This document shows positions 1-64,000 of a DNA stretch of 64,000 nt, piece by piece. The position numbers and the translations under genes are program-made. The notes under the pieces are model-generated. The model ran no database searches. It saw nothing but the letters and a program-made list of their open reading frames with translations, and was not told the DNA's origin. Each line of letters opens with the position of its first letter. Position 1 is the stretch's first letter. Source of the DNA: Rhizobium sp. SSA_523 (GTDB lineage: Bacteria; Pseudomonadota; Alphaproteobacteria; Rhizobiales; Rhizobiaceae); NCBI RefSeq assembly GCF_030435705.1, contig NZ_CP129381.1:434001-498000 (forward strand). The letters are read 5' to 3'.

Positions 1-175
1 GTTGCTTTTTTCGAGACAGACTATTGCAGTTTGCGCGACTATCCAGCGAGGAGCTGCAAGGCTACCTATCATGTCGGCGTCGGAGGGATGTTCAACCGAG
101 AAGCGTCGAAGGAGCGAAAAAGGCGCCGCCGGCTGTTGTCGGTCGTTGAGGCGGCCGGAATTGAAAGGCGAGTGC

Positions 176-1948
176 ATGGCTGACGTGAGCCTGGGACAGA
201 CGATCGGTCCTGCTATTGTTCTGATGGGAGCGGCCGTCGCGGCAGTGCCGTTGTTTCGCCGTCTCGGCCTGGGTTCGGTGCTGGGTTATTTCACCGCCGG
301 CGTCCTGGTCGGACCGTCGGTGCTTGGCCTGTTTACCGATACGCTGTCCATCCTGCATTTCTCCGAGCTCGGGGTCGTCATGTTCCTGTTCGTGATCGGA
401 CTGGAATTGCGCCCGCAGAAATTATGGTCCATGCGCGGACAGATTTTCGGCCTCGGCCTTTTGCAGGTGGCGCTGGGCATTGCCGCGCTTGCCCTGACGG
501 GGATGCTGGTTTTCGGCCTGTCCGCCCCCGTCGCCTTCATTGCCGGCGCCGGTTTTGTCCTCTCCTCGACGGCCGTTATCATGTCGGTGCTGCAGGATCG
601 CGGCGAGGTTTCCACGCCTGAGGGGCAGCAATCCGTTTCCATTCTTCTCTTCGAAGATCTGATGATCGTGCCGCTCCTGGCGGTCGTGGCCTTTCTCTCT
701 CCCCTGTCGGACGGCCAGGCCGGGTGGACGAGCATCCTCCTGGGTATCGGCGCTCTGCTTGTGCTGATCGGCGTGGCAAAGTGGGGACTGAACCCGTTCT
801 TCGCCCTCCTGGCACGGGCGCGAACCCGCGAGGTCATGTCGGCCGGCGCCCTGCTGGTGGTGCTTGCGGCTGCCTGGCTTATGGATATGGCCGGGCTTTC
901 CATGGCGATGGGCGCTTTCCTTGCCGGCGTCATGCTGTCGAGCTCGAGCTATCGGCACCAGATCGAGAGCGATGTCGAGCCGTTTCGCGGCCTGCTGATG
1001 GGGCTCTTTTTCCTGGCCGTGGGCATGTCGCTCGACCTTTCCGTGGTTGCCGCCGAATGGCTGCTTCTTCTGGCCATGCTCTGCGCTTTCACTCTGGCAA
1101 AAGGCCTCGTGGTCTTCGGCGTTGCGCGTGTCTTCGGCAGTTCCGTGCACGACGCGATCCATCGAACCTCGATGTTCCTCCAGGGCGGCGAATTCGCCTT
1201 CGTGCTTTATGCGGCTGCGGCGACAGGCGGCGTCATCGATGCGCGTGCGAATGCCGTCTTCACGACAGTGGTGATTTTTTCCATGGCGTTGACGCCGCTC
1301 CTGATGATCGTGGCCGACCGTTTCCTGCGCAGCGCACCGCAGATGCATGGTGTGGAAGCCGCGCAAAATCTGAGCGGCCGGGTGCTTATCATCGGCTTTG
1401 GCCGCTTTGGACAGATTGCCTCGCAACTCCTTCTGGCAAAGGGGGTCCACCTGTCGGTCATCGATTCCAATCCCGACCGGATCCGTGAGGCAGGGCGTTT
1501 CGGCTTCAAGGTCTTCTTCGGCGATGGCACACGGCTCGATACGCTGCACCATTCCGGCGCCGGTACGGCCGATGCGCTGATCGTCTGCATCAATGACCCC
1601 AAGGCTGCCCTCCATATCGTGGAGCTGGCGCAGCACGAATTCCCCCAGGCCAAGATCCTGGTGCGAAGCTACGATCGCGGTCATGCGGTCGAGCTGATCC
1701 GCGCCGGCGTGGATTTCGAGATCCGCGAAACCGTCGAATCCGCCTACCAGATGGGCGCGGCCGGCCTGCGCGCGCTCGGCTTTGCCGAGATAGAGGTCGA
1801 GGAAGCGGCCGAAGACGTCCGCCGCCGCGACTATGAGCGCCTGTCCGAACAGGTGCAGGGCGATGCCATGTCGGGTGCGGGCCATCTGCATGTCCGGCCC
1901 GTTCCCGAACCGCTCAGCGGTGCCAGAGCCCATCAAGCGAGAGCTTGA
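176..1948 (+). CDS. Kef-type monovalent cation:proton antiporter (CPA2 family) with RCK/TrkA-N domain
   Basis: About 590 residues. The first ~385 are a chain of hydrophobic segments typical of CPA2 exchangers. A cytosolic Rossmann domain follows with the nucleotide-binding motif GFGRFGQIASQLL (about residue 407), then an RCK-like tail rich in charged residues. KefB/KefC proteins exchange K+ for H+ across the inner membrane and are gated through the nucleotide domain, often by glutathione adducts. The start is the ATG at 176, which begins the membrane domain directly and has AAAGGCGAG just upstream. The reading frame is open further upstream, but that part looks like non-coding shadow. No KefF/KefG ancillary oxidoreductase lies beside it. 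Family is certain; the exact ion and gating ligand are not. Confidence 0.9.
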   Translation: MADVSLGQTIGPAIVLMGAAVAAVPLFRRLGLGSVLGYFTAGVLVGPSVLGLFTDTLSILHFSELGVVMFLFVIGLELRPQKLWSMRGQIFGLGLLQVALGIAALALTGMLVFGLSAPVAFIAGAGFVLSSTAVIMSVLQDRGEVSTPEGQQSVSILLFEDLMIVPLLAVVAFLSPLSDGQAGWTSILLGIGALLVLIGVAKWGLNPFFALLARARTREVMSAGALLVVLAAAWLMDMAGLSMAMGAFLAGVMLSSSSYRHQIESDVEPFRGLLMGLFFLAVGMSLDLSVVAAEWLLLLAMLCAFTLAKGLVVFGVARVFGSSVHDAIHRTSMFLQGGEFAFVLYAAAATGGVIDARANAVFTTVVIFSMALTPLLMIVADRFLRSAPQMHGVEAAQNLSGRVLIIGFGRFGQIASQLLLAKGVHLSVIDSNPDRIREAGRFGFKVFFGDGTRLDTLHHSGAGTADALIVCINDPKAALHIVELAQHEFPQAKILVRSYDRGHAVELIRAGVDFEIRETVESAYQMGAAGLRALGFAEIEVEEAAEDVRRRDYERLSEQVQGDAMSGAGHLHVRPVPEPLSGARAHQARA

Positions 1949-2105
1949 GCCCGAAGAGGTCCTGCAGCGAGGCAGATAGCCCGGCGCGGGATCCAGAGAC
2001 GATCATCACCCCGGCATTGGCCGCATGGCGCGTTCCGGGACACGAGCAGCAAGCAGGGCGCCGCGTGCAAATCCGCGCCTGGCAAACAAGGAAAGGCGAC
2101 CAGAC

Positions 2106-3041
2106 ATGAGTTGGAACCCGGCAATCGAACCAGGCTGTCCTGATGAGGTCAGCAGCGATGCAATCGAAACCCTGATCATTCCCCGTGCGCGCGACATCGG
2201 CGGTTTCGAAGTGCGCCGGGCCTTGCCGGCGCCGAAGCGCCAGATGGTCGGCCCGTTCATCTTCTTCGATCAGGCTGGACCCGCCGAACTGCTCACGGGG
2301 CAGGGCATCGATGTCCGGCCGCATCCGCATATCGGCCTTGGAACGGTCACCTATCTCTATCGCGGCGATTTTCATCACCGCGACAGCACCGGCGCCGATC
2401 AGGTGATCCGGCCGGGCGAGCTGAACTGGATGGTCGCGGGCCGCGGCGTATCGCATTCGGAGCGCACGACCGCCACTGCGCGCACCGGCCCGAACAGCCT
2501 CTTCGGGATCCAGACCTGGCTCGCCCTGCCGGACAGCCACGAGGATGTCGATCCGAGCTTCGAGCACCACGGCAAGGCGTCCCTGCCGGTCATCGAGGAC
2601 GGCGGAACCACGGTTCGGCTGATCCTCGGCACTGCCTATGGCGAGGTCGCGCCGGCCACCATGTTCTCCGAAACCTTCTATGCCGATGTGACGCTGGAGA
2701 GCGGATCGCTCTTCCCGATGCCGGACAACCATGAAGATCGGGGCATCTATATCGTCGAGGGATCGATCTCGATCGCCGGTCAAAGCTTCGAGGCGCCGCA
2801 GATGATGGTGTTCCGTCCGGGCGACAAGATCACGGTCGCGGCAGGCGAGCGCGGCGCGCGTCTGATGATCCTCGGCGGTGCGACGCTTTCCGGCCCGCGT
2901 TATGTCTGGTGGAATTTCGTTGCGTCATCCAAGGAGCGCATTGAAGCGGCCAAGGCGGAATGGCGGGCCGAGAACTGGGGCAAGGGTCGCTTCGATCTGC
3001 CGGCCGATGACCGCGACGAGCACATCCCGCTTCCGGATTGA
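2106..3041 (+). CDS. Pirin family protein
   Basis: A bicupin of about 311 residues. The N-terminal cupin carries the pirin metal-site signature (RPHPHIGLGTVTYLYRG, then HRDSTG and GRGVSHSERT), supplying the expected His and Glu ligands. The C-terminal part has the second cupin plus the usual pirin tail (YVWWNFVASSKERIEAAK). Pirins bind Fe(II). Some act as quercetin dioxygenases, others as protein-interaction partners, and sequence cannot tell which applies here. The ATG at 2106 is preferred because residues upstream in the frame are low-complexity basic. It stands alone on the plus strand between the antiporter and the DUF5996 gene. Confidence 0.92.
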   Translation: MSWNPAIEPGCPDEVSSDAIETLIIPRARDIGGFEVRRALPAPKRQMVGPFIFFDQAGPAELLTGQGIDVRPHPHIGLGTVTYLYRGDFHHRDSTGADQVIRPGELNWMVAGRGVSHSERTTATARTGPNSLFGIQTWLALPDSHEDVDPSFEHHGKASLPVIEDGGTTVRLILGTAYGEVAPATMFSETFYADVTLESGSLFPMPDNHEDRGIYIVEGSISIAGQSFEAPQMMVFRPGDKITVAAGERGARLMILGGATLSGPRYVWWNFVASSKERIEAAKAEWRAENWGKGRFDLPADDRDEHIPLPD

Positions 3042-3125
3042 GGGTCCGGGCGACCGCGTCCGGCAAGCGCGACCGGTTCGCCCAGACCGTCATCCCTTCG
3101 CCCTCTTTCTAAGATTGGATATCCC

Positions 3126-4376
3126 ATGAGCAGCAAATGGCCTCCCCTCGATTATCTCGGCTGGCGCGAAACGTGCTCGGCCTTGCATCTCTACCTGCAA
3201 GTGGTCGGCAAATATCGACTGGCCCATACCCCCTGGCTCAATCATTCATGGAACGCGACTTTCTATGTCACGCCGTCCGGTCTGACGTCCTCGCTTGTCC
3301 CTGACGGCCCCGGCATCGAGATCGCGTTCGATTTTCACGATCACCGCGTCTCGGGCACGAGTGGCGACGGGCGCAAGGCCTCGTTTGCTCTGCGCGCGAT
3401 GACGGTTGCTGAGTTCCATGCGGCCTTCATTCGGCTGATTTCCGAGCTTGGAGGAACTCCGGATTTCCACGGTCAGCCGAATGAGGTGGCGGATCCGGTG
3501 CCCTTTGAGGAGGATCATCGGGACCGGCCTTACGACCGTGAAGCCGTCCAGAGATTTCATCGGGCCCTGATGGCCATTGACGGTGTCTTCAAGACGTTTC
3601 GGACGTCCTTTCTCGGCAAGTCCAGTCCGGTACACCTCTTCTGGGGGAGTTTCGACCTGGCCGTCACGCGGTTCTCCGGTCGTCCTGCGCCCATCCATCC
3701 CGGCGGTGTTCCGGCCCTGCCGGATGACGTAGCGCAGGAAGCCTATGATCACGAAGTGTCGTCAGCGGGCTTCTGGCCGGGCGGCGGCGGCATAGACTAT
3801 CCAGCTTTCTACGCCTATGCCTATCCCGCCCCAGGCGGCTTCCGGGCGGCGTCCGTCAAACCGGATGCGGCTTTCTGGCATGAGGGTCTGTCGGAGTTCA
3901 TCCTGCCTTATGAGGCGGTACAGACCGCAAGCGATCCGGATGCAGCGCTTCTCTCCTTCCTGGTCTCGACCTATGAGGCGGCCGCAGAGCTGGGTGGCTG
4001 GGACAGGGATCTGCTCGAATGCAGCCATGGCGAGCGCGGCAAGGTGCGCGCGCTGAAGGCCAGACCCTCACCGGCTGCGCCATCGGCGGTTGCCGGCGAG
4101 GTCGAGCGGGAGGATGGTGCTTCCAAGGGTCGCTACCGCCTCGTCATCGACGGCGTCGAAGCAGAGATGACCTATAGCCGCGCCGGCGAGCAACTCATCA
4201 TCATCGACCATACGGATGTGCCTGCCGCCTTGCGGGGCCGAAAGGTCGGGGAACGCCTTGTTCGTCAGGCGATCGAGGATGCACGGCGCGACGGGGTCTC
4301 GATCATTCCCCTTTGCCCCTTTGCGAAAGCCCAGATCGATCGTCATCCAGAGTGGCAGGACGTGCTCCGCAAGTGA
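3126..4376 (+). CDS. DUF5996 protein fused to a GNAT-like (YidJ-type) acetyltransferase domain
   Basis: A 416-residue two-part protein. Residues 1 to about 300 match the DUF5996 family by their aromatic-rich start (WPPLDYLGWRETCSALHLY, then HTPWLNHSWNATFYVTPSGL) and the HLFWGSFDLAVTRFSGR and YPAFYAYAYPAP blocks; the function is unknown. After an Ala/Pro linker (about 310-325) residues 330-416 form a short acetyltransferase-like domain: YSRAGEQLIIIDHTDVPAALRGRKVGERLV. Its acetyl-CoA loop is RGRKVGERL and its end is IPLCPFAKAQIDRHPEW, as in the small YjdJ/Gtn type. DUF5996 proteins are usually about 300 residues, so this looks like a genuine fusion in one open frame. The next two genes follow closely on the same strand. 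Confidence 0.8.
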   Translation: MSSKWPPLDYLGWRETCSALHLYLQVVGKYRLAHTPWLNHSWNATFYVTPSGLTSSLVPDGPGIEIAFDFHDHRVSGTSGDGRKASFALRAMTVAEFHAAFIRLISELGGTPDFHGQPNEVADPVPFEEDHRDRPYDREAVQRFHRALMAIDGVFKTFRTSFLGKSSPVHLFWGSFDLAVTRFSGRPAPIHPGGVPALPDDVAQEAYDHEVSSAGFWPGGGGIDYPAFYAYAYPAPGGFRAASVKPDAAFWHEGLSEFILPYEAVQTASDPDAALLSFLVSTYEAAAELGGWDRDLLECSHGERGKVRALKARPSPAAPSAVAGEVEREDGASKGRYRLVIDGVEAEMTYSRAGEQLIIIDHTDVPAALRGRKVGERLVRQAIEDARRDGVSIIPLCPFAKAQIDRHPEWQDVLRK

Positions 4377-4402
4377 AGCGGCCGGCGGCAAGGGAGGATG
4401 AT

Positions 4403-5005
4403 ATGGCTGACGAAAGCAATCCGCTGCGGGATGCGGACAGGATCCTGATGGCGGCTGTCGACGATGCGATCGAGAATGCGGCGCGGAGTGCCGGGCATCA
4501 TTTTCGGGGTGGAGATGATACCCGCTCCCGGCAGGACTATTTCGCCGATGGCGTCATGCGCCATCTGTTTCTGCGCCTTTGCGGGGCTGACCCCGCGACG
4601 GCGGCGGGTGGAGATCCGGAGATCGCCTGGAAGATCCTCTATGCGGGGCGCAACGTGGCGCGCCACTGGGAAAGGGAAGGCGAAGACCGCAAGACCGTGC
4701 GGAGAAAGAGGGAGCGGAGCGAGGATCTCGACAGGGACCGGAGCGAGCGTCGCGAGCTTATCCGCTCCGCCCAACATTATGCGATGACCCTGGTCGTGCA
4801 GGCCCTGGCGGATCAGGCGCGGCTATCCGACCCGCAACTTGTCGAGCGGCTGGAGGCGGCGATCGATGCACGAGCCGCAAAGCTCGGGATCGTTTCGGAA
4901 GCGGATGCGCTCTTTATCAGCAGCGCGAAGGACTATGTGTCGCTCCTGACCCAGACAAGGGAACAGGGGGCGGCAGAGCCCGACCATCAAGCGATCACGG
5001 AGTGA
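4403..5005 (+). CDS. Hypothetical protein with CGADP/GGDP motif (tandem paralogue 1)
   Basis: About 200 residues, highly charged, no signal peptide or membrane segment. I do not recognise a named family. Residues ~48-92 contain DYFADGVMRHLFLRLCGADP and then GGDPEIAWKILYAGRNVARHW, and that block is repeated in the following gene. Downstream is a very basic/acidic helix (about 95-125) and a further helical region. The start is the ATG at 4403, preceded by AGGGAGGATGAT; it lies 26 bp after the DUF5996-acetyltransferase stop. The stop is 3 bp before the next start, so the two are almost certainly co-transcribed and possibly translationally coupled. Confidence 0.7.
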   Translation: MADESNPLRDADRILMAAVDDAIENAARSAGHHFRGGDDTRSRQDYFADGVMRHLFLRLCGADPATAAGGDPEIAWKILYAGRNVARHWEREGEDRKTVRRKRERSEDLDRDRSERRELIRSAQHYAMTLVVQALADQARLSDPQLVERLEAAIDARAAKLGIVSEADALFISSAKDYVSLLTQTREQGAAEPDHQAITE

Positions 5006-5008
5006 CAT

Positions 5009-5350
5009 GTGACTGACACTTGCCCGGTACCCACGCCGACAGAGCGACGGATCGCGGAGATCATCATGCGGGCGGACAGGACGCTCGCCGATGCCGTCGC
5101 CTTGTCGCTGGAGGCCGCCACGGCGCAGGCCGCGGCGGAATTGAGAGCCATGGCAGAAGAGGGCTCGGCGCCTGCGCTGGAATATTTCGCCAGCGTCATT
5201 CATCAGAGGATGTATTGCCTGATGTGTGGCGCCGATCCCGATACATTCAAAGGAGGCGATCCGAAGATCGCCTACCATGTCATCCGCAACAGCCAGAACA
5301 TTGCCAAGCATTACTGGTCCGCTGATATCGAGCCTTATCCGGAACCATAG
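5009..5350 (+). CDS. Hypothetical protein with CGADP/GGDP motif (tandem paralogue 2)
   Basis: A 113-residue protein starting at a GTG. The C-terminal half (EYFASVIHQRMYCLMCGADP, then GGDPKIAYHVIRNSQNIAKHYW) aligns without gaps to residues 48-92 of the preceding protein. Shared positions are (D/E)YFA, CGADPxT, GGDPxIA and N(V/I)A(R/K)H. The N-terminal half is an Ala-rich helix with no clear counterpart. The pair therefore comes from duplication followed by divergence in length. Function is unknown: no catalytic triad or complete zinc motif is evident, with one invariant Cys in the shared block. It ends just before a strong hairpin at 5371-5388. Confidence 0.65.
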   Translation: MTDTCPVPTPTERRIAEIIMRADRTLADAVALSLEAATAQAAAELRAMAEEGSAPALEYFASVIHQRMYCLMCGADPDTFKGGDPKIAYHVIRNSQNIAKHYWSADIEPYPEP

Positions 5351-5370
5351 AGGATGGGCCCCGGGCTCGT

Positions 5371-5388
5371 GAGCTGCCTCCGCAGCTC
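5371..5388. terminator. Hairpin between convergent genes, probable bidirectional terminator
   Basis: A perfect 7-bp stem, GAGCTGC (5371-5377) and GCAGCTC (5382-5388), with a CTCC loop. It is extended by GC-rich flanks (CCCGGGC before, GGGCCGGG after) that can pair imperfectly. It lies in the 53-bp gap between the converging genes ending at 5350 and 5404. There is no T-run, so intrinsic termination is inferred from stem strength and position only. Confidence 0.5.
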
Positions 5389-5403
5389 GGGCCGGGAGCA
5401 GGA

Positions 5404-6411
5404 TCAACGCGGTTCGAGCGTCATCAGCCCGCCACCAGCGGCTTCCAGCCTGCGCAGATAGAGCGCGGGCTCAATCAGCTGGTAGGGGAAATAGAGGCCG
5501 GGCGAAGCGGGTTCGCGCCCGTCAAGACCGGTCAGGCGCTCGAGGATCGTGGCGACACCCATGGCCGTCAGCGGCGCTGCGCCACCCGGATGAAAGACCG
5601 CATGGCGTGTCTGACGCGCCCGGCCGTCATGATCGGTCCCCGACACTGCGATCACGATTTCCGTCGACTTCGGCTCGCCACGGCGGCGGGACGAGCTGAC
5701 GCCGGTGGCGAGATCGAACTGGACGTCGCCTGCGCCGGTCGCGGTTGCCAGGCCCACGACATCGATGGACGAGAAGCCGGAGCCCTTGATTTCCGTGCCG
5801 TCGATGGCGTGGAAGGTCGCCTCCGCATCCTCGCCCTGCCGCCAGATATAGGCGCCGTCGCGGCGTGTCAGCGCAGCCGGCATCATCTTCGACAAGCGTT
5901 CGAAGTCCTCTGCAACAGCGGGTCCTCCGCCATCCTCTTCATCGACGAGGGCGCCGATCTTGATTGTAGCGACATGTCCGAAGCTCTTTGCGACCTCAAG
6001 GGTCGGGATGGTGGTCGCGCCGACGAGCCATTCATAGCCGAGAACCACGGCAGACGTCCGGGGCCTGTGCATGAAACTCCCGATTTCCGGTGCGATCTCG
6101 AAAATGCCTGATGAAATGCTGAGATGCGGCACGTCGCGCGCCTGGGCGAAACGCAGCCCCGCAAGGCGGTTATCGGCGTAAAATACCGCAACGGCTCCAA
6201 CCTTGCGATCGCCAAGGCCCAGATCCTCAGCCTTGAGATCCAGTTGCACCGCCTCGGCATTGCCAAGCTCCTCTGCCACGGCCCGGGCTTTCTCCATGTC
6301 CCGTCCGGCAATCAGAAACGGCAGATCGGGATGCAGGCGCCGCAACGTCGTTGCGCTCAAATGGCCGATCGCGCCCGAACCACCCATCATGAGGATTGGA
6401 TTGACGTGCAT
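5404..6411 (-). CDS. Saccharopine dehydrogenase-like NAD(P)-binding protein
   Basis: A 335-residue protein beginning with a Rossmann nucleotide-binding motif (ILMMGGSGAIGHLSATTLRR) and then LIAGRDMEKARAVAEELG, the usual start of the saccharopine dehydrogenase/NmrA-like oxidoreductase group. The rest (about 120-335) fits the C-terminal domain of that group and carries no extra catalytic motif I can name. The substrate is unknown. The gene is divergent from the TetR gene at 6502 across a palindrome (6465-6481). This suggests that it is the repressor's target and perhaps detoxifies or modifies the inducer; that is inference from arrangement. Confidence 0.75.
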   Translation of the reverse strand: MHVNPILMMGGSGAIGHLSATTLRRLHPDLPFLIAGRDMEKARAVAEELGNAEAVQLDLKAEDLGLGDRKVGAVAVFYADNRLAGLRFAQARDVPHLSISSGIFEIAPEIGSFMHRPRTSAVVLGYEWLVGATTIPTLEVAKSFGHVATIKIGALVDEEDGGGPAVAEDFERLSKMMPAALTRRDGAYIWRQGEDAEATFHAIDGTEIKGSGFSSIDVVGLATATGAGDVQFDLATGVSSSRRRGEPKSTEIVIAVSGTDHDGRARQTRHAVFHPGGAAPLTAMGVATILERLTGLDGREPASPGLYFPYQLIEPALYLRRLEAAGGGLMTLEPR

Positions 6412-6464
6412 GGCTTCTTCCTTTCCGTTGATCGATAAGTTACCATTGGTAGGTTTCTACTCAT

Positions 6465-6481
6465 ACCTACTTTTAGTAGGT
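6465..6481. promoter_or_regulatory. Palindromic operator between dehydrogenase and TetR genes
   Basis: ACCTACT-TTT-AGTAGGT is a perfect 7-bp inverted repeat with a 3-bp centre. A further half-site, GTAGGT, at 6449-6454 can also pair with ACCTAC at 6465-6470. It sits in the 90-bp divergent gap, where the dehydrogenase and TetR promoters must lie. TetR repressors commonly bind such 15-17 bp palindromes and autoregulate, so the TetR encoded at 6502 is the likely ligand. Confidence 0.6.
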
Positions 6482-6501
6482 TTGGCAACAGGGGCGTGAT
6501 C

Positions 6502-7146
6502 ATGGAGCAAAGCGGCATCAGCGAGCGGCAGGAAAAGACGGGCAAGAGGCTCTCCAAAGCCGAGCGGTATCAGCAGCTTCTCGACACCGCTCTGGCGATT
6601 GTGCGCGACGAAGGCGCCGACCGGCTGACCCTTGGCTACCTCGCGTCCTGCGCGGGCGTTTCGAAGCCGGTGGCCTATGATCATTTCAAGACCCGCTCGG
6701 ACCTGCTGATTGCCCTCTACCGGTGGATCGACACCCGCAAAGTCGATGCTTTTCGAGACGCCATGGCGCGCGGTCAGCACAGCGCTTCGCAGACGGCGGA
6801 ACTGCTTGCCTCCGCCTATATTCAATGCGCCGCCGATATTGACGGCGAATTCCATGCGATCGGCGCAGCCCTGGCCGGCAGCGAGGAAAAGGCCGCTGTG
6901 TTCCAGGAACTGCTCGGCCATAGCGTGGCGATGTTCGTTGCCGTTCTATCGCCACACAGCCCTCTGCCGCTTCCGGCGCTGAAGAACTGCTGCATCGGCC
7001 TTGTCGGGGCCGGTGAGGCCCTTGCAGCAGCGCGCCTTCGCGGCGATTGCGATGAGCAAGAGGCCATCCGGACCTTCGCCGGTATCATCGGTGGCGCCGC
7101 CATTGCAGCGCCGCCGGGTGCGATCAGACAGCCGAAGCCGGAGTGA
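6502..7146 (+). CDS. TetR/AcrR family transcriptional regulator
   Basis: About 214 residues. The N-terminal helix-turn-helix is clear: RYQQLLDTALAIVRDEGADRLTLGYLASCAGVSKPVAYDHFKTRSDLL, with the YDHF recognition-helix end typical of TetR (residues ~19-66). The C-terminal ligand-binding half is Ala-rich helical with no identifiable effector. ATG 6502 is chosen over GTG 6496 because AGGGG (6490-6494) is well placed for it. It is divergent from the saccharopine-dehydrogenase-like gene with a palindromic operator between. Its last 23 bp overlap the 3' end of the convergent metG-like gene. Confidence 0.87.
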   Translation: MEQSGISERQEKTGKRLSKAERYQQLLDTALAIVRDEGADRLTLGYLASCAGVSKPVAYDHFKTRSDLLIALYRWIDTRKVDAFRDAMARGQHSASQTAELLASAYIQCAADIDGEFHAIGAALAGSEEKAAVFQELLGHSVAMFVAVLSPHSPLPLPALKNCCIGLVGAGEALAAARLRGDCDEQEAIRTFAGIIGGAAIAAPPGAIRQPKPE

Positions 7147-8695
7147 GAACCTCCCGTCGGGGAAATAGCACCGCCTTCTCCTGTGTTCTTGCGCCGGTGA
7201 CGAGGATGGGCTGCGCATAAGCGAGCGGCAATGGAAGCCCGAGTTTGGCATGCAGTTCACCGGCGGCCCGGGGAATGAAGGGAAGCAGGCAGCGCGCCAC
7301 GACCGCGAGCCCATGCACCTGTTCTGCCAGGCATTGGCCGAGCCGATGGCGAAGCCGTGCCTGTTCATCCTCTTCGAGACCGCTGGAAAGCGCCTTTGCA
7401 TCGGCCCAAGGCGTCTTGCTGGTGAAGACCCGGTTGGCGTCACCCAGATAGGCGAAGATCTCCGCCAGCCCGACATGCAGCTCATACCTATCGAAGGCCT
7501 GGTGAACCTTGGCAGGCAGGGCGTCGGCCTGGCGCACAAGCGGCGTATCCGGGACGGCTGGTGTCAGGCCGCCAAAGGCGGTCGTCAGCAGCGCAAGCAC
7601 CCTGTTTGCCAGATTGCCGAGCTGCCCGCCCAGTTCCCCGGACCAGGCGGCATCCAGTCTCTCCTCCGAGAAATCCCCGTCATCGCCCGATCGGATATGG
7701 CGAAGCAGGTAATAGCGCAGGGCGTCGGGGCTCGCATAGGCATGGATCAGCCGATCCGGAGCGATCCCGTTGCCGGCGGACTTGCCGATCTTGCGGCCAT
7801 CCACCGTGAGATAGCCATGCACCAGAATGGAGGAGGGCAGCGGCTGGCCTGCGGACAGCAGAATGGCCGGCCAATAGACGGCGTGAAACTTCGAAATACC
7901 CTTGCCGACAATATGGATGCGCTCGTCGGACCCGTTCCAGTACGTCTCGAAGAGGGTCGGATCCGAGCCGTAGCCAAGACCGGTCAGGTAGTTTGCCAGC
8001 GCATCGAACCAGACATAGATGACCTCGTCGCTTCCCGGCACAGCGACGCCCCATCCACGGGCGCGCTCGGCGCTGCGCGACACGCTGATATCCTCCAGTC
8101 CGCGCCGAAGCAGGGCGGTTACCTCGTTGCGGCGGTGTGCCGGCGTGATCTCAAGCTTGCCGGACTCGATCAGTTGCAGGATGCGATCGCCGTAGCGCGA
8201 CAGCCGGAAGAACCAGTTTTCCTCCCGGATGATCTCCAGCTCGACGCCGTGTTCCGGGCATTTCCCGTCGATGAGTTCAGACGGGTCATAAAATTGTTCG
8301 CAGCCGACGCAATAGAAGCCTTCATACGCCTTTCGGTAAAGATCGCCGCTGGCGGCACAGGCATCCCACAAAGCATGGACGCAGGCCTGGTGCCGCGGAT
8401 CCAGCGAGGTGCGCACGAATTCATCATTGGAAATGTGGAGCTGCCGCCCGAGCCGTTCGAAACTGTCGCCGTTCGCTTCGACGAAGACTGCCACCGGCTG
8501 GCCTGCGGCCTCCGCTGCCCGGACATTCTTCAAGCTGTTATCGTCGGTTCCGCATTGAAAGCGGACCTGACGGCCGAGCAGCCGGAGATGGCGGGCATAG
8601 GCGTCGGCCTGCACCAGTTCGAGCGCAAAGCCGACATGGGGCGTGGAATTCACATAAGGGATGGAGGTGGTGAGGTAGGTCGTATGGGGTGTCAT
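7124..8695 (-). CDS. metG: Methionyl-tRNA synthetase, divergent accessory type
   Basis: A 523-residue class I synthetase that charges tRNA-Met with methionine in the cytoplasm. The HIGH box appears as PHVGF (residues ~18-22). A zinc knuckle C-x2-C-x13-C-x2-H (CVGCEQFYDPSEL, then GKCPEHG) is present. WFDALANYLTGLGYG is the Thermus/Gram-positive-like core, and the KMSKS loop reads KIGKS (DGRKIGKSAGN). The anticodon-binding helical domain follows (LGNLANRVLALL), and the protein lacks the C-terminal tRNA-binding extension. From memory, rhizobial housekeeping MetRS lacks the zinc knuckle and has canonical KMSKS, so this is probably a second, horizontally acquired copy. ATG 8695 matches the family N-terminus (MTPHTTYLTTSIPYVNS). 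A Met-rich leader ORF and hairpins lie upstream (8696-8851). The stop overlaps the TetR gene by 23 bp. Confidence 0.9.
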   Translation of the reverse strand: MTPHTTYLTTSIPYVNSTPHVGFALELVQADAYARHLRLLGRQVRFQCGTDDNSLKNVRAAEAAGQPVAVFVEANGDSFERLGRQLHISNDEFVRTSLDPRHQACVHALWDACAASGDLYRKAYEGFYCVGCEQFYDPSELIDGKCPEHGVELEIIREENWFFRLSRYGDRILQLIESGKLEITPAHRRNEVTALLRRGLEDISVSRSAERARGWGVAVPGSDEVIYVWFDALANYLTGLGYGSDPTLFETYWNGSDERIHIVGKGISKFHAVYWPAILLSAGQPLPSSILVHGYLTVDGRKIGKSAGNGIAPDRLIHAYASPDALRYYLLRHIRSGDDGDFSEERLDAAWSGELGGQLGNLANRVLALLTTAFGGLTPAVPDTPLVRQADALPAKVHQAFDRYELHVGLAEIFAYLGDANRVFTSKTPWADAKALSSGLEEDEQARLRHRLGQCLAEQVHGLAVVARCLLPFIPRAAGELHAKLGLPLPLAYAQPILVTGARTQEKAVLFPRREVLTPASAV

Positions 8696-8816
8696 GGGGA
8701 TGAGCCTCTCGAAGGATTTCGTCAATCCCCAGAGGCGGATCGCCAGAGAATAGCCGCCTCTAGGGCGGTCTCTGGTGTGCCGAACACGCACAAACCCGCC
8801 ACGCTATAAGCGCGGC
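8696..8816 (-). promoter_or_regulatory. Structured 5' leader of the metG-like gene (candidate attenuator)
   Basis: Read on the minus strand, between the leader ORF's Met codons and the metG start, several stems form. One is 8815-8809 with 8805-8799 (7 bp including one G-U, TAT loop) over the leader stop codon. A second (A) is CCAGAGA 8775-8769 with 8749-8743 enclosing CCGCC 8768-8764 with 8758-8754. A third (B) is 8763-8754 with 8738-8729, 10 bp including one G-U. A fourth (C) is GGGGAT 8730-8725 with ATCCCC 8701-8696 abutting the ATG. A and B share 8758-8754, and B and C share 8730-8729, so the folds exclude each other. No T-run follows any stem, which favours translational control or Rho over an intrinsic terminator. 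Confidence 0.55.
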
Positions 8817-8851
8817 ATCATCATTTCGACGGTGGAAAAGGTGCTGTTCAT
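8804..8851 (-). CDS. Candidate Met-rich leader peptide upstream of metG
   Basis: A 15-codon ORF on the minus strand reading MNSTFSTVEMMMPRL, then TAG. AGGAG (8859-8855) lies 3 nt before the ATG. Codons 10-12 (8824-8816) are three consecutive ATGs. The ORF ends 108 nt before the start of a methionyl-tRNA synthetase gene, and the intervening RNA can form alternative hairpins. In known attenuators a short peptide rich in the regulatory amino acid makes the ribosome stall when the charged tRNA is scarce. A Met-triplet peptide before a MetRS gene fits that logic. Too short to be proven by sequence alone. Confidence 0.55.
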   Translation of the reverse strand: MNSTFSTVEMMMPRL

Positions 8852-8962
8852 GGTCTCCTGCCTAGCAGTTGCAGCGCCGCTTCACAAGACCGACGTGGTT
8901 GCGCGGTGAGCAACACCGCCTTGCAGCTTTCGCTTCAGGCAGGAGGAGCGTCTCCTTTGCCG

Positions 8963-10762
8963 TCAGCTGCCGTCGCTGCCTTCCCCGGGAAAGCGCCAGT
9001 GCCGGGCCCTGGCTTCAGCCTGCCATAGCGCGAAGTAGCGGCCTTTTTCCGCCAGCAGCGCGGCATGCGTTCCGCATTCCGCCACGCATCCACGCTCCAG
9101 CACGAGGATCTGGTCCGCCCGCGCAATGGTGTGCAGGCGGTGGGCAATGACGATCACCGTCCTTTGCCGCACGAGGCCGTCCAGCGCCTGCTGCACGTCC
9201 CGTTCACTCTCGAGGTCGAGTGCGGCCGTCGGCTCGTCGAGCACGAGGATCGGCGCATCCTTCAGGAAGGCACGCGCGATCGACAGGCGCTGACGTTCGC
9301 CGCCGGAGAGCCGGGCGGCTCGTTCGTCGAGGCGGGTCTGCCAGCCATCGGGCAGGTTGTCGATAAATTCAAGGCAGCCGGCCGCCTCCGCCGCGCGAAT
9401 GACCTGCGCCCGCGTGGCATCCGGCCGCGCCAGGCAGATATTCTCCCAGACCGTATCATTGAACAGATAGACATCCTGGAAGACGCAGCCGATCATGCCG
9501 GCAAGCCTGTCTTGCGGGATCTGGCGAAGATCGACGCCGCCTATGCTGATCTTGCCCTGTTCGGGATCGTCCTGCCGCTGGAGCAGGCGGATGAAACTCG
9601 TCTTGCCGGATCCCGATGAGCCGACGAGCGCGGTGAAACTCCCCTCCGGAATTTGCGCCGTCACCCCGGTCAGCACCGGCGGACGCGTACGATCATAGCG
9701 GAATGTCACATCCGAGACGGCGATGTCGTGGCGAAGGGGGACGGCCTGCGGCAGCCATTGCGGCAGGGGTTCTACGGTGGTGATGGCGTCGATCTCGGTC
9801 AAGGCGGCATCCATCATCGACAGGAGGGTGGTGAAGCTGACGACCGTGCCGAGCGGCTCCATGAAACGCGCGGTCATGACGGCGGCGGCAGCGAAAATCG
9901 CCATGTCCGACCCATCGGCGCCTTGCCGGGTCAGACACAAAGCGAGGACGCAGAACAGGCTCATCTCGACGAGGATGACGACCAGCATATTGCCAGTCCC
10001 GGTCTTTCGATGCTCCTGTCGCTGAAGATTTTCCATCTGGCGAAACTGGCCGCGCAGGCCCTCTGCCTTGTCGCCTTCGAGGCAGGCCGAGCGATAGGCG
10101 GGAAGGGCCTGCAGATAGTCGAGGATCGCGGCGTTCAAGCCGGCCTGGGCCAGGCCGAGCCTCAGTCTGGACGCGTCGAGCGCTGGCCGCTGCCAATGAT
10201 AGAGCACAAGCACCAGGGGCACGATGCTCAGCAGGGCAAGTCCCAGGCGCCAGTCGAAGGCGCAGAGGGCGAGATAGGCAATGATGGGCGTGATCAGCGC
10301 GCTCGCAAGCAGGTTGGCAAGGGTGAGCGCGAAGCCGAAGATTTCATCGATGCCGCCGAGCAGGGTGGCGGTGACATCGCCCGAGCGGTGGTCGGAGATC
10401 GCCTTCTGCGGCATCCGGCGCAGCGACTCACCGAGCGACAGGCGAAGCTTATGACCGCAGCGCGTCATGGAGCCGCCGAAGTCGAAGCCTTGCGCCCGCC
10501 AGCGCAGCAGGGTCGCGATGACCGTGGCGCAGCCGAATATCGCGAGCCAGGCAAGAGGAGCATGCCCGTTTTCTCCGGTGACGAGGCTGGCCAGGAGCGG
10601 TGCGAGGGCGGCAAAGGCGAGCCCCTGGAAGACGGCGGAAAGGCACAGGTCGAAAAGGCTTTGCCGCAGCGCCGATGCCTCTTTTCCGGCATGCCGGCAA
10701 AGATGTGTATAGGTCCGTACGATAGGGATGGCGGCGACACGCGCCCGGATGGCGTTCAGCAT
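8963..10762 (-). CDS. ABC transporter, fused permease/ATPase (YbtQ-like siderophore importer subunit)
   Basis: A 599-residue half-transporter. Residues ~20-300 hold about six membrane helices in the ABC exporter fold. The nucleotide-binding domain from ~345 has Walker A GSSGSGKTS, Q-loop CVFQDVYLF, signature LSGGERQR, Walker B ILVLDEPTA and H-loop IAHRLH. Its neighbours (second ABC half, RhtX/FptX-like MFS, FyuA-like receptor, AraC regulator) are the YbtP-YbtQ-YbtX-FyuA-YbtA set. In that system these exporter-fold proteins import ferric siderophore across the inner membrane. It overlaps the end of the upstream ABC gene by 7 bp, indicating co-translation and probably a heterodimer. The direction and substrate are inferred from context. 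Confidence 0.85.
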   Translation of the reverse strand: MLNAIRARVAAIPIVRTYTHLCRHAGKEASALRQSLFDLCLSAVFQGLAFAALAPLLASLVTGENGHAPLAWLAIFGCATVIATLLRWRAQGFDFGGSMTRCGHKLRLSLGESLRRMPQKAISDHRSGDVTATLLGGIDEIFGFALTLANLLASALITPIIAYLALCAFDWRLGLALLSIVPLVLVLYHWQRPALDASRLRLGLAQAGLNAAILDYLQALPAYRSACLEGDKAEGLRGQFRQMENLQRQEHRKTGTGNMLVVILVEMSLFCVLALCLTRQGADGSDMAIFAAAAVMTARFMEPLGTVVSFTTLLSMMDAALTEIDAITTVEPLPQWLPQAVPLRHDIAVSDVTFRYDRTRPPVLTGVTAQIPEGSFTALVGSSGSGKTSFIRLLQRQDDPEQGKISIGGVDLRQIPQDRLAGMIGCVFQDVYLFNDTVWENICLARPDATRAQVIRAAEAAGCLEFIDNLPDGWQTRLDERAARLSGGERQRLSIARAFLKDAPILVLDEPTAALDLESERDVQQALDGLVRQRTVIVIAHRLHTIARADQILVLERGCVAECGTHAALLAEKGRYFALWQAEARARHWRFPGEGSDGS

Positions 10763-12525
10763 GGTGCGCCGTCCCGCTCGCCTGCCAATGCCCAGTCGCG
10801 GGATGCCAGATGCGCGGCCCAGAGCCTCGAATAGGACCCCGCGGCTGCAAGCAACGCCTCGTGCGGGCCTGCCTCGACGATCCGGCCTTTTTCCAGCAAC
10901 AGGATCTGGTCGGCCTGCGTGATGGTTGCCAGACGGTGGGAGACGACAATGATCGTCTTGTCGCGCCTGAGCCTGGCCAAAGCGCGGATCATCGCCTCTT
11001 CATGATCCGGATCGGCAAAGGATGTGACTTCGTCGAGGATAAGGATGGGCCGGTCCTGCAGGATGGCGCGGGCAAGACAAAGCCGCTGGCGCTGCCCGCC
11101 CGACAGCCGGGCTCCCAATTCGCCGAGCTCGGTCGCATAGGCCTGTGGCAGGCTGTTGACGAAATCATGCAGCTGAGCGGCCTTTGCCGCAGCGACCACC
11201 GCCTCGTCCGATCTATCCGAGGCGCCAAGGCGGATATTGTCGGCGATCGAGCCGGAAAACAGATAGGGCTCCTGAAACACGAAACCGATCCTGCGCATCA
11301 GGCTGTCGCGGTCGACCTCCCGAAGATCGACGCCGCCAATCCGGATGGTTCCGGAGGTGACATCCAAGAAACGGGGAATGAGACGCGCCAGGCTTGTCTT
11401 GCCGGCGCCGGAGGGGCCGACAAGTGCTGTCACCGTGCCGGGCCTTGCGATAAAACTGATCTGCGTCAGGGCGTCGGCACCGCCGGCGTAGCGCAGGCTC
11501 ACTTCGTCGAAGACGATTTCGGCACGGGCGGGCACCGGCAGGGCGGCCGAAGCCGGCTGCGCCATCCTCTCGAAAGCGAGCACCTGATTGATGCGGGCGG
11601 CGTTGATCCGCGCCTTGTTGACCATGTGGTTCAACATCATCATCGGCAGAATGGCTTCCGCCATGCCGGCGCCGAGCAGCAGGATCATCAGGAAGCTTCC
11701 GAGCTCGACGGGCTCGCGGCTCGACAGGTGGAGCGCGAGGAGGAGCAGGACGAACAGCGTCGGCAAAGGGTTGAGCAAAGCAAAGGCGCTGCGCGCAGAG
11801 AGGCTTGCATCCCGATACCACTGCGTCACCACAGTCAGATAGGCGTCGAGCGCATGGTGATAGCGGCTGAAGCTCGTGCTGCCGCTGTCGAAGCTGCGAA
11901 CCACCGGCATGGCCTGGATGAACTCGACGATGGCGGCGCTGACCGCCTCGCGCGCCTGGTTGTAGCGCGCGGTGATGGCGACATGATCGCGCATGGCAAG
12001 GCTCATCACCGCGAAACCCGCCAGGATCACGCCCGCGGCTGCCAGCGCGAAACGCCAGTCGAACCCCAGGAGAAGGAGGAAGGTCAAGGGCGGCAGGATA
12101 TAGGCGCGACCCGCCAGGGGAATGCTGTCGGCGACCACGACATGCAGGGCCTTCACATCCTCGAAGATCACCTTGGCCAGCATGCTGGACCCCGTCTGTT
12201 CGATCCTGCCCAGCGAAAGCTCTGCGAGATGGCGGGTGAGACGCTCGCGAAGCATGACCTCCAGCCGGAACGCCGCCTGGTGCGAGACGTCGAATGCCTT
12301 CAGCCGAAGCAGGCAGGACAGGGCGAGCGCGACACCTGCCCCGAACGGCAGCCACGGCATGTCGCTCAAGCTCCCGGTCGCGGTGAGCGTCACCGCAAAT
12401 CCGAGGAGGCCGAAGGCCGCAAGACCGAGCGCGCTGCCGAGAGCCGATAGCAGGATGGCGATCAGGAGCGGCCGCCGAACCGGGGCGACCAGAGGCCAGA
12501 TGCGCTTGTCCGTGATTTCAGCCAT
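10756..12525 (-). CDS. ABC transporter, fused permease/ATPase (YbtP-like siderophore importer subunit)
   Basis: 589 residues. Membrane domain ~15-300, then an ATPase domain with Walker A GPSGAGKTS, FVFQEPYLF, signature LSGGQRQR, Walker B ILILDEVTS and H-loop VSHRLA. The DEVTS after Walker B differs from the usual DEPTS. It is the partner of the 8963-10762 gene and overlaps it by 7 bp. The start at 12525 overlaps the stop of the upstream MFS gene in a TAATG junction. The reading frame is open upstream into the MFS gene, but MAEITDKRIWPLV is the natural N-terminus. It likely forms the cytoplasmic-membrane half of a phenolate-type siderophore importer. Confidence 0.85.
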   Translation of the reverse strand: MAEITDKRIWPLVAPVRRPLLIAILLSALGSALGLAAFGLLGFAVTLTATGSLSDMPWLPFGAGVALALSCLLRLKAFDVSHQAAFRLEVMLRERLTRHLAELSLGRIEQTGSSMLAKVIFEDVKALHVVVADSIPLAGRAYILPPLTFLLLLGFDWRFALAAAGVILAGFAVMSLAMRDHVAITARYNQAREAVSAAIVEFIQAMPVVRSFDSGSTSFSRYHHALDAYLTVVTQWYRDASLSARSAFALLNPLPTLFVLLLLALHLSSREPVELGSFLMILLLGAGMAEAILPMMMLNHMVNKARINAARINQVLAFERMAQPASAALPVPARAEIVFDEVSLRYAGGADALTQISFIARPGTVTALVGPSGAGKTSLARLIPRFLDVTSGTIRIGGVDLREVDRDSLMRRIGFVFQEPYLFSGSIADNIRLGASDRSDEAVVAAAKAAQLHDFVNSLPQAYATELGELGARLSGGQRQRLCLARAILQDRPILILDEVTSFADPDHEEAMIRALARLRRDKTIIVVSHRLATITQADQILLLEKGRIVEAGPHEALLAAAGSYSRLWAAHLASRDWALAGERDGAPC

Positions 12526-13796
12526 TATGCGACCTGCTGCGGCAGGCCTTGCGCCGTGCCATGCCTGGAGGAATCGGTTCGGTAGGCAAGCGACAGGAGC
12601 GCGGCCAGAAGCGCCAGGATGGAAGCCAGGATGACAACGCCGCCATAGCCGATCGGGATCGCCAGAGCCGTTGCCGCCATCATCATGGAGATCGAGACGA
12701 TCTGGCTGGCGGAGTTCTGCAGCGTGTAATCCGTCCCCGGACTGCGGGGTGAGCAATGGTCCATCATCAGCGTGGCGAGCACGGTGCTGGCCGGATTGTA
12801 GCTGCAGAAGAACAACAGGGCGGCCACGGTGCCCGACACGAGGCTTGTCCCGCCGAAGGCCGGAAGCGCCATTGCCGCAACGCCGAGCACTTGCAGGAAG
12901 GCGGCCGAGACGAGCATCCGGCGCCGCCCGAACCGGCCGACGAGCCACCCGGTCGCAAGCGCGCAGACCAGGCCGCACAGCGAACCGAGACCATTGACGA
13001 CGAAACCCGTCTGTTCCAGCGGCCAGCCGCCATCCGTCAGCATCGGCGTCAGGATGCCATAGGCGAGACCGTTGCCGATGGGAAAGACGATCAGAAGCGC
13101 AATCCACAAAGGAGAAGGCAGGCTGCGCCAGAAGCTCCAGGCCCGTTTGTAGACATCCGGCATCGAGGCCTTTTGCAGGCCGGATGGCGGCTCGCGGAAC
13201 CGCAAGAGCTGGAGGAGCGGCAGGCAGGTCGAGGCGGCCAGAATGACCATGCAGCCGCGCCAGCCCAGGAAGGGGTAGGCGACGAGCGTCGCGCCGCCGC
13301 CCAACAGATTGCCGATCAGCCCGCCGGCCACCTGTATGCCGTTGGCAAAGCCACGACGAGCGGGCGGGACAAGGCGGCAGGCAAGCGCATCGACCGCTAT
13401 ATCCTGTGTGGCCGAGGCAAGCGAGACGAAAAGGCAGAGCGCGTAGACGATGGAAAAATGCTCGATCACGCTGAAAAAGGACAGGATCAAAAGCGCCAGA
13501 ACCATCAGCGTCTGCAAGAGAATGAGCCAGCCGCGATAATGACCGAACCGCCCGAAGCCAAACCGATCGATGAGCGGAGCCCAGAGAGGCTTCAGGGGCC
13601 AGACGAGTCCCAGCATGTAGATCATGCCGACTTGCGACAGCGGCGCACCGGCCTGGCGCAGAATTGCAGCCAGAGCGGTGACGAAAAAGCCGAGGCCGAG
13701 AAACTGCGTAATGTAGAGACTGCCGATCAACAGCCAGTCACCGCTACGGAGATCCTGCGGACCATCCCGGCCTGCCAGGGCGGACGCGAAAGCCAT
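12525..13796 (-). CDS. MFS transporter, RhtX/FptX/YbtX-like siderophore transporter
   Basis: 423 residues with about 12 membrane helices. Motifs (LVWPLKPLWAPLIDRFGFGRFGHYRGW, then LASATQDIAVDALACRLVPP) match the AmpG-like branch that contains RhtX (rhizobactin uptake), FptX (pyochelin uptake) and YbtX. The conserved ATQDIAVDAL block is the hallmark. These proteins move ferric siderophore across the inner membrane as single polypeptides. It is 3 bp downstream of the TonB receptor gene and its stop overlaps the start of the YbtP-like gene, so all four are one operon. Both MFS and ABC types are present, as in pyochelin and yersiniabactin loci. Confidence 0.85.
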   Translation of the reverse strand: MAFASALAGRDGPQDLRSGDWLLIGSLYITQFLGLGFFVTALAAILRQAGAPLSQVGMIYMLGLVWPLKPLWAPLIDRFGFGRFGHYRGWLILLQTLMVLALLILSFFSVIEHFSIVYALCLFVSLASATQDIAVDALACRLVPPARRGFANGIQVAGGLIGNLLGGGATLVAYPFLGWRGCMVILAASTCLPLLQLLRFREPPSGLQKASMPDVYKRAWSFWRSLPSPLWIALLIVFPIGNGLAYGILTPMLTDGGWPLEQTGFVVNGLGSLCGLVCALATGWLVGRFGRRRMLVSAAFLQVLGVAAMALPAFGGTSLVSGTVAALLFFCSYNPASTVLATLMMDHCSPRSPGTDYTLQNSASQIVSISMMMAATALAIPIGYGGVVILASILALLAALLSLAYRTDSSRHGTAQGLPQQVA

Positions 13797-13799
13797 GGT

Positions 13800-15920
13800 C
13801 TAAAACTTCCGTGTCACGCCAGCCATGACCGCACGGCCGCGGACCATGGCGCCGTAGCGGACGCCGGAGGCCGGCGCATCATAGGCATAGAGGTCGTATT
13901 TCTCGTCCAGCAGGTTCTCGCCGCGCAGGTAGAACTCGGTCTTGCCTTCCGCGAGGGCAATGCGGGCATCGAGCTTGTGGTAACCATCGAGATCGAAATG
14001 ATTCTGTGGATCGGCCGGCCGCTTGCCCACATAGCGATAATCGATCCGGGTGATCAGCTGCGGCTCCGTCATGCCCAGCATGGGCTCCAGGTCCCGCGTG
14101 TAGGACAGGCTCGCCGTCGCGCTCCAGGATGCGGCGTCGGGCACCTTGTTGCCGGTCAGCACGTCGCCGTCACCGATGCCAAAGATACTGGAACGGATAT
14201 CGGCATCCACATAGCTGAGCCCGGCCGTGAGGTCGAAGCCATTGCCCGGATGCCAGCCCGCGCTGAGGTCAACACCCTTGGCGCGCGTATCCGCGTTCAG
14301 CGCGCTCACGAGGAAAGTCTTGGAGTCGTAGGAGAGCAGGTGATTGTCCTCGACGCGGTTGAGATAGGCCGCGCCGCTGAGGGAAAACAGGCCTGCGGCG
14401 AATTCGGCGTCGAAACCGGCTTCGACGGAATCGGTGGTCGCGCCGCGGAACGGGCTGCCTTCGGCGATCTGCGTCGAATAGACATTGAAGCCGCCGGGCT
14501 TGAAGCCGCGCGCCACACGGGCATGGATTTCCAGGTCTGGCGTCAGAGCATAGGTCAGGCCGAGCTTGCCTGTCAGCGCATCTTCCGTGAGCTCCCGCGA
14601 ATCGGTGCTGATCCCGGCTGAGCCATGATAGGTGGCATCAAACCGGGTGCGGCTTCGCTCATAGCGCAGACCGGCGTCGAGTTTCAGCCGATCGGTCAGC
14701 GGCAGCACCGTATTGCCGTAAAGTCCGTAGCGATCTGTGTCGAAGTCGCGAAAGGCGGTGCAATAGCGCCCGAAGCTGCAGCTGTCATAGGAGCGGTCGG
14801 CATGTTCGGCAAACAGCCCGAGCGCCCATTCGAGACGCTCGCCCTCCAGGGACGACCAGCGCAGATCCTGGTCGAACACATGTTCATCGGGCTTTTCCTG
14901 CCGCCAGTAGAGTGATGGCGAGTGGTAGAGAGCCGCCATCAGTGCCTTGTCGTAGACCAGCGCCTCGTTGGATTTGGCATGGTAGAAGGACGAGGTCGAT
15001 GTGATGCGGCTGGTTGGAAAATCATGCGAGAGCTTCAATGCCGCCCGATCGATCGTTTGGCGCACATCATTGTAGAAGCCGGCGGGAAGGTCGAGCACCG
15101 GCTGATCCGGATAGGGACGCAGAACCAGAAGCGTAGGCCAGGCCCGCGAATCCTGCCGCTCCAGCGTGAGAAGCGCCGAGGTCGCGTCGTCAATATCCCA
15201 TAAGAGGCTGCCGCGAACGGCGAAATCGCTGGGCTTGCTGATGGGCTCTCCATCCGCCAGCCTGTCGATCCAGTGGTTCTCGCCGGAATAGCGCATGGCG
15301 AAGCGCCCGCTGAGGTCTTCCGTCAGGCCGCCGCCAATCGCGCCCTCCACCGTGTGCTGCCGCCCGGTGCCCAATTCGCTGCCGATATAGCCGTCGAATT
15401 CCTGCGATGGCAGTCGCGGCGTCATGCTGACGAGGCCAGCGCTGGCTGAGGCGGAGGACTGAGTGCCCTGCGGCCCCTTCAACACGTCTATACTGTCGAG
15501 ATCCAGCGTGCCAAGCCTGAGATAGCGAGCATTCATGGAGCTGCCATTGACGGAAAACGACAGGAGGCTGTCGTCCATGTTCATCGGATACATGCCGCCG
15601 ACACCCCGCACATAGGTGGTCGACAAATGGTTGCCGCCCCAGGAATTGATGGCGATGCCGGGCGTCGCGTTCAGAACGTCCTCGACCGTCTTCAGCCGTC
15701 GTTCTTCCATCGTCTTCGCGCTGAAGGGCGTATGGCCGGCCGAGCCACTGCCAGTGGCCGAGACCGTCACCCTTTCCAAAACTGTGTCGTCATTCGCGCC
15801 CGGCCTGCGAGCCTTCCCATCCTGCGCCTGGCCCACTGCCGGCAGCAGAAGGACGAGGGTAAAGAGCGCGCAGGACAGACTTGTCGCATTGTGGAGGTGG
15901 CGGAAGAAGGCAGTATGCAT
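13800..15920 (-). CDS. TonB-dependent siderophore receptor, FyuA/Psn-like
   Basis: About 706 residues. The start at 15920 gives a clean signal peptide (ending VGQAQ) and has GGAAAG 8 nt before it; an alternative ATG is at 15956. The plug domain (about 50-170) shows TVSATG, the TTYVRGVGG segment and DVLKGPQGTQSSASASAGLVSM. The C-terminal barrel ends with GRAVMAGVTRKF, including the terminal Phe used by BAM. The overall pattern resembles the yersiniabactin/pesticin receptor FyuA. It moves ferric siderophore across the outer membrane using TonB energy. It leads the operon MFS-YbtP-YbtQ and is divergent from an AraC regulator, with 103 bp between the two starts. Confidence 0.88.
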   Translation of the reverse strand: MHTAFFRHLHNATSLSCALFTLVLLLPAVGQAQDGKARRPGANDDTVLERVTVSATGSGSAGHTPFSAKTMEERRLKTVEDVLNATPGIAINSWGGNHLSTTYVRGVGGMYPMNMDDSLLSFSVNGSSMNARYLRLGTLDLDSIDVLKGPQGTQSSASASAGLVSMTPRLPSQEFDGYIGSELGTGRQHTVEGAIGGGLTEDLSGRFAMRYSGENHWIDRLADGEPISKPSDFAVRGSLLWDIDDATSALLTLERQDSRAWPTLLVLRPYPDQPVLDLPAGFYNDVRQTIDRAALKLSHDFPTSRITSTSSFYHAKSNEALVYDKALMAALYHSPSLYWRQEKPDEHVFDQDLRWSSLEGERLEWALGLFAEHADRSYDSCSFGRYCTAFRDFDTDRYGLYGNTVLPLTDRLKLDAGLRYERSRTRFDATYHGSAGISTDSRELTEDALTGKLGLTYALTPDLEIHARVARGFKPGGFNVYSTQIAEGSPFRGATTDSVEAGFDAEFAAGLFSLSGAAYLNRVEDNHLLSYDSKTFLVSALNADTRAKGVDLSAGWHPGNGFDLTAGLSYVDADIRSSIFGIGDGDVLTGNKVPDAASWSATASLSYTRDLEPMLGMTEPQLITRIDYRYVGKRPADPQNHFDLDGYHKLDARIALAEGKTEFYLRGENLLDEKYDLYAYDAPASGVRYGAMVRGRAVMAGVTRKF

Positions 15921-16023
15921 GAACTTGCTTTCCAGTCTCGAAATACATGAGTTCATCTATCAACTATTCTGTTTGCTTTTCCGCCCCGATAGAGTCAAAG
16001 ATCAACCGCTTCCAATCAAACTC

Positions 16024-17019
16024 ATGATTGTCATGCCATCAGCATCCCGAAGACCTTCTGTCGGAACCACCTCAGCATCAGGATTTCCCCCGGAGCGGGA
16101 GAGCCATCGGCTGATCTCAAGCTTTCTCTCGCAGGACCGCGCGGGCCAGGCCGGACCGCATCGATATGAAAGCGCTTTCCTTCCCGTGCAGGATGGCCTC
16201 GAATTGCTGTATTGGAAGGGATGGTTCGCCGAGACGGTCGACATGGCGCTGCTGGATGATGCGGATCGCATTTTCTTCAGCTTCAACTGCCGCATGGACG
16301 GCGCAGCGGCCTGCATTTTCCAGGGCAATGGCGCCGGCGAGCACGTGATCGGCGAGAATGCCGGCACCATCCAATACGGCCCGGGCCGGCGCGGGATCTA
16401 TCGTCAGAGCGGGCTGGTGGAAAACCTGTCGATCATGATCCGGCGGGATCTGTTCGAGACCTGGTGCCGCGATGTCGATCCGGACCTGAGCGAAATGCTG
16501 CGATCGGGAGGCTTCCAGGGAGGCCACCGGGGCGGCGAACTCATGGCGACGGCGCATCTTCTCGGCGAGGCGCTGCAGCTCGTCGCAAAGGGCGACCGGC
16601 AGGCGAGGCATTCATTGTGGTTTCAGGCTCAGAGCATGCTCATCATCGGCCTGTTTCTGGAAGCGCGGACGGAGGCCGGCGAGGGCAAAGTTTCAGAGGC
16701 GCAGCGCCAGCGCCTGCACAAGGCGCGCGACCGGCTGCTTTCCGATCTCAGTCTCGCCCCGGCGCTTGCGGATCTGGCCCGCGATGCCGGGCTGAGCCTG
16801 CCCAGCCTGACGCGCGGCTTCCGCGCGCTTTATGGCGACAGCCCCTACAACCTCTTCCAGAAAGAACGCATGCAGGCGGCCCGCCGTCGCCTTCTGGATG
16901 CGGATGGCTCCGTCGCGTCGATCGCCACGGAATTCGGTTATACCAATACCAGCCATTTCGCCTCTGCCTTCCGCAAGCAGTTCGGCATCGCCCCCGGCTC
17001 GCTGAAGCGCCAGGGCTGA
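16024..17019 (+). CDS. AraC family regulator (YbtA/PchR/RhrA-like)
   Basis: About 331 residues from ATG 16024 (a second ATG at 16033 is possible; the frame is open upstream but runs antisense through the receptor gene). The C-terminal ~95 residues are a double HTH: LADLARDAGLSLPSLTRGFRALYGDSPYNLFQKERMQAARR, then VASIATEFGYTNTSHFASAFRKQFGIAPGSLKR. The N-terminal half should bind the ferric siderophore, as in PchR/YbtA, where ligand-bound regulator activates the receptor and transport genes. The gene is divergent from the receptor, the standard arrangement for such activators. A 13-bp tandem repeat covers its stop codon. Confidence 0.88.
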   Translation: MIVMPSASRRPSVGTTSASGFPPERESHRLISSFLSQDRAGQAGPHRYESAFLPVQDGLELLYWKGWFAETVDMALLDDADRIFFSFNCRMDGAAACIFQGNGAGEHVIGENAGTIQYGPGRRGIYRQSGLVENLSIMIRRDLFETWCRDVDPDLSEMLRSGGFQGGHRGGELMATAHLLGEALQLVAKGDRQARHSLWFQAQSMLIIGLFLEARTEAGEGKVSEAQRQRLHKARDRLLSDLSLAPALADLARDAGLSLPSLTRGFRALYGDSPYNLFQKERMQAARRRLLDADGSVASIATEFGYTNTSHFASAFRKQFGIAPGSLKRQG

Positions 17020-17047
17020 CAGGACCGGCTGACAGGACCGGCTGACA
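17014..17047. repeat. Tandem 13-bp repeat across a stop codon
   Basis: GGCTGACAGGACC occurs twice head to tail (17014-17026 and 17027-17039), followed by a partial third copy, GGCTGACA (17040-17047). The TGA that ends the AraC gene lies inside the first unit. It fits replication slippage at the gene end; no function is evident. Confidence 0.85.
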
Positions 17048-17064
17048 CGTCTGGCTGGCGGGGA

Positions 17065-17652
17065 TCAGGCCTGCGTCGTCCGATCGACCGGGTCGATCGA
17101 AATCACATAGCACATTCCCTTGCCGCTCAGGCTGATCGGATATCCGGCGGGCAGGCTGGCCGCATCCATTGCCATCAGGGCGATAGTCTGCCCGTCAGAG
17201 ACAAGGGAGAGCGTCTCGGCGGCGACCAGGAGAATGGTGACGGACGATTGCGGCACCAGGTCCAAGCTCCCGCAGACATCGATCCGCCGGACGCCGTGGC
17301 TGTATCGACCCCGCCGCGTCATGACATTCAAGTCCGTGATCGGGCCGTTCGCCAGTTTCGCCGCAACGGGCGTGTCTGCCGGAAAGGCGAGCGGCTCGCT
17401 CTGCGTTGTCAGAACGTGCAGCTCCCGCCCGCCGATCTCCAGCTGCATCTCCGCTCCGCTCAGGATCGACAGGGTCCGGTCTATGCCGGCAAAGACGGAA
17501 AACGGGCCGTCGCTTGCGACCGTCGCCATGCTGACGCGCCAGTCGAAATCGGAAAGGCCGGCGTCTTCCGGGAAAACGGCAATTTCCACCGTCTCTCCAC
17601 CGCCATTCTTCCAAGGCATTCTTTTGTGATCGATTTGGCGAAAGAGCTTCAT
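17065..17652 (-). CDS. hutD: HutD/Ves family protein
   Basis: 195 residues of bicupin HutD type: MKLFRQIDHKRMPWKNGGGETVEIAVFPE at the start, then FDWRVSMATVASDGPFSVFAGIDRTLSILSGAEMQL and DLNVMTRRGRY, all family hallmarks. HutD is linked to histidine utilisation (proposed to bind N-formimino-glutamate or to set an upper limit on hut expression) but has no proven enzymatic role. It is about 12 kb from the hut operons in this window, between the siderophore regulator and a histidine kinase. The minus-strand frame is open far upstream into the kinase gene; ATG 17652 gives the true N-terminus. Confidence 0.88.
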   Translation of the reverse strand: MKLFRQIDHKRMPWKNGGGETVEIAVFPEDAGLSDFDWRVSMATVASDGPFSVFAGIDRTLSILSGAEMQLEIGGRELHVLTTQSEPLAFPADTPVAAKLANGPITDLNVMTRRGRYSHGVRRIDVCGSLDLVPQSSVTILLVAAETLSLVSDGQTIALMAMDAASLPAGYPISLSGKGMCYVISIDPVDRTTQA

Positions 17653-18048
17653 GACCAATCCGGGCGCCGGAGCAGGGCAGGGGCAGGAGGGAAGGCTCAG
17701 ACGTCCAAAGCCTCTCCGGTTCAAACGCCTCTTACACGAGCTTTTGCCCAGGCCGCAAGAATGGCACCGGCTCGCTTGCCGCAGTTGCAGAAAACATGCC
17801 ATGAGCTTGAAGGCCGATTTGGCCGGCGCGACACGAAAGCATCGGCTGCGCCAACATGCCAGAGGTGACATGACGTCAGGACCGATCGACGCTGAGGCCC
17901 GCGCAGCAAAAGGCTTGCGGGGCCTGCAAGAGCGCAGGAAACCCGTGAAGGATTGGAAGAGCGGCTCGACGCGTGCGGTTGGATACTTCGGGCAGGCTGT
18001 CCACGCGCCTGCTCCAGGCGGAGTGGGCGATCTGCCCAAAGTCGGACA
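17653..18048. other. 396-bp divergent gap without a recognised gene
   Basis: It lies between hutD (minus) and the histidine kinase (plus). Short open frames exist on both strands but show no family motif, no signal peptide and no good ribosome site. I looked for a response regulator or its C-terminal end (RGxGY) preceding the kinase and did not find one. It probably holds the two divergent promoters; no clear palindrome stands out. Confidence 0.5.
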
Positions 18049-19371
18049 TTGAGGCGCCGTCACCCGTCCTTGAAGGCGCGTCTGGTCATCCGGCAGCTGA
18101 TCCTTCAGTTCCTGGCGGTGGCCGCGGCAGCCATCGGTTTCATCGTCTTTTTCCTGAATTCGGGGCTGGACGGCATGTATGTCGAGGAGGCGATCGTGGA
18201 CGTCGCCGCGCAGTCGATCCTCCGCGACAGGACAGGAACAGCCGTCGTGACGGTCACGCCGGAACTCGCGCGGCTTCGCAGCGAGGCCCCGGATCTTTGG
18301 TTTGCCGCCAAGCTCGACGATGGCACGGTCGTCTCCTTCGGCCAGGTCCCGCCGGAATTTGCGCCGCTCCTTCCCCATCTCGACAAATTGTCCTCTGCGG
18401 ACATGCGGGGTGAATTCGCGCCCTTTACCCTGTCCGCCATCGTGCGGCAGGAGACGGGGCCAGCGGGGTCGATGAAAATTATCGCCCATGGCACGGTCAA
18501 ACCCTTCACGGCTCTCATCATGATGGCATCCAATGTGGTGGCCGCCACCATTTTTCTTACCCTCGCGCTGCTCTCCGTCATCGCGACGCCGATCATCGTG
18601 AAGCGCGCCCTCGCCGGCGTCATGAAGACGGCGGAGGAGGCGCAGCGGATCGATGCGGAGCGTCGAGGCGTGCGGCTTTCGGAGGACAAGGTGCCTCGCG
18701 AGATCGGTCCGCTTGTCCGGGCGGTCAATGATGCGCTCGAGCGGCTCGACGAGGGCCATGAGCGTCAGCATCGGTTCATTGCGTCTGCCGCTCACGAATT
18801 GCGCACACCGATCGCCATTCTCAGAATGAAGATAGAGGCCGCGGAGGAGGGCGCCCTGCAGGGTCTCCTGCCCGACGTCTCGCGGCTTGCAACGCTTGCC
18901 GAACAATTGCTCGATCTTCATCGGCTCGACAATGGCGCACCCACCGAGCGAATCGACCTTGCGCGCCTGGCGCGCGGCGTGGCGGCCGATATCGCCCCGG
19001 TTCTGATTGCTGCAAACAAGACGATCGAGGTGATCATCGAAACGCCCGGTCTGATCATGGGTAACAGCGGATCGATCGAACGGGCCTTGACCAATCTCAT
19101 CCAGAACGCCGCCGAGCACGGCGGGCAAGCGGTGATCGTGCGGGTGAAGGGTGCGTGTGTGGAAGTCGAAGACAATGGCGAAGGCATCCCGGTCGAGGAG
19201 CGGGAGCGGGTTCTCGAACCCTTTTACCGGCTGCGGCCGCGCTCATCCGGCGCCGGCCTGGGCCTGAACCTCGTCAAACAGGTTGTCGAGCATCACGGCG
19301 GTCGCCTTGCAATCGCCCAGACACGCGGAGGTGGTGCCCTGGTTCAGCTGGTTTTCAAGGCAATGAACTGA
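18049..19371 (+). CDS. Sensor histidine kinase, orphan
   Basis: About 440 residues. One membrane helix near the N-terminus (LILQFLAVAAAAIGFIVFFL), a ~110-residue periplasmic sensor, and a second helix (NVVAATIFLTLALLSVIATPI). A HAMP-like linker follows, then a phosphoacceptor domain with FIASAAHELRTPIA (catalytic His) and an ATPase domain with N-box NLIQNAAEHG, G1 VEDNGEGIP and G2 GAGLGLNLVKQ. The start is a TTG: 18049 gives a basic N-terminus, and TTG 18070 is an alternative. No response regulator lies next to it in this window, so its partner must be elsewhere. The sensed signal is unknown. Confidence 0.85.
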   Translation: MRRRHPSLKARLVIRQLILQFLAVAAAAIGFIVFFLNSGLDGMYVEEAIVDVAAQSILRDRTGTAVVTVTPELARLRSEAPDLWFAAKLDDGTVVSFGQVPPEFAPLLPHLDKLSSADMRGEFAPFTLSAIVRQETGPAGSMKIIAHGTVKPFTALIMMASNVVAATIFLTLALLSVIATPIIVKRALAGVMKTAEEAQRIDAERRGVRLSEDKVPREIGPLVRAVNDALERLDEGHERQHRFIASAAHELRTPIAILRMKIEAAEEGALQGLLPDVSRLATLAEQLLDLHRLDNGAPTERIDLARLARGVAADIAPVLIAANKTIEVIIETPGLIMGNSGSIERALTNLIQNAAEHGGQAVIVRVKGACVEVEDNGEGIPVEERERVLEPFYRLRPRSSGAGLGLNLVKQVVEHHGGRLAIAQTRGGGALVQLVFKAMN

Positions 19372-19483
19372 GACCGAACTGGCAAAGTGCTGCGCGAGCA
19401 AAGCCAGGAGCGTTTCGTCCCGACAATGTTGCTGCAATCTTTTTGGCTGCTCTTTGCCTCTCCGGGCAATGGGCGCGCTTCAA

Positions 19484-19527
19484 AAGGGCGCCCTTGGCTT
19501 GGCCCGTACCGGCATGGTTTGCCGGTA
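19484..19527. promoter_or_regulatory. Two adjacent perfect palindromes before the lipoprotein gene
   Basis: AAGGGCGCCCTT (19484-19495) is a 12-bp perfect palindrome. TACCGGCA-TGGTT-TGCCGGTA (19507-19527) is a perfect 8-bp stem with a 5-nt loop. Both lie between the kinase stop and the start at 19551, the second ending about 11 nt before the ribosome site AGGAG. They could be a terminator for the kinase, an operator, or a 5' UTR hairpin controlling the lipoprotein; the sequence does not decide. Confidence 0.5.
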
Positions 19528-19550
19528 TCCCATCCCTATAGGAGAACAGA

Positions 19551-19883
19551 ATGCAGAAACGCCCTCATATCCATTATCGCCGCATGGCGCTCATGGTCGC
19601 ATCCCTCACTCTTCTCGGAGCGACGCTCGCCGGATGTGTGTCCGACGAAGAGCGCCGTTACCAGGGCGCCAGCACCTGCGAGAGCTTCGGAGCGCCTTAC
19701 GGGTCGCGCGCCTATACGGCCTGCATGCTGCAACAACAGGGTCGGCGGGATGCTGCGCAAATGGAATCGCTCGAGCGGACGCGCATGACGCAGGAGATCG
19801 CCAGGAATGCACAGGAGATGGCCGACCGCGCCCGCTTTGACCGCTGCCGGCGCGATCCCGACCGGCGCGAGTGCCGGCGCTAA
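19551..19883 (+). CDS. Small Cys-containing lipoprotein, hypothetical
   Basis: 110 residues. The N-terminal signal (RRMALMVASLTLLG) ends in the lipobox LAGC, so the mature protein should start at Cys29 and be lipid-anchored. The mature part is charged with Arg/Glu/Gln-rich helix and four further Cys residues (STCESFG, YTACML, FDRCRRD, RECRR). A good ribosome site AGGAG is placed 8 nt before the ATG. The family is not recognised; small rhizobial lipoproteins of this shape are common. It follows two perfect palindromes. Confidence 0.7.
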   Translation: MQKRPHIHYRRMALMVASLTLLGATLAGCVSDEERRYQGASTCESFGAPYGSRAYTACMLQQQGRRDAAQMESLERTRMTQEIARNAQEMADRARFDRCRRDPDRRECRR

Positions 19884-19920
19884 GCGCAAAGTCCTGTCCG
19901 CCACCGCGACAGACTGGGGC

Positions 19921-20253
19921 TCAACAGCGGAACGGCAGGAAAGTGCTGGCCGTTCCGCCATTCATCGCGGCGATCGTCAGGATGTTCGCCGCCTGGATCT
20001 CGGCCGGGTTCTGCGGACATATGGCGGTGTGGTCGAGACATCCCGCCGCCATGAACGTCTCGTTCAGGGCCTTGAAGCTTGGGGTGAAGCGCGTCGTATC
20101 CATAACCGATGGCAGATCATTCCATGCTGACCGGTAGATCTGACACTTCTTGACCTGCCAGTCGGACGGCGTGGCCGAGGCGGTGGGCGGATACGACCAG
20201 AACGCCGCGGTGAAGGCGGCGAGAACCGGAAGGCTGCTATAGGTTCGTTTCAT
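19921..20253 (-). CDS. Small secreted protein, hypothetical
   Basis: 110 residues. Signal peptide MKRTYSSLPVLAAFTAAFWSYPPTASA with a likely cleavage after ASA. The mature ~83 residues contain four Cys (VKKCQIY, AAGCLDH, AICPQN and the C-terminal FRC), suggesting two disulfides in the periplasm. It contains TRFTPSFKALNETFMAAGCLDHTAICPQ and ends in a hydrophobic stretch. No named family recognised. It is convergent with the lipoprotein gene, 37 bp apart, and the start lies just after a possibly broken small frame (20257-20623). Confidence 0.65.
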   Translation of the reverse strand: MKRTYSSLPVLAAFTAAFWSYPPTASATPSDWQVKKCQIYRSAWNDLPSVMDTTRFTPSFKALNETFMAAGCLDHTAICPQNPAEIQAANILTIAAMNGGTASTFLPFRC

Positions 20254-20425
20254 CGTCTACTCGCTGGTTTCCTTGGCGATCGCGCGCGCGATGCCGGCAA
20301 TGGTGTTGTTGCGGTCCCTCGTCGAGGCCGACGTCCGGGTGATGCAGACCCGGCGCAATCAGCGTCGCGCGTCGCACCAGTGCTCGCCAGGGCCGCCTTT
20401 GTGGTCTCACGCAGATTGATCTCCT

Positions 20426-20617
20426 TCAGCCGGGATCGCCGGATATGTCATGGCTGTCCGAAGGCTGGTCGGGCGACAGACCGGCGGGCGCGCCGGATCG
20501 TCCCGCGCACTGCTGCTTGCTGCACTTTCCGCTCTCCGTCAACGCCGGAAGCCAGATGCGCTGTCCGGACGCGCAGGAGCAGGCAAGACCGCACATTGCA
20601 AAAGCCAATCGCCGCAC
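20426..20617 (-). pseudogene. Possible small secreted protein or its remnant, 20257-20617
   Basis: A GTG-initiated frame of 63 codons begins MRRLAFAMCGLACSCASGQRIW, which looks like a lipoprotein signal, and has paired Cys in GKCSKQQCAG, then loses character and stops. Further downstream on the same strand a different frame gives a sensible helical end (RDRNNTIAGIARAIAKETSE) that stops at 20257, just before the next gene. This suggests a small gene broken by frameshifts, or two tiny unrelated ORFs. No ribosome site is convincing. The region has no other supported gene. Confidence 0.25.
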
Positions 20618-20623
20618 TGCGAA

Positions 20624-21379
20624 CTAAGGACCTATCCGAGAGAGGGGGCGGTCCGCCTCTTTCGCCGGCACCTCGTCCAATGGACAGGTGCCGCAGAGCT
20701 TGAGTGAGGGGATGAGATAGCGCAGGCAGCAGACCTTCCGCTTGCGAACCGATCTGCCATCCTTGACCGTGTAGCGAACCGGCTCGTAAAGCATATTGCG
20801 CCGTCCGTCCGGCCAGAGCCGGCTGGCCAGCATGTCGCGACCGTGGGAAATGCTCTGCGTCTCGCCGATCATCCCGGCGCAGAAGCCGATCACGTTTTCG
20901 GTAATGTTGCCGACATTGGCCCACAGGACCTTCTGGGGCAGTCCGCTGACTTTGGACAGGCTGGCGACCAGCGGCAGGACATGCCCATCGAAGATCTCGT
21001 CGAACCGGTCGCTGAAATGCTCGGATACCGGCACCGGCGTGCCTGCATGCTCGAGAAAGAACTGCTGCGGACGACCATCGGCGGCAAGCGTGACCCCCAT
21101 AGCCTCCAGCCGAACCGGCAATGCCCGGCTGAGGACAAGGTTGATTGCGAGGACCGGCATCAGAAGGTGGGAAAAATACTGCTTGGACCATTGCGATGCC
21201 ACGGCCCGCTGTTCAGGTTCCGCGTAATTGCCGGCGAAGCGGGCCAGCACCTGGTGCAGGTAATCCGGTTCAGCGAGCACGGGCCCGGCAATGACTGCCG
21301 GCCTGCCGTCGAACAGACAGAGCCGGTCTCCCGTCTCCACGAGTGGTTCGGCAAACAGCTGCCTAAACTCTTCGATCAT
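20624..21379 (-). CDS. fhuF: FhuF-type siderophore-iron reductase
   Basis: 251 residues. The C-terminus carries the FhuF 2Fe-2S motif C-C-x10-C-x2-C (VCCLRYLIPSLKLCGTC; Cys217, 218, 229 and 232). This unusual arrangement defines the family. FhuF reduces ferric hydroxamate siderophores in the cytoplasm to release iron. The start overlaps the 3' end of the fhuB-like gene by 17 bp, so it is the last gene of that operon. Its presence argues that the substrate is a hydroxamate such as ferrichrome, coprogen or ferrioxamine. Confidence 0.9.
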   Translation of the reverse strand: MIEEFRQLFAEPLVETGDRLCLFDGRPAVIAGPVLAEPDYLHQVLARFAGNYAEPEQRAVASQWSKQYFSHLLMPVLAINLVLSRALPVRLEAMGVTLAADGRPQQFFLEHAGTPVPVSEHFSDRFDEIFDGHVLPLVASLSKVSGLPQKVLWANVGNITENVIGFCAGMIGETQSISHGRDMLASRLWPDGRRNMLYEPVRYTVKDGRSVRKRKVCCLRYLIPSLKLCGTCPLDEVPAKEADRPLSRIGP

Positions 21380-23378
21380 GCCTTAGTCCTCGCAGCAGGA
21401 AATAGAGACTGCCCAGCAGTGTTGCCACGGTACCGGCCGGGATCTGCCAGGGAAAGGCGATAGTCCGGCCCAGCCAGTCTGCGAGGATCATGCAGGTGGC
21501 GCCGATGATTGCCGCACCATAGACCTGCTGCATCGGCCGGTTCAGCCCGGCGCTCCGGGCGAGATGCGGCGCGACCAGGCCGGCAAAGCTCAGCGGGCCG
21601 ACCAGGAGCGTTGCGGCACCGGTCATCGCGCCGATGAGGAGCATAAGGATCAGCCGGCTTCTGGCGACGCCGATGCCGAGCGAGCGCGTTGCTTCCGCAC
21701 CCATCGGCAGGATGGCAAGCCAGCGGGCAAGAAAGGGCACGAGAGCCAGGGAAATCGCCGCGAGCAGGAGGGCGAGCCAGGCATCGCGTTCGGTCACGGA
21801 ATAGGTCGATCCGGCCATCCAGCCGAGAAGCCGCTGGACGCGCATGTCGCCGAACAGCGCGAGCAGAGAGGTGAGGGCGCCGGTGAGGGCCGCAAGCGCA
21901 ATGCCAGCCAGCAACATCCGTTCCGATGCAAAGCCTGACCGTCGGCCGGACCAGAGGAGAAGCGCCAGAACCAGAAGTGCCCCCGCACCGGAGAGCAGCA
22001 TCATACCTGTCCGGCCAAGGCCCGGCAGGAAGAAAATGGTGATCATGAGCACCAGGGCGCCGCCGGAGGAGAGGCCGAGGATTTCAGGGCTCGCAACCGG
22101 GTTGCCGGTCAGCCGCTGGATCAGGCATCCGGCAATGGCGAGCATTGCGCCGCCGGCGCCGGCGGCGACCATTCGCGGCAGCCGCCAGGGCAGGACGGCG
22201 CCGATATCGCTGACGGATTGGAAATGCCAGCCATCCGGCAATTTCCCGAGCGTCAGGGCGATTGCGCAGGCGAGGCCGAGCAGGGAAACAGCAACGATGA
22301 GCGAGCCCGGGCCCGCGGCATCGTGTGTTTTCGACAGGACCGGAAGATGCTGCGGTCGTTCCGGACTGCCGTGCCGTCCGGCCCGGCGAAGGAGCCATAT
22401 CAGGATCGGCGCGCCCAGAAGCGCGGTCATGGCGCCGGCCGGAATGTCGAGCCCGCCGGTCAGCCGCAGAATGCCCTGATCGACCACCGTCAAAAGCGCC
22501 GCAGAGATAAGGGCGCCGTAGACGAGCTTCCGGCGATAGCCCCTGGCACCCAGGCCGCGCGCGATCGCCGGGCCTATCAGGCCAACGAAACCGATCGGCC
22601 CCACCGTCGCGGCAATTGCGGCGCTCAAGCCTGCTGCAACCAGCAGGCCGGTCAGCCTGAGGGCGAATACCGGTGTGCCGGCGCTTCTGGCGCTGTCGTC
22701 TCCCAGATCCAGAACGGCCAGTGGCCGGTGCAGCAGCCAGGCGACAGAGCCCGTGCCAACGAGGATCGGCAGGAGCACTGTCACATTGTCCCAGCCGATC
22801 TGGACGAGGGAGCCGGTCTGCCAGGACAGAAGGTCGCTCAGTTCCTCGAAGTGGACGAGAAAGGCGGCGCCGCTATAGGCTTCCAGGCTCAAAGACAGCA
22901 TCAAGCCGATCAGAATGACGCGCACGGGCTGAAACTGCGAGCGGTATGCGAGAAGGAAAACAGTCGCGAGGGCCGCCAGTCCGCCCAGCCAGATGATGGG
23001 TTGCTGACCAAAGGCCAGGACCGATGGCATCCACAGCACGGCTGAGAAGAGCAGGGCCTTGGCGCCGGAAAATACGGCAAGCGTGCCAGGTTCGGCCAAA
23101 GGGTTGCGCAGGATCTGCTGGAAGAGGACGCCGCTCACGCCGAGGGAAAGCCCGGCGATCACGCTGATGGCAAATCGCGGCATGAGACTGTAAGTGATGA
23201 GGATGGCCTGCAGATCATCCCCTGCCGCCTGCGTCACAGCCCTCTGCAAAGGCGCAAGGCCGCCGGCATTTGCCAGCAGGAGGGCAAGTGCGGCCATGAC
23301 CGCAAGCACGGTCACGACCGGAAGCGCGGTGATGGGAAAGCGGGTCGGCGGCGCAGGTGAGGTGACAGCCATGATCAT
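21363..23378 (-). CDS. fhuB: FhuB-type siderophore ABC permease (fused double domain)
   Basis: About 671 residues made of two FecCD-type permease halves in tandem (each about 9-10 helices). Repeated landmarks are SLGVSGVLFQQILRNPLAEPGTLAV in half one and AIAGCLIQRLTGNPVASPEILGLSSGG in half two. The conserved Gly loops that contact the ATPase are also repeated (GPIGFVGLIGPAIARGLG and GPLSFAGLVAPHLARSAG). FhuB is normally about 660 residues. The start at 23378 forms an ATGA overlap with the fhuD-like stop. No fhuC ATPase gene accompanies it here, so an ATPase must come from elsewhere. Confidence 0.9.
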   Translation of the reverse strand: MIMAVTSPAPPTRFPITALPVVTVLAVMAALALLLANAGGLAPLQRAVTQAAGDDLQAILITYSLMPRFAISVIAGLSLGVSGVLFQQILRNPLAEPGTLAVFSGAKALLFSAVLWMPSVLAFGQQPIIWLGGLAALATVFLLAYRSQFQPVRVILIGLMLSLSLEAYSGAAFLVHFEELSDLLSWQTGSLVQIGWDNVTVLLPILVGTGSVAWLLHRPLAVLDLGDDSARSAGTPVFALRLTGLLVAAGLSAAIAATVGPIGFVGLIGPAIARGLGARGYRRKLVYGALISAALLTVVDQGILRLTGGLDIPAGAMTALLGAPILIWLLRRAGRHGSPERPQHLPVLSKTHDAAGPGSLIVAVSLLGLACAIALTLGKLPDGWHFQSVSDIGAVLPWRLPRMVAAGAGGAMLAIAGCLIQRLTGNPVASPEILGLSSGGALVLMITIFFLPGLGRTGMMLLSGAGALLVLALLLWSGRRSGFASERMLLAGIALAALTGALTSLLALFGDMRVQRLLGWMAGSTYSVTERDAWLALLLAAISLALVPFLARWLAILPMGAEATRSLGIGVARSRLILMLLIGAMTGAATLLVGPLSFAGLVAPHLARSAGLNRPMQQVYGAAIIGATCMILADWLGRTIAFPWQIPAGTVATLLGSLYFLLRGLRHDRRV

Positions 23379-24274
23379 CCTGCTCCAGCCAGGGAGGCAA
23401 CGAGCTGCTGCGCCAGACGTGTGGCGCTCACGACGCCGCCGCTCGGATAGATCACCGGCATCCGGTTGACCCTGCCATGGCGCACCGCAGGCAAGGCACG
23501 CCAGAGCGGGCTGTCGGCAAGGCGGGCCATTGCAATCTCCGTCTCCCGGCCGCGATCGAAATGGACGATCCGGGCATCGGGATTTCCGGCCAGTTGCTCG
23601 ATGCCGATCGACGCGACACCGGAGGCGTTGACCCGGCCCGTCCAGGCATTGCGCAGCCCCAGACGGGCCATGACATCCCCGACGAGCCCGTTTCCACCGA
23701 AAATCGCCACCTGCCGGGCATTCTGATTGAACCGGCAAAGGTAAAGCGGTGGAGTGCTGCGCCGGGAGAAGCTCTCGGATGCCGCCGCCAGTTCGGCGTT
23801 GCAATGGGCAATGGTGGCTTCAGCGGCTTCCACGCGGCCGGCCAGCTTCGCGAGGATGCGCAGCTGCGCCTGCATGTGCTCGACCGCCGGCACCGTGCCG
23901 GCAAAGGTCGAAATGGTCTGAATGCTTGCAAGACGTTTGAGATTTTCCAGTCCGCTTGCCTGCCAATCGGCCATGACGATCAGATCGGGACGCAGCAATT
24001 GGAGAAATTCTAGGTTCGGCTCCTGCAAAGGTCCGAGATCCACGGTCTCCGGCGAAAGCGAGGGCTCCGAAACCAGCCGGTTGTACAGCGGCACATTGGC
24101 AATGGCCAATGGCTGGACGCCGAGCGTCAGGAGCAATTCCGTGATCAGCAAATCCATCGAAACGATCCGTCGGGGCGGCCGGACCTGCGCCGCCTGCAGC
24201 GGCGCTGCGACGGCGAGGCTGAGTGCCATGCCGCCGCAGAGAAATCGTCGACGCGTCGAAGCCGGAACTACCAT
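23375..24274 (-). CDS. FhuD-like siderophore-binding periplasmic protein
   Basis: About 299 residues from ATG 24274. The N-terminus STRRRFLCGGMALSLAVAAPLQA is a twin-arginine-type signal, used by several FhuD proteins. The body has the class III binding-protein pattern: RRIVSMDLLITELLLTLGVQPLAIAN, then DLGPLQEPNLEFLQLLRPDLIV and IGIEQLAGNPDARIVHFD. It captures ferric siderophore in the periplasm and passes it to FhuB. The start overlaps the upstream receptor stop by 7 bp and its own end overlaps fhuB by 4 bp, so receptor, FhuD, FhuB and FhuF are one transcript. Confidence 0.88.
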   Translation of the reverse strand: MVVPASTRRRFLCGGMALSLAVAAPLQAAQVRPPRRIVSMDLLITELLLTLGVQPLAIANVPLYNRLVSEPSLSPETVDLGPLQEPNLEFLQLLRPDLIVMADWQASGLENLKRLASIQTISTFAGTVPAVEHMQAQLRILAKLAGRVEAAEATIAHCNAELAAASESFSRRSTPPLYLCRFNQNARQVAIFGGNGLVGDVMARLGLRNAWTGRVNASGVASIGIEQLAGNPDARIVHFDRGRETEIAMARLADSPLWRALPAVRHGRVNRMPVIYPSGGVVSATRLAQQLVASLAGAG

Positions 24275-26730
24275 TTGTAGCTGAGCGTGGCGGTCACTGT
24301 CAGCGGTTCGCCATAGCGGCATCCGTCCGAATAGGTGCAGGTATAGAATTTCTTGTCGAACAGGTTGCGGGCGTTAACCTTGAACTCAGCGCCTTCCAGG
24401 TCCTGGGTCAGCTTGCCGAGATCGATGCTCGCCATGGCGTCGACAAGCAGATAGGAAGGCGCGTCCGTCTTGCCATTGAAGATATTGGTCGATCCGGTAT
24501 AGCGCATGCCGGCGCCCAGCTTGACGCCCTCCAGTCCCAGATCGTCCAGCTTGTAGTCGGCCCACAGAGAGACCGCATTCCTGGGAACGAGCGGAATCTG
24601 CTGCCCGATTTCGCTGGCCAGGGCGCTCTCGGTAATCCGGGCATCGGTATAGGAATAGGCAGCGATCAGGCCGAGATTGTCGAATTCGGCCCGGGCTTCC
24701 AGTTCGACGCCGCGCGACCGCACCTCTCCGAACTGCGACACATTGCCGAGTGCATCGGTCGTCGTGAGGTTCGTTTGCGTCAGATCGTAGACCGCGGCGC
24801 TCAGCAGGAGATTGCTGCCTTCCGGCTGATAACGCAGGCCTGCCTCGTACTGAACCGCCTCGTTCGGCTGCAAAGGATTGCCGGTTACGGTCACCGAACC
24901 GGCCTGCGGCTGGAACGACTGGGCGATGCTGACATATGGGGCAAGCCCGTTGTCGAACAGGTAGACCAGTCCCGCGCGGCCCGTCAGCGCATTGTCCGAC
25001 TGGTCCGTCACGCGGCCGTTCTGGTAGGATCTGACGGTGCTGTCCGTCCAGTCCTGCCTGCCGCCCAAAAGCAGGACCCAATGATCGTCGAACTTGATCT
25101 GGTCCTGGAGGTAAAGGCCGTAGCTGTTCGCCACCGTGTCCGAACCGCGATCGACGGCATAGTTGATCGCAGGGTTGGAAAGGGTCGCGCCGGTTCTCAG
25201 ATCGAGAAGGCTCACCCCTGCGCCGCGATAGCGATGGCTGTCATAGCTGCGGCGGTAATAATCGAAGCCGCCCAGCACGGTATGCTCTGCGCCAAGGGCA
25301 TCGAACGTATATTCGAGCGAAGTGTCCTGCGTGACGCCGTAGGATACCTCCTCGCGCACGCTTGCAAGGCGGGCAAGCCGGCCGCCGGAATTGGCCAGCG
25401 TGGATACATTGCCCATCATGTAGTCCCAGCTGACGTCCGAGTAGAAATAGCGCGCCTTGTTGCGAAGCGTCAGGCCGTTGTCGAACTGATGCTCGAAGTC
25501 GTAGCCGATCGTGTAGCTGTCGCCCTTGTACCTGTCGAAGCCGTCTATGCCGAGAAACATGTCGCGGGGGATGCGTCCCGTTCGGACATCGTCCAACTGC
25601 AGCGGGGTGGAGAAGCCGGCATTGAAGTGCTGATAGCTGGAGAGAAGCGTCAGCGATGTCGCAGCATCCGGTGCGATCGTCAACGCCGGGGCGATATAGA
25701 CCTTGTCGTCCGGCGTATTGTCGACCCAGTTGTCGGCATCGCGAACAAGACCCGTCAACCGATAGCTGAAAATGCCTTCGTCATCCAAAGGCCCGCCAAA
25801 ATCCGCCGATAACTGCTTGCGGCCATAGGTGCCGAACTCGAGATTGACCTCGCGCAGCGGGTTCGTCGTCGGGCGCTTGGAGATGGCATTGACCACGCCG
25901 CCCGGCGAAAGCTGACCGTAAAGCATGGATGCCGCGCCGCGCAGGACGTCGATCCGCTCCAGTCCGTAGGGCTCCTGGCCGCCATCATAGACGTTGGACT
26001 GGTATTTCATGCCGTCCCGCAGGCTTCCGAGATTGCCGTTGGCGACATTGAACCCGCGGATGGTCAGATCGTCGACGGATCGGCTGAAGGCGCCCGATTG
26101 CATGGCGATACTGGGCGTATAGGCCAGGGAATCGGAGATCGACGTCGCGCCCTGATTGCGGATCTGGTCCGACGTGACGACAGTCACCGCCTGCGGGGTC
26201 TCGATGATCGGCGTATCGGTCTTGGTGCCCGCAGCGGTTACCCGCGCCACATAGCCTTCCACTGGTCCGGTCCCGGTCTGGTCGCCACTGACATAGACAG
26301 GGGCCAGCGTCAGCGAGTCGCCCGCCTGTCCGCCGTTCACCGTCGCCTGCTCCGCCGGACCGGAGATCGTCACCGTCGTTGCCGTCGTGAAACGATAGGT
26401 CAGGCCGGTGCCGGAAAGCAGCCGCCCAAGAGCCTCTTCCGGGCTCATGGTTCCTGAAACGCCGGCGGTCCGCTTGCTGCGCGTGATGTCAGCCGGATAA
26501 AGGAGCTGAAGATTGCTGCGGCTGCCGAAGGATGCCAGGGCGGAACCGAGCGAGCCAGGGGCAATCGAATAGGAGAGGGATGCCTGCTGGAGCCTCGGCC
26601 CGGTTGCCGCGGAAGATTGCGCCGACGCCGCTGCCGGCAGCAGGCTTACGCTTGCCAGAAGCAGGGCCGCGCGCCCTGAAAACCTCATCGTCCGCCCGTT
26701 CTTCGCGCCCGCCAACCCCGTCATGATCAT
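24268..26730 (-). CDS. TonB-dependent ferric siderophore receptor with N-terminal signalling (STN) domain
   Basis: 820 residues. After a signal peptide (ending ASAQ) comes a secretin/TonB short N-terminal domain (about 52-120: LSYSIAPGSLGSALASFG, then NLQLLYPADI and LLSGTGLTYRF). This marks transducers that talk to a FecR-type anti-sigma factor. The plug (about 165-290) includes TIRGFNVANGNLGSLRDGMKY and LRGAASMLYGQLSPGGVVNAISKRP. The barrel ends VTATLSYKW. The size and plug resemble FhuA/FoxA-type hydroxamate receptors. FecR and FecI are encoded just upstream, matching the cell-surface signalling circuit. Upstream sequence 26777-26810 resembles an ECF promoter. Confidence 0.9.
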   Translation of the reverse strand: MIMTGLAGAKNGRTMRFSGRAALLLASVSLLPAAASAQSSAATGPRLQQASLSYSIAPGSLGSALASFGSRSNLQLLYPADITRSKRTAGVSGTMSPEEALGRLLSGTGLTYRFTTATTVTISGPAEQATVNGGQAGDSLTLAPVYVSGDQTGTGPVEGYVARVTAAGTKTDTPIIETPQAVTVVTSDQIRNQGATSISDSLAYTPSIAMQSGAFSRSVDDLTIRGFNVANGNLGSLRDGMKYQSNVYDGGQEPYGLERIDVLRGAASMLYGQLSPGGVVNAISKRPTTNPLREVNLEFGTYGRKQLSADFGGPLDDEGIFSYRLTGLVRDADNWVDNTPDDKVYIAPALTIAPDAATSLTLLSSYQHFNAGFSTPLQLDDVRTGRIPRDMFLGIDGFDRYKGDSYTIGYDFEHQFDNGLTLRNKARYFYSDVSWDYMMGNVSTLANSGGRLARLASVREEVSYGVTQDTSLEYTFDALGAEHTVLGGFDYYRRSYDSHRYRGAGVSLLDLRTGATLSNPAINYAVDRGSDTVANSYGLYLQDQIKFDDHWVLLLGGRQDWTDSTVRSYQNGRVTDQSDNALTGRAGLVYLFDNGLAPYVSIAQSFQPQAGSVTVTGNPLQPNEAVQYEAGLRYQPEGSNLLLSAAVYDLTQTNLTTTDALGNVSQFGEVRSRGVELEARAEFDNLGLIAAYSYTDARITESALASEIGQQIPLVPRNAVSLWADYKLDDLGLEGVKLGAGMRYTGSTNIFNGKTDAPSYLLVDAMASIDLGKLTQDLEGAEFKVNARNLFDKKFYTCTYSDGCRYGEPLTVTATLSYKW

Positions 26731-26776
26731 CGTCCTGTCCTGTCTGCCCCGCCGGCTTTCATCGCCGTTCGGGTGC

Positions 26777-26810
26777 TAAGACGGGCGAAGGGGCAATCGC
26801 CTCACCCCCT
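26777..26810 (-). promoter_or_regulatory. Putative ECF (FecI-type) promoter of the receptor operon
   Basis: On the minus strand AGGGGGTGAG (26810-26801) is followed after 17 nt by CGTCTTA (26783-26777), about 47 nt before the receptor start. ECF promoters typically have a GC-rich -35 and a CGTC-type -10 with this spacing. The neighbouring fecI gene makes this the natural target. Assigned from shape and position, not from a verified consensus. Confidence 0.4.
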
Positions 26811-26824
26811 TTGCGACCTTTTTT

Positions 26825-27796
26825 TCAGACGATTGCGCGCGGCAACAGGAGGACAAGCAGAGGCGTGACCTCGATCGCGCGGACCGGCAGCGTGCTGACG
26901 ATGGCGTCCAGAATACCGTCCGGGTTCTTGACGTCGAAGACGCCGCTGACACGCAGCCGCTCCAGACTCGTACCGACGATCTGCAGCCGGCCGTGGCGAT
27001 AGCGGTTCACGTCGCTGACGACGCTGTTCAGTGGCTTGTCGTTGAAGATCAGGCGCCCGTGGCGCCAGGCCGTGTCGATCTCCGCATCGGCAACACCCAC
27101 CGCGCCCAGGCCGGCGGCGCGGTATGACACGGTCTCTCCGGCGCTGAGACGGATATGCTCGCCGCTCGGCGCGGTGACGGAGACCGCACTTTCCTGAACG
27201 CTCGTGCTCACTTCGTCGCCAAAGATGCTGACGACGAACTGCGTTCCCAAGGCTTCGATCTGTCCGCCCTTTGCCTCGACCGCGAACGGCCTGCGGCCAT
27301 CGGCGGCGACATCGAAGAAGGCGCGGCCACGCTGAAGGCGCAACCTTCTCCGGTCGTCGGAGAAATCGATGGCCAGTGCCGAGTCGGCATCCAGTGTTAC
27401 GCCGGTGCCGTCCGGCAGGCGCGTCTCGCGGATCTCGGCGATCGCCGTGAATTCGTCGCTGACGATATAATCCTGGATGTTTCCGAGCCAGCCAGCAGCA
27501 AGAGCCGATGCGGTGACGCCGCCGCCAATCAGCAGAGTTCGGCGGGAAAGCCTTTGCGGAGCGCGCGTCTTGTGCTCACGCGACGCGATCGGGAGACGAT
27601 CAAATTGCATCCACAACCGTTCCAGGCGATGATATTCCGCTGCATTATCGCGACACCGCGCATACCAGGTGCGGAATTCATCGATTTCAGCCGGTGTGAC
27701 CTCGCCGGAATTCATGCGTGTGAACCAGGCTGCCGCTTCCGCCTGCCGGTCCGTGCTTCCGCCGCCATCTGGGCCCGTCATCCGAGTTCCGCTCAT
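26825..27796 (-). CDS. fecR: FecR family anti-sigma factor / signal transducer
   Basis: About 323 residues from ATG 27796; ATG 27781 and ATG 27823 are alternatives and the frame is open to 27853. The cytoplasmic N-terminus has the FecR DUF4880 pattern (AAAWFTRMNSGEVTPAEIDEFRTWY and EYHRLERLW). One transmembrane helix follows (TLLIGGGVTASALAAGWLG), then the periplasmic FecR domain (EIRETRLPDGTGVTLDADSALAIDF and GRAFFDVA). It receives the receptor's signal through its periplasmic C-terminus and controls FecI. It sits between fecI and the receptor, as in fecIRA. Confidence 0.9.
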   Translation of the reverse strand: MSGTRMTGPDGGGSTDRQAEAAAWFTRMNSGEVTPAEIDEFRTWYARCRDNAAEYHRLERLWMQFDRLPIASREHKTRAPQRLSRRTLLIGGGVTASALAAGWLGNIQDYIVSDEFTAIAEIRETRLPDGTGVTLDADSALAIDFSDDRRRLRLQRGRAFFDVAADGRRPFAVEAKGGQIEALGTQFVVSIFGDEVSTSVQESAVSVTAPSGEHIRLSAGETVSYRAAGLGAVGVADAEIDTAWRHGRLIFNDKPLNSVVSDVNRYRHGRLQIVGTSLERLRVSGVFDVKNPDGILDAIVSTLPVRAIEVTPLLVLLLPRAIV

Positions 27797-27883
27797 TCCG
27801 TCGATTTGCCGTTTGCCTTGCATCTTAGACGGATGACAAGGCCAAAACCACACCCGGCTCCGCCCAAATTTCGGGAAGGATCT

Positions 27884-28387
27884 CTAGTCGAGAATGTCGC
27901 CCAACTCAGTCCTGAGGCTCAGTAGCGCCTTCATCATGTGCTTCTCGACCATGCTTTTCGATATGCCGAGACGCGCGGCAATCTGTGCATGGGAGAGGTC
28001 CTCGAACTTGTGCAGCAGGAAAACTTCCCGCTGCCGCTTCGACAAGGTGGCCAGCGCCTTCTCGAGCTTCTGAACCATGCGGCGATGATCCAGAGTGGCC
28101 TCGGGCGTCGGCATCGGCGCAGGCACATCGGTTGGGGCTTCAACCTGAACGAAACGCTGCCGGAGCGTGCGCGCCCTGGCGTGGTCCGTCGCAAGATTGC
28201 GGGAGATCTTGAACAGATACGCGCGTGGGTTGGCAATCGAGGCCTGTGCTTCGCGAACGGTTGCAAGGCGCATGAAGGCATCCTGCATCAGATCGGGGGC
28301 ATCATCCTCCGGAACGCCGACCCGTCGGATGAACCGCATGAGTTCCTCCGAGTGGCTTCTGAACAGTTTTTGCAGGTCCCAACCCAA
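27884..28387 (-). CDS. fecI: FecI-type ECF RNA polymerase sigma factor
   Basis: About 167 residues. Sigma-2 region: LMRFIRRVGVPEDDAPDLMQDAFMRL and NPRAYLFKISRNLATDHAR. Sigma-4 region: LEKALATLSKRQREVFLLHKFEDLSHAQIAARLGISKSMVEKHMMKAL, with the helix-turn-helix for the -35. It directs RNA polymerase to the receptor operon when FecR signals siderophore. The only usable start in the frame is TTG 28387, an unusual codon with a weak ribosome site. An inverted repeat (28402-28432) lies just upstream. Confidence 0.9.
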   Translation of the reverse strand: MGWDLQKLFRSHSEELMRFIRRVGVPEDDAPDLMQDAFMRLATVREAQASIANPRAYLFKISRNLATDHARARTLRQRFVQVEAPTDVPAPMPTPEATLDHRRMVQKLEKALATLSKRQREVFLLHKFEDLSHAQIAARLGISKSMVEKHMMKALLSLRTELGDILD

Positions 28388-28754
28388 ATCCGGGTCTCGC
28401 GTTAAAAGATGAGGATAGATCTCCTCTTTTAAGCCGCTCGTCGATCATTGCAAGATGCGGCGCTGCATCACCTTCGCAAAAATCCCGCCGTTTCGCCATT
28501 GCGGCCGGCCTGGAGGGTGGAAAGCAAGAGCATGTTCCCGCAGCCGCTCGCCTGACGGTCGAATGAGTGTTCGGCTTCTGTGCGCCGCATGCCGTCAATG
28601 CGGCTCTTTGGGCTTTGCAATGCGCGCAAAGCATGACAATGCAAGCCTGACCGAATCCATCTCAGCGTTCGCCGATCTGTGGCCGGACCCAGTCTCGCAC
28701 TGTGGCCCGATCGTCACAGCGCGCGGTCGTAAGTTTTGACCCTGAAGGACTGAC
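28388..28754. other. 367-bp divergent gap; inverted repeat near fecI
   Basis: It lies between fecI (minus) and the DMT transporter (plus). TTAAAAGA (28402-28409) and TCTTTTAA (28425-28432) form a perfect 8-bp inverted repeat 15 bp apart, about 15 nt upstream of the fecI start. This is a plausible operator or 5' UTR hairpin for iron control. I saw no convincing Irr or RirA box, though I could not search systematically. Short ORFs in the rest have no support. Confidence 0.45.
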
Positions 28755-29648
28755 ATGAAAGACGATCCCATCCACGCGCAGCAGGCGCCTCAGACCGAGT
28801 TTTTGAAAGGCCTCTGCTGGATGGCCCTCAGCATGGTGTCTTTCATCGGCATGTCGGTCGGGTCGCGCGAACTGGCGCAGACCTTGTCCATCCAGCAGGT
28901 TCTGTTCTTTAGGGCGCTTGTCGGTTTCGGCGTCATCCTGACGCTCGGTCCTGTCCTGTTGCGCGAGTTGCAGGCCCGCAAGCTCATTCGGCTGCATGTC
29001 CTGCGCAATGTGGTCCATTTCTTCGCCCAGTATCTCTGGACGATCGGCGTCGTCATGCTGCCGCTCGCCTCCGTTTTCGCGCTTGAATTCACAATGCCCA
29101 TCTGGGTAGCCTTCTTCGCCTTCATCTTCTTGAAGGAAAGGCTGACGAGGCCGCGAATCCTGGCCACCATCGGAGGCTTTGTCGGCGTTCTGCTCATTGT
29201 CCGCCCCGGAATAGGCATGGTGGACCCTGCTGCCGGCCTCGTGCTGATCGCCGCGGCGGGTTACGGCCTCTCGCTCATCTTCGTCAAACAGTTGACGCGG
29301 GAGGTGTCGCCGGTCGCGATCGTCGTCTGGATGATCCTCATTCAGCTGCCGCTCGGCTTCCTCGCATCCTTGACGGATTGGCGGCCGGTATCCCTTGCCG
29401 ACGTTCCCTGGATGCTGATTGCCGGCCTCGGCGCGCTGGCGGCGCATTACTGCCAGGCCCAGGCGCTCAAGCGCCTGGACGCATCCGTCGTCATGCCGAT
29501 CGATTTCCTGCGCGTCCCCATGGCAGCTGTCGTCGGTTACTATGCCTATGCGGAAGCCATTGATCTCTGGGTCTTCCTGGGTGGCGGGATCATCCTGTTT
29601 TCCAATTATCGCGCAGTCATGGCGGAGCGGCGCGCCGTGCTGACCTGA
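28755..29648 (+). CDS. DMT superfamily transporter (EamA domain)
   Basis: 297 residues with about ten membrane helices in two EamA repeats (FLKGLCWMALSMVSFIGMSVGSREL and AAGLVLIAAAGYGLSLIFVKQL). Typical motifs are PLASVFALEFTMPIWVAFFAFIFLKERLTRPRI in the first half and MPIDFLRVPMAAVVGYYAYAE in the second. These inner-membrane proteins usually export metabolites; the substrate cannot be read from sequence. It is divergent from fecI and convergent with hutU. A second DMT member in this window (54684-55583) resembles it in overall architecture. Confidence 0.88.
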   Translation: MKDDPIHAQQAPQTEFLKGLCWMALSMVSFIGMSVGSRELAQTLSIQQVLFFRALVGFGVILTLGPVLLRELQARKLIRLHVLRNVVHFFAQYLWTIGVVMLPLASVFALEFTMPIWVAFFAFIFLKERLTRPRILATIGGFVGVLLIVRPGIGMVDPAAGLVLIAAAGYGLSLIFVKQLTREVSPVAIVVWMILIQLPLGFLASLTDWRPVSLADVPWMLIAGLGALAAHYCQAQALKRLDASVVMPIDFLRVPMAAVVGYYAYAEAIDLWVFLGGGIILFSNYRAVMAERRAVLT

Positions 29649-29698
29649 CCGCACGCGATGGCGCTCGGGTCAGCACGGTCCTGGCGGACAGGAAAATC

Positions 29699-31372
29699 TT
29701 ATTCGCCGAGAATGCCTGGCAGGCGCAGGCCCTTTTCCCTCGCGCATTCCATGGCGATGTCGTAGCCGGCATCGGCGTGGCGCATCACGCCGGTCGCCGG
29801 GTCGTTCCAGAGGACGCGCTCCAGCCGGCGCGCTGCGTCATCGCTGCCATCGGCGCAGATCACCATTCCCGCATGCTGCGAGAAACCCATTCCGACGCCG
29901 CCACCATGGTGAAGCGAGACCCAGGTGGCGCCCGAGGCCGTGTTCAACAGTGCGTTCAGCAAAGGCCAGTCGGACACGGCATCCGAACCGTCCCGCATGG
30001 CCTCCGTCTCCCGGTTGGGAGACGCGACGGAGCCGGAATCCAGATGGTCGCGGCCGATCACGATCGGCGCGCTGAGCTCACCCGTGCGGACCATCTCGTT
30101 GAAGGCCAGGCCGAGCCTGTGGCGGTCTCCGAGCCCGACCCAGCAGATGCGAGCCGGCAAGCCCTGAAACGAGATGCGCTCGCGCGCCATGTCCAGCCAA
30201 TTGTGCAGATGCGTATTGTCCGGCAGCAATTCCTTGACCTTGGCGTCCGTCTTCAGGATGTCCTGCGGATCGCCGGACAGGGCGGCCCAGCGAAAGGGGC
30301 CAATGCCGCGGCAGAAGAGCGGGCGGATATAGGCAGGCACGAAGCCGGGAAATGCGAAGGCATCCGCGAGACCTTCATCCTTGGCGACCTGGCGGATATT
30401 ATTGCCGTAATCGAAAGTCGGAATGCCCTGCCTGTGAAAATCGACCATGGCCGCGACATGGTCGCGCATGGAGGCGCGCGCCGCCTTCTCGACCGTCTTC
30501 GGCTCGCTTGAGCGCTTTTCCCTCCATTCGGCCATGGTCCAGCCCTTTGGCAGATAGCCATTGATCGGGTCATGCGCCGATGTCTGATCGGTCACCATGT
30601 CCGGCCGGATGCCGCGTCTGACCATTTCCGGCAGGATCTCGGCACAATTGCCGAGAAGGCCGACGGACTTGGCTTCGCCGGCTCTCGTCCAGCGGGTGAT
30701 CATGTCCAGGGCCTCGTCCAGCGTCGCGGCCTTCTCGTCGACATAGCGGGTCCGCAGGCGGAAATCGATCGAATCCGGATTGCATTCGATGGCGAGGCAG
30801 CAGGCGCCCGCCATGACGGCGGCCAGCGGTTGCGCACCGCCCATGCCGCCGAGACCGCCGGTGAGAACCCATTTGCCTGTCAGATCGCCACCATAGTGCT
30901 GGCGGCCGGCCTCGACAAAGGTCTCGTAGGTGCCCTGAACAATGCCCTGGGAGCCGATATAGATCCAGGATCCGGCGGTCATCTGGCCGTACATGGCCAG
31001 TCCCTTCTTGTCCAATTCGTTGAAGTGATCCCAATTCGCCCAATGCGGAACGAGATTGGAATTGGCGATCAGCACCCGCGGCGCGTCCTTGTGGGTCCGG
31101 AACACGCCGACCGGCTTGCCGGACTGCACCAGTAGCGTTTCGTCCTCGTTCAGCGTCTTCAATGTCTCGACGATCCTGTCGAAGCTCGCCCAGTCGCGGG
31201 CCGCCCGGCCGATCCCGCCATAGACCACCAGCTCGGCCGGGTTTTCGGCAACATCCGGATCGAGATTGTTCATCAGCATCCGCAAGGGCGCTTCGGTCAT
31301 CCAGCTTCGCGCGTTAAGCTGCGTCCCACGCGGACTTTTGATGTCGCGGCTGTTATGGCGAGGATTGTCCAT
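29699..31372 (-). CDS. hutU: Urocanate hydratase
   Basis: 557 residues, the standard length. It converts urocanate to 4-imidazolone-5-propanoate using tightly bound NAD+. Family blocks are [28 protein letters not shown], the Gly-rich NAD region [21 protein letters not shown], and [20 protein letters not shown]. The C-terminal signature is [25 protein letters not shown] 31372 gives the conserved N-terminus; the frame is open upstream into hutG. It is the last gene of hutI-H-G-U, 11 bp after hutG. Confidence 0.96.
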
Positions 31373-31383
31373 GCATGATCTCC

Positions 31384-32184
31384 CTAACGTCTCATAGAAA
31401 GCGCGCATTGTTCGATGCGCTCGAGGATGGTCTTCAGATGGACGCGAAGCCGCTGCGCTTTGCTCTCGTCATAGGCAAAGGGCGGTGCCTCGCTGGAAAG
31501 ATGGCTCGACTGCGCAAGCTCCATCTGGATGGCATGAACGTGATCCTCCGGCTGCCCGTAATGGCGCGTCGTCCAGCCGCCCTTGAACCTGCCGTTCAGC
31601 ACGCAGGAATAGCCGTGGGCTTCGGCGGCGACGCTGGCGGCGGCGCTTTCGAATTCGGATGCGCAGGTCGTTCCAAGATTGGTGCCGATGTTGAAATCGG
31701 GCAGAACACCCTCGAAGAGGAAGGGGATGCGGGAACGGATCGAATGGCAGTCGTAGAGCACAGCGATGCCATGGATCGACTTTACCCGCGCGATTTCTGA
31801 AGCGAGGGCGGCATGATAGGGCGTGTGGAACCGCTTCAGGCGGTCGTCTATGTCGGCCGCGTCCGGTTCCCTTCCGGTTGACCAGATCGCCTGGCCGTCG
31901 AAATCGGTGATCGGCACAAGGCCGGTGGTGTTCTGGCCGGGATAGAGACTGATGCCGGCCGGATCGCGATTGGCATCGATGACATAGCGGTGGAAGCGCG
32001 CCCGCACGCTGGTCGCGTTCGGCAGCAGCCCGTTATAGAGCCTGTCGATATGCCAGTCGGTGTCGGCGAGGCGACGCCCGTTATCGTTCAGCCGGCTCCA
32101 GACCGCCGCCGGCACTTCGGTGCCGGTATGAGGAAAGCCGAGAATGACGGGCGAGGTGCCGCGGCTTACGTCGACAGGGATCAT
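31384..32184 (-). CDS. hutG: N-formylglutamate deformylase (HutG)
   Basis: 266 residues of the N-formylglutamate amidohydrolase family. [10 protein letters not shown] holds the first metal-binding His region, followed by [23 protein letters not shown] and YDCHSIRS, the metal and substrate motifs. It hydrolyses N-formylglutamate to glutamate and formate, the last step of the five-step route whose preceding enzyme HutF is encoded at 35111. One base separates it from hutH upstream. Confidence 0.94.
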
Positions 32185-32185
32185 G

Positions 32186-33718
32186 TCATCGCTCCAGGGA
32201 CGGCAGAAGACCGGCGGAGACGGAGGCGTTCAGCCTGCCGGACGCAACGAGTTCGATGGCATTCTGCAGGTCCGTCGCCATATACCGGTCTTCCTCCAGG
32301 GAGGGCACCACGGCGCGAATGGCGGCGACGGCCTTTTGCAGCTCCCGGCTGGTCTCAACCGGTCTGAACTCGATCCCTTGTGCAGCCGCCAGTGCTTCGA
32401 TCGCCAGGATGCCAAAGAGGTTCTCGGTCATTGCCAGGAGACGACGGGCGCCGTGGCAAGCCATGGAAACATGGTCCTCCTGATTGGCCGATGTCGGCGT
32501 CGAATCCACGGAGGCCGGATGCGACATCTGCTTGTTTTCCGACATCAGCGTAGCGGAGGTGACTTCCGCGATCATCAGCCCGGAATTCAGGCCCGGCTTC
32601 TTCGCGAGAAAAGCGGGCAGGCCGTAGGAAAGCGCGGGATCGACCAGAAGCGCGATGCGGCGCTGTGAAATCGCGCCGATTTCACAGATTGCCAAAGCGA
32701 TCTGATCGGCTGCGAAGGCCACCGGCTCGGCGTGAAAATTTCCGCCCGACACGACCGACCCATCCGACAGGACGAGCGGATTGTCGGTGACGGCATTGGC
32801 CTCGATTTCCAGCGTCCGGCCGACCGAGCGCAGCAGGTCCAGGCAGGCGCCATCGACCTGCGGCTGGCAGCGGATGCAATAGGGATCCTGAACGCGCTCA
32901 TCGCCTTCGACATGGCTGATCACGATCGCCGAGCCGGCCAGCAGGGCGCGCAGCGCGGCGGCAGTATCGATCTGCCCCTGATGACCGCGCAGCGTATGGA
33001 TTTCGGGATGAAAGGGCGCAACCGATGCCATGGCCGCGTCGGTCGACATGGCGCCGGTGATCAAGGCCGCCTGGGCCGCCCGGTGAGCGCGAAACAATCC
33101 GGCAAGGGCCAGTGCGGTCGAGGTCTGGGTGCCGTTGATCAGCGCCAGGCCCTCCTTTGCGGCCAGCGCGATCGGCGCCAGGCCAGCTTTCTCAAGGGCG
33201 GCGGCACTCTCCATGCGCTCGCCGGCATAGTAGGCTTCCCCATGGCCCATCATGGTCGCCGTCATATGGGCAAGTGGAGCCAGATCGCCCGATGCGCCGA
33301 CGGAACCTTTTTCCGGAATGACGGGAATGACGCCCTTTTCCAGCATCTGCTCGATGAGCAGCACAATCTCCAGGCGCACGCCCGAGGCGCCGCGGCCGAG
33401 GGAGATGAGTTTGAGCGCCATGATCAGCCGCGTGATGTTTTCCGGAAGCGGCTGGCCGACGCCGCAGCAATGCGACAGAATGAGGTTGCGCTGCAGAGTG
33501 GCCACATCCGCAGCATCGATCTTGATCGAGGCAAGCTTGCCGAAGCCGGTATTCACGCCATAGACGGGTGCATTGGCACTGGCGATCTCGGCAATGCGTC
33601 GGGCTGCCTTTTCAATGCCCGCGTGAAAGGCCGGCTCGATGCGGACTGCATCGCCGCTCCAGTAGATCTGCTCCAGGTCTTTCAGCGATACGGATCCGGG
33701 TGTCAGCGTGATGGTCAT
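32186..33718 (-). CDS. hutH: Histidine ammonia-lyase
   Basis: 510 residues. It removes ammonia from L-histidine to give urocanate, the entry step. The MIO prosthetic group forms from Ala-Ser-Gly at 142-144 ([14 protein letters not shown]). Other active-site blocks are [11 protein letters not shown] (Tyr53), [12 protein letters not shown] and [19 protein letters not shown] text ([14 protein letters not shown]). ATG 33718 overlaps the hutI stop by 4 bp (ATGA). The frame extends upstream antisense of hutI without meaning. Confidence 0.96.
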
Positions 33719-34977
33719 CTTTCGATCCTCTGTCCCTGGAAGATGCGGGCATGGAGCGGGTTGTAGCCGATCCGATAGACAAGTTCGGCCGGTGACTCGA
33801 CGTCCCAGACGGCAAGATCGGCCGATTTGCCGGGCTCGAGGGTGCCGGTCTGGCGATGCAGGCCAAGGGCGCGGGCGGCCTCCCGGGTCGTACCGGCAAT
33901 GCATTCCTCGATCGTCAGGCCGAAAAGGGTTGCCGCCATGTTCATCGCAAGAAGCAGGGAGGTCAGCGGCGATGTACCGGGATTGCAATCGGTGGCGATT
34001 GCCAGAGGCACGCCCGCCTGCCGCAGGAGCGCCACTGGCGGTTTGCGGGTCTCGTTCAGCGTATAGAAGGCGCCGGGCAAAAGAACCGCCACCGTGCCGG
34101 CCTGCGCCATGGAAAGCACGCCATCCTGGTCCAGATATTCGAGATGATCTGCCGACAGCGCGCCGAAGGACGCAGCAAGCTTTGCGCCGCCGAGATTGGA
34201 GAGCTGTTCGGCATGCAGCTTGACCGGGAGGCCAAGCGATCTGGCCAGCTGGAAGACACGGGCCATTTCGTCAGGCGAAAAGGCGATGCCTTCGCAAAAT
34301 CCGTCCACGGCGTCGACCAGACCTTCCGAGTGCGCGAGTTCGAGACCCGGCAGCACGACCTCGGCGAGATAGGCCTCCTTGCGGCCCTTGTACTCTGCCG
34401 GTGTCGCATGGGCGGCAAGATAGGAGGTCTTGATCCTGACCTCGCGCAAAGCGGCGAGCCGCCGCGCCGCCCGCAGCATGTTCAGCTCGGTCGGGATATC
34501 GAGTCCGTAGCCGGACTTGATCTCGACGGTCGAAACACCTTCGGCCAGCAGGTGATCGAGCCGAGCAAGTGCGCCCTGCGCCAGCGCCTCGACGTCTTGC
34601 GCCCGCGTTGCCGTGACCGAGGAGACGATGCCGCCGCCGGCGCGGGATATGTCTTCGTAAGTCGCGCCATTCAGCCGCATTTCGAATTCCTTGGCGCGAT
34701 TGCCGCCGAAGACGAGATGCGTATGGCAGTCGATCAGGGCGGGGGTGACCAGGCGTCCTTCGAGATCGATCGTCTCAGCGCCTTGCAAGTCCCGAGGAAG
34801 ATCGGTCCGTCTGCCCACGAAGGTCAGTTCGGCGCCGGCGACCGCGATGACGCCGTCGGCGATCACGCCCAGTCCGCTTAAGCCCTCTCCGCTTGATCCC
34901 TGTCCACTAAGGTCTGGGGCAAGCGTCACCAGGCGGGCATTCCGGTACAGCGTCTGTTGAGGAGGGCTCGTGCGCAT
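33715..34977 (-). CDS. hutI: Imidazolonepropionase
   Basis: 420 residues, amidohydrolase fold. It opens the imidazolone ring to give N-formimino-glutamate. The metal site is visible in [23 protein letters not shown] (HxH), KLHAEQLS (His) and [10 protein letters not shown] (Asp). The substrate region [10 protein letters not shown] is characteristic of HutI. It is the first gene of the minus-strand operon and faces hutF across a 133-bp gap with a palindrome at 35029-35040. The first codons match family starts poorly, so ATG 34977 is reasonable but not proven. Confidence 0.95.
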
Positions 34978-35028
34978 CGGGTTCGAAACTCATCCCTTTG
35001 GTGTTGCGGTCCAATCCAGATGCCATTA

Positions 35029-35040
35029 ATGTATATACAT
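35029..35040. promoter_or_regulatory. Probable HutC operator between hutI and hutF
   Basis: ATGTATATACAT is a perfect 12-bp palindrome in the 133-bp gap between divergent hutI and hutF. HutC repressors of the GntR family are known to bind TGTATATACA-like palindromes and release on urocanate. hutC itself is in the hutF transcript, so one site could control both operons and autoregulate. Confidence 0.75.
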
Positions 35041-35110
35041 AATGATCGGGATTGCAAGACGTCCCATGGATCGCCAAGGGCCTCGGCGCAGGAAGAAGGG
35101 AGAATTCGGA

Positions 35111-36454
35111 ATGGAGATCTTGGCTGCGCGAGCGCTTCTGGAGGAGGGGTGGGCACAGGATGTCCGGATATGTATCCGCGACGGTGTCATCGATCGGATC
35201 GAGAAGGAGTTAGGGCCGCAGCCCTCCGGCGAAAGCGTGGACATTCTGGTTGCGGGAATGCCCAACCTTCACAGCCACGCGTTCCAGCGCGCAATGGCAG
35301 GTCTTGCCGAAGTGAGGGGAACGGTCGCCGACAGTTTCTGGAGCTGGCGGAGCCTCATGTATCAGCTTGCTCTGACCATGACGCCGGATCAGATGGAGGC
35401 GGTGGCGGCAAAGGTCTATATGGAAATGCTGGAGGCCGGTTTTACTCGCGTCGGCGAATTCCACTACCTCCACCATGACAAGGACGGCAGAGCCTATGCC
35501 AATATTGCCGAGCATGCGGAACGCATCGCTGAGGCCGCCGCCGATACGGGCATCAATCTGACGCTTCTTCCGGTCTTCTACGCGCATTCCAATTTCGGCG
35601 GTGTCGCCCCCGTCGACGGGCAGCGCCGGTTCATCCATACGCTCGACGCATTCTCGGACCTGATGGAGGCAAGCGAGCGCGCGATCAAGCCGCTGCGAAA
35701 CAGCAATCTCGGGCTCGCTCTGCACAGCCTGCGCGCGGTCACCCCTGCCGAACTGCAGAGGCTGGTGGAGCGGCACGGTGACGGGCCGATCCATATTCAC
35801 ATTGCCGAGCAGGCGAAAGAGGTGAGCGACTGCCTGGCCTGGTCGGGCGCACGGCCGGTGGAATGGCTTCTCGCCAATGCGCCGGTGGATGCAAGGTGGT
35901 GCCTCATCCATGCAACCCATATGACGCAAAGCGAGACGCTCGGCATGGCGGCAAGCGGCGCGCTGGCCGGTCTATGTCCGATCACCGAGGCAAACCTTGG
36001 CGACGGCATTTTCCCGGCAGAGACATTTCTCCAGGCCGCCGGAAATTTCGGCATCGGATCGGATTCGAATATCTCCATCTCGGTTGCGCACGAATTGAGA
36101 CAGCTGGAATATTCACAGCGCCTGCGTGCGCAGGCGCGCAATGTGATCGCCGAGCCGGGCCAGTCGACGGGCCGTAAGCTGTATGAGAAGGCCCTGCTGG
36201 GAGGGAATGCCGCGCTTGGCCACCATGCCGTGGTCAGGCCGGGCGCCGCTGCCGATCTCGTATCCCTGCGCGCCGATGCCGTCTTCGTGCGTCATGCCGA
36301 CCAATTGCTCGACCACTGGGTTTTTGGCGACGGCGTGACGGTGGACAGCGTTTGGGCGGCTGGCATCAAATGCGTTGCCGATGGGCGTCATATTGCTCGC
36401 GACGTCATCGTGAAGCGGTTCCGGCTGGCCATGGAGACCCTCATGGACTGCTGA
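35111..36454 (+). CDS. hutF: Formimidoylglutamate deiminase
   Basis: About 447 residues, amidohydrolase superfamily. It hydrolyses N-formimino-L-glutamate to N-formylglutamate and ammonia, feeding HutG. Metal and substrate motifs are MPNLHSHAFQRAMAGLAE (HxHxF), IHIAEQAKEV and LIHATHMTQSE, with GIGSDSNISISVAHELRQLEYSQRLR as the family tail. ATG 35111 is preceded by AGGGAGAATTCGGA; 23 residues upstream in the frame are unconserved. It is divergent from hutI and followed by hutC after 110 bp. Confidence 0.95.
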   Translation: MEILAARALLEEGWAQDVRICIRDGVIDRIEKELGPQPSGESVDILVAGMPNLHSHAFQRAMAGLAEVRGTVADSFWSWRSLMYQLALTMTPDQMEAVAAKVYMEMLEAGFTRVGEFHYLHHDKDGRAYANIAEHAERIAEAAADTGINLTLLPVFYAHSNFGGVAPVDGQRRFIHTLDAFSDLMEASERAIKPLRNSNLGLALHSLRAVTPAELQRLVERHGDGPIHIHIAEQAKEVSDCLAWSGARPVEWLLANAPVDARWCLIHATHMTQSETLGMAASGALAGLCPITEANLGDGIFPAETFLQAAGNFGIGSDSNISISVAHELRQLEYSQRLRAQARNVIAEPGQSTGRKLYEKALLGGNAALGHHAVVRPGAAADLVSLRADAVFVRHADQLLDHWVFGDGVTVDSVWAAGIKCVADGRHIARDVIVKRFRLAMETLMDC

Positions 36455-36564
36455 TGGCAGACATGCCGACGCTTGCACCTATCTGCAGAAGGCGGCACAT
36501 GTCAGAGTGGCAGGCCGGCGCCCTGATGCAGACCCAAAGAGCGCCGCACCACTTCGGATGACAC

Positions 36565-37299
36565 ATGCAACAGCAGAGCAAATCGCGATCGACCCTTCAC
36601 CAGACGATTCTCGGCGAACTGGAACAGAAGATCGTTTCCGGTGAATGGCCGCCCGGCCACAAATTGCCGTTCGAACTGGATCTGGCAAAGACCTACAACG
36701 TGTCGCGCATGACCGTGAACAAGGTGATGACACAGCTCGTGAAGGCCGGACTGATCGAGCGCCGCAAGCGTTCGGGCTCCTTCGTTGCCCAGCCCAAGGG
36801 CCAGTCGGCAATCCTGGAGATCAACGATATCGAGTCGGAGGTCCGAGCGCTGGGCCAGTCCTATGCCTTTTCCATTCTGTCCAAGGCCATGCGACCGATG
36901 CATGAGATCGACACGGCGGATTGGGACGTTCCCGGCACTGCGCGGATCCTTGTCCTCACCTGCTTGCACCAGGCAGGCGGCGTGCCCTTCTGCCTCGAGG
37001 AGCGGCTGATCAACCTGGATGTGGTTCCGGAAGCCTCGAGCGCCGCCTTCGAGACGGAGCCGCCGGGCAACTGGCTCATCCGGCAGGCCCCCTGGTCGAC
37101 GGCCGAACACCGGATCTTCGCAGTCAATGCAACGGACCGGCTGCCCGCGCTGCTGCAGATCCCGAAAGGCTCCGCCTGCCTGATCGTCGAGCGGCGGACC
37201 TGGAGTGAGGTGGGGCCGGTCACCCATGTCCGCCTGACCTATCCCGGCAAGCAGCATGCGATCGTCGCCCGATTTTCTCCGGCCTCCAAGCCCGCCTGA
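36565..37299 (+). CDS. hutC: Histidine utilisation repressor HutC (GntR/HutC family)
   Basis: 244 residues. Winged HTH at residues ~10-78: HQTILGELEQKIVSGEWPPGHKLPFELDLAKTYNVSRMTVNKVMTQLVKAGLIERRKRSGSFVA. The UTRA effector domain (about 100-240) contains RTWSEVGPVTHVRLTYPGKQHAIVARFSP, typical of HutC, which binds urocanate. It is downstream of hutF on the same strand and should repress both hut operons through the palindrome at 35029. Confidence 0.93.
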   Translation: MQQQSKSRSTLHQTILGELEQKIVSGEWPPGHKLPFELDLAKTYNVSRMTVNKVMTQLVKAGLIERRKRSGSFVAQPKGQSAILEINDIESEVRALGQSYAFSILSKAMRPMHEIDTADWDVPGTARILVLTCLHQAGGVPFCLEERLINLDVVPEASSAAFETEPPGNWLIRQAPWSTAEHRIFAVNATDRLPALLQIPKGSACLIVERRTWSEVGPVTHVRLTYPGKQHAIVARFSPASKPA

Positions 37300-37399
37300 T
37301 CTCATCCGTCACTGCGGCACTTTCGTTGCCCTTACCTGACCGAGGCCGTTTGCCTTCCGCCGGCTGCCGTTCCTCCAAAAAATGAAAATGGGGACGTGG

Positions 37400-37446
37400 G
37401 AAAACGTTTTCTCATATTGACGATCGCTTTGAGAAAAGCTTTTCTC
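37400..37446. promoter_or_regulatory. Two LacI-type operators before the sugar repressor gene
   Basis: GAAAACGTTTTC (37400-37411, 12-bp perfect palindrome) and GAGAAAAGCTTTTCTC (37431-37446, 16-bp perfect palindrome). Both have the central CG or GC typical of LacI-family sites. Their centres are 33 bp apart, close to three helical turns, which favours cooperative binding or looping. They precede the LacI gene and its downstream transport operon, implying autoregulation. Confidence 0.75.
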
Positions 37447-37470
37447 ATTGCAAGAGGCAGGGAGGCGACA

Positions 37471-38487
37471 CTGGTTAGTCAGCGAACAAGATCCACGCGT
37501 GCAACAATACACGATGTCGCCCGTGCCGCCGGCGTCAGCGTCTCCACGGTCTCGAAGGCGCTGAACGACAATGGGCGGATGGCGCCGGATACCCGTGCCA
37601 GAATCAAGCAGGTCGCGGAGGGCATCGGCTTCAGGCCCAATGCGCTGGCCCGTGGCCTGCTTTTCAACCGCTCCTTCACGATCGGACTGCTCACCAACGA
37701 TACCTATGGCCGCTTCACGCTGCCGGTCATGGCCGGCGTGTCCGAGGCCCTGGTCGACGAAGGCGTCTCGGTCTTTCTGTGTGCGATCGAAGACGATCCG
37801 GCGCTTGGCAAGATCCATGTCGACGCAATGCTGGACAAGCAGGTGGATGGGATCATCGCGACCGGCAAGCGCATCGACCGGGCGCTTCCGGTGGATCTGT
37901 CGGGGCTGTCGGTTCCGGTGGTCTACGCCTTCACGCAGGGCGCGCCGGAAAGCGTGACCTTTACCTCGGACGACGCGCAAGGGGTCGAGCTTGCCGTTGC
38001 GCAGCTGCTGGCGCTTGGCCGGCGGCGGCTGGTTCATGTGACGGGGCCGGAGGATTTCGCCTCGGTACGCGAGCGCGCTGCCGCCTTTCGCACCCATACC
38101 GGAGCTGCAGCGGAGGTGCTTTGCGGCGTCTGGTCGGAGGCCTGGGGGCATGAGGCCGTCGCCAGGCTATGGGGCAGGGGTGGCGAGACGCCCGACGGCA
38201 TATTCTGCGGCAATGATCAGATCGCGCGCGGCGTCGTGGATGCTCTGCGCGAGCGCGCGGTGCGTGTGCCCGTGGATGTCTCGGTGATCGGTTTCGACAA
38301 TTGGGAAATCATGGCCGATCAGGCACGTCCCCCGCTGACCTCGGTCGACATGAACCTGAAGGAACTCGGCAAGGAGGCCGGGCGCACGGTGCTTGCGCTG
38401 GCGGAGGGCAAGATCATCGAGCCGGGACTGCGCAAGCTGCCCTGCCGGCTTGTGGTGCGGCAATCCTGTGGAGGCGGGGTCGCTTGA
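37471..38487 (+). CDS. LacI family transcriptional regulator of the sugar operon
   Basis: About 338 residues. LacI HTH at the start: ATIHDVARAAGVSVSTVSKALNDNGRMAPDTRARIKQVAEGIGFRPNALARGL. Periplasmic-binding-like effector domain follows, with DGIFCGNDQIARGVVDALRE and VIGFDNWEIMADQARPPLTSVDMNLKELG. The start is awkward: CTG 37471 is preceded by AGGGAGG with 5-nt spacing. The nearest ordinary in-frame starts (TTG 37417, TTG 37429 and GTG 37396) have no ribosome site and lie before or at the edge of the operators. The downstream genes make it the repressor of an arabinofuranoside-type uptake operon. Confidence 0.88.
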   Translation: MVSQRTRSTRATIHDVARAAGVSVSTVSKALNDNGRMAPDTRARIKQVAEGIGFRPNALARGLLFNRSFTIGLLTNDTYGRFTLPVMAGVSEALVDEGVSVFLCAIEDDPALGKIHVDAMLDKQVDGIIATGKRIDRALPVDLSGLSVPVVYAFTQGAPESVTFTSDDAQGVELAVAQLLALGRRRLVHVTGPEDFASVRERAAAFRTHTGAAAEVLCGVWSEAWGHEAVARLWGRGGETPDGIFCGNDQIARGVVDALRERAVRVPVDVSVIGFDNWEIMADQARPPLTSVDMNLKELGKEAGRTVLALAEGKIIEPGLRKLPCRLVVRQSCGGGVA

Positions 38488-38545
38488 AAATCAAGACGTG
38501 AGGAGACGGGAGCGTCGCAGACGCCCCGAAGAGGAGGAGGAAGTC

Positions 38546-39781
38546 ATGATCAAGAAATTATTGTCCGCGACATGCCTGTTTTCTGTCGCGCTGATGTCCA
38601 CCGCTTCGGCGGACACCATTTCCATGTGGGTGCGCTCCGGAATCGGCGATTCTTTTAAGGAACTGGTGAAGGCCTATAACGCCAAGGGCGGCGATACGGT
38701 GGAACTGACCGAAGTGCCCTTTGCCGAACTGGTGCAGAAATACGCAACGGCGATTGCCGGCGGCCAGGCGCCCGATGCGCTCTCCCTCGATCTCATCTAT
38801 ACGCCGGCCTTCGCTGCGGCCGGCCAGCTGGAGGATCTGACCGATTGGGCGCGGTCGCTGCCTTATTTCAACGCGCTGTCGCCCTCGCATATCAAGCTCG
38901 GCACCTATGACGACAGGATCTACGGCCTGCCGCTCTCGGTGGAAACCTCCATCTTCGCCTGGAACAAGGACCTCTACAAGAAGGCCGGTCTCGATCCGGA
39001 CAAGGCCCCGAAGACCTGGGAGGAGATCGGCGACAATGCCCGGAAGATCCGTGCGCTGGGCGGCGATACCTATGGCTTCTACTTCTCCGGCGGCGGCTGC
39101 GGAGGCTGCATGATCTTCACTTTCACCCCGCTCGTCTGGGGCGCCGGTGCGGATATCCTGTCGGAGGATGGCAAGACGGCGACGCTCGATACGCCGCAGA
39201 TGCGCAAGGCCATCGATGTCTATCGCGACCTTGTCGCCAAGGATACGGTACCGGCCGGCGCCGCCAGCGATAATGGCGTCAACTTCCTGTCCATCACAAA
39301 TGGCAAGATCGGCCAGCAGAGCCTCGGCGCATTTGCGATCGGGACGATGGTGACGCAGCATCCCGAGATCGATTTCGGCGTGACGCTGATACCCGGCGTC
39401 GACGGCAAGCCGTCCTCCTTTGCCGGCGGCGACAATTTCGTCGTCACCAAGGCCACGCCTCGGCTCGATCAGATCAAGGCTTTCCTGGAATACACCTATT
39501 CCGTCGAGGGCCAGACGATCATGGCCGAATATGGCAGCCTTCCGACGCGCGCCGATATTGCCGATCAGGTCCTGTCCGGGCTGGATCCGCGTCTGAAGGT
39601 AGCGATGAGTGCGGTTTCCCTCGCGAAAACGCCCTATACCCTGCAGTTCAACGATCTGATCAATTCCGCCAATGGTCCCTGGGCCACCTTCATCAATGCC
39701 GCGATCTATGGCGACGATGTTGACGGCGCCTTCTCGGATGCGCAGGCGGAGATGCAATCGATCCTCGACGCGGCGCAATAG
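38546..39781 (+). CDS. Sugar ABC transporter substrate-binding protein
   Basis: 411 residues, family 1 extracellular binding protein. Signal peptide MIKKLLSATCLFSVALMSTASA; ribosome site GAGGAGGAGG. Mature motifs include ADTISMWVRSGIGDSFKELVKAYN, GGQAPDALSLDLIY, YGLPLSVETSIFAWNKDLYKKAGLD and GGDNFVVTKATP. It captures an oligosaccharide or sugar in the periplasm for the permeases that follow. It lies 58 bp after the LacI gene, heading permease-permease-GH127-ATPase. An L-arabinofuranoside ligand is inferred from the GH127 enzyme. Confidence 0.9.
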   Translation: MIKKLLSATCLFSVALMSTASADTISMWVRSGIGDSFKELVKAYNAKGGDTVELTEVPFAELVQKYATAIAGGQAPDALSLDLIYTPAFAAAGQLEDLTDWARSLPYFNALSPSHIKLGTYDDRIYGLPLSVETSIFAWNKDLYKKAGLDPDKAPKTWEEIGDNARKIRALGGDTYGFYFSGGGCGGCMIFTFTPLVWGAGADILSEDGKTATLDTPQMRKAIDVYRDLVAKDTVPAGAASDNGVNFLSITNGKIGQQSLGAFAIGTMVTQHPEIDFGVTLIPGVDGKPSSFAGGDNFVVTKATPRLDQIKAFLEYTYSVEGQTIMAEYGSLPTRADIADQVLSGLDPRLKVAMSAVSLAKTPYTLQFNDLINSANGPWATFINAAIYGDDVDGAFSDAQAEMQSILDAAQ

Positions 39782-39877
39782 GCAAGGCCGGCGGAACGCG
39801 GAGCCGTCCGTCCTGCGAACCTCGGGAGGAGCCGCACCGGCTCCTCCACGGATCTTCAAAAGACAAGCGAAGCGATC

Positions 39878-40801
39878 ATGACGATGACCCTTGCAGCATC
39901 AGGGCCGCCTCGCGTGCGGCGGCGAAAACGAAGACGATCCGGCCTGACGGGCATGCTCTACATCGCGCCGGCAATGGCTCTGGTGACGGTCTTCTTCGTC
40001 ATCCCGGTTCTCTTTACGCTCTGGATGAGCTTCCACCGGTGGCCGCTTCTGGGAGAGCCGAGTTGGATCGGCCTGCGCAATTACACGCGCATGCTTTCCG
40101 ATGGCCGCTTCTTTACGGCCCTCGGTTTTACGGCGCGTTACACGGTGATCGTCACCATCGCCATTTTCGCCGTCGCCTTTCCGCTCGCCTTCCTGGTCGA
40201 AAAGCAGCGGTCCTTCGTGGCGACCTACCGGACGATCATCTTTCTGCCGGTGGTTGTCGGCCTTGCCTCCGCATCGCTGCTATGGGTCTGGCTTGCCAAT
40301 GTCGACAGCGGCCTCTTTTCGCCGCTTTTCCAGGCGCTTGGGGTGACCTCTGGCCGGGTGAACCTGCTGGCGAATTTCGATCTTGCCTTTGCGACCATCA
40401 TCGTCATGGTCGTCTGGAAAATCGCTGGTTTCACCATGATCATCCTTCTGACGGGCCTGCAGGCGATCCCGGCGGAGCTGACGGAGGCGGCGCGCATCGA
40501 TGGAGCCCGCCGCTGGCAGCGGTTCCGCCATCTGACGCTGCCGCTGATGCGCCGCACCCTGGCGCTGGCACTCATCCTGTCGATTACCGGTTCGATCCTG
40601 GCATTCGACCAATTCTACATCATGACCTCGGGCGGACCGCAGAACCGGATGATCTCCGTGGTCTACTACATCTTCAATCAGTCCTTTGTGTCCTTCAATC
40701 TGGGCTATGGGGCGGCCTTGTCCATCGTGCTTCTGGCCATACTGCTTGTCATCAGCATCATCCAGCTGTGGCTGCTCAAGGTAGGAGACGAGCGGTCATG
40801 A
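39878..40801 (+). CDS. Sugar ABC transporter permease, MalF-like
   Basis: 307 residues, about six membrane helices after a basic start (RRRKRRRSG). The EAA loop that contacts the ATPase reads ELTEAARIDGARRWQRFRHLTLPLM (about 205-230). NYTRMLSDGRFFTALGFTARYTV is the usual MalF-type entry. Paired with the next permease, whose ATG overlaps this stop in an ATGA junction. Confidence 0.92.
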   Translation: MTMTLAASGPPRVRRRKRRRSGLTGMLYIAPAMALVTVFFVIPVLFTLWMSFHRWPLLGEPSWIGLRNYTRMLSDGRFFTALGFTARYTVIVTIAIFAVAFPLAFLVEKQRSFVATYRTIIFLPVVVGLASASLLWVWLANVDSGLFSPLFQALGVTSGRVNLLANFDLAFATIIVMVVWKIAGFTMIILLTGLQAIPAELTEAARIDGARRWQRFRHLTLPLMRRTLALALILSITGSILAFDQFYIMTSGGPQNRMISVVYYIFNQSFVSFNLGYGAALSIVLLAILLVISIIQLWLLKVGDERS

Positions 40802-41661
40802 CAGGATCCCGACATCGTCGCGCCCGCAAGGCGCTGTTGAACCGCATCGCCTATCACGGCGTGGGCATCGGCACCGCCTTCTTCTTCCTTGCGCCTTTCC
40901 TCGTCAGCCTTCTTGCCTCCTTCCGCTCCAACCGGGAAAACGCCCTGCCGCCCCTGCCGCCCTGGCCGACGACCGGCATCAGCCTCGATGCCTATCGGGC
41001 GCTGGACGGCTTCGGTGCCGGCATCTGGCAACACACGCTGAACTCGCTTGCCGTTTCGCTCGGCACGGTGATCCTGACGGTGGCGGTCAGCGTGCTGGCG
41101 GGATACGGTTTCTCGCGCTACCGTTTCCCGCTGAAGAACGTGCTCTTCGTGCTGATCATCGCAACGTTGATGATCCCGTTCCAGTCGATCCTGACGCCGC
41201 TATTCATCATTCTCGCCACGCTTGGTCTCAACAATTCGCTGTTCGGACTGATGCTGATCTATGTGACGCTGCAACTGCCCTTTTCTGTCTTCATGATGCG
41301 CAATGCCTTCGATGCGGTGCCGAAGGAAATCGAGGAGGCAGCCCGCATCGATGGGGCGCGCGACCTCAGGCTCCTGGTTCGCGTGCTTCTGCCACTCGTC
41401 ATGCCGGGTATCGCGACGGTCTCGATCTTCGCCTTTCTCAATGCATGGAACGAGTTTCTGGCGGCGCTCGTGCTGCTGTCCAGCAATGACAATTATACGC
41501 TTCCGGTCCTGATGACGGCGGTGCGCGCCGGGCGTCTCGGCGCCATCAATTGGGGTGCGGTGCAGGCCGGCGTTACCGTGATGGTGGTGCCCTGCCTCTT
41601 CGTCTTCCTTCTCCTGCAACGCTATTACATGCGCGGTCTGATGGCTGGCGCGGTGAAATAA
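40798..41661 (+). CDS. Sugar ABC transporter permease, MalG-like
   Basis: 287 residues with about six helices. EAA loop EIEEAARIDGARDLRLLVRVLLPLVMPG; the C-terminus QRYYMRGLMAGAVK is the MalG-type ending. It forms the membrane channel with the preceding permease. The start overlaps it by 4 bp and the stop overlaps the GH127 start by one base (TAATG), so translation is coupled across the junctions. Confidence 0.92.
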   Translation: MTGSRHRRARKALLNRIAYHGVGIGTAFFFLAPFLVSLLASFRSNRENALPPLPPWPTTGISLDAYRALDGFGAGIWQHTLNSLAVSLGTVILTVAVSVLAGYGFSRYRFPLKNVLFVLIIATLMIPFQSILTPLFIILATLGLNNSLFGLMLIYVTLQLPFSVFMMRNAFDAVPKEIEEAARIDGARDLRLLVRVLLPLVMPGIATVSIFAFLNAWNEFLAALVLLSSNDNYTLPVLMTAVRAGRLGAINWGAVQAGVTVMVVPCLFVFLLLQRYYMRGLMAGAVK

Positions 41662-43598
41662 TGGAAAGAGAACCCATGACCATTTCTCGTAAAGATCGCC
41701 AGTTCCGCCCCGTCGCCGTTCCTGATGTCAAGATCGCCGGCTTCTGGGGCAAGTGGCAGGATGCGGTCTGCCGCTCGACCGCCGCAACGCTGCTCGACCG
41801 CTGCGTCGAGGCCGGAATGGTGCGGGCGATCGATGTCGACCAGCCAAGCCCCGGCATCGTCATTCCGATCCTCGACTGGGGCGGCACGACCCAGATGTTC
41901 TGGGATTCCGATCTCGGCAAGTCGATCGAGACCATTGCCTATTCGCTGTATCGCGCGCCCAATCCCGTTCTCGAGGCAAGAGCGGATGCGATCATCGATC
42001 TCTACGAGAAGCTGCAGGACAAGGACGGCTATGTGAATGCCTGGTTTCAGCGCGTCCAGCCCGAGCGGCGCTGGAAGAACCTGCGCGATCATCACGAGCT
42101 CTACTGTGCCGGCCACCTGATCGAGGCGGCCGTTGCCTATTATCAGGCGACCGGCAAGCGCAAGCTGCTGGACATCATGTGCCGCTATGCCGACTACATG
42201 ATTAAGGTCTTCGGACACGGCCCGGGACAGATTGCCGGCTATGACGGGCATCAGGAAATCGAGCTGGCGCTGGTCAAACTTGCCCGCGTGACCGGGGAGA
42301 CGAAATATCTCGCCCTCTCCAGGTTCTTTATCGACGAGCGGGGAACGGAGCCGCATTTCTTCACCCTGGAGGCGGAGCGGGACGGCCGCGACACGAAGGA
42401 CTACATCCAGAAGAGCTATGAATACGGTCAGGCGCATCGTCCTGTCCGCGAGCAGAAGAAGGTCGTGGGTCACGCCGTGCGGGCCATGTACATGTATTCG
42501 GCCATGGCCGATCTTGCGACCGAGTACAGGGACGACAGCCTGACCAACGCCCTGGAAGCGCTCTGGGACGATCTCGTCTCCAAGCAGATGTACATTACCG
42601 GCGGTATTGGTCCGGCGGCCTCCAATGAGGGCTTCACCGACTATTACGACCTGCCCAATGATACGGCCTATGCCGAGACCTGCGCCTCGGTTGGCCTGGT
42701 CTTCTGGGCGAGCCGCATGCTCGGCCGTGGCCCGGATCGCCGCTACGGCGACATCATGGAGCAGGCGCTTTACAACGGCGCCCTGCCGGGACTGGCGATC
42801 GACGGCAAGACCTTCTTCTATGACAATCCGCTGGAATCGACCGGCAAGCATCACCGCTGGAGATGGCACCATTGCCCCTGTTGCCCGCCCAACATTGCGC
42901 GGCTCGTCACCTCCATCGGTTCCTATATGTATGCCGTGGCTGATGACGAGATTGCCGTGCATCTGTACGGCGAAAGCAGCCTTCGCTGCACGCTCGCCAA
43001 TGGTGCCGACCTGTCGCTGAAACAGAGCACGGACTATCCCTGGGATGGAAAGATAAGCTTCGAGCTCGCGCTTTCCGATCCGGCGAGCTTCGCGCTCTGG
43101 CTGCGCATCCCCGAATGGGCCGGAGCTGCGACGCTGAGCGTCAACGGCCAGATGCTCGACCTGTCGGCCGCCATGACCAATGGCTATGCCCGCATTAATC
43201 GCGAATGGCGGGATGGCGACCGGGTGGCGCTGCTGCTGCCGCTCGCCCTCAGGCCGCAATATTCCAATCCCAAGGTGCGGCAGGATGCCGGCCGGGTGGC
43301 ACTGATGCGCGGGCCTATGGTCTATTGCGCCGAGGAAGTCGACAATGGCGGCGATCTCAACGCCATCGTCGTTCCGCAGACACTGCCCGAGGCGAGCACG
43401 CAGCTGCTGGCGGACCTGAATGGTGCGGTCGCCGTCACTCTGGCGGTCGAGCGGGAGGATACCGAGGCCTGGGGCGAGGCACTGTATCGGGCGACACCGG
43501 CGCAGCGCCGTCCGGCGGATCTGCGCCTGGTTCCCTATCATCTATGGGACAATCGTGCGCCCGGCAGCATGCTCGTGTGGTTCCAGGCGGGGAAGTGA
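41661..43598 (+). CDS. Glycoside hydrolase family 127 (beta-L-arabinofuranosidase type)
   Basis: 645 residues, no signal peptide, so cytoplasmic. The GH127 zinc centre is complete: Glu339 and Cys341 (DTAYAETCASVG) with Cys407 and Cys408 (HHCPCCPPNIARL). The acid/base Glu is Glu323 (AASNEGFTDYYDLPND). These match the Glu-Cys-Cys-Cys zinc set and catalytic Glu of the characterised Bifidobacterium enzyme HypBA1. It should cleave imported L-arabinofuranosyl (or related) sugars. It lies within the ABC transporter operon, between permease and ATPase, tying transport to hydrolysis. The precise linkage is not readable from sequence. Confidence 0.9.
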   Translation: MEREPMTISRKDRQFRPVAVPDVKIAGFWGKWQDAVCRSTAATLLDRCVEAGMVRAIDVDQPSPGIVIPILDWGGTTQMFWDSDLGKSIETIAYSLYRAPNPVLEARADAIIDLYEKLQDKDGYVNAWFQRVQPERRWKNLRDHHELYCAGHLIEAAVAYYQATGKRKLLDIMCRYADYMIKVFGHGPGQIAGYDGHQEIELALVKLARVTGETKYLALSRFFIDERGTEPHFFTLEAERDGRDTKDYIQKSYEYGQAHRPVREQKKVVGHAVRAMYMYSAMADLATEYRDDSLTNALEALWDDLVSKQMYITGGIGPAASNEGFTDYYDLPNDTAYAETCASVGLVFWASRMLGRGPDRRYGDIMEQALYNGALPGLAIDGKTFFYDNPLESTGKHHRWRWHHCPCCPPNIARLVTSIGSYMYAVADDEIAVHLYGESSLRCTLANGADLSLKQSTDYPWDGKISFELALSDPASFALWLRIPEWAGAATLSVNGQMLDLSAAMTNGYARINREWRDGDRVALLLPLALRPQYSNPKVRQDAGRVALMRGPMVYCAEEVDNGGDLNAIVVPQTLPEASTQLLADLNGAVAVTLAVEREDTEAWGEALYRATPAQRRPADLRLVPYHLWDNRAPGSMLVWFQAGK

Positions 43599-43601
43599 CG
43601 G

Positions 43602-44693
43602 ATGAACCACATGACGTATGACTTGAGGCCGGCCAGCCTGGTTCTGTCGGATGTTCGCAAGAGCTATGGCAGCCTGGACGTGATCCACGGCATCGATCTG
43701 ACGATAGGCGAGGGCGAATTCGTCGTCTTTGTCGGGCCATCCGGATGCGGCAAGTCCACGCTCCTGCGGATGATCGCCGGGCTTGAAGAGGTGACCGAGG
43801 GTGATGTGGTGATCAAGGGCCGCGATGTCACCGATCTCGATCCCTCCGAGCGGGGCATCGCCATGGTGTTCCAGTCCTATGCACTGTATCCGCATATGAG
43901 CGTGCGCGACAATCTGGCCTTCGGACTGAAGATGTCGCGCACAGCCACGGTCGAAATCGACCGGCGGGTCGCTCAGGCTGCGGCCATCCTCAAGATCGAG
44001 CATCTCCTGGAGCGGCGGCCGGGCCAGTTGTCCGGTGGCCAGCGTCAACGGGTGGCGATCGGCCGCGCCATCGTCCGCAAACCGGATGTCTTCCTGTTCG
44101 ACGAGCCGCTGTCCAATCTCGATGCGGAACTGCGTGTCTCGATGCGCATCGAGATCGCACGGCTGCACCGCGATCTCGGCAATACGATGATCTATGTGAC
44201 GCACGACCAGACCGAGGCGATGACGCTCGCCGATCGTATCGTGATCCTGCGGGACGGCCGGATCGAGCAGGTCGGCTCGCCGCGGCAAGTCTATCAGGAT
44301 CCCGCCAATACCTTCGTCGCGGGCTTCATCGGATCGCCGCGCATGAACCTGATCGAGGCGACATGGGAAAGGGGCGCCCCTCGTGTCAGTGAGACGGTCT
44401 TGCCCGCCCCGGCGGTGAGGCAGCCGCCTGCCGACGGCGCATCCCTCACCTTCGGCATCAGGCCCGAACACATCCGGATTGCGACGGATGACCAGGAGGG
44501 GTTGCCGGCTGTCGTGGAGTTCAGCGAATATCTTGGTGGCACCTGCTACCTCTATTGCCGGCTGTCGGGAGGACAGGCCCTGACCATTGAGAGCCGGGAT
44601 GAACTCCAGCTGCAGAGCGGCGACAGGTTGACCCTCGCTCTGCCGGCAGAGCGCAGCTTTCTGTTCGATGCATCCGGCCAGCGCCTGCGCTAG
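43602..44693 (+). CDS. Sugar ABC transporter ATP-binding protein (UgpC/MsmK type)
   Basis: 363 residues. Walker A GPSGCGKST, Q-loop MVFQSYALYPHM, signature LSGGQRQRVA, Walker B VFLFDEPLSNLD, H-loop THDQ. The C-terminal ~110 residues hold the TOBE/MalK-like regulatory domain (LTFGIRPEHIRIA). It energises the two permeases and closes the operon, 3 bp after the GH127 gene. Confidence 0.94.
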   Translation: MNHMTYDLRPASLVLSDVRKSYGSLDVIHGIDLTIGEGEFVVFVGPSGCGKSTLLRMIAGLEEVTEGDVVIKGRDVTDLDPSERGIAMVFQSYALYPHMSVRDNLAFGLKMSRTATVEIDRRVAQAAAILKIEHLLERRPGQLSGGQRQRVAIGRAIVRKPDVFLFDEPLSNLDAELRVSMRIEIARLHRDLGNTMIYVTHDQTEAMTLADRIVILRDGRIEQVGSPRQVYQDPANTFVAGFIGSPRMNLIEATWERGAPRVSETVLPAPAVRQPPADGASLTFGIRPEHIRIATDDQEGLPAVVEFSEYLGGTCYLYCRLSGGQALTIESRDELQLQSGDRLTLALPAERSFLFDASGQRLR

Positions 44694-44785
44694 ATCCCAG
44701 GGGCGCATCGGAAGCCAGGCCGGGCCTTGGGGCGGGAACGTTCTTTCCGTGTGGATCGACAGGCCGATCTCAGCGGATCAGCCCG

Positions 44786-45436
44786 TCAAGGCGTGCAGGT
44801 GACATAGGCGACCACCGCGTCGGCGATCATCCGCTTGTGCCGGTTGTAGGTCTCGGGTTCCGACAGGTCGCGATGGAAGATCGTCCCGAAGGTGTAGCGA
44901 TTCGAGACGCGGAAAAAACAGAAGGCACTGATAAGCATGTGCAGGTCGATGGCATCGACATCGGCGCGGAACAGGTTTTCGCGCCGGCCGCGCTCCAGAA
45001 CCTCTTGGATCGTCTTGACGATGGAGAGGTTGAGGTCGCCGATTTCCGCCGACTGCTTCATATGATTGGCGTAGTGGATATTCTCGATGCTCACCAGCCG
45101 CACGAAATCGGGATTGTTTTCATCGTGATCGAAGGTGCTGCCGATCAGCGTCCGCAGGGCCTCCACCGGTGGCATATGCGCCAGTTCAAGATCCTCCTCC
45201 AGCGTGCGGATCTTGCGATAGGCCTTTTCCAGCACAGCCAGATAAAGACCCTCCTTACTGCCGAAATAGTAGTAGATCATCCGCTTGGACGTTTTGGTTT
45301 TCTCGGCGATGGCATCGACGCGCCCGCCTGACAGGCCAAAGGCGGAAAACTCTTCGGTCGCGACCCTGAGGATATCCTGCTTCGTCTTTTCCGGATCATT
45401 CTTCCGGGTCTCGCGTTCAACCGGCGTTGCCACCAT
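44786..45436 (-). CDS. TetR family regulator of the shikimate/quinate cluster
   Basis: 216 residues. HTH: TKQDILRVATEEFSAFGLSGGRVDAIAEKTKTSKRMIYYYFGSKEGLYLAVL, with IYYYFGSKEGLY as the recognition end (residues ~17-70). The C-terminal domain resembles the PsrA/RutR-like group. It is divergent from the shikimate dehydrogenase-like gene, and the gap carries a promoter with an inverted repeat (45525-45542), a likely binding site. Confidence 0.88.
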   Translation of the reverse strand: MVATPVERETRKNDPEKTKQDILRVATEEFSAFGLSGGRVDAIAEKTKTSKRMIYYYFGSKEGLYLAVLEKAYRKIRTLEEDLELAHMPPVEALRTLIGSTFDHDENNPDFVRLVSIENIHYANHMKQSAEIGDLNLSIVKTIQEVLERGRRENLFRADVDAIDLHMLISAFCFFRVSNRYTFGTIFHRDLSEPETYNRHKRMIADAVVAYVTCTP

Positions 45437-45518
45437 TTCGATCCATCTCCTGTGCGGGCGACCGACCCGCAGATGTCACTTCATATTCAGCTTCGGCGCC
45501 TTCATCAACTTAGTCTTG

Positions 45519-45542
45519 TTGACACGTACTGGTTAGTACATT
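45519..45542 (+). promoter_or_regulatory. Promoter with overlapping operator for the shikimate catabolic genes
   Basis: TTGACA (45519-45524) is a perfect -35. Directly after it GTACT-GGTT-AGTAC (45526-45539) is a perfect 5-bp inverted repeat in the -35/-10 spacer, the classic place for a repressor. The extended form CGTAC-N6-GTACATT recurs at 51119-51136 before the TRAP operon. The -10 is weak. Confidence 0.6.
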
Positions 45543-45620
45543 ACGAGATTCGCTCAACAGGCGTTTGGAGGAGCGCCGACGGCAGACGGATCTTGTCCCT
45601 CGGCCGCCGGTGGGAATGAC

Positions 45621-46511
45621 ATGGATACTGCCCGCACTGCGAGGTTTGAAGCCGGCCTGATCGGCAAAGGAATACAGGCATCCCTGACGCCTGCCATGCA
45701 TATGGCAGAGGGACGCGCCCAGGGTCTCGAATATCACTATCATCTCCTGGACCTCGATGAGGTCGACAAAGGCGCGGTAGCCCTGCCCGAGCTTATCGCC
45801 GATGCGGAGCGCCGTGGCTTTGGCGGCCTCAATATCACCCATCCCTGCAAGCAGCAGGTGATCGCTCTCCTGGACGATCTGTCGCAAGAGGCGCGGGCGC
45901 TTGGTGCGGTGAACACGGTCGTGCTGCGTGACGGACGTCGCCATGGGCACAATACCGATTGGTGGGGCTTTGCCGAGAGTTTCCGGCTTGGCCTGCCCGG
46001 GGCGGATCTCGCCTCGGTGGTGCAGCTCGGCGCCGGTGGCGCTGGCGCTGCCACGGCCTTCGCCATCCTGCGCTCGGGCGCTCGCGCGCTGACGATCTTC
46101 GATCAGGACCACGACCGCGCGGAGAAGCTTGTCGAGACCATGCGCCAGCATTTCGACAAGTCCGCAATCCGCGTCGGAACCGATCTTGCCGGCTCGATGG
46201 CGCATGCCTCCGGCCTTATTCACGCAACGCCGACCGGCATGGTGAACTATCCGGGCCTGCCGCTGCCGGCGGCGCTTTTGGAGCCGTCGGTATGGGTGGC
46301 GGAGATCGTCTATTTCCCGCTCCATACGGAGCTTCTCGTCGAGGCGCGCCGTCGCGGCTGCCGGGTGTTAAACGGCGGGGGAATGGCCGTCTTCCAGGCG
46401 GTGAAAGCCTTCGAACTCTTCACCGGCATAGAACCCGATGCGCAACGCATGCTGAACCATTTCGCGCAAATGACCAGCGCGTCTGCGCGGCAGGCTCTGC
46501 TTCAGGATTGA
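45621..46511 (+). CDS. Shikimate/quinate dehydrogenase (AroE/YdiB-like, catabolic)
   Basis: 296 residues. Substrate site ASLTPAMHM, catalytic Lys in NITHPCKQ, NTDWWGF, and nucleotide loop QLGAGGAGAATAFA. The text after the Gly loop (IFDQDHDRAEKL, acidic Asp at the strand end) suggests NAD+ rather than NADP+, as in catabolic quinate/shikimate dehydrogenases. It oxidises shikimate to 3-dehydroshikimate or quinate to 3-dehydroquinate. It heads an operon with the dehydratase (16 bp gap), SMP-30 and TRAP binding protein. Confidence 0.88.
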   Translation: MDTARTARFEAGLIGKGIQASLTPAMHMAEGRAQGLEYHYHLLDLDEVDKGAVALPELIADAERRGFGGLNITHPCKQQVIALLDDLSQEARALGAVNTVVLRDGRRHGHNTDWWGFAESFRLGLPGADLASVVQLGAGGAGAATAFAILRSGARALTIFDQDHDRAEKLVETMRQHFDKSAIRVGTDLAGSMAHASGLIHATPTGMVNYPGLPLPAALLEPSVWVAEIVYFPLHTELLVEARRRGCRVLNGGGMAVFQAVKAFELFTGIEPDAQRMLNHFAQMTSASARQALLQD

Positions 46512-46527
46512 TGCCAAGGAGGCGCTC

Positions 46528-48417
46528 ATGAAAACTTCGATTGCGACGGTTTCCATCAGCGGCGAACTTCCGCAAAAGCTGGAGGCGATTGCGCGGGCGG
46601 GATTCGACGGCGTCGAGATCTTCGAGAACGATTTCCTCGCCTTTGATGGAAGCCCGCGCGATGTCGGGCGCATGGTGCGCGATTTCGGCCTGGAGATCAC
46701 GCTGTTCCAGCCCTTCCGGGATTTCGAAGGCATGCCGGAGCCGCATCGCTCCCGCACCTTCGATCGGGCGGAACGCAAGTTTGACATCATGCAGGAACTG
46801 GGGACCGACCTGGTGCTGGTCTGCTCCAATGTCTCACCGGTTTCCCTGGGCGGTATCGATCGCGCTGCGGCGGATTTTCGGGAGCTTGGCGAAAGGGCAG
46901 CGAAGCGCGGGCTGAAGGTCGGCTTCGAGGCGCTTGCCTGGGGCAAGCATATTTTTGACCATCGCGATGCGTGGGAGATCGTGCGGCGCGCCGATCATGC
47001 CAATGTGGGCCTGATCCTCGACAGCTTTCATACGCTCGCGCGCAAGATCGATCTCGGTTCCATCCGCTCGGTGCCGAAGGACAAGATCTTCATCGTGCAA
47101 TTGGCGGATGCGCCGCTGATCAACATGGATCTCCTGTACTGGAGCAGGCATTTCCGCAATATGCCGGGCGAGGGCGATCTGCCCGTTGCCGATTTCGTCG
47201 CCGCCATCGCAGAGACCGGCTATGACGGCTATTTCTCGCTGGAAATCTTCAACGATCAATTCCGCGGCGGCTCCGCCAAGGCGATCGCGGCGGATGGCCA
47301 GCGGTCCCTGCGATATCTCGGCGACCAGGTGCGCAGGCGCCCTGAAGTGAAAGCGCTCACGGTGCCGCCCATGCCCGACCGGGCCAAGGTGAAGGGCGTC
47401 GCCTTCATTGAGTTCTCCGTCGGCCAGGATGATGCGGAGCAGTTGGTCGCGATGCTGCGGGCGCTCGGGTTTGCGCGTACGGCTATCCACAAGACAAAGA
47501 AGGTCAGCGTCTATCAGCAGGGACAGATCCGCATCCTCGTCAATACGGAGGAGGAGGGCTTTGCGAGTGCCGCCTACGCCGTTCACGGCGCCTCCGCCTA
47601 CGCCATGGCGCTCGACGTGGATGATGCCGAAGCCGCTCTCAGCCGCGCCGTTGCACTTGGCGCGGAGCAGTTCAGTCAACCGGTCGGGCCTGGCGAGCTG
47701 GAGGTTCCGGCTATCCGGGGCGTGGGCGGCGATCTCATCTACATGATCGATGACGTCAGCATGCTCGGCCGGCTGTGGGACATCGATTTCGAAGCCGCGC
47801 CGCAGGATGCGACGACCGGACATGCATGCCTGACATCGATCGATCATGTGGCTCAGACCGTGGCTTATGAGGAAATGCTGACCTGGCTGTTGTTCTACAC
47901 ATCGATTTTCGAGACGGCAAAGACGCCGATGGTCGATATCATCGACCCGGCAGGGGTGGTGCGCAGCCAGGTGGTCGAAAACAGCGAAGGCGATCTGCGC
48001 ATTACGATGAACGGCGCGGAGAACCGGCGCACGCTGGCCGGCCATTTCATCGCGGAAAAGTTCGGCTCCGGCATTCAGCACATCGCGTTCAAGAGCAGCG
48101 ACATCTTTGCGACCGCGAAGGCGCTGCGCGAAAACGGCTTCAAGGTTCTGCCGATCTCTCCGAACTATTACGGCGATGTCGAAGCGCGCTTCGGACTTGA
48201 TCCTGAACTGACCGAACGCCTGAAAGCCGAGAACATCCTCTATGATCGCGACGATCACGGCGAATATTACCAGCTTTACAGCGGCACGTTCGGAGAGGGC
48301 TTCTTTTTCGAGATCGTCCAGCGCGAAGGCTATCGCGGCTATGGCGCGGCCAATGCGATCTTCCGGATCGCAGCACTGAAGAAGCAGATCCGACCCGAAG
48401 GGATGCCTGCCGCATGA
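46528..48417 (+). CDS. 3-dehydroshikimate dehydratase fused to an HPPD-like domain (QuiC1 type)
   Basis: 629 residues. Residues 1-270 are a TIM-barrel sugar-phosphate-isomerase/AP-endonuclease-2 domain with metal-ligand blocks GFDGVEIFENDF, VGFEALAWGKHIFDH, LILDSFHTL and YFSLEIFNDQFRGG. This domain turns 3-dehydroshikimate into protocatechuate. Residues ~285-625 resemble 4-hydroxyphenylpyruvate dioxygenase, with the iron-type ligands in SIDHVAQTV, IQHIAFKSSDIF and FFFEIVQREGYRGYG. This architecture is known from Pseudomonas QuiC1; the role of the dioxygenase-like half is unclear. The stop overlaps the next start (ATGA). Confidence 0.9.
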   Translation: MKTSIATVSISGELPQKLEAIARAGFDGVEIFENDFLAFDGSPRDVGRMVRDFGLEITLFQPFRDFEGMPEPHRSRTFDRAERKFDIMQELGTDLVLVCSNVSPVSLGGIDRAAADFRELGERAAKRGLKVGFEALAWGKHIFDHRDAWEIVRRADHANVGLILDSFHTLARKIDLGSIRSVPKDKIFIVQLADAPLINMDLLYWSRHFRNMPGEGDLPVADFVAAIAETGYDGYFSLEIFNDQFRGGSAKAIAADGQRSLRYLGDQVRRRPEVKALTVPPMPDRAKVKGVAFIEFSVGQDDAEQLVAMLRALGFARTAIHKTKKVSVYQQGQIRILVNTEEEGFASAAYAVHGASAYAMALDVDDAEAALSRAVALGAEQFSQPVGPGELEVPAIRGVGGDLIYMIDDVSMLGRLWDIDFEAAPQDATTGHACLTSIDHVAQTVAYEEMLTWLLFYTSIFETAKTPMVDIIDPAGVVRSQVVENSEGDLRITMNGAENRRTLAGHFIAEKFGSGIQHIAFKSSDIFATAKALRENGFKVLPISPNYYGDVEARFGLDPELTERLKAENILYDRDDHGEYYQLYSGTFGEGFFFEIVQREGYRGYGAANAIFRIAALKKQIRPEGMPAA

Positions 48418-49307
48418 CGAAGATTGTCCCGGCCTCCAGCGTCGAATGCCTGGTTCGTTCGCGCGATCAGTTGGGCGAAACGCCATTGTGGTGCGAACAG
48501 AGCCGGAAACTCTGGTGGCTCGACATCGAGAAACCGAAGCTGCAGAGCTACGACCCTTCGGCTGATTTCCATGAAATCATGCCGATGCGCGGCATCACCT
48601 TTCTCGGCAGCCAGGCCTTGACGACGTCCGGCCAACATCTGCTTGCGCATGATCTCGATCTCGTCCTGCAAGCGGCGGATGGCGGTCCGCCCTCGCTTTT
48701 CGCACGGGTGGAACATGGTCTCGACAACCGTCTCAATGACGGGCGCGTCGACCGGCAAGGACGTCTGTGGATCGGGACCATGGACAACCAGTTGCACCGG
48801 CCAGCCGGCGCCCTCTACCGCGTCGATCCATCCGGCGAGGCGACCCGCATTCTGGGCGATGTGGTCGTCAGCAATGGAATAGCGTTTTCGCCGGATGGAC
48901 GGCGCTTTCACTTCACCGACACGCGGCGGCACAAAAGCTGGGTGTTCGACATGGATCCGGACGATGGGGTCCTGTCCAATCAGAGGCTCTTCGCCGATTA
49001 TTCAGCAACCGGCGACAGGCCCGACGGCGCCTGTTTCGATGCTGATGGCGGTCTGTGGACGGCCTTCTTCGCGGGGAGCCGCGTGGTTCGCTACAGCCCG
49101 GACGGCCGGATCGACACTGTCATCGAGCTGCCGGTCACCAACCCCACCTGCGTCTGCTTTGGCGGCGACGACTTGCGTACGCTGATCGTCACGACCGCCA
49201 GGAAGTTCCTGCCTGAGGAGACGCTGGAGACGGAGGCATTGGCCGGCTCGGTCCTGGCCATTCATGGCCTGGCCGAGGGACTGCCGGAAAACCGATTCGC
49301 CGCGTGA
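48414..49307 (+). CDS. SMP-30/gluconolactonase/LRE family protein
   Basis: 297 residues, six-bladed propeller. Metal-site blocks: LGETPLWCEQSRKLWWLDIE (Glu), NDGRVDRQGRLWIGTMD (Asn, Asp), VSNGIAFSPDGRRFHFTDT (Asn) and RPDGACFDADGGLWTAFF (Asp). The family includes lactonases with a single divalent metal. It overlaps the dehydratase gene and may hydrolyse a lactone arising in quinate or shikimate metabolism; this substrate is inferred from location only. Confidence 0.88.
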   Translation: MTKIVPASSVECLVRSRDQLGETPLWCEQSRKLWWLDIEKPKLQSYDPSADFHEIMPMRGITFLGSQALTTSGQHLLAHDLDLVLQAADGGPPSLFARVEHGLDNRLNDGRVDRQGRLWIGTMDNQLHRPAGALYRVDPSGEATRILGDVVVSNGIAFSPDGRRFHFTDTRRHKSWVFDMDPDDGVLSNQRLFADYSATGDRPDGACFDADGGLWTAFFAGSRVVRYSPDGRIDTVIELPVTNPTCVCFGGDDLRTLIVTTARKFLPEETLETEALAGSVLAIHGLAEGLPENRFAA

Positions 49308-49337
49308 GGACGCGGCATTAAGAGAGGGAGGAACCCC

Positions 49338-50324
49338 ATGTTCAAACTAACGCGACGGCAGGCGATCGCCGGAACTGCCGCAACCGCGGCCATGATTGGT
49401 CTGCCGAAGGCGGCCTTTGCAAAGACGACGCTCCGCTTTGCCGATGTCACCACCGCCGATGCGCCACGCTCGCAGGCTCTGGTGAATATCTTCGCCAAGG
49501 AAATCGGCGACGAGTACGAGTTCAAGCCCTATTTCGGATCGACCCTGTTGAAACAGGGAACCGAACTGGTTGCCGTCCAGCGCGGCAATCTGGAAATGGC
49601 CATGCTGCCGCCGTCCGATTTCGCCAAGCAGGCGCCGGAGTTCGATATTCTGGGTGCGGCTTACGTGGTGCGCAGTGCCGCTCATCTGCAATCGATCTTC
49701 GATAGCGAGATCGGCGAGGAATTCCGCAAGATCGCCCGCGAGAAGCTGCGGGTGGAAATCCTCGCGCCCGCCTATTACGGGGCACGGCACGTCAATCTGA
49801 AAGGCAAGAAAAAGGTCATGCGGCCCGAGGATCTGGCCGGCGTGAAGATGCGCATGCCCGGCGGCGAGAGCTGGCAGTTCCTCGGAAAGGCGGTCGGTGC
49901 CAATCCCGTGGCGATGGATTATGCCGAGGTCTATACGGGTCTGCAGACAGGCGCGATCGATGCCCAGGACAATCCGCTGCCGAACGACAAGCTGATGAAA
50001 TTCTATGAGGTGACGGATCAGATCATTCTGACCGCCCATAATATCGGCTTCGGTCTTCTTCTCATCGGATCATCCACCTTTGATGCCCTGCCTGCGGCGG
50101 AACAGACGCGCATGCGCGAGGCGGCACGCAAGGGCTTCGCCTGGAGCACAGCCGAATACGAGAAGCAGGAGAAGGAACTGGTGGGCTTCTTCCGCGAGCA
50201 GGGGCTGGAGGTCTACGAACCGGATCTTGAAGCCTTCCGCGCCTATGCGCAGAAGCAATACATGGAATCGCCGCTTTCCGCTTCCTGGCCGGCCGGCATG
50301 CTCGACAAGATCAACGCGCTTTGA
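49338..50324 (+). CDS. TRAP transporter solute-binding protein, DctP type (copy 1)
   Basis: 328 residues with a twin-arginine-like signal (KLTRRQAIAGTAATAAMIG; mature after KAAFA). DctP blocks: KQGTELVAVQRGNLEMAM, VKMRMPGGESWQFLG (the Arg that pairs with a carboxylate ligand) and AEVYTGLQTGAIDAQDNPLPN. It should bind an organic acid such as shikimate or quinate. It closes the dehydrogenase-dehydratase-SMP30 operon and is a paralogue of the 51226 protein, but there are no membrane subunits immediately after it. Confidence 0.9.
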   Translation: MFKLTRRQAIAGTAATAAMIGLPKAAFAKTTLRFADVTTADAPRSQALVNIFAKEIGDEYEFKPYFGSTLLKQGTELVAVQRGNLEMAMLPPSDFAKQAPEFDILGAAYVVRSAAHLQSIFDSEIGEEFRKIAREKLRVEILAPAYYGARHVNLKGKKKVMRPEDLAGVKMRMPGGESWQFLGKAVGANPVAMDYAEVYTGLQTGAIDAQDNPLPNDKLMKFYEVTDQIILTAHNIGFGLLLIGSSTFDALPAAEQTRMREAARKGFAWSTAEYEKQEKELVGFFREQGLEVYEPDLEAFRAYAQKQYMESPLSASWPAGMLDKINAL

Positions 50325-50342
50325 CAGGCGGCGGCGGCCGCA

Positions 50343-51020
50343 TCACGGAATGCGGCCGCTCTTCTGCACGTGCTCTACGCCGTTTTTCACGTGCCGGGTC
50401 AGCATCCGGCACGCACCCTCGTGATCCCGTTTCAGGGCAAGCTCGAAAAGCAGTCTGTGATCATCCACGACAGGCTGGCCGCGGAAGGATTCCGCAAGCA
50501 GGTGGTAGCGCAAGAAGCGGTCGAACACCGATGACAGCGCGGCCATGAGATTGACCGAATTGCAGGCCGACACCAGAGCCTGGTGGAACTCCCAGTCATA
50601 GCGCACCCAATCGACCGTGCGTGAGGAATCGCCGGCCAGCAGGCTTCGCTCCACGGATGAGAGCTTATGATGGGCTGCTACCAGCCGCGCCTCCCATTCC
50701 AGGTCCCCGCCTGTGAAGGACAGTCCCAACGCGTGACATTCCAGCAGGATCCTGAGATCGGCAAGCTCGAGAAGCTCGCGGGTGGAGGCAGGGCTCACCT
50801 CGAACCCGCGCTGTCCCTCCGCCACCACCAGGTTCTCGGTGGTCAGCCGGTTCAGGATTTCCCGCAATGTCGAGACGCTGACGCCGTAGCGCGCCTTTGC
50901 CTGTTCCAGCTTGATCTTGGAGCCCGGCGGCAAGGCGCCGGAGATCAGATCCTCGCGAATCCGTCTGAAGGCCGTTTCGCCGGCTGTTTCGCGCTGGGGA
51001 AGTTCCTGCTTGGTTATCAT
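50343..51020 (-). CDS. GntR family regulator, FCD (FadR-like) type
   Basis: 225 residues. Winged HTH: AFRRIREDLISGALPPGSKIKLEQAKARYGVSVSTLREILNRLTTENLVVAEGQRGFEV. The FCD ligand domain has the metal His positions in EFHQALVSACN and HRLLFELALKRDHEGA, then LTRHV. It sits between the two TRAP binding-protein genes, convergent with one and divergent from the other, so it likely regulates the TRAP operon. A palindrome, ATCATATGAT (51035-51044), lies 15 bp upstream of its start. Confidence 0.9.
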   Translation of the reverse strand: MITKQELPQRETAGETAFRRIREDLISGALPPGSKIKLEQAKARYGVSVSTLREILNRLTTENLVVAEGQRGFEVSPASTRELLELADLRILLECHALGLSFTGGDLEWEARLVAAHHKLSSVERSLLAGDSSRTVDWVRYDWEFHQALVSACNSVNLMAALSSVFDRFLRYHLLAESFRGQPVVDDHRLLFELALKRDHEGACRMLTRHVKNGVEHVQKSGRIP

Positions 51021-51034
51021 GCGGGTTACTTTAC

Positions 51035-51044
51035 ATCATATGAT
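51035..51044. promoter_or_regulatory. Palindrome upstream of the GntR gene
   Basis: ATCATATGAT is a 10-bp perfect palindrome 15 bp upstream of the GntR start in the divergent gap. FCD-type GntR proteins bind short palindromes of this size, so autoregulation is possible. It is short and AT-rich, which lowers confidence. Confidence 0.35.
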
Positions 51045-51109
51045 CTGAAAAACGTACGATAAAAATCGGTTGACTCGTGGATTTCATGCGTCATGCTGGT
51101 TTCAGCCAA

Positions 51110-51139
51110 TTGACTAAACGTACCGTTCCGTACATTGTT
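51110..51139 (+). promoter_or_regulatory. Promoter with overlapping operator for the TRAP operon
   Basis: TTGACT (51110-51115) with ATTGTT (51134-51139) 18 bp later reads as a sigma-70-type promoter. Between them CGTAC-N6-GTACATT (51119-51136) matches the operator at 45525-45542 in both halves and in spacing. One regulator may therefore control both units of the cluster. Confidence 0.55.
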
Positions 51140-51225
51140 AGTGCGATGCAGCCGAAGAGGAACGGCTTATCCATGGGAGGTCATCCGAAAGTTTCGGATG
51201 ATGGAGACACACAGGAGGAATACAG

Positions 51226-52212
51226 ATGAACTTCAACCTTACCCGTCGGTCCGTCATTGGTGCCGTCATGATGGCTGCCACGGCTTTGGCCAGCCCGGTG
51301 CTGGCGCAGGAAAAGCCGGTGCTGAAATTCTCGGCTGTCTTTTCAGAGCAGGATATCCGGGCCCAGATGACGAAGATGCTCGCCGAGGACATCAAGAACG
51401 ATTTCACGCTTGATCCCTATTACGGCGGCAATCTGTTCAAGCAGGGAACCGAGCTCGTCGCCATCCAGCGCGGCAATCTGCAGATGGGCAACATTGCGCC
51501 GCAGGATATTTCCAAGCAGATCCCGGCATGGTCCGTTCTGACCTCGGCCTATCTCTTCCGGGATGCCGCGCATCTGACCGCTTTCTTCAACAGCGAGGTC
51601 GGCGCTGAATTCAAGAAGATGGCTGAGGACCAGCTGGATATCCACATTCTCGGGCCGACCTATTTCGGCGCGCGCCAGGTGGGGCTGAAGCCGAACAAGA
51701 AGATCACCACACCGCAGGATCTCAGCGGCATCAAGCTGCGCATGCCGGGCGGCGATGCCTGGCAGTTCCTGGGCGAGGCCCTGGGCGCCAATCCGGTTCC
51801 CGTTGCCTATGCCGAAGTCTACACCGCGCTGCAGACCGGCGCGATCGACGCGCAGGACAATCCGCTGCCCAACGTCAAGAACATGAAGTTCTACGAAGTC
51901 ATGTCGCAGATCGCGCTCACCTCGCACCTGATCGGCTACGACCTCCTGGTCATTTCCAACAAGACCTGGAATGCCATGACGCCGGAGCAGCAGAAATCCT
52001 TCCAAGCGGCGGCCGACAAGGCGATGAAGTTCAGCGAGGACAAGCACCTTGCGCAGGAGAAGGCGCTGATCGAGGAATTTCGTGCGGCGGGTCTCGAGAT
52101 CTACGAGCCGGATCTTGATGCCTTCCGCAAGTTCGCCCAGGAAAAATATCTGAACTCGGATCTGGCGAAATCCTGGCCGCAGGGCATCCTGGAAAAAGTG
52201 GCGGCTCTCTGA
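51226..52212 (+). CDS. TRAP transporter solute-binding protein, DctP type (copy 2)
   Basis: 328 residues, the same length as the 49338 paralogue. Signal with NLTRRSVIGAVMMAATALASPVLAQ. Shared blocks: KQGTELVAIQRGNLQMGN, IKLRMPGGDAWQFLG, AEVYTALQTGAIDAQDNPLPN and the tail YEPDLDAFRKFAQEKYLNS. It is followed by DctQ (88 bp) and DctM, so it is the binding protein of a complete TRAP system for an organic acid. The ribosome site GGAGG lies 7 nt before the ATG. Confidence 0.92.
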   Translation: MNFNLTRRSVIGAVMMAATALASPVLAQEKPVLKFSAVFSEQDIRAQMTKMLAEDIKNDFTLDPYYGGNLFKQGTELVAIQRGNLQMGNIAPQDISKQIPAWSVLTSAYLFRDAAHLTAFFNSEVGAEFKKMAEDQLDIHILGPTYFGARQVGLKPNKKITTPQDLSGIKLRMPGGDAWQFLGEALGANPVPVAYAEVYTALQTGAIDAQDNPLPNVKNMKFYEVMSQIALTSHLIGYDLLVISNKTWNAMTPEQQKSFQAAADKAMKFSEDKHLAQEKALIEEFRAAGLEIYEPDLDAFRKFAQEKYLNSDLAKSWPQGILEKVAAL

Positions 52213-52300
52213 CGCGCCGCCGCGCTCGCGTGTGCACACGATAGGGTGGCGGCGAGGCCGGATCGGCCGTCCCGCCACCTCTCTTCCTGGAGACTGATAC

Positions 52301-52819
52301 ATGCCCCCAAAAATGCTGGCCACCGGCGAATGGCTGAGACGGCGCGCGGAAAACCTTCTGTGCCTCATGCTTCTGACGATGTTCGTCGTCTTCATGCTGC
52401 AAATCATCTTCCGCTATGCCCTCAACATGTCCATCGGCTGGACCCATGAAGTCAGCGTGGCGCTGTGGATCTGGATCGTCCTCTTCGGTTCGGCTTTCGT
52501 GGTCCGGGAGGTGGACGAGATCCGCTTCGATCTCATCTGGGGCGGTGCAGGTGACAAAGCGCGGCGGGTCATGCAGACGATCTGCTCCCTGGCCCTGATC
52601 TTCCTGTTCAGCATCTCGCTTCCGGCCGTGACCGACTATGTCACCTTCATGAAGGTGGAAAGCACGGCCTATCTCAAGATCCGCTTTGACTACCTCTACT
52701 CCATCTACATCATCTTCGCGGTCGCCATGATCATCCGTTACCTGTGGCTCGCCGTTCAGGCAGTCCACGGACACGCGCCCGAAGCTTTCGATCCCACCAA
52801 GGCAGGCTCCGGCGTATGA
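52301..52819 (+). CDS. TRAP transporter small permease, DctQ type
   Basis: 172 residues with four membrane helices (LCLMLLTMFVVFMLQIIFRYALNM, then SVALWIWIVLFGSAFVVRE). IFRYALNMSIGWTHEVSVALWIW is the DctQ signature. It partners the large subunit, whose ATG overlaps its TGA (ATGA). Confidence 0.92.
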   Translation: MPPKMLATGEWLRRRAENLLCLMLLTMFVVFMLQIIFRYALNMSIGWTHEVSVALWIWIVLFGSAFVVREVDEIRFDLIWGGAGDKARRVMQTICSLALIFLFSISLPAVTDYVTFMKVESTAYLKIRFDYLYSIYIIFAVAMIIRYLWLAVQAVHGHAPEAFDPTKAGSGV

Positions 52820-54117
52820 ATATCGCAAGTCCTTTTTCCATCACGCTTGTGATCATCACGGTCCTGGCCTTCCTGGGCCTGCCGATCGGACTGTCGATGA
52901 TCTGCGGATCGATCCTCTACCTGCTGCTGATCGGCGCAGACATGGGCATTGCCGCCGAGCAGTTCCTGAACGGCATGTATTCGAACTATGTCATCCTGGC
53001 GGTGCCGCTCTTCATCCTTGCGGCGGAATTCATGAATGTCGGCTCGATGACGGAACGCCTGCTGCAGTTCTGCAATGTGCTTGTCGGACGGTTCCGGGGC
53101 GGCCTCGCGCAGGTCAACATCGTCCAGAGCATCATTTTCGCCGGCATGTCCGGCTCCGCGATCGCCGATGCGGCAGGCAGCGGCAAGATGATGCAGAGCA
53201 TGATGACGCGCGACGGGCGCTATACGCCGAGCTTCGCAGCTGCCCTGACGGCAGTCACCGCGGTGGTCGGTCCGATCATTCCGCCGTCCATTCCGATGAT
53301 CATCTATTCACTCGTCTCGGATGCCTCGATCGGCTATCTCTTCCTGGCCGGCATGGTGCCCGGTCTGCTGATGGCGGGCCTGCAGATGGTTCAGGTGGTG
53401 ATCACGGCGCGGCGTCGCAATTTCCCGGTCGAGGAACCGGTTCCGCTGCGGCAGATTCCGAGCATCACGATCCGCGCCTTTCCCGCGCTGATGATGCCGG
53501 TCGTGCTTCTCGGATGCATCTATTCCGGCATCACCACCCCGACCGAGGCAGCGGCCATTGCGGCAGCCTATGCGCTCGTCATTTCCGTCTTGCTCTATCG
53601 CAGCATCACGCTTCGGGATTTCTATGCCTCGCTGTTGACCAGCGCTAAATCAACCGCCTCCATCGGCATGCTGATTGCCGGGGCACTCGTCTTCAATTAC
53701 GTCATCACGATCGAGAATATTCCAGATAGCATCCGCGTCCTGCTGACAGCCTGGGATCTGACGCCGACCGGCTTCCTGATCCTCGTAAACATCATCCTGC
53801 TGATCCTCGGCTGCATCCTCGAAGGCACGGCGATCCTGCTGATCATCGTGCCGGTCTTCATCCCCACGGCCCAGGCCCTCGGGATCGATCTCGTCCATTT
53901 CGGCGTGGTCGTCGTCGTCAATATCATGCTGGGCCTCGTGACGCCGCCCTATGGCTTGCTTCTGTTCATCGTGGCCAAGTTTTCCGGGGCTCCGATCAAG
54001 GACATCATCGTCGATGCCGCACCCTTCCTGTTCTGGATGGTGGTCTGCCTCGCCTTCATCACCTTCGTTCCGGACAGCGTGCTGTGGCTGCCGAGGCTGC
54101 TTGGATATCAAGGATAA
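52816..54117 (+). CDS. TRAP transporter large permease, DctM type
   Basis: 433 residues with about 12 helices. Signature blocks: LAVPLFILAAEFMNVGSMTERLL, MSGSAIADAAGSGKMM (sodium/substrate loop), GPIIPPSIPMIIYSL and LGLVTPPYGLLLFIVAKFSG. It drives sodium-coupled uptake of the acid delivered by DctP. The gene ends 2 bp before aroQ. Confidence 0.94.
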   Translation: MNIASPFSITLVIITVLAFLGLPIGLSMICGSILYLLLIGADMGIAAEQFLNGMYSNYVILAVPLFILAAEFMNVGSMTERLLQFCNVLVGRFRGGLAQVNIVQSIIFAGMSGSAIADAAGSGKMMQSMMTRDGRYTPSFAAALTAVTAVVGPIIPPSIPMIIYSLVSDASIGYLFLAGMVPGLLMAGLQMVQVVITARRRNFPVEEPVPLRQIPSITIRAFPALMMPVVLLGCIYSGITTPTEAAAIAAAYALVISVLLYRSITLRDFYASLLTSAKSTASIGMLIAGALVFNYVITIENIPDSIRVLLTAWDLTPTGFLILVNIILLILGCILEGTAILLIIVPVFIPTAQALGIDLVHFGVVVVVNIMLGLVTPPYGLLLFIVAKFSGAPIKDIIVDAAPFLFWMVVCLAFITFVPDSVLWLPRLLGYQG

Positions 54118-54119
54118 TC

Positions 54120-54560
54120 ATGAAACCGATCTACATACTCAATGGTCCCAACCTGAACCGGTTGGGCAAGCGTGAGCCGGACATTTATGGCCTGACCACG
54201 CTCTCCGAAGTCGAACAGATGTGCCGCGACGCCGCCGGCGAGAGGCCTGTCGAATTTCACCAGACCAATAGCGAAGAGCGGCTGATCGATTGGGTGCATG
54301 AAGCGATCGATTCGGGGGCTGGCATCATCATCAACCCGGCCGCCTTCACCTTCACGTCGATCGCTCTCCTCGACGCGCTGAAGATGTTCAAGGGGCCGAT
54401 CATCGAGTTCCATATCAGCAATGTCCACCGGCGGGAATCGATCTATCACAGATCCTACGTCTCAATGACGGCAACGACTGTCATGGCCGGACTGGGCGCC
54501 GAAGGTTATCCTCTGGCGGTCAAAGCCCTGGAAACGCTCATCTCCCGCGGAATGCGGTAA
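54120..54560 (+). CDS. aroQ: Type II 3-dehydroquinate dehydratase
   Basis: 146 residues, the usual dodecameric type II size. Motifs: ILNGPNLNRLGKREPDIYG (catalytic Tyr on the mobile loop), EFHQTNSEERLIDWVHEA, INPAAFTFTSIALLDA and EFHISNVHRRESIYHRSY. It converts 3-dehydroquinate to 3-dehydroshikimate. Co-transcribed with TRAP genes and next to a quinate/shikimate catabolic operon, it probably serves quinate breakdown here, with type I or another AroQ covering biosynthesis. Confidence 0.93.
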   Translation: MKPIYILNGPNLNRLGKREPDIYGLTTLSEVEQMCRDAAGERPVEFHQTNSEERLIDWVHEAIDSGAGIIINPAAFTFTSIALLDALKMFKGPIIEFHISNVHRRESIYHRSYVSMTATTVMAGLGAEGYPLAVKALETLISRGMR

Positions 54561-54569
54561 AGCAAAGAC

Positions 54570-54594
54570 TGCGCCGGATCGAAAATTCGGCGCA
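54570..54594 (+). terminator. Hairpin after aroQ
   Basis: TGCGCCG (54570-54576) pairs perfectly with CGGCGCA (54588-54594) around an 11-nt A/T-rich loop, 10 bp after the aroQ stop. There is no long T-run (ATTGTC follows). The next gene is convergent, so termination here is sensible. Confidence 0.5.
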
Positions 54595-54683
54595 ATTGTC
54601 ATCCGCCGGTCATCCGCCCGTCGTGGATGACGAGGCGGGGCCGGGTGCAAGACCTGCCGATGCAGGGATGGGAGGGCCGGGCC

Positions 54684-55583
54684 TCAGTGGCGCCTGTCCG
54701 TGATGCGTTCCAGCAGTGCAGCGCCCTGCAAGGCGGCCAGGATGATCGCAACGCCCAGAATGACCCGCCATTCCGGCACTTCATCGAAGAGGAAATAGCC
54801 GATCGCCGTGGCGAAGACGATCGACAGGTAACCGATGGGCGCAAGCAGGCTCGCATCGGCCAGCCGGTAGGCCCGCAGAAAACAGTATTGGCCGAGCTGG
54901 GCGAGAAAGCCGATAGCAAGGAGCGGCGGCCAGTCGGCGGCGGCCACCGGATGCCAGGTCAGACCGGCCGGGACGGCTGTCAGGACCGCCAGACCTATCG
55001 TGTAGAAGACCATCATCACCGTGGTGTTCTCATCCCTCAGGGCCCGCGTCTGGACAACGGCGAGCGCACCGAAGACGACCGAGACAAGCACGACCAGGAT
55101 CCGGCTGTCGAAGCTCGACGTGCCGGGCGCGATGATCATCAGCACGCCGAGAAAAGCAAGACCCGCGCCGGCCCAGCGAAGAGCGCTGATCCTTTCGCCC
55201 AGCATGACCGTGGCAAGTCCCATGGTGACCAGCGGCCGCGAAAAGCCGACGGCGTTGACGGTCGCGAGTGGCAGCAGCGTGATTGCCAGGAAATTGCTCG
55301 TCAGCGCTATGGCATTGCAGGTGATACGGGCGATGTTGCGCCAGGGATGCCTGATATGTCGCAAGGCCTGCCTGTGGTGCCAGATCAGCGGCAGGATGAA
55401 GAGAAGACCGATCAGGGCGCGGATGAAAACCAGCTGGAAAGCCGGATAGCTCACACCCTGCAGCTTGACGAGCGCGGTCATGCCACCGGACACAAGGCTC
55501 ATATCGATCAGAAGCCAGCCAATGGCCTGACCGGGCTTCTGCGCGTCCAATGAAGCCGCCGCTCTGGTCTCGTCCCGGCTCAC
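54684..55583 (-). CDS. DMT superfamily transporter (EamA domain)
   Basis: 299 residues, about ten helices in two EamA repeats (AIGWLLIDMSLVSGGMTALVKL and ILVVLVSVVFGALAVVQTRAL). PLATVNAVGFSRPLVTMGLATVMLGERISALRW and LADASLLAPIGYLSIVFATAIGYFLFDE are the typical end-of-half motifs. The start overlaps the PIG-L stop by 4 bp (ATGA), so the two are coupled. It may export or import a product of that deacetylase pathway; the substrate is unknown. Confidence 0.88.
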   Translation of the reverse strand: MSRDETRAAASLDAQKPGQAIGWLLIDMSLVSGGMTALVKLQGVSYPAFQLVFIRALIGLLFILPLIWHHRQALRHIRHPWRNIARITCNAIALTSNFLAITLLPLATVNAVGFSRPLVTMGLATVMLGERISALRWAGAGLAFLGVLMIIAPGTSSFDSRILVVLVSVVFGALAVVQTRALRDENTTVMMVFYTIGLAVLTAVPAGLTWHPVAAADWPPLLAIGFLAQLGQYCFLRAYRLADASLLAPIGYLSIVFATAIGYFLFDEVPEWRVILGVAIILAALQGAALLERITDRRH

Positions 55584-58009
55584 GCGGGCTGCACGAGATT
55601 GGCCATGATGCGGAAGGCGCCGGAAACCAGCCTGTCCATCTGATGGTGCAGGACAAGGCTCGTATGCGTGTGGCGACCCTTGCCGATCCTGGCGGAGACC
55701 AGTGCTCCCGTCAGGGGCTGTTCGCCGGCATCATGCATGGACAGGAGCGGCACATAGGCATCGTCCCAGCGGGAGGCGAAATAGAGGCCGCGCTCCTTGT
55801 TCCATCCGCGCCAATCCTCCTCATTCAGTCGGTTCGGTCCCGTCAGCAGCGGATGATCGGGCGCCAGTATGGTGACGGCGGCGTTCGGATCCGTCACCCG
55901 CCATCGCAGCGAGGGGCTGCCGATTTCGAGCAGACGAACCGGGGTCTGTGCCGGATCCCATCCGTCGCTCGGGCGATGATACAGAGTGACGAGATGTCCC
56001 CCTTCCTCCACGAACCGATGCAGGCGAGGCCTTGCTGCGGCGAGGTCGTTTCGCAAGCCGAAGGCGAAGATGCCGATGACGATCGTGGTGAAGCGGGACA
56101 GGTCACCGGAAAGGGCCGTCTCGTCCATTTCGGTGACGTCGAGACCCATCCGGGAAAGCCAGGTCCCGACGTGGTCGGCGCCTCCGCCGACATAACCGAT
56201 CCTGGCGCCATCAGGCAAAGCAATATCGAGGCAGAGTATGTTGAGCGCGGCACTTTCTCGATAGGCAGACCGGCCGATATGGGGATAGACGATCGGCAGG
56301 GTGCGATAGGCAGGTCGCCCATCGATTTTCGGCTCGAGCCGCAGCAGGCCCTGCCGTGGCTCCGTCTCGGCCCGCAGTATCCAGCCCCCATCGTTAGGTT
56401 CCATGGCCCAGCCGGCGGGCGCCTCGATTGACAGTGCCGCAGTCTCGCCCTGTATCTTCGCCTGGATCGGCCATTGCCGTGCGTCCGCCGTGACCGGAAC
56501 AATCACGGTCTCGGGGGTAAGGGTCACCGATTGCCGCGGTGCCACCAGAAGAGGCTCCTCGAAGTCGAAGCAGGCGCGCGCGATCCTTCCAGACACTTCC
56601 GCCGTCAGTTGCAGATGTGCCTCGCCATTGCCACCAAGACTGGACCAGCCCGGCTGGAAGAGGTTGGAGAAGGCAGCATCCTCGGAGGCGGTGAGCCGGA
56701 AGATGCATTCCTCCCCGGTCTGCTCCTGCTTTGCCGTCACGCCCGCCGGAAGAATCGGCGTGATTTCGACAGCCGTCGAAGAGGGCGACAGCTCCACCGT
56801 CAGAACGGCCGTGCCGCCTGGGCCGATCGAGGCCGGCTCGCAATAGGCACGCTCGAAAAGACCCGAAGCGTCCAGGATGGCCGCGTCGATCTCCTGGCGC
56901 TTTCGGGCGATGCGATGCGCATGCGCCTTTTGAAACGGCTCCGACGCCTGTTCTGCGACCCAGACCAGATGGCCTGCGGCAGCCGTCAGATGCTGCAGGA
57001 TTGCGTCGCGATGCGGAAAGGCCTGCTGGGCGGCGGTGATGTCGCGATCAGCCGAGGCGAGCTTGTCACGCAGGGCGCGGAGAACCTCGTCCGCGGGCCC
57101 GTCGGCACGCTGCTCGAGCTCGGTGGCACTGGAGGCCAGGGCGGATAGCGAGGTGGGCAAGCCATCCTGAATGGAGGCTTCGGACCGGGGCGCAGCGGCG
57201 AATTTCAGGTGCAGCGGCCAGCGGCTTGCCGCGTGTTTCGGCCAGCGGCCCATCCCCTGGGAGGCGTGGAAGTAGCGCGACCATTCGCCGATCCGGTCAA
57301 ATTCGGCGCCGGTGGGAAGATCGCGGCCTTCGACGCGCAGCGTCAGTGTCGTCTCCGGGGGCGGAACCTCATCATCATAGGTGCTCCCGCCGCCTGACCA
57401 GGCGGGCAGGTAGAATTTGGCGACCTGCCACGGAGCAAGGCCCTCATGCGCATGCTCGGGAAAGGCATTCGCATCGGAGGCCAGCGCAATCGCGGCCTCG
57501 GCCGCCTGGGTCATCGCCCGGTGGTGGCCATGCTGGCCGGGAACGTCGAGAAAAGTGGGGATCACGATATCCGGCCGTGTCTCGCGATAGGCTCTGACCA
57601 GCCGCTCGATGATCCGCTCCTTGCCCCAGCGCTCGAAGGTTGCGTCACCATCCTTGGAGAAGCCGAAATCGTGGACCGGATCATCCGGCCCGTGGCCGAG
57701 CCATGCAATGTCGGCATCGATGACGCGGGCGGATTCCTCAAGCTCGCGGGAGCGCACCACGCCAAGAGCGCCGAGCCTCTCCGGCCCAAGGGCATTCTGC
57801 CCACCCTCGCCGCGCGTGGAGCAGGCGATGATAACGCGCATGCCGAGGCCGAAGCGGAGCCATGCCAGCATGCCGTTTTGTTCATCATCCGGATGTGCTC
57901 CGGTGTTCATGACGGTCAAGACGGTGGAGAGGCGGCTGAGCTTGCGGTGCAACCGGACGAGCGCCGGATCGCTCATCTGCCGTTCGATGCGTTCGCGGGC
58001 TGTTAGCAT
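55580..58009 (-). CDS. Large PIG-L family deacetylase-like protein with C-terminal glutamine-amidotransferase-like domain
   Basis: 809 residues, much longer than the usual 230-300 of simple PIG-L enzymes. The N-terminal ~240 residues are a PIG-L/LmbE zinc deacetylase: NTGAHPDDEQNGML (AHPDDE, metal ligands), STRGEGGQN, VRSRELEESARVI and HGHHRAMTQAA (His). A central helical and beta-sandwich section (about 280-600) follows. The last ~190 (IGYVGGGADHVGTWLSRMGLDVTEM, then TTIVIGIFAFGLRNDLAAARPRLHRFVEEGGHLVTLYHRP) resemble the class I amidotransferase-like fold without its catalytic Cys. No signal peptide. It may act on an N-acylated amino sugar taken up by the adjacent ABC transporter; this is inference. 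Confidence 0.82.
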   Translation of the reverse strand: MLTARERIERQMSDPALVRLHRKLSRLSTVLTVMNTGAHPDDEQNGMLAWLRFGLGMRVIIACSTRGEGGQNALGPERLGALGVVRSRELEESARVIDADIAWLGHGPDDPVHDFGFSKDGDATFERWGKERIIERLVRAYRETRPDIVIPTFLDVPGQHGHHRAMTQAAEAAIALASDANAFPEHAHEGLAPWQVAKFYLPAWSGGGSTYDDEVPPPETTLTLRVEGRDLPTGAEFDRIGEWSRYFHASQGMGRWPKHAASRWPLHLKFAAAPRSEASIQDGLPTSLSALASSATELEQRADGPADEVLRALRDKLASADRDITAAQQAFPHRDAILQHLTAAAGHLVWVAEQASEPFQKAHAHRIARKRQEIDAAILDASGLFERAYCEPASIGPGGTAVLTVELSPSSTAVEITPILPAGVTAKQEQTGEECIFRLTASEDAAFSNLFQPGWSSLGGNGEAHLQLTAEVSGRIARACFDFEEPLLVAPRQSVTLTPETVIVPVTADARQWPIQAKIQGETAALSIEAPAGWAMEPNDGGWILRAETEPRQGLLRLEPKIDGRPAYRTLPIVYPHIGRSAYRESAALNILCLDIALPDGARIGYVGGGADHVGTWLSRMGLDVTEMDETALSGDLSRFTTIVIGIFAFGLRNDLAAARPRLHRFVEEGGHLVTLYHRPSDGWDPAQTPVRLLEIGSPSLRWRVTDPNAAVTILAPDHPLLTGPNRLNEEDWRGWNKERGLYFASRWDDAYVPLLSMHDAGEQPLTGALVSARIGKGRHTHTSLVLHHQMDRLVSGAFRIMANLVQPA

Positions 58010-58084
58010 GGGGCCTCCTCCGATTGTCAGGCAATGTCAAAAAATGAGGAACGCGATTTACGAGAACCTCATGGAATGGCTCAT

Positions 58085-59329
58085 TCAGGGCAAGGCGCCC
58101 TGCGTGTTGTGCAGCGAGATGTCGAGCTTCGGCGTGACGATGTCGAACAGAGGAATGGCCGCGGCACCGAGAGCAGCCGTCAGCTGTCCCGTCTGCCCGC
58201 GAATGACGCGCGGCAGGTCGCGCTGGCGACGGCTGGCAACCGATGTCGGCAAGGGCGCCATATGGGCGATAAGCGCGTCGATGATTCGATCCGGCATCGT
58301 CCCGCCGATGATCAGGGTCTGCGGATCGAGAATGTTTTCCAGCATCGCGACCATCGGGCCGAGATGGCAGGCCGCCTCCTCGATCCACTCCATGATGACC
58401 GGGTGCTTGTCCGCATGCAGGCGGTCCAGATCGGCCATCTCGGTCTCGGCAATGCCTGCATTTTCCAGCCGTTCCTTCAAGGCATAGAGGGAAACATAGC
58501 CTTCGAGACAACCCTTCTGGCCGCAGGACGGGCAGGGGCGGCCGCGCGGAATGACGGTCACATGGCCGATTTCGCCCGCATTGCCGAAGGCGCCGCGATA
58601 GGGCGCGCCGTCCTGGATGATGCCGAGGCCGAGCCCCACGCCGAAATAGATCATGCAGAAATTGGAAATAGCGAGGCCGGCGCCGAACAGACGCTCGCCA
58701 ACCGCTGCGGCGGTCGCATCATTTTCGACAATGACCGGGTAGCCGCAGGCGTCGCCCAGTATTTGGGCCGCATCCCGCCCGGAAAAGCCCGGCAGGGTCG
58801 TCGGGCCGACCGATGTCATTCCGTCGATCTCGAACGGCCCCGGCATGACCACGCCGGTTCCCAGAAGCCGGCTGTTGATCTCGGCGCCGATGGCCGAGAA
58901 CTCCTTGGCGAACATTGCCAGAATATAGTCCGGTGTCCGATCGCGCAGCGGCAGGATGCGCTTTGCCCGCAGCCGTCCGGAAAGGTCCAGCGCCACGGTG
59001 ACGATATGATCGGCAGCGATCTCGACACCGATCGTGATGCCGCCTTCGGGATTGACGGCAAACTGGATCGGCGGCTGACCGCGGCCGCTCCGGCGCCGTC
59101 CCATCTCGATCAGCAGTCCCTCGCCCACCAGTTCGTCCACGATGTTGGCCACGGCCTGCGGCGTCAGCTGGGTGAGCTTTGCGATATGCGCGCGTCCGAG
59201 AGTCTGGTGCCGTCGAACGATATCCAGCACCACGCGACGATTGTGCTCGCGGCTGCGTTCGGGATTTTTGCCGATCGCTATCGGCGTCTGGTCCTTGGGA
59301 TGGATCGTCATGTCTTCGTCCTCAGCCAT
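58085..59329 (-). CDS. ROK family transcriptional regulator
   Basis: About 414 residues. An N-terminal HTH (VVLDIVRRHQTLGRAHIAKLTQLTPQAVANIVDELVGEGLL) precedes a ROK kinase-like domain: ITIGVEIAADHIVTVALDL, ENDATAAAVGERLFG and EIGHVTV. The zinc motif is CPSCGQKGCLEGYVS. NagC/Mlc-type repressor for sugar operons; sugar binding is likely. Divergent from the ABC operon at 59549 with a 25-bp near-palindrome between. A second ATG at 59311 is a possible start. Confidence 0.9.
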   Translation of the reverse strand: MAEDEDMTIHPKDQTPIAIGKNPERSREHNRRVVLDIVRRHQTLGRAHIAKLTQLTPQAVANIVDELVGEGLLIEMGRRRSGRGQPPIQFAVNPEGGITIGVEIAADHIVTVALDLSGRLRAKRILPLRDRTPDYILAMFAKEFSAIGAEINSRLLGTGVVMPGPFEIDGMTSVGPTTLPGFSGRDAAQILGDACGYPVIVENDATAAAVGERLFGAGLAISNFCMIYFGVGLGLGIIQDGAPYRGAFGNAGEIGHVTVIPRGRPCPSCGQKGCLEGYVSLYALKERLENAGIAETEMADLDRLHADKHPVIMEWIEEAACHLGPMVAMLENILDPQTLIIGGTMPDRIIDALIAHMAPLPTSVASRRQRDLPRVIRGQTGQLTAALGAAAIPLFDIVTPKLDISLHNTQGALP

Positions 59330-59364
59330 TCTTCCATACGTCCGTCACTCGTGAGTGGCAATAG

Positions 59365-59389
59365 AATAAGATAAGTAAATTATGTTATT
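59365..59389. promoter_or_regulatory. ROK-type operator and promoter for the ABC operon
   Basis: A 25-bp near-palindrome: outer arms AATAA and TTATT, inner arms ATAA and TTAT at matching distances, only a few central mismatches. The AATAA/TTATT arms resemble sites of NagC/Mlc-type ROK repressors. It abuts TTGACA (59388-59393), a good -35 facing the ABC genes. The -10 is weak. Confidence 0.6.
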
Positions 59390-59548
59390 GACATCGCTCC
59401 GGGTTCAAGAGAGCGTAGGGGCGAGGTGCCACGGGTACCGTCGTCCGGCAAGAGCGGCCGGATCAACAAGGTCATGGCGTTCGTGAAAAGCGAGCGTTGG
59501 GAACAATCGCCCCAAGACCGGAAAGCCGGCGGGGAACAGGAGGCACAC

Positions 59549-60802
59549 ATGCGCAAATCAGTTTTGTTCGCCGGACTCGTTGCCGGTTTCAGCAGCTTCG
59601 CTTTCAACGCCGCGCAGGCGGTGGAAATCGAGTATTGGCAGTATGTTTTCGACACCCGCGTCAAGGCCATGGACCAGCTGATTGCCGAGTTCCAGAAGGC
59701 CAATCCGGATATCACCGTCAAGCAGGTCACCTTTCCCTATGCCGATTACCAGACGCGGGTGATCGCTGCGAACATGTCCGGCAACGGACCGGACGTGATG
59801 CAGCTCTTCTACGGCTGGCTCGACAAGTTCGTGGCCGGTGGGATCTTGCAGCCCTTGCCGCAGGACGCGTTCCCGCATGCCAAGATCGAGAGCGAGTTCT
59901 TCCCGATCGTGTCGGCCATGAAGCGCGAGGGCGAATATTACGGCCTGCCGACTGCCGTCCGTTCCCTCGCCCTCTTCTACAACAAGAAGCTCTTCAGCGA
60001 AGCCGGTCTCGACCCGAACAAGCCGCCGCAGACCCTGGAAGAATTCGTTGCTGCCGGTGAAAAGATCGCCAAGCGGGATGATGCCGGCAATCTGGTGGTC
60101 GCCGGATCGACGCTCGACATGGCCGGCCAGGACCATCAGTGGTGGCGTGAAGTTCTGATCCGCCAGTATGGCGGTGTGCCCTATACCGAGGACGACACCA
60201 AGGTCGCCTATGACAGCGAGGCGGGCGCCAAAGCTCTGGCCTTCTATACAAGCCTGCAGCTGGAGAAAAAGATCGGCCAGGCCGGTTTCATGGATGAAGG
60301 TCAGGCCGCGTTTCGTGGCGGCAAGGCCGGCATGACCATCGATGGCACCTTCCGCCTGGGCTCGTTCAGGACGATCAAGGATTTCGAATGGGGCGTGACC
60401 GAGCTTCCGGCCAATGCGGAAGGGGTTCGCTCCAACTATGCCAGCTATTTTGCCAATGGAATCAATGCCAAGACCACCGGTGAAGAACTTGAGGCCTCGA
60501 AGAAGTTCCTGGCCTATATCTCCTCGCCCGAGGCCATGGACATCTGGTTGAAGACGGTTGGCGAATTGCCGGCACGCCGGGCCGCCGCCATGACGGACGC
60601 CAATCTGAAGGATCCGGTCTTCGGTCCCTTCCTGAAGGGGCTGGAATATGCCCATACCACGATGTTCAAGGATGAGGCTGCCCAGCGGCAGAATGCCATC
60701 GACATGGTGAACCGCATTCTGCTCGAGAGCCAGCCGGTTGCGGAGTCGCTGAAGCAAGCGGCCGAAGCCGAGCAGGAAATCATCGACGCAGCCAAGCCCT
60801 GA
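59549..60802 (+). CDS. ABC transporter substrate-binding protein (family 1, sugar type)
   Basis: 417 residues. Signal peptide MRKSVLFAGLVAGFSSFAFNAAQA, ribosome site AGGAGG. Mature sequence begins VEIEYWQYVFDTRVKAMDQLIAEFQKANPDI. Further blocks: NGPDVMQLFYGWLDKFVAGGILQPL, YYGLPTAVRSLALFYNKKLF and FANGINAKTTGEELEASKKFLAYI. It binds a solute in the periplasm for the two following permeases. The ligand is unknown; PIG-L and ROK neighbours favour an amino-sugar-containing compound, while the lyase at the end points to another class. Confidence 0.9.
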   Translation: MRKSVLFAGLVAGFSSFAFNAAQAVEIEYWQYVFDTRVKAMDQLIAEFQKANPDITVKQVTFPYADYQTRVIAANMSGNGPDVMQLFYGWLDKFVAGGILQPLPQDAFPHAKIESEFFPIVSAMKREGEYYGLPTAVRSLALFYNKKLFSEAGLDPNKPPQTLEEFVAAGEKIAKRDDAGNLVVAGSTLDMAGQDHQWWREVLIRQYGGVPYTEDDTKVAYDSEAGAKALAFYTSLQLEKKIGQAGFMDEGQAAFRGGKAGMTIDGTFRLGSFRTIKDFEWGVTELPANAEGVRSNYASYFANGINAKTTGEELEASKKFLAYISSPEAMDIWLKTVGELPARRAAAMTDANLKDPVFGPFLKGLEYAHTTMFKDEAAQRQNAIDMVNRILLESQPVAESLKQAAEAEQEIIDAAKP

Positions 60803-60816
60803 GCCAGGAGCCAATC

Positions 60817-61758
60817 ATGGCCGTGATCCCACAGCAGGGGGCGACGAACAGTCGCCCCGGCGGCTCCGGCCGCGACCGTTTCTCCATGCACACCAAGCGC
60901 CTGCTCTGGGTCTGGGGTTTCCTGGCACTGCCGATCCTCTTTTACGCGGTGATCCGGTTCTATCCGACGGTGCAGGCCTTCTATCTCTCCTTCACCAACT
61001 GGGATCTGCTGCGCCCGGCAAAGTTCATCGGGCTTGCCAATTACATCAAGCTGTTCAAGGATCCGCAGTTCTGGAAGGTGTTCAAGAACACGTTCACCTA
61101 TCTGATCATAGGCACGCCGCTCAGCCTCCTCCTGTCTTTTGCGATCGCCTATTATCTCGATCGCGTGCGCTTCATGCACAATACCATCCGCGCGCTCTAC
61201 TTCCTGCCGTTTCTCACCACGGCTGCGGCCATGGCCTGGGTGTGGCGGTGGTTTTATCAGCCGGCGCCGATCGGCGTCATCAATGATATCCTGGCAATGG
61301 CCGGCATTCCGCAACAGCCATTCATCCGCTCCACCGATCAGGCGCTGTTCTCGATCATGGTCACGGCGATCTGGGCCGGGCTCGGGTTTCAGATCATCAT
61401 CTTCATGGCCGGCCTGCGCTCCATTCCCTCCACCTTCTACGAGGCAGCGCGCATCGACGGTCTCGGCGAATGGGCGATCCTGCGCAAGATCACACTGCCG
61501 CTGTTGAAGCCGACGACGGTCTTCCTCGTCGTCTTCTCCTCGATCGGCTTCCTGCGCATCTTTGACCAGGTCTACAACATGACCACGAATGATCCGGGCG
61601 GACCTCTCGGCTCGACCAAGCCTCTGGTGCTGATGATCTATCAGACGGCGTTCAACTCCTATGCCATGGGTTATGCGGCGGCCCAGACGGTTGTTCTCTT
61701 CAGCATACTGATGGTCGTCTCGCTTCTGCAGCTCTTCATCCTGAGGGAGAAAAAATGA
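60817..61758 (+). CDS. ABC transporter permease, MalF-like
   Basis: 313 residues, about six helices. It begins with a soluble basic stretch (RDRFSMHTKRLLW). NYIKLFKDPQFWKVFKNTFTYLIIG and the EAA loop STFYEAARIDGLGEWAILRKITLPLLKPT are typical. It is 14 bp after the binding-protein gene and overlaps the next permease by 4 bp (ATGA). Confidence 0.92.
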   Translation: MAVIPQQGATNSRPGGSGRDRFSMHTKRLLWVWGFLALPILFYAVIRFYPTVQAFYLSFTNWDLLRPAKFIGLANYIKLFKDPQFWKVFKNTFTYLIIGTPLSLLLSFAIAYYLDRVRFMHNTIRALYFLPFLTTAAAMAWVWRWFYQPAPIGVINDILAMAGIPQQPFIRSTDQALFSIMVTAIWAGLGFQIIIFMAGLRSIPSTFYEAARIDGLGEWAILRKITLPLLKPTTVFLVVFSSIGFLRIFDQVYNMTTNDPGGPLGSTKPLVLMIYQTAFNSYAMGYAAAQTVVLFSILMVVSLLQLFILREKK

Positions 61759-62597
61759 GCGACGCTCCCGTGCTTCATCGCGCCAATATCCGCCCTGGCC
61801 GCATCATCGCCTGGACCGTTCTGTTCATCGGCGGGCTGATCATGATTTCGCCGCTGGCCTTCATGTTTTCGACCTCGCTGAAAACCGCCGACCAGGTCTA
61901 CGACCTGCGGCTCATTCCGGCCGCGCCGACGCTTGCCAATTACGTGGCGGTGCTTGCGGATGGCCGCTTCATGCGCTGGTTTCTCAATTCCTCCATTGTC
62001 GCCATAGCGGTCACGCTGTCGAACTGCTTTTTCGACAGTCTGGTGGGCTATACGCTGGCAAAATTCCAGTTCCGCGGCCGCCAGTTCATCTTCATCGCCA
62101 TTCTGTCGACACTGATGATCCCGACGGAAATGCTGGTCATTCCCTGGTATCTGATGTCGAGCCAGCTCGGCTGGCTGGATAGCTATTGGGGCATCATGTT
62201 CCCGGGCATGATGACGGCCTTCGGCACCTTCCTGATGAAGCAGTTCTTCGAGACGGTACCCAACGACTTCATAGAGGCGGCGCGGGTCGATGGTCTGAAC
62301 GAGTTCCAGATCTGGTGGAAGGTTGCCATGCCCCTGGTGACGCCCGCCCTCTCGGCACTTGCCATCTTCACCTTCCTCGGCAACTGGACCGCCTTCTTCT
62401 GGCCGCTGATCGTGACGACAAGCAAGGAACTCTACACCCTGCCGGTCGGTCTCTCGAGCTTTGCCGTCGAACAGTCGATCCAGTGGGAAATGATCATGAC
62501 CGGCGCTGCGATCGCCACCCTTCCGACACTTCTCGTTTTCCTCGTCTTGCAGCGCTACATCGTCCGCGGTGTCATGCTGGCGGGCCTGAAAGGATAA
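61755..62597 (+). CDS. ABC transporter permease, MalG-like
   Basis: 280 residues, about six helices, EAA loop DFIEAARVDGLNEFQIWWKVAMPLVTPALS and the ending QRYIVRGVMLAGLKG. It pairs with the preceding permease. No ATPase gene is in the part of the operon visible before the window end. Confidence 0.92.
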   Translation: MSDAPVLHRANIRPGRIIAWTVLFIGGLIMISPLAFMFSTSLKTADQVYDLRLIPAAPTLANYVAVLADGRFMRWFLNSSIVAIAVTLSNCFFDSLVGYTLAKFQFRGRQFIFIAILSTLMIPTEMLVIPWYLMSSQLGWLDSYWGIMFPGMMTAFGTFLMKQFFETVPNDFIEAARVDGLNEFQIWWKVAMPLVTPALSALAIFTFLGNWTAFFWPLIVTTSKELYTLPVGLSSFAVEQSIQWEMIMTGAAIATLPTLLVFLVLQRYIVRGVMLAGLKG

Positions 62598-62604
62598 TCG
62601 TCTC

Positions 62605-64000
62605 ATGGCCGATATGAGCCCCCGTCTTTCCGATACAAGCCGCTTTCCGGACCCCGTCTACAAGGAAACGGTTCTGCGGCCGCTGTTCGATGGCGCCAAG
62701 AGCCACCACGTCGATGCCTTCCGACGCATCGACCGTGCGCATCTCGTCATGCTCCACGAGACAGGCATTCTCGATGCCGGGACGGCAGGCCGCATCGCCT
62801 CTGCCCTGGAAGCCATCGATGCCGAGGTGGATCCCGCAACGCTTGTCTATACGGGCGAAGTCGAGGATTATTTCTTTCTGATCGAAAAGGAGTTGAAGGC
62901 CCGGATCGGCGTCGACACCGCGGGACGCCTGCACACGGCCCGGTCGCGCAACGATATCGACCACACGCTCTTCAAGCTCGGTCTGAAGCACCGCATCGAC
63001 ATGCTGATGGAAAAGGCCCGCGGCTTGCTCGCCGCCATGATCGATGCCGCCGATCGCAACAAGGCGACCCTGATCGTCGCCTATACCCACGGACAGCCGG
63101 CACAGCCGACCACGTTCGGCCATTATCTGTCGGCCGCGATCGAAATCCTGATCCGCGATATCGAGCGTTTCGCGCAGGTGCGCCAGATCGTCGATCTGTC
63201 ATCCATGGGCGCCGCCGCCATCACCACGTCCGGCTTTCCCATCGACAGGGACAGGGTCGCGAAACTTCTCGGCTTCTCCGCGGCGCAACGCAATTCCTAT
63301 TCCTGTATTGCCGCGGTGGACTATACGACCTCGACCTATTCGGCAATCGAGCTGATGTTCCTGCATCTTGGCCGGTTGATCCAGGATTTCCAGTTCTGGA
63401 CGAGCTTCGAGGTGGGGCAGATCTACGTGCCGAATGCGCTTGTGCAGATCTCCTCCATCATGCCGCAGAAGCGCAACCCCGTGCCGATCGAACATTTGCG
63501 CCATCTGGCGAGCCAGACATTCGGCCGCGCCCGCACGGTGATCGACGTCATGCACAACACGCCCTTCACCGACATGAACGACAGCGAAGGCGAGACGCAA
63601 GGCATGGGCTATGAGGCTTTCGCCTCCGCCTTCCGGGTGCTCGACCTTCTTGCCGCACTGGTCCGGCAGATCAGCATCGATCCGGAGCGTGTCGATCACA
63701 ATATCAGACGCTCCTGCATCACGATCACGGAATTGGCCGATACCCTGGTGCGCGAGGAGGGTCTTTCCTTCCGCGAGGCGCATGAGATCGCCGCTTCCAC
63801 CGCCAGAAGCGTCGTTGCCGCGGGGGGCGATCTGCCCGGCAATGGCTTTGATCCCTTCGTCGCGGCCTTCAAAGGGTCGACGGGTCGAGCACCGTCCATG
63901 GATGCCGAACGCTTTCGCGCCACCGTCTCGCCCGAGCATTTCGTTGCCGTGCGGCAAAGGTTTGGCGGACCCGCGCCGGAACCGATGGAGGCCGCTCTCG
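62605..64000 (+). CDS. Argininosuccinate lyase family protein (cut by window end)
   Basis: 465 codons visible with no stop before 64000. The fumarase/aspartase-superfamily signature SSIMPQKRNPVPIEH (63451-63495) carries the catalytic Ser loop. Other ASL blocks: GEVEDYFFLIEKELKARIG, HTARSRNDIDHTLFKLGLK (RSRND), AYTHGQPAQPTTFGHYL and DMNDSEGETQGMGYEAF. Arginine biosynthesis argH normally sits with argG or alone; here it is 7 bp after an ABC permease in a ROK-controlled operon. It therefore may cleave an imported argininosuccinate-like or aminopolycarboxylate compound. EDDS lyase of Chelativorans is one known ASL-family example. The start is ATG 62605; the 3' end is missing. Confidence 0.85.
   Translation, partial: MADMSPRLSDTSRFPDPVYKETVLRPLFDGAKSHHVDAFRRIDRAHLVMLHETGILDAGTAGRIASALEAIDAEVDPATLVYTGEVEDYFFLIEKELKARIGVDTAGRLHTARSRNDIDHTLFKLGLKHRIDMLMEKARGLLAAMIDAADRNKATLIVAYTHGQPAQPTTFGHYLSAAIEILIRDIERFAQVRQIVDLSSMGAAAITTSGFPIDRDRVAKLLGFSAAQRNSYSCIAAVDYTTSTYSAIELMFLHLGRLIQDFQFWTSFEVGQIYVPNALVQISSIMPQKRNPVPIEHLRHLASQTFGRARTVIDVMHNTPFTDMNDSEGETQGMGYEAFASAFRVLDLLAALVRQISIDPERVDHNIRRSCITITELADTLVREEGLSFREAHEIAASTARSVVAAGGDLPGNGFDPFVAAFKGSTGRAPSMDAERFRATVSPEHFVAVRQRFGGPAPEPMEAAL

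Follow-up and report, generated by a model that had tools for sequence, protein, structure and literature searches.

A Met-codon leader before an auxiliary methionyl-tRNA synthetase gene of Rhizobium as a probable trp-type attenuator, with similar leaders in other phyla

The gene for an auxiliary methionyl-tRNA synthetase (MetRS) in Rhizobium sp. SSA_523 is preceded by a short open reading frame (ORF) with three consecutive Met codons and by RNA that can form mutually exclusive helices, as seen in Table 1. We consider it very probable that this leader is a trp-type, ribosome-mediated transcription attenuator that senses elongator methionyl-tRNA and controls the auxiliary MetRS; we infer the individual steps of this model, namely the start site, translation, stalling and antitermination. 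The window, meaning the whole stretch of 64,000 nucleotides that was analysed, had been the subject of an earlier note, which described a minus-strand ORF at 8851-8804 with Met at codons 10-12, an AGGAG ahead of it and a MetRS gene 108 nt further on. All of these elements are present in the sequence: the AGGAG stands at 8859-8855, the leader runs from an ATG at 8851-8849 to a TAG at 8806-8804, and a 108-nt gap separates it from the MetRS start codon. The proposal of peptide-dependent attenuation through the Met codons, also made in that note, is strongly supported by the conserved Met run and by a stem topology that recurs across clades.

Table 1. Features of the Met-codon leader and the MetRS gene, in window positions, and starts of the second-design leaders, in positions of their own loci
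Feature	Position	Strand	Basis or remark
Predicted leader promoter	8859..8887	minus	-35 TTGTGA 8887-8882, extended TG 8867-8866, -10 TAGGCA 8864-8859
Leader ORF MNSTFSTVEMMMPRL, then stop; 15 codons, probably leaderless	8804..8851	minus	in frame in 32/32 aligned rhizobial loci
Control codons ATG ATG ATG, codons 10-12	8816..8824	minus	relatives have 2 to 4 Met codons
Protector hairpin 1:2, GCCGCGCU (8816-8809) with AGCGUGGC (8805-8798)	8798..8816	minus	consensus fold and triple test
Antiterminator 2:3, GGCGG (8800-8796) with CCGCC (8768-8764)	8764..8800	minus	triple test and ribosome-mask folding
Terminator hairpin 3:4, CCGCC (8768-8764) with GGCGG (8758-8754)	8754..8768	minus	consensus fold, triple test and ribosome-mask folding
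Degenerate U-tract CUAUUCU	8747..8753	minus	UUUUU or UCUUUU there in most close relatives
Shine-Dalgarno-like GAGAGG of the MetRS gene	8705..8710	minus	similar AGG-containing words there in the alignment of relatives
Auxiliary methionyl-tRNA synthetase, 523 aa	7124..8695	minus	ATG at 8695; HVGF replaces HxGH, KIGKS replaces KMSKS
Second-design leader starts	L039 5202, L040 7792, L041 2555, L042 7814		
Second-design leader starts	L044 4340, L049 4084, L052 7805, L055 7809		

The downstream gene was correctly named as a MetRS gene: its product scores 346 bits against TIGR00398 (metG), with a cut-off of 336, and its best match among solved structures is the MetRS 4dlp (E 2.5e-99). It is a second copy, since the genome has another match at C4:946412-947710. 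The two are 40% identical, and in the MetRS tree the auxiliary enzyme falls in a group apart from the rhizobial housekeeping enzymes (100/99), so that a divergent synthetase gene stands beside the housekeeping one. Directly upstream of the leader lies a siderophore uptake island (10759-17016; TonB receptor, RhtX/FptX-like MFS protein, two ABC half-transporters, AraC regulator), and a second iron-uptake group occupies 20627-28387 (FhuF-like reductase, FecCD permease, FhuA-like receptor, FecR, ECF sigma factor). A siderophore link of the MetRS was considered and rejected because in four annotated regions (three rhizobial, one Streptomyces) the MetRS has neighbours other than those in the window; two regions share some, and the MetRS looks like a single-gene unit. 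The siderophore island is therefore probably a chance neighbour. The pattern would fit a leader and MetRS that travel as a single-gene cassette.

Conservation of the leader was scored in the same way throughout: a locus counted as positive if an ORF of 8-40 codons containing two consecutive Met codons lay at most 330 nt upstream of the gene. The Met run is conserved before orthologous metG2 genes, as the attenuation proposal had anticipated: 36 of 37 loci are positive in clade I (rhizobial, at least 67% identity; L018, with MVM, fails), 5 of 5 in the clade II subfamily (about 50% identity; L090, L115-L118; e.g., MTSLPINALSCMMMPLSIREADPFA) and 11 of 17 among the actinobacterial loci (e.g., MITPSRQHRMMPRTRGC). 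The actinobacterial misses are L033, L138 and L143-L146, where the leaders of L138 and L143 hold a single internal Met codon and the remaining four members (L033, L144-L146) have no Met leader. A further group from other phyla gave 9 of 11 under the same criterion. As controls, none of 22 canonical housekeeping metG loci of the genus has a Met-run ORF, even with the upper limit set at 45 codons, and 18 of 334 background upstream regions were positive, some of them not before real genes. Repeats of counted loci (L112-L114, L083-L089), judged partly by upstream sequence, were not counted again; L143 comes from the same genome as L035, and L134 and L122 were both counted at 99% likeness. L126, which holds residues 88-521 alone and has no leader upstream, was left out of the counts. 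This locus, on a plasmid of Rhizobium sp. T1473, matches MetRS from residue 88 on and is probably a broken copy.

Thirty-two rhizobial loci were aligned (the window, L003-L032 and L034; relatives at 67-79% identity). All 32 leaders are in frame, 15 to 17 codons long and closed by TAG, with endings such as MMMPRS, MMMLRS and MMMPRL. The Met run occurs as MM, MMM, MVM, MMV or MMMM, and residues 2-9 vary. At the sequence level, the control codons of this short ORF thus specify the amino acid that the product of the downstream gene handles. The pattern ATGATGATGCNGC has seven occurrences in the genome, leader included. Three of the six other sites (L153, L154, L156) are MMM in stop-to-stop frames of 27-45 codons that are overlapped by a far longer frame, and the other three (L155, L157, L158) lie in frames of 138-311 codons.

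All 32 aligned loci carry the arrangement TTG[T/C]-16 nt-TGNTAN-8 to 10 nt-ATG, which was read as a -35 box, a 17-nt spacer and an extended -10 box. The script found it in 31 loci; in L028 it had picked an earlier TTGC, and the promoter with the 16-nt spacing was read by eye. The region 5' of the promoter diverges in the alignment, and similarity is retained in the leader and in the RNA that follows it. From the spacing, transcription is predicted to begin at the leader ATG or 1-2 nt from it, and the ORF is probably leaderless. A -10-like box also stands a few nt 5' of the leader ATG in clade II and in actinobacteria (by eye). The AGGAG, which the earlier note took as the Shine-Dalgarno sequence of the leader, did not hold up in this role. 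It is not conserved among the rhizobial loci, for which reason it was rejected as a ribosome-binding site, and it overlaps the predicted -10 box; because it lies upstream of the predicted start, it is probably not transcribed.

Three helices follow the Met run in the order 1:2, 2:3, 3:4, and the 2:3 helix of the window is extended by GUGC (8791-8788) with GCAC (8780-8777). They are mutually exclusive, and segment 1 adjoins the control codons, of which the last G alone sits in a helix of the consensus fold. Of 17 chosen leaders, 16 show this order immediately 3' of the Met codons, and in the other, L009, the 2:3 core is broken. The letters differ between three clades and the topology, with its trp order, is constant: GCUGCGCU/AGCGUGGC, GGCGG/CCGCC and AGACCGCC/GGCGGUUU for 1:2, 2:3 and 3:4 in clade I (L003); GCCGCUUUC/GGAAGCGGC, GGAAGCGGC/GUCGCUUCC and AAGUCGCUUC/GGGGCGGCUU in clade II (L090); and GCCCCG/CGGGGC, CGGGGCU/GGCCCCG and AGGCCCCG/CGGGGCCU in an actinobacterial leader (L142). 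Mutually exclusive stems had also been claimed in the earlier note. Its stem A, which includes 8758-8754, stands as the terminator 3:4, and its other two stems can be drawn as well, B from GAGGCGG and CCGCCUC, and C, next to the MetRS start codon, from GGGGAU and AUCCCC, but helices 1:2 and 2:3 had been missed.

Compared with 500 dinucleotide shuffles of each leader, the conflicting triple was significant (p ≤ 0.012) in 16 of the 17 leaders, which were chosen by us and are not independent; the window gave p = 0.010 and L009 p = 0.20. This final form of the test, with a 2 nt overlap and the last G of the Met run included, was adopted after the first result had been seen. With the stricter first form (3 nt overlap, start after the Met run, 200 shuffles), the seven clade I leaders other than L125 gave non-terminator helices (p 0.015-0.13). 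The complete triple was recovered by either form in L125 and in the leaders of clade II and actinobacteria (p 0.005-0.020 in the stricter one). RNAalifold found no compensatory change in clade I, with 0 of 23 pairs changed on both sides, because the stems hardly vary there. The expectation of stem covariation was thus disappointed inside the window's own clade and borne out by the same topology with other letters in other clades, and structural support rests on the comparison between clades.

The absence of T-runs in the window had been read as pointing to a translational mechanism. We found instead that the 9 nt behind the hairpin core contain 6 to 8 U in 34 of 36 clade I leaders and 5 U in the remaining two, the window and L009. 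The loss in the window is thus a local decay and does not reflect how the close family is built. Since close relatives have a G+C hairpin with a U-tract, and the helices follow one another as in transcription attenuators, we favour termination of transcription over a translational mechanism. Termination at the window's own copy may be leaky, as its U-tract is degenerate.

Translational attenuation would mean that stalling alters a downstream stem (B or C) hiding the MetRS ribosome-binding site, with no termination involved. The weak U-tract of the window speaks for it, as do the two stems that can be drawn near the MetRS start and the well-conserved GAUCCG[CU]CU 3' of the U-tract. A long U-tract is also absent from most of the actinobacterial leaders tested, which have strong hairpins and mostly short tracts: the 8 nt after the hairpin hold at most 3 U in L122, L136 and L142 and 4 each in L123 and L035, and the tract of L036 is long. 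However, the hairpin with at least 6 U in 9 nt in nearly all clade I leaders argues against this mechanism, and a hairpin and then a U-tract are also seen in the clade II leaders of the triple test and in eight patterned leaders of other phyla (by eye). Stem C is absent from the other rows of the alignment (by eye). We therefore regard translational attenuation as unlikely. The GAUCCG[CU]CU element (8740-8732 in the window) is conserved in most rhizobial leaders and can pair with segment 4 (GAGGCGG); such pairing may stabilise the readthrough state.

The effect of a ribosome was modelled by keeping the RNA single-stranded from its 5' end to 9 nt beyond the A-site codon, an assumed footprint. 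The resulting values rest on folding energies and not on kinetics, and p(2:3) refers to RNA ending after segment 3. In 16 leaders (the seventeen without L009, for which no helices had been identified), p(2:3) did not exceed 0.19 in naked RNA, 0.77-1.00 with the ribosome stalled on Met and 0.00 with the ribosome at the stop codon. With the ribosome at the stop codon of a longer RNA, p(3:4) was 0.76-1.00 in all 16. Naked RNA also forms 3:4, with p 0.94-1.00 in 14 of the 16, 0.71 in L028 and 0.48 in L090. In a wider set of 36 of the 37 clade I loci, with L009 included and L125 left out for its other letters around the stop codon, 30 leaders passed all thresholds, set at p(2:3) below 0.25 in naked RNA, p(2:3) above 0.7 on stalling and a terminator probability above 0.7. 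L007, L012, L016, L018 and L023 failed in naked RNA (p(2:3) 0.33-0.89), and L009 failed when stalled (0.45). A codon scan of the window gave a 2:3 probability of 0.8 with the A site at codons 10-14, 0.4 at codon 9 and 0.0 elsewhere. The scan covered nine leaders; in L115, L136, L125 and to some extent L014, helix 2:3 can also form with the ribosome at early codons, so the codon window is not sharp in these.

In the model that we propose, the transcript would begin with the leader ATG or very near it, and a ribosome would load on this leaderless RNA. When Met-tRNA is plentiful, the ribosome would reach the stop codon and cover segment 2, and the 3:4 terminator would form. When Met-tRNA is scarce, it would stall at Met codons 10-12 and cover segment 1, so that segment 2 could pair with segment 3; this pairing would block the terminator, and the MetRS gene would be transcribed. 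MetRS also charges the initiator tRNA, and the start of the leader needs fMet-tRNA. Sensing must therefore work in an intermediate range in which the initiator is charged and elongator Met-tRNA is short. Several consecutive Met codons may help sensing while the initiator tRNA is still charged. Should the leader not be started at all, the naked RNA is predicted to form 3:4 and hence to terminate.

Three further readings were weighed against this attenuator. The leader RNA or peptide could act mainly in trans, like rnTrpL and peTrpL of S. meliloti, with the link to MetRS being secondary. There is a rhizobial precedent (PMC7298713), and attenuation releases such RNAs anyway, but residues 2-9 of the peptide vary and the leader stays with MetRS while other neighbours differ in the four annotated regions. 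Strong matches of the R1 model in 297 genomes also lie only before MetRS, with misses possible, and we hold this reading to be very improbable. R1 was built on the RNAalifold consensus, which includes a long-range helix outside the proposed model. In the 297 family genomes, it gave two strong matches (104 and 110 bits), both before MetRS, and three weak ones (26-30 bits), one of them antisense to or inside a longer frame; the presence of the leader-bearing family genomes G349 and G404 among the 297 is uncertain, so a miss by R1 is possible. One weak match (L161, G218, about 1500-1650 on the reverse strand, 30 bits) has an ORF, MNNTHKTNLSIMTTVH followed by a stop, and a terminator-like hairpin. 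It precedes a 128-residue SnoaL-type gene (by eye) and is possibly another attenuator.

Similarly slight is the chance that the nascent peptide MMMPRS itself arrests the ribosome through its sequence, perhaps in response to a drug, in place of a response to Met-tRNA shortage. Met-Met-Pro is common to most rhizobial and actinobacterial leaders, but 6 of the 32 leaders have CTG for CCG, which replaces Pro with Leu and keeps the stem by a U-G pair, which makes MMP look like Met codons plus stem 1. In addition, the residues before the Met run vary, and the number of Met codons ranges from 2 to 4. Finally, a known riboswitch (SAM, T-box) or a chance ORF is the least credible reading, with hardly any probability left to it: S. 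meliloti metA and metZ are preceded by SAM-II riboswitches (PMC9373788), but the leader is conserved, and in an Rfam scan of leaders of both designs no family reached its gathering score, T-box and SAM riboswitches included. The best sub-threshold Rfam match in the window was the Pseudomonas sRNA P9 (24.8 bits, cut-off 43; 8749-8824), which overlaps the attenuator and might be a similar leader.

The auxiliary MetRS, taken as a nearly full-length match of at least 52% identity, was found in 9 of the 57 genomes searched in the genus, 7 of 394 genomes of the family sample (E ≤ 1e-130) and 3 of 397 genomes of the order sample (E ≤ 1e-120), the window's own genome being included in all three counts, and in 13 of 391 genomes of Kitasatospora's order (E ≤ 1e-120). 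Ten plasmid records carry it (E ≤ 1e-100), eight of them rhizobial or agrobacterial, one from Streptomyces and one from Embleya; in two of the ten it is partial. The MetRS tree has 51 rows. All leader-bearing enzymes placed in it belong to one group of 36 (100/99), and the rhizobial housekeeping enzymes are among the other 15. Seven rows of the group of 36 have no Met leader, judged by a short upstream Met-Met ORF (L037, L038, L043, L045, L047, L048, L051). Support was 100/100 for clade I, 100/99 for clades I and II together, 100/96 for the actinobacterial leader-bearers and 100/100 for an eight-row group of other phyla that has L045 inside. The leader-bearing L040 (trimmed) and L055 (frame ending after 147 residues) are absent from the tree, and their best BLASTP matches are members of the other-phylum group. 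HxGF was found in all clade I and II rows and in the 12 actinobacterial leader rows aligned, and rhizobial housekeeping enzymes have HxGH. Exceptions in both directions, namely HxGH in the leader-bearing L036, L052 and L055 and HxGF in the leaderless L033 and L037, indicate that motif and leader are not strictly coupled.

A second leader design was seen in other phyla. Eleven of 48 more distant MetRS loci have a short upstream Met-Met ORF. Nine of these come from Aegiribacteria, Verrucomicrobiota, Lentisphaerota, Hydrogenedentota, Planctomycetota and Chloroflexota, and seven of the nine fall in the supported tree group; the other two of the 11 are the actinobacterial L036 and L069, which looks like chance. 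All of the nine except L050 share a pattern of 28-32 codons with a Shine-Dalgarno-like sequence, MM or MMM in the middle and Ser-x-x-Met near the end. Their RNA has an outer stem (e.g., CCGAACCGG/CCGGUUCGG), a 2:3 stem (e.g., GGGCUUGG/CCAAGCCC) and a terminator with a U-tract. In the outer stem and terminator, 7 of 18 pairs have changed on both sides, and covariation is 0.319 versus 0.180 in shuffled alignments (0 of 500 as high). For the 2:3 stem, 4 of 8 pairs have changed on both sides (3 of 500 shuffles as high), with a covariation score of 0.384 versus 0.150 shuffled (0 of 500 as high). These helices were drawn by us from the same sequences, which favours them, and the count of further pair types was unremarkable (96 and 119 of 500 shuffles as high). 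Sliding the helices by one column lowered the paired cells from 92% to 49-63%. Inside the other-phylum group, L046 has the outer stem and no Met run, and L045 has no such leader (by eye). A further MetRS-type match was found in six of seven genomes tested, over the cut-off in G1212, G1213, G1214, G1216 and G1218 and as fragments below it in G1217, which suggests that the second-design MetRS genes are probably mostly spare copies; G1215, the genome of L036, has one MetRS match.

What the attenuator would be for follows in part from its logic: a sensor reports low Met-tRNA and its product makes Met-tRNA, so the loop would restore charging. A spare synthetase is useful when the housekeeping one is blocked. 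By analogy with the indolmycin-resistant TrpRS1 of Streptomyces, we give about even odds to the idea that the auxiliary MetRS stands in for an inhibited housekeeping MetRS. Two actinobacterial relatives, L145 and L146, have no Met leader, carry HxGH and show 48% identity to the streptomycete query. Their cluster (L147) encodes a SARP-type regulator, an asparagine-type class II synthetase core, a methyltransferase, an aminotransferase, an MFS pump, an ATP-grasp ligase and an S66 peptidase that matches the microcin C immunity protein MccF at 2.9e-39; L148 has the same cluster genes at 90-97% identity. MccF detoxifies aminoacyl-nucleotide Trojan-horse drugs. In the vicinity of L144 there are a SARP, a P450, two methyltransferases and the same type of class II core, and in the tree L144 and L145 neighbour the actinobacterial leader-bearers (95/82). 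The biosynthetic-looking clusters L147 and L148 (G826, G832) and L149 (G985), which hold an auxiliary-group MetRS and the asparagine-type class II core, are candidates for a MetRS-directed antibiotic. By guilt by association, the MetRS relatives in such clusters, one type with an MccF-like peptidase, suggest that the auxiliary enzyme is an inducible inhibitor-resistant MetRS.

A broader hypothesis, on which we are evenly divided between belief and doubt, is that Met-codon attenuators are a cross-phylum device on auxiliary MetRS genes that senses MetRS inhibition and switches on a resistant spare enzyme. It would come in two or more designs: in Rhizobiales and Actinobacteria the ORF is short and probably leaderless, and in Planctomycetota, Chloroflexota, Verrucomicrobiota, Lentisphaerota and others it has 28-32 codons and is led by a Shine-Dalgarno sequence. 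The hypothesis also implies undiscovered natural MetRS-directed antibiotics, some of them from the actinobacterial MetRS/MccF-like clusters, and the link between auxiliary MetRS and biosynthetic clusters points to soil as a place for them. Methionine is the sole amino acid whose attenuator needs the sensed synthetase to start its own leader. If it works, the system would reveal how a sensor of this kind keeps from switching itself off, and it would be a ready reporter for MetRS inhibitors.

The note's suggestion that a Met-codon attenuator on a tRNA synthetase would be new agrees with the titles and abstracts listed by our searches of an open-licence library, among which we found none; most subscription papers lie outside that scope. 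The second MetRS of S. pneumoniae, which we take to be of a different MetRS type from the window's and for which we know of no Met-codon leader, is likewise an extra MetRS beside the housekeeping one. It has been linked to varied sensitivity to MetRS inhibitors (Gentry 2003). Synthetase-gene attenuation is known or proposed for Phe, Trp and Leu, with candidate attenuators at Streptomyces trpS2 and leuS and at gammaproteobacterial pheST (PMC1262725). These are classical attenuators of tRNA synthetase genes as well, and a Met-codon leader is not among them in the available part of that survey of Actinobacteria, whose authors saw no conserved regulatory RNA structure in front of methionine operons (PMC1262725). 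In S. meliloti, trpL is a leaderless attenuator ORF of 14 codons (PMC7298713; PMC10117765). Like the leader described here, trpLE(G) is rhizobial and has a leaderless short ORF, consecutive control codons and two mutually exclusive structures, but it has Trp codons and a biosynthetic gene where we found Met codons and a tRNA synthetase. The S. coelicolor TrpRS1 leader reportedly holds cognate codons. The indolmycin-resistant auxiliary TrpRS of this species is under ribosome-mediated transcriptional attenuation (Vecchione and Sello 2010, via PMC4787780), a precedent also given in a review (PMC9437257). Both systems place a second, divergent aminoacyl-tRNA synthetase gene under attenuation. Resistance is a feature of TrpRS1 and, for the auxiliary MetRS, a hypothesis. 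In contrast to the TrpRS1 system, the one described here concerns methionine, occurs in Rhizobiales and several other phyla and needs the same synthetase to start its leader.
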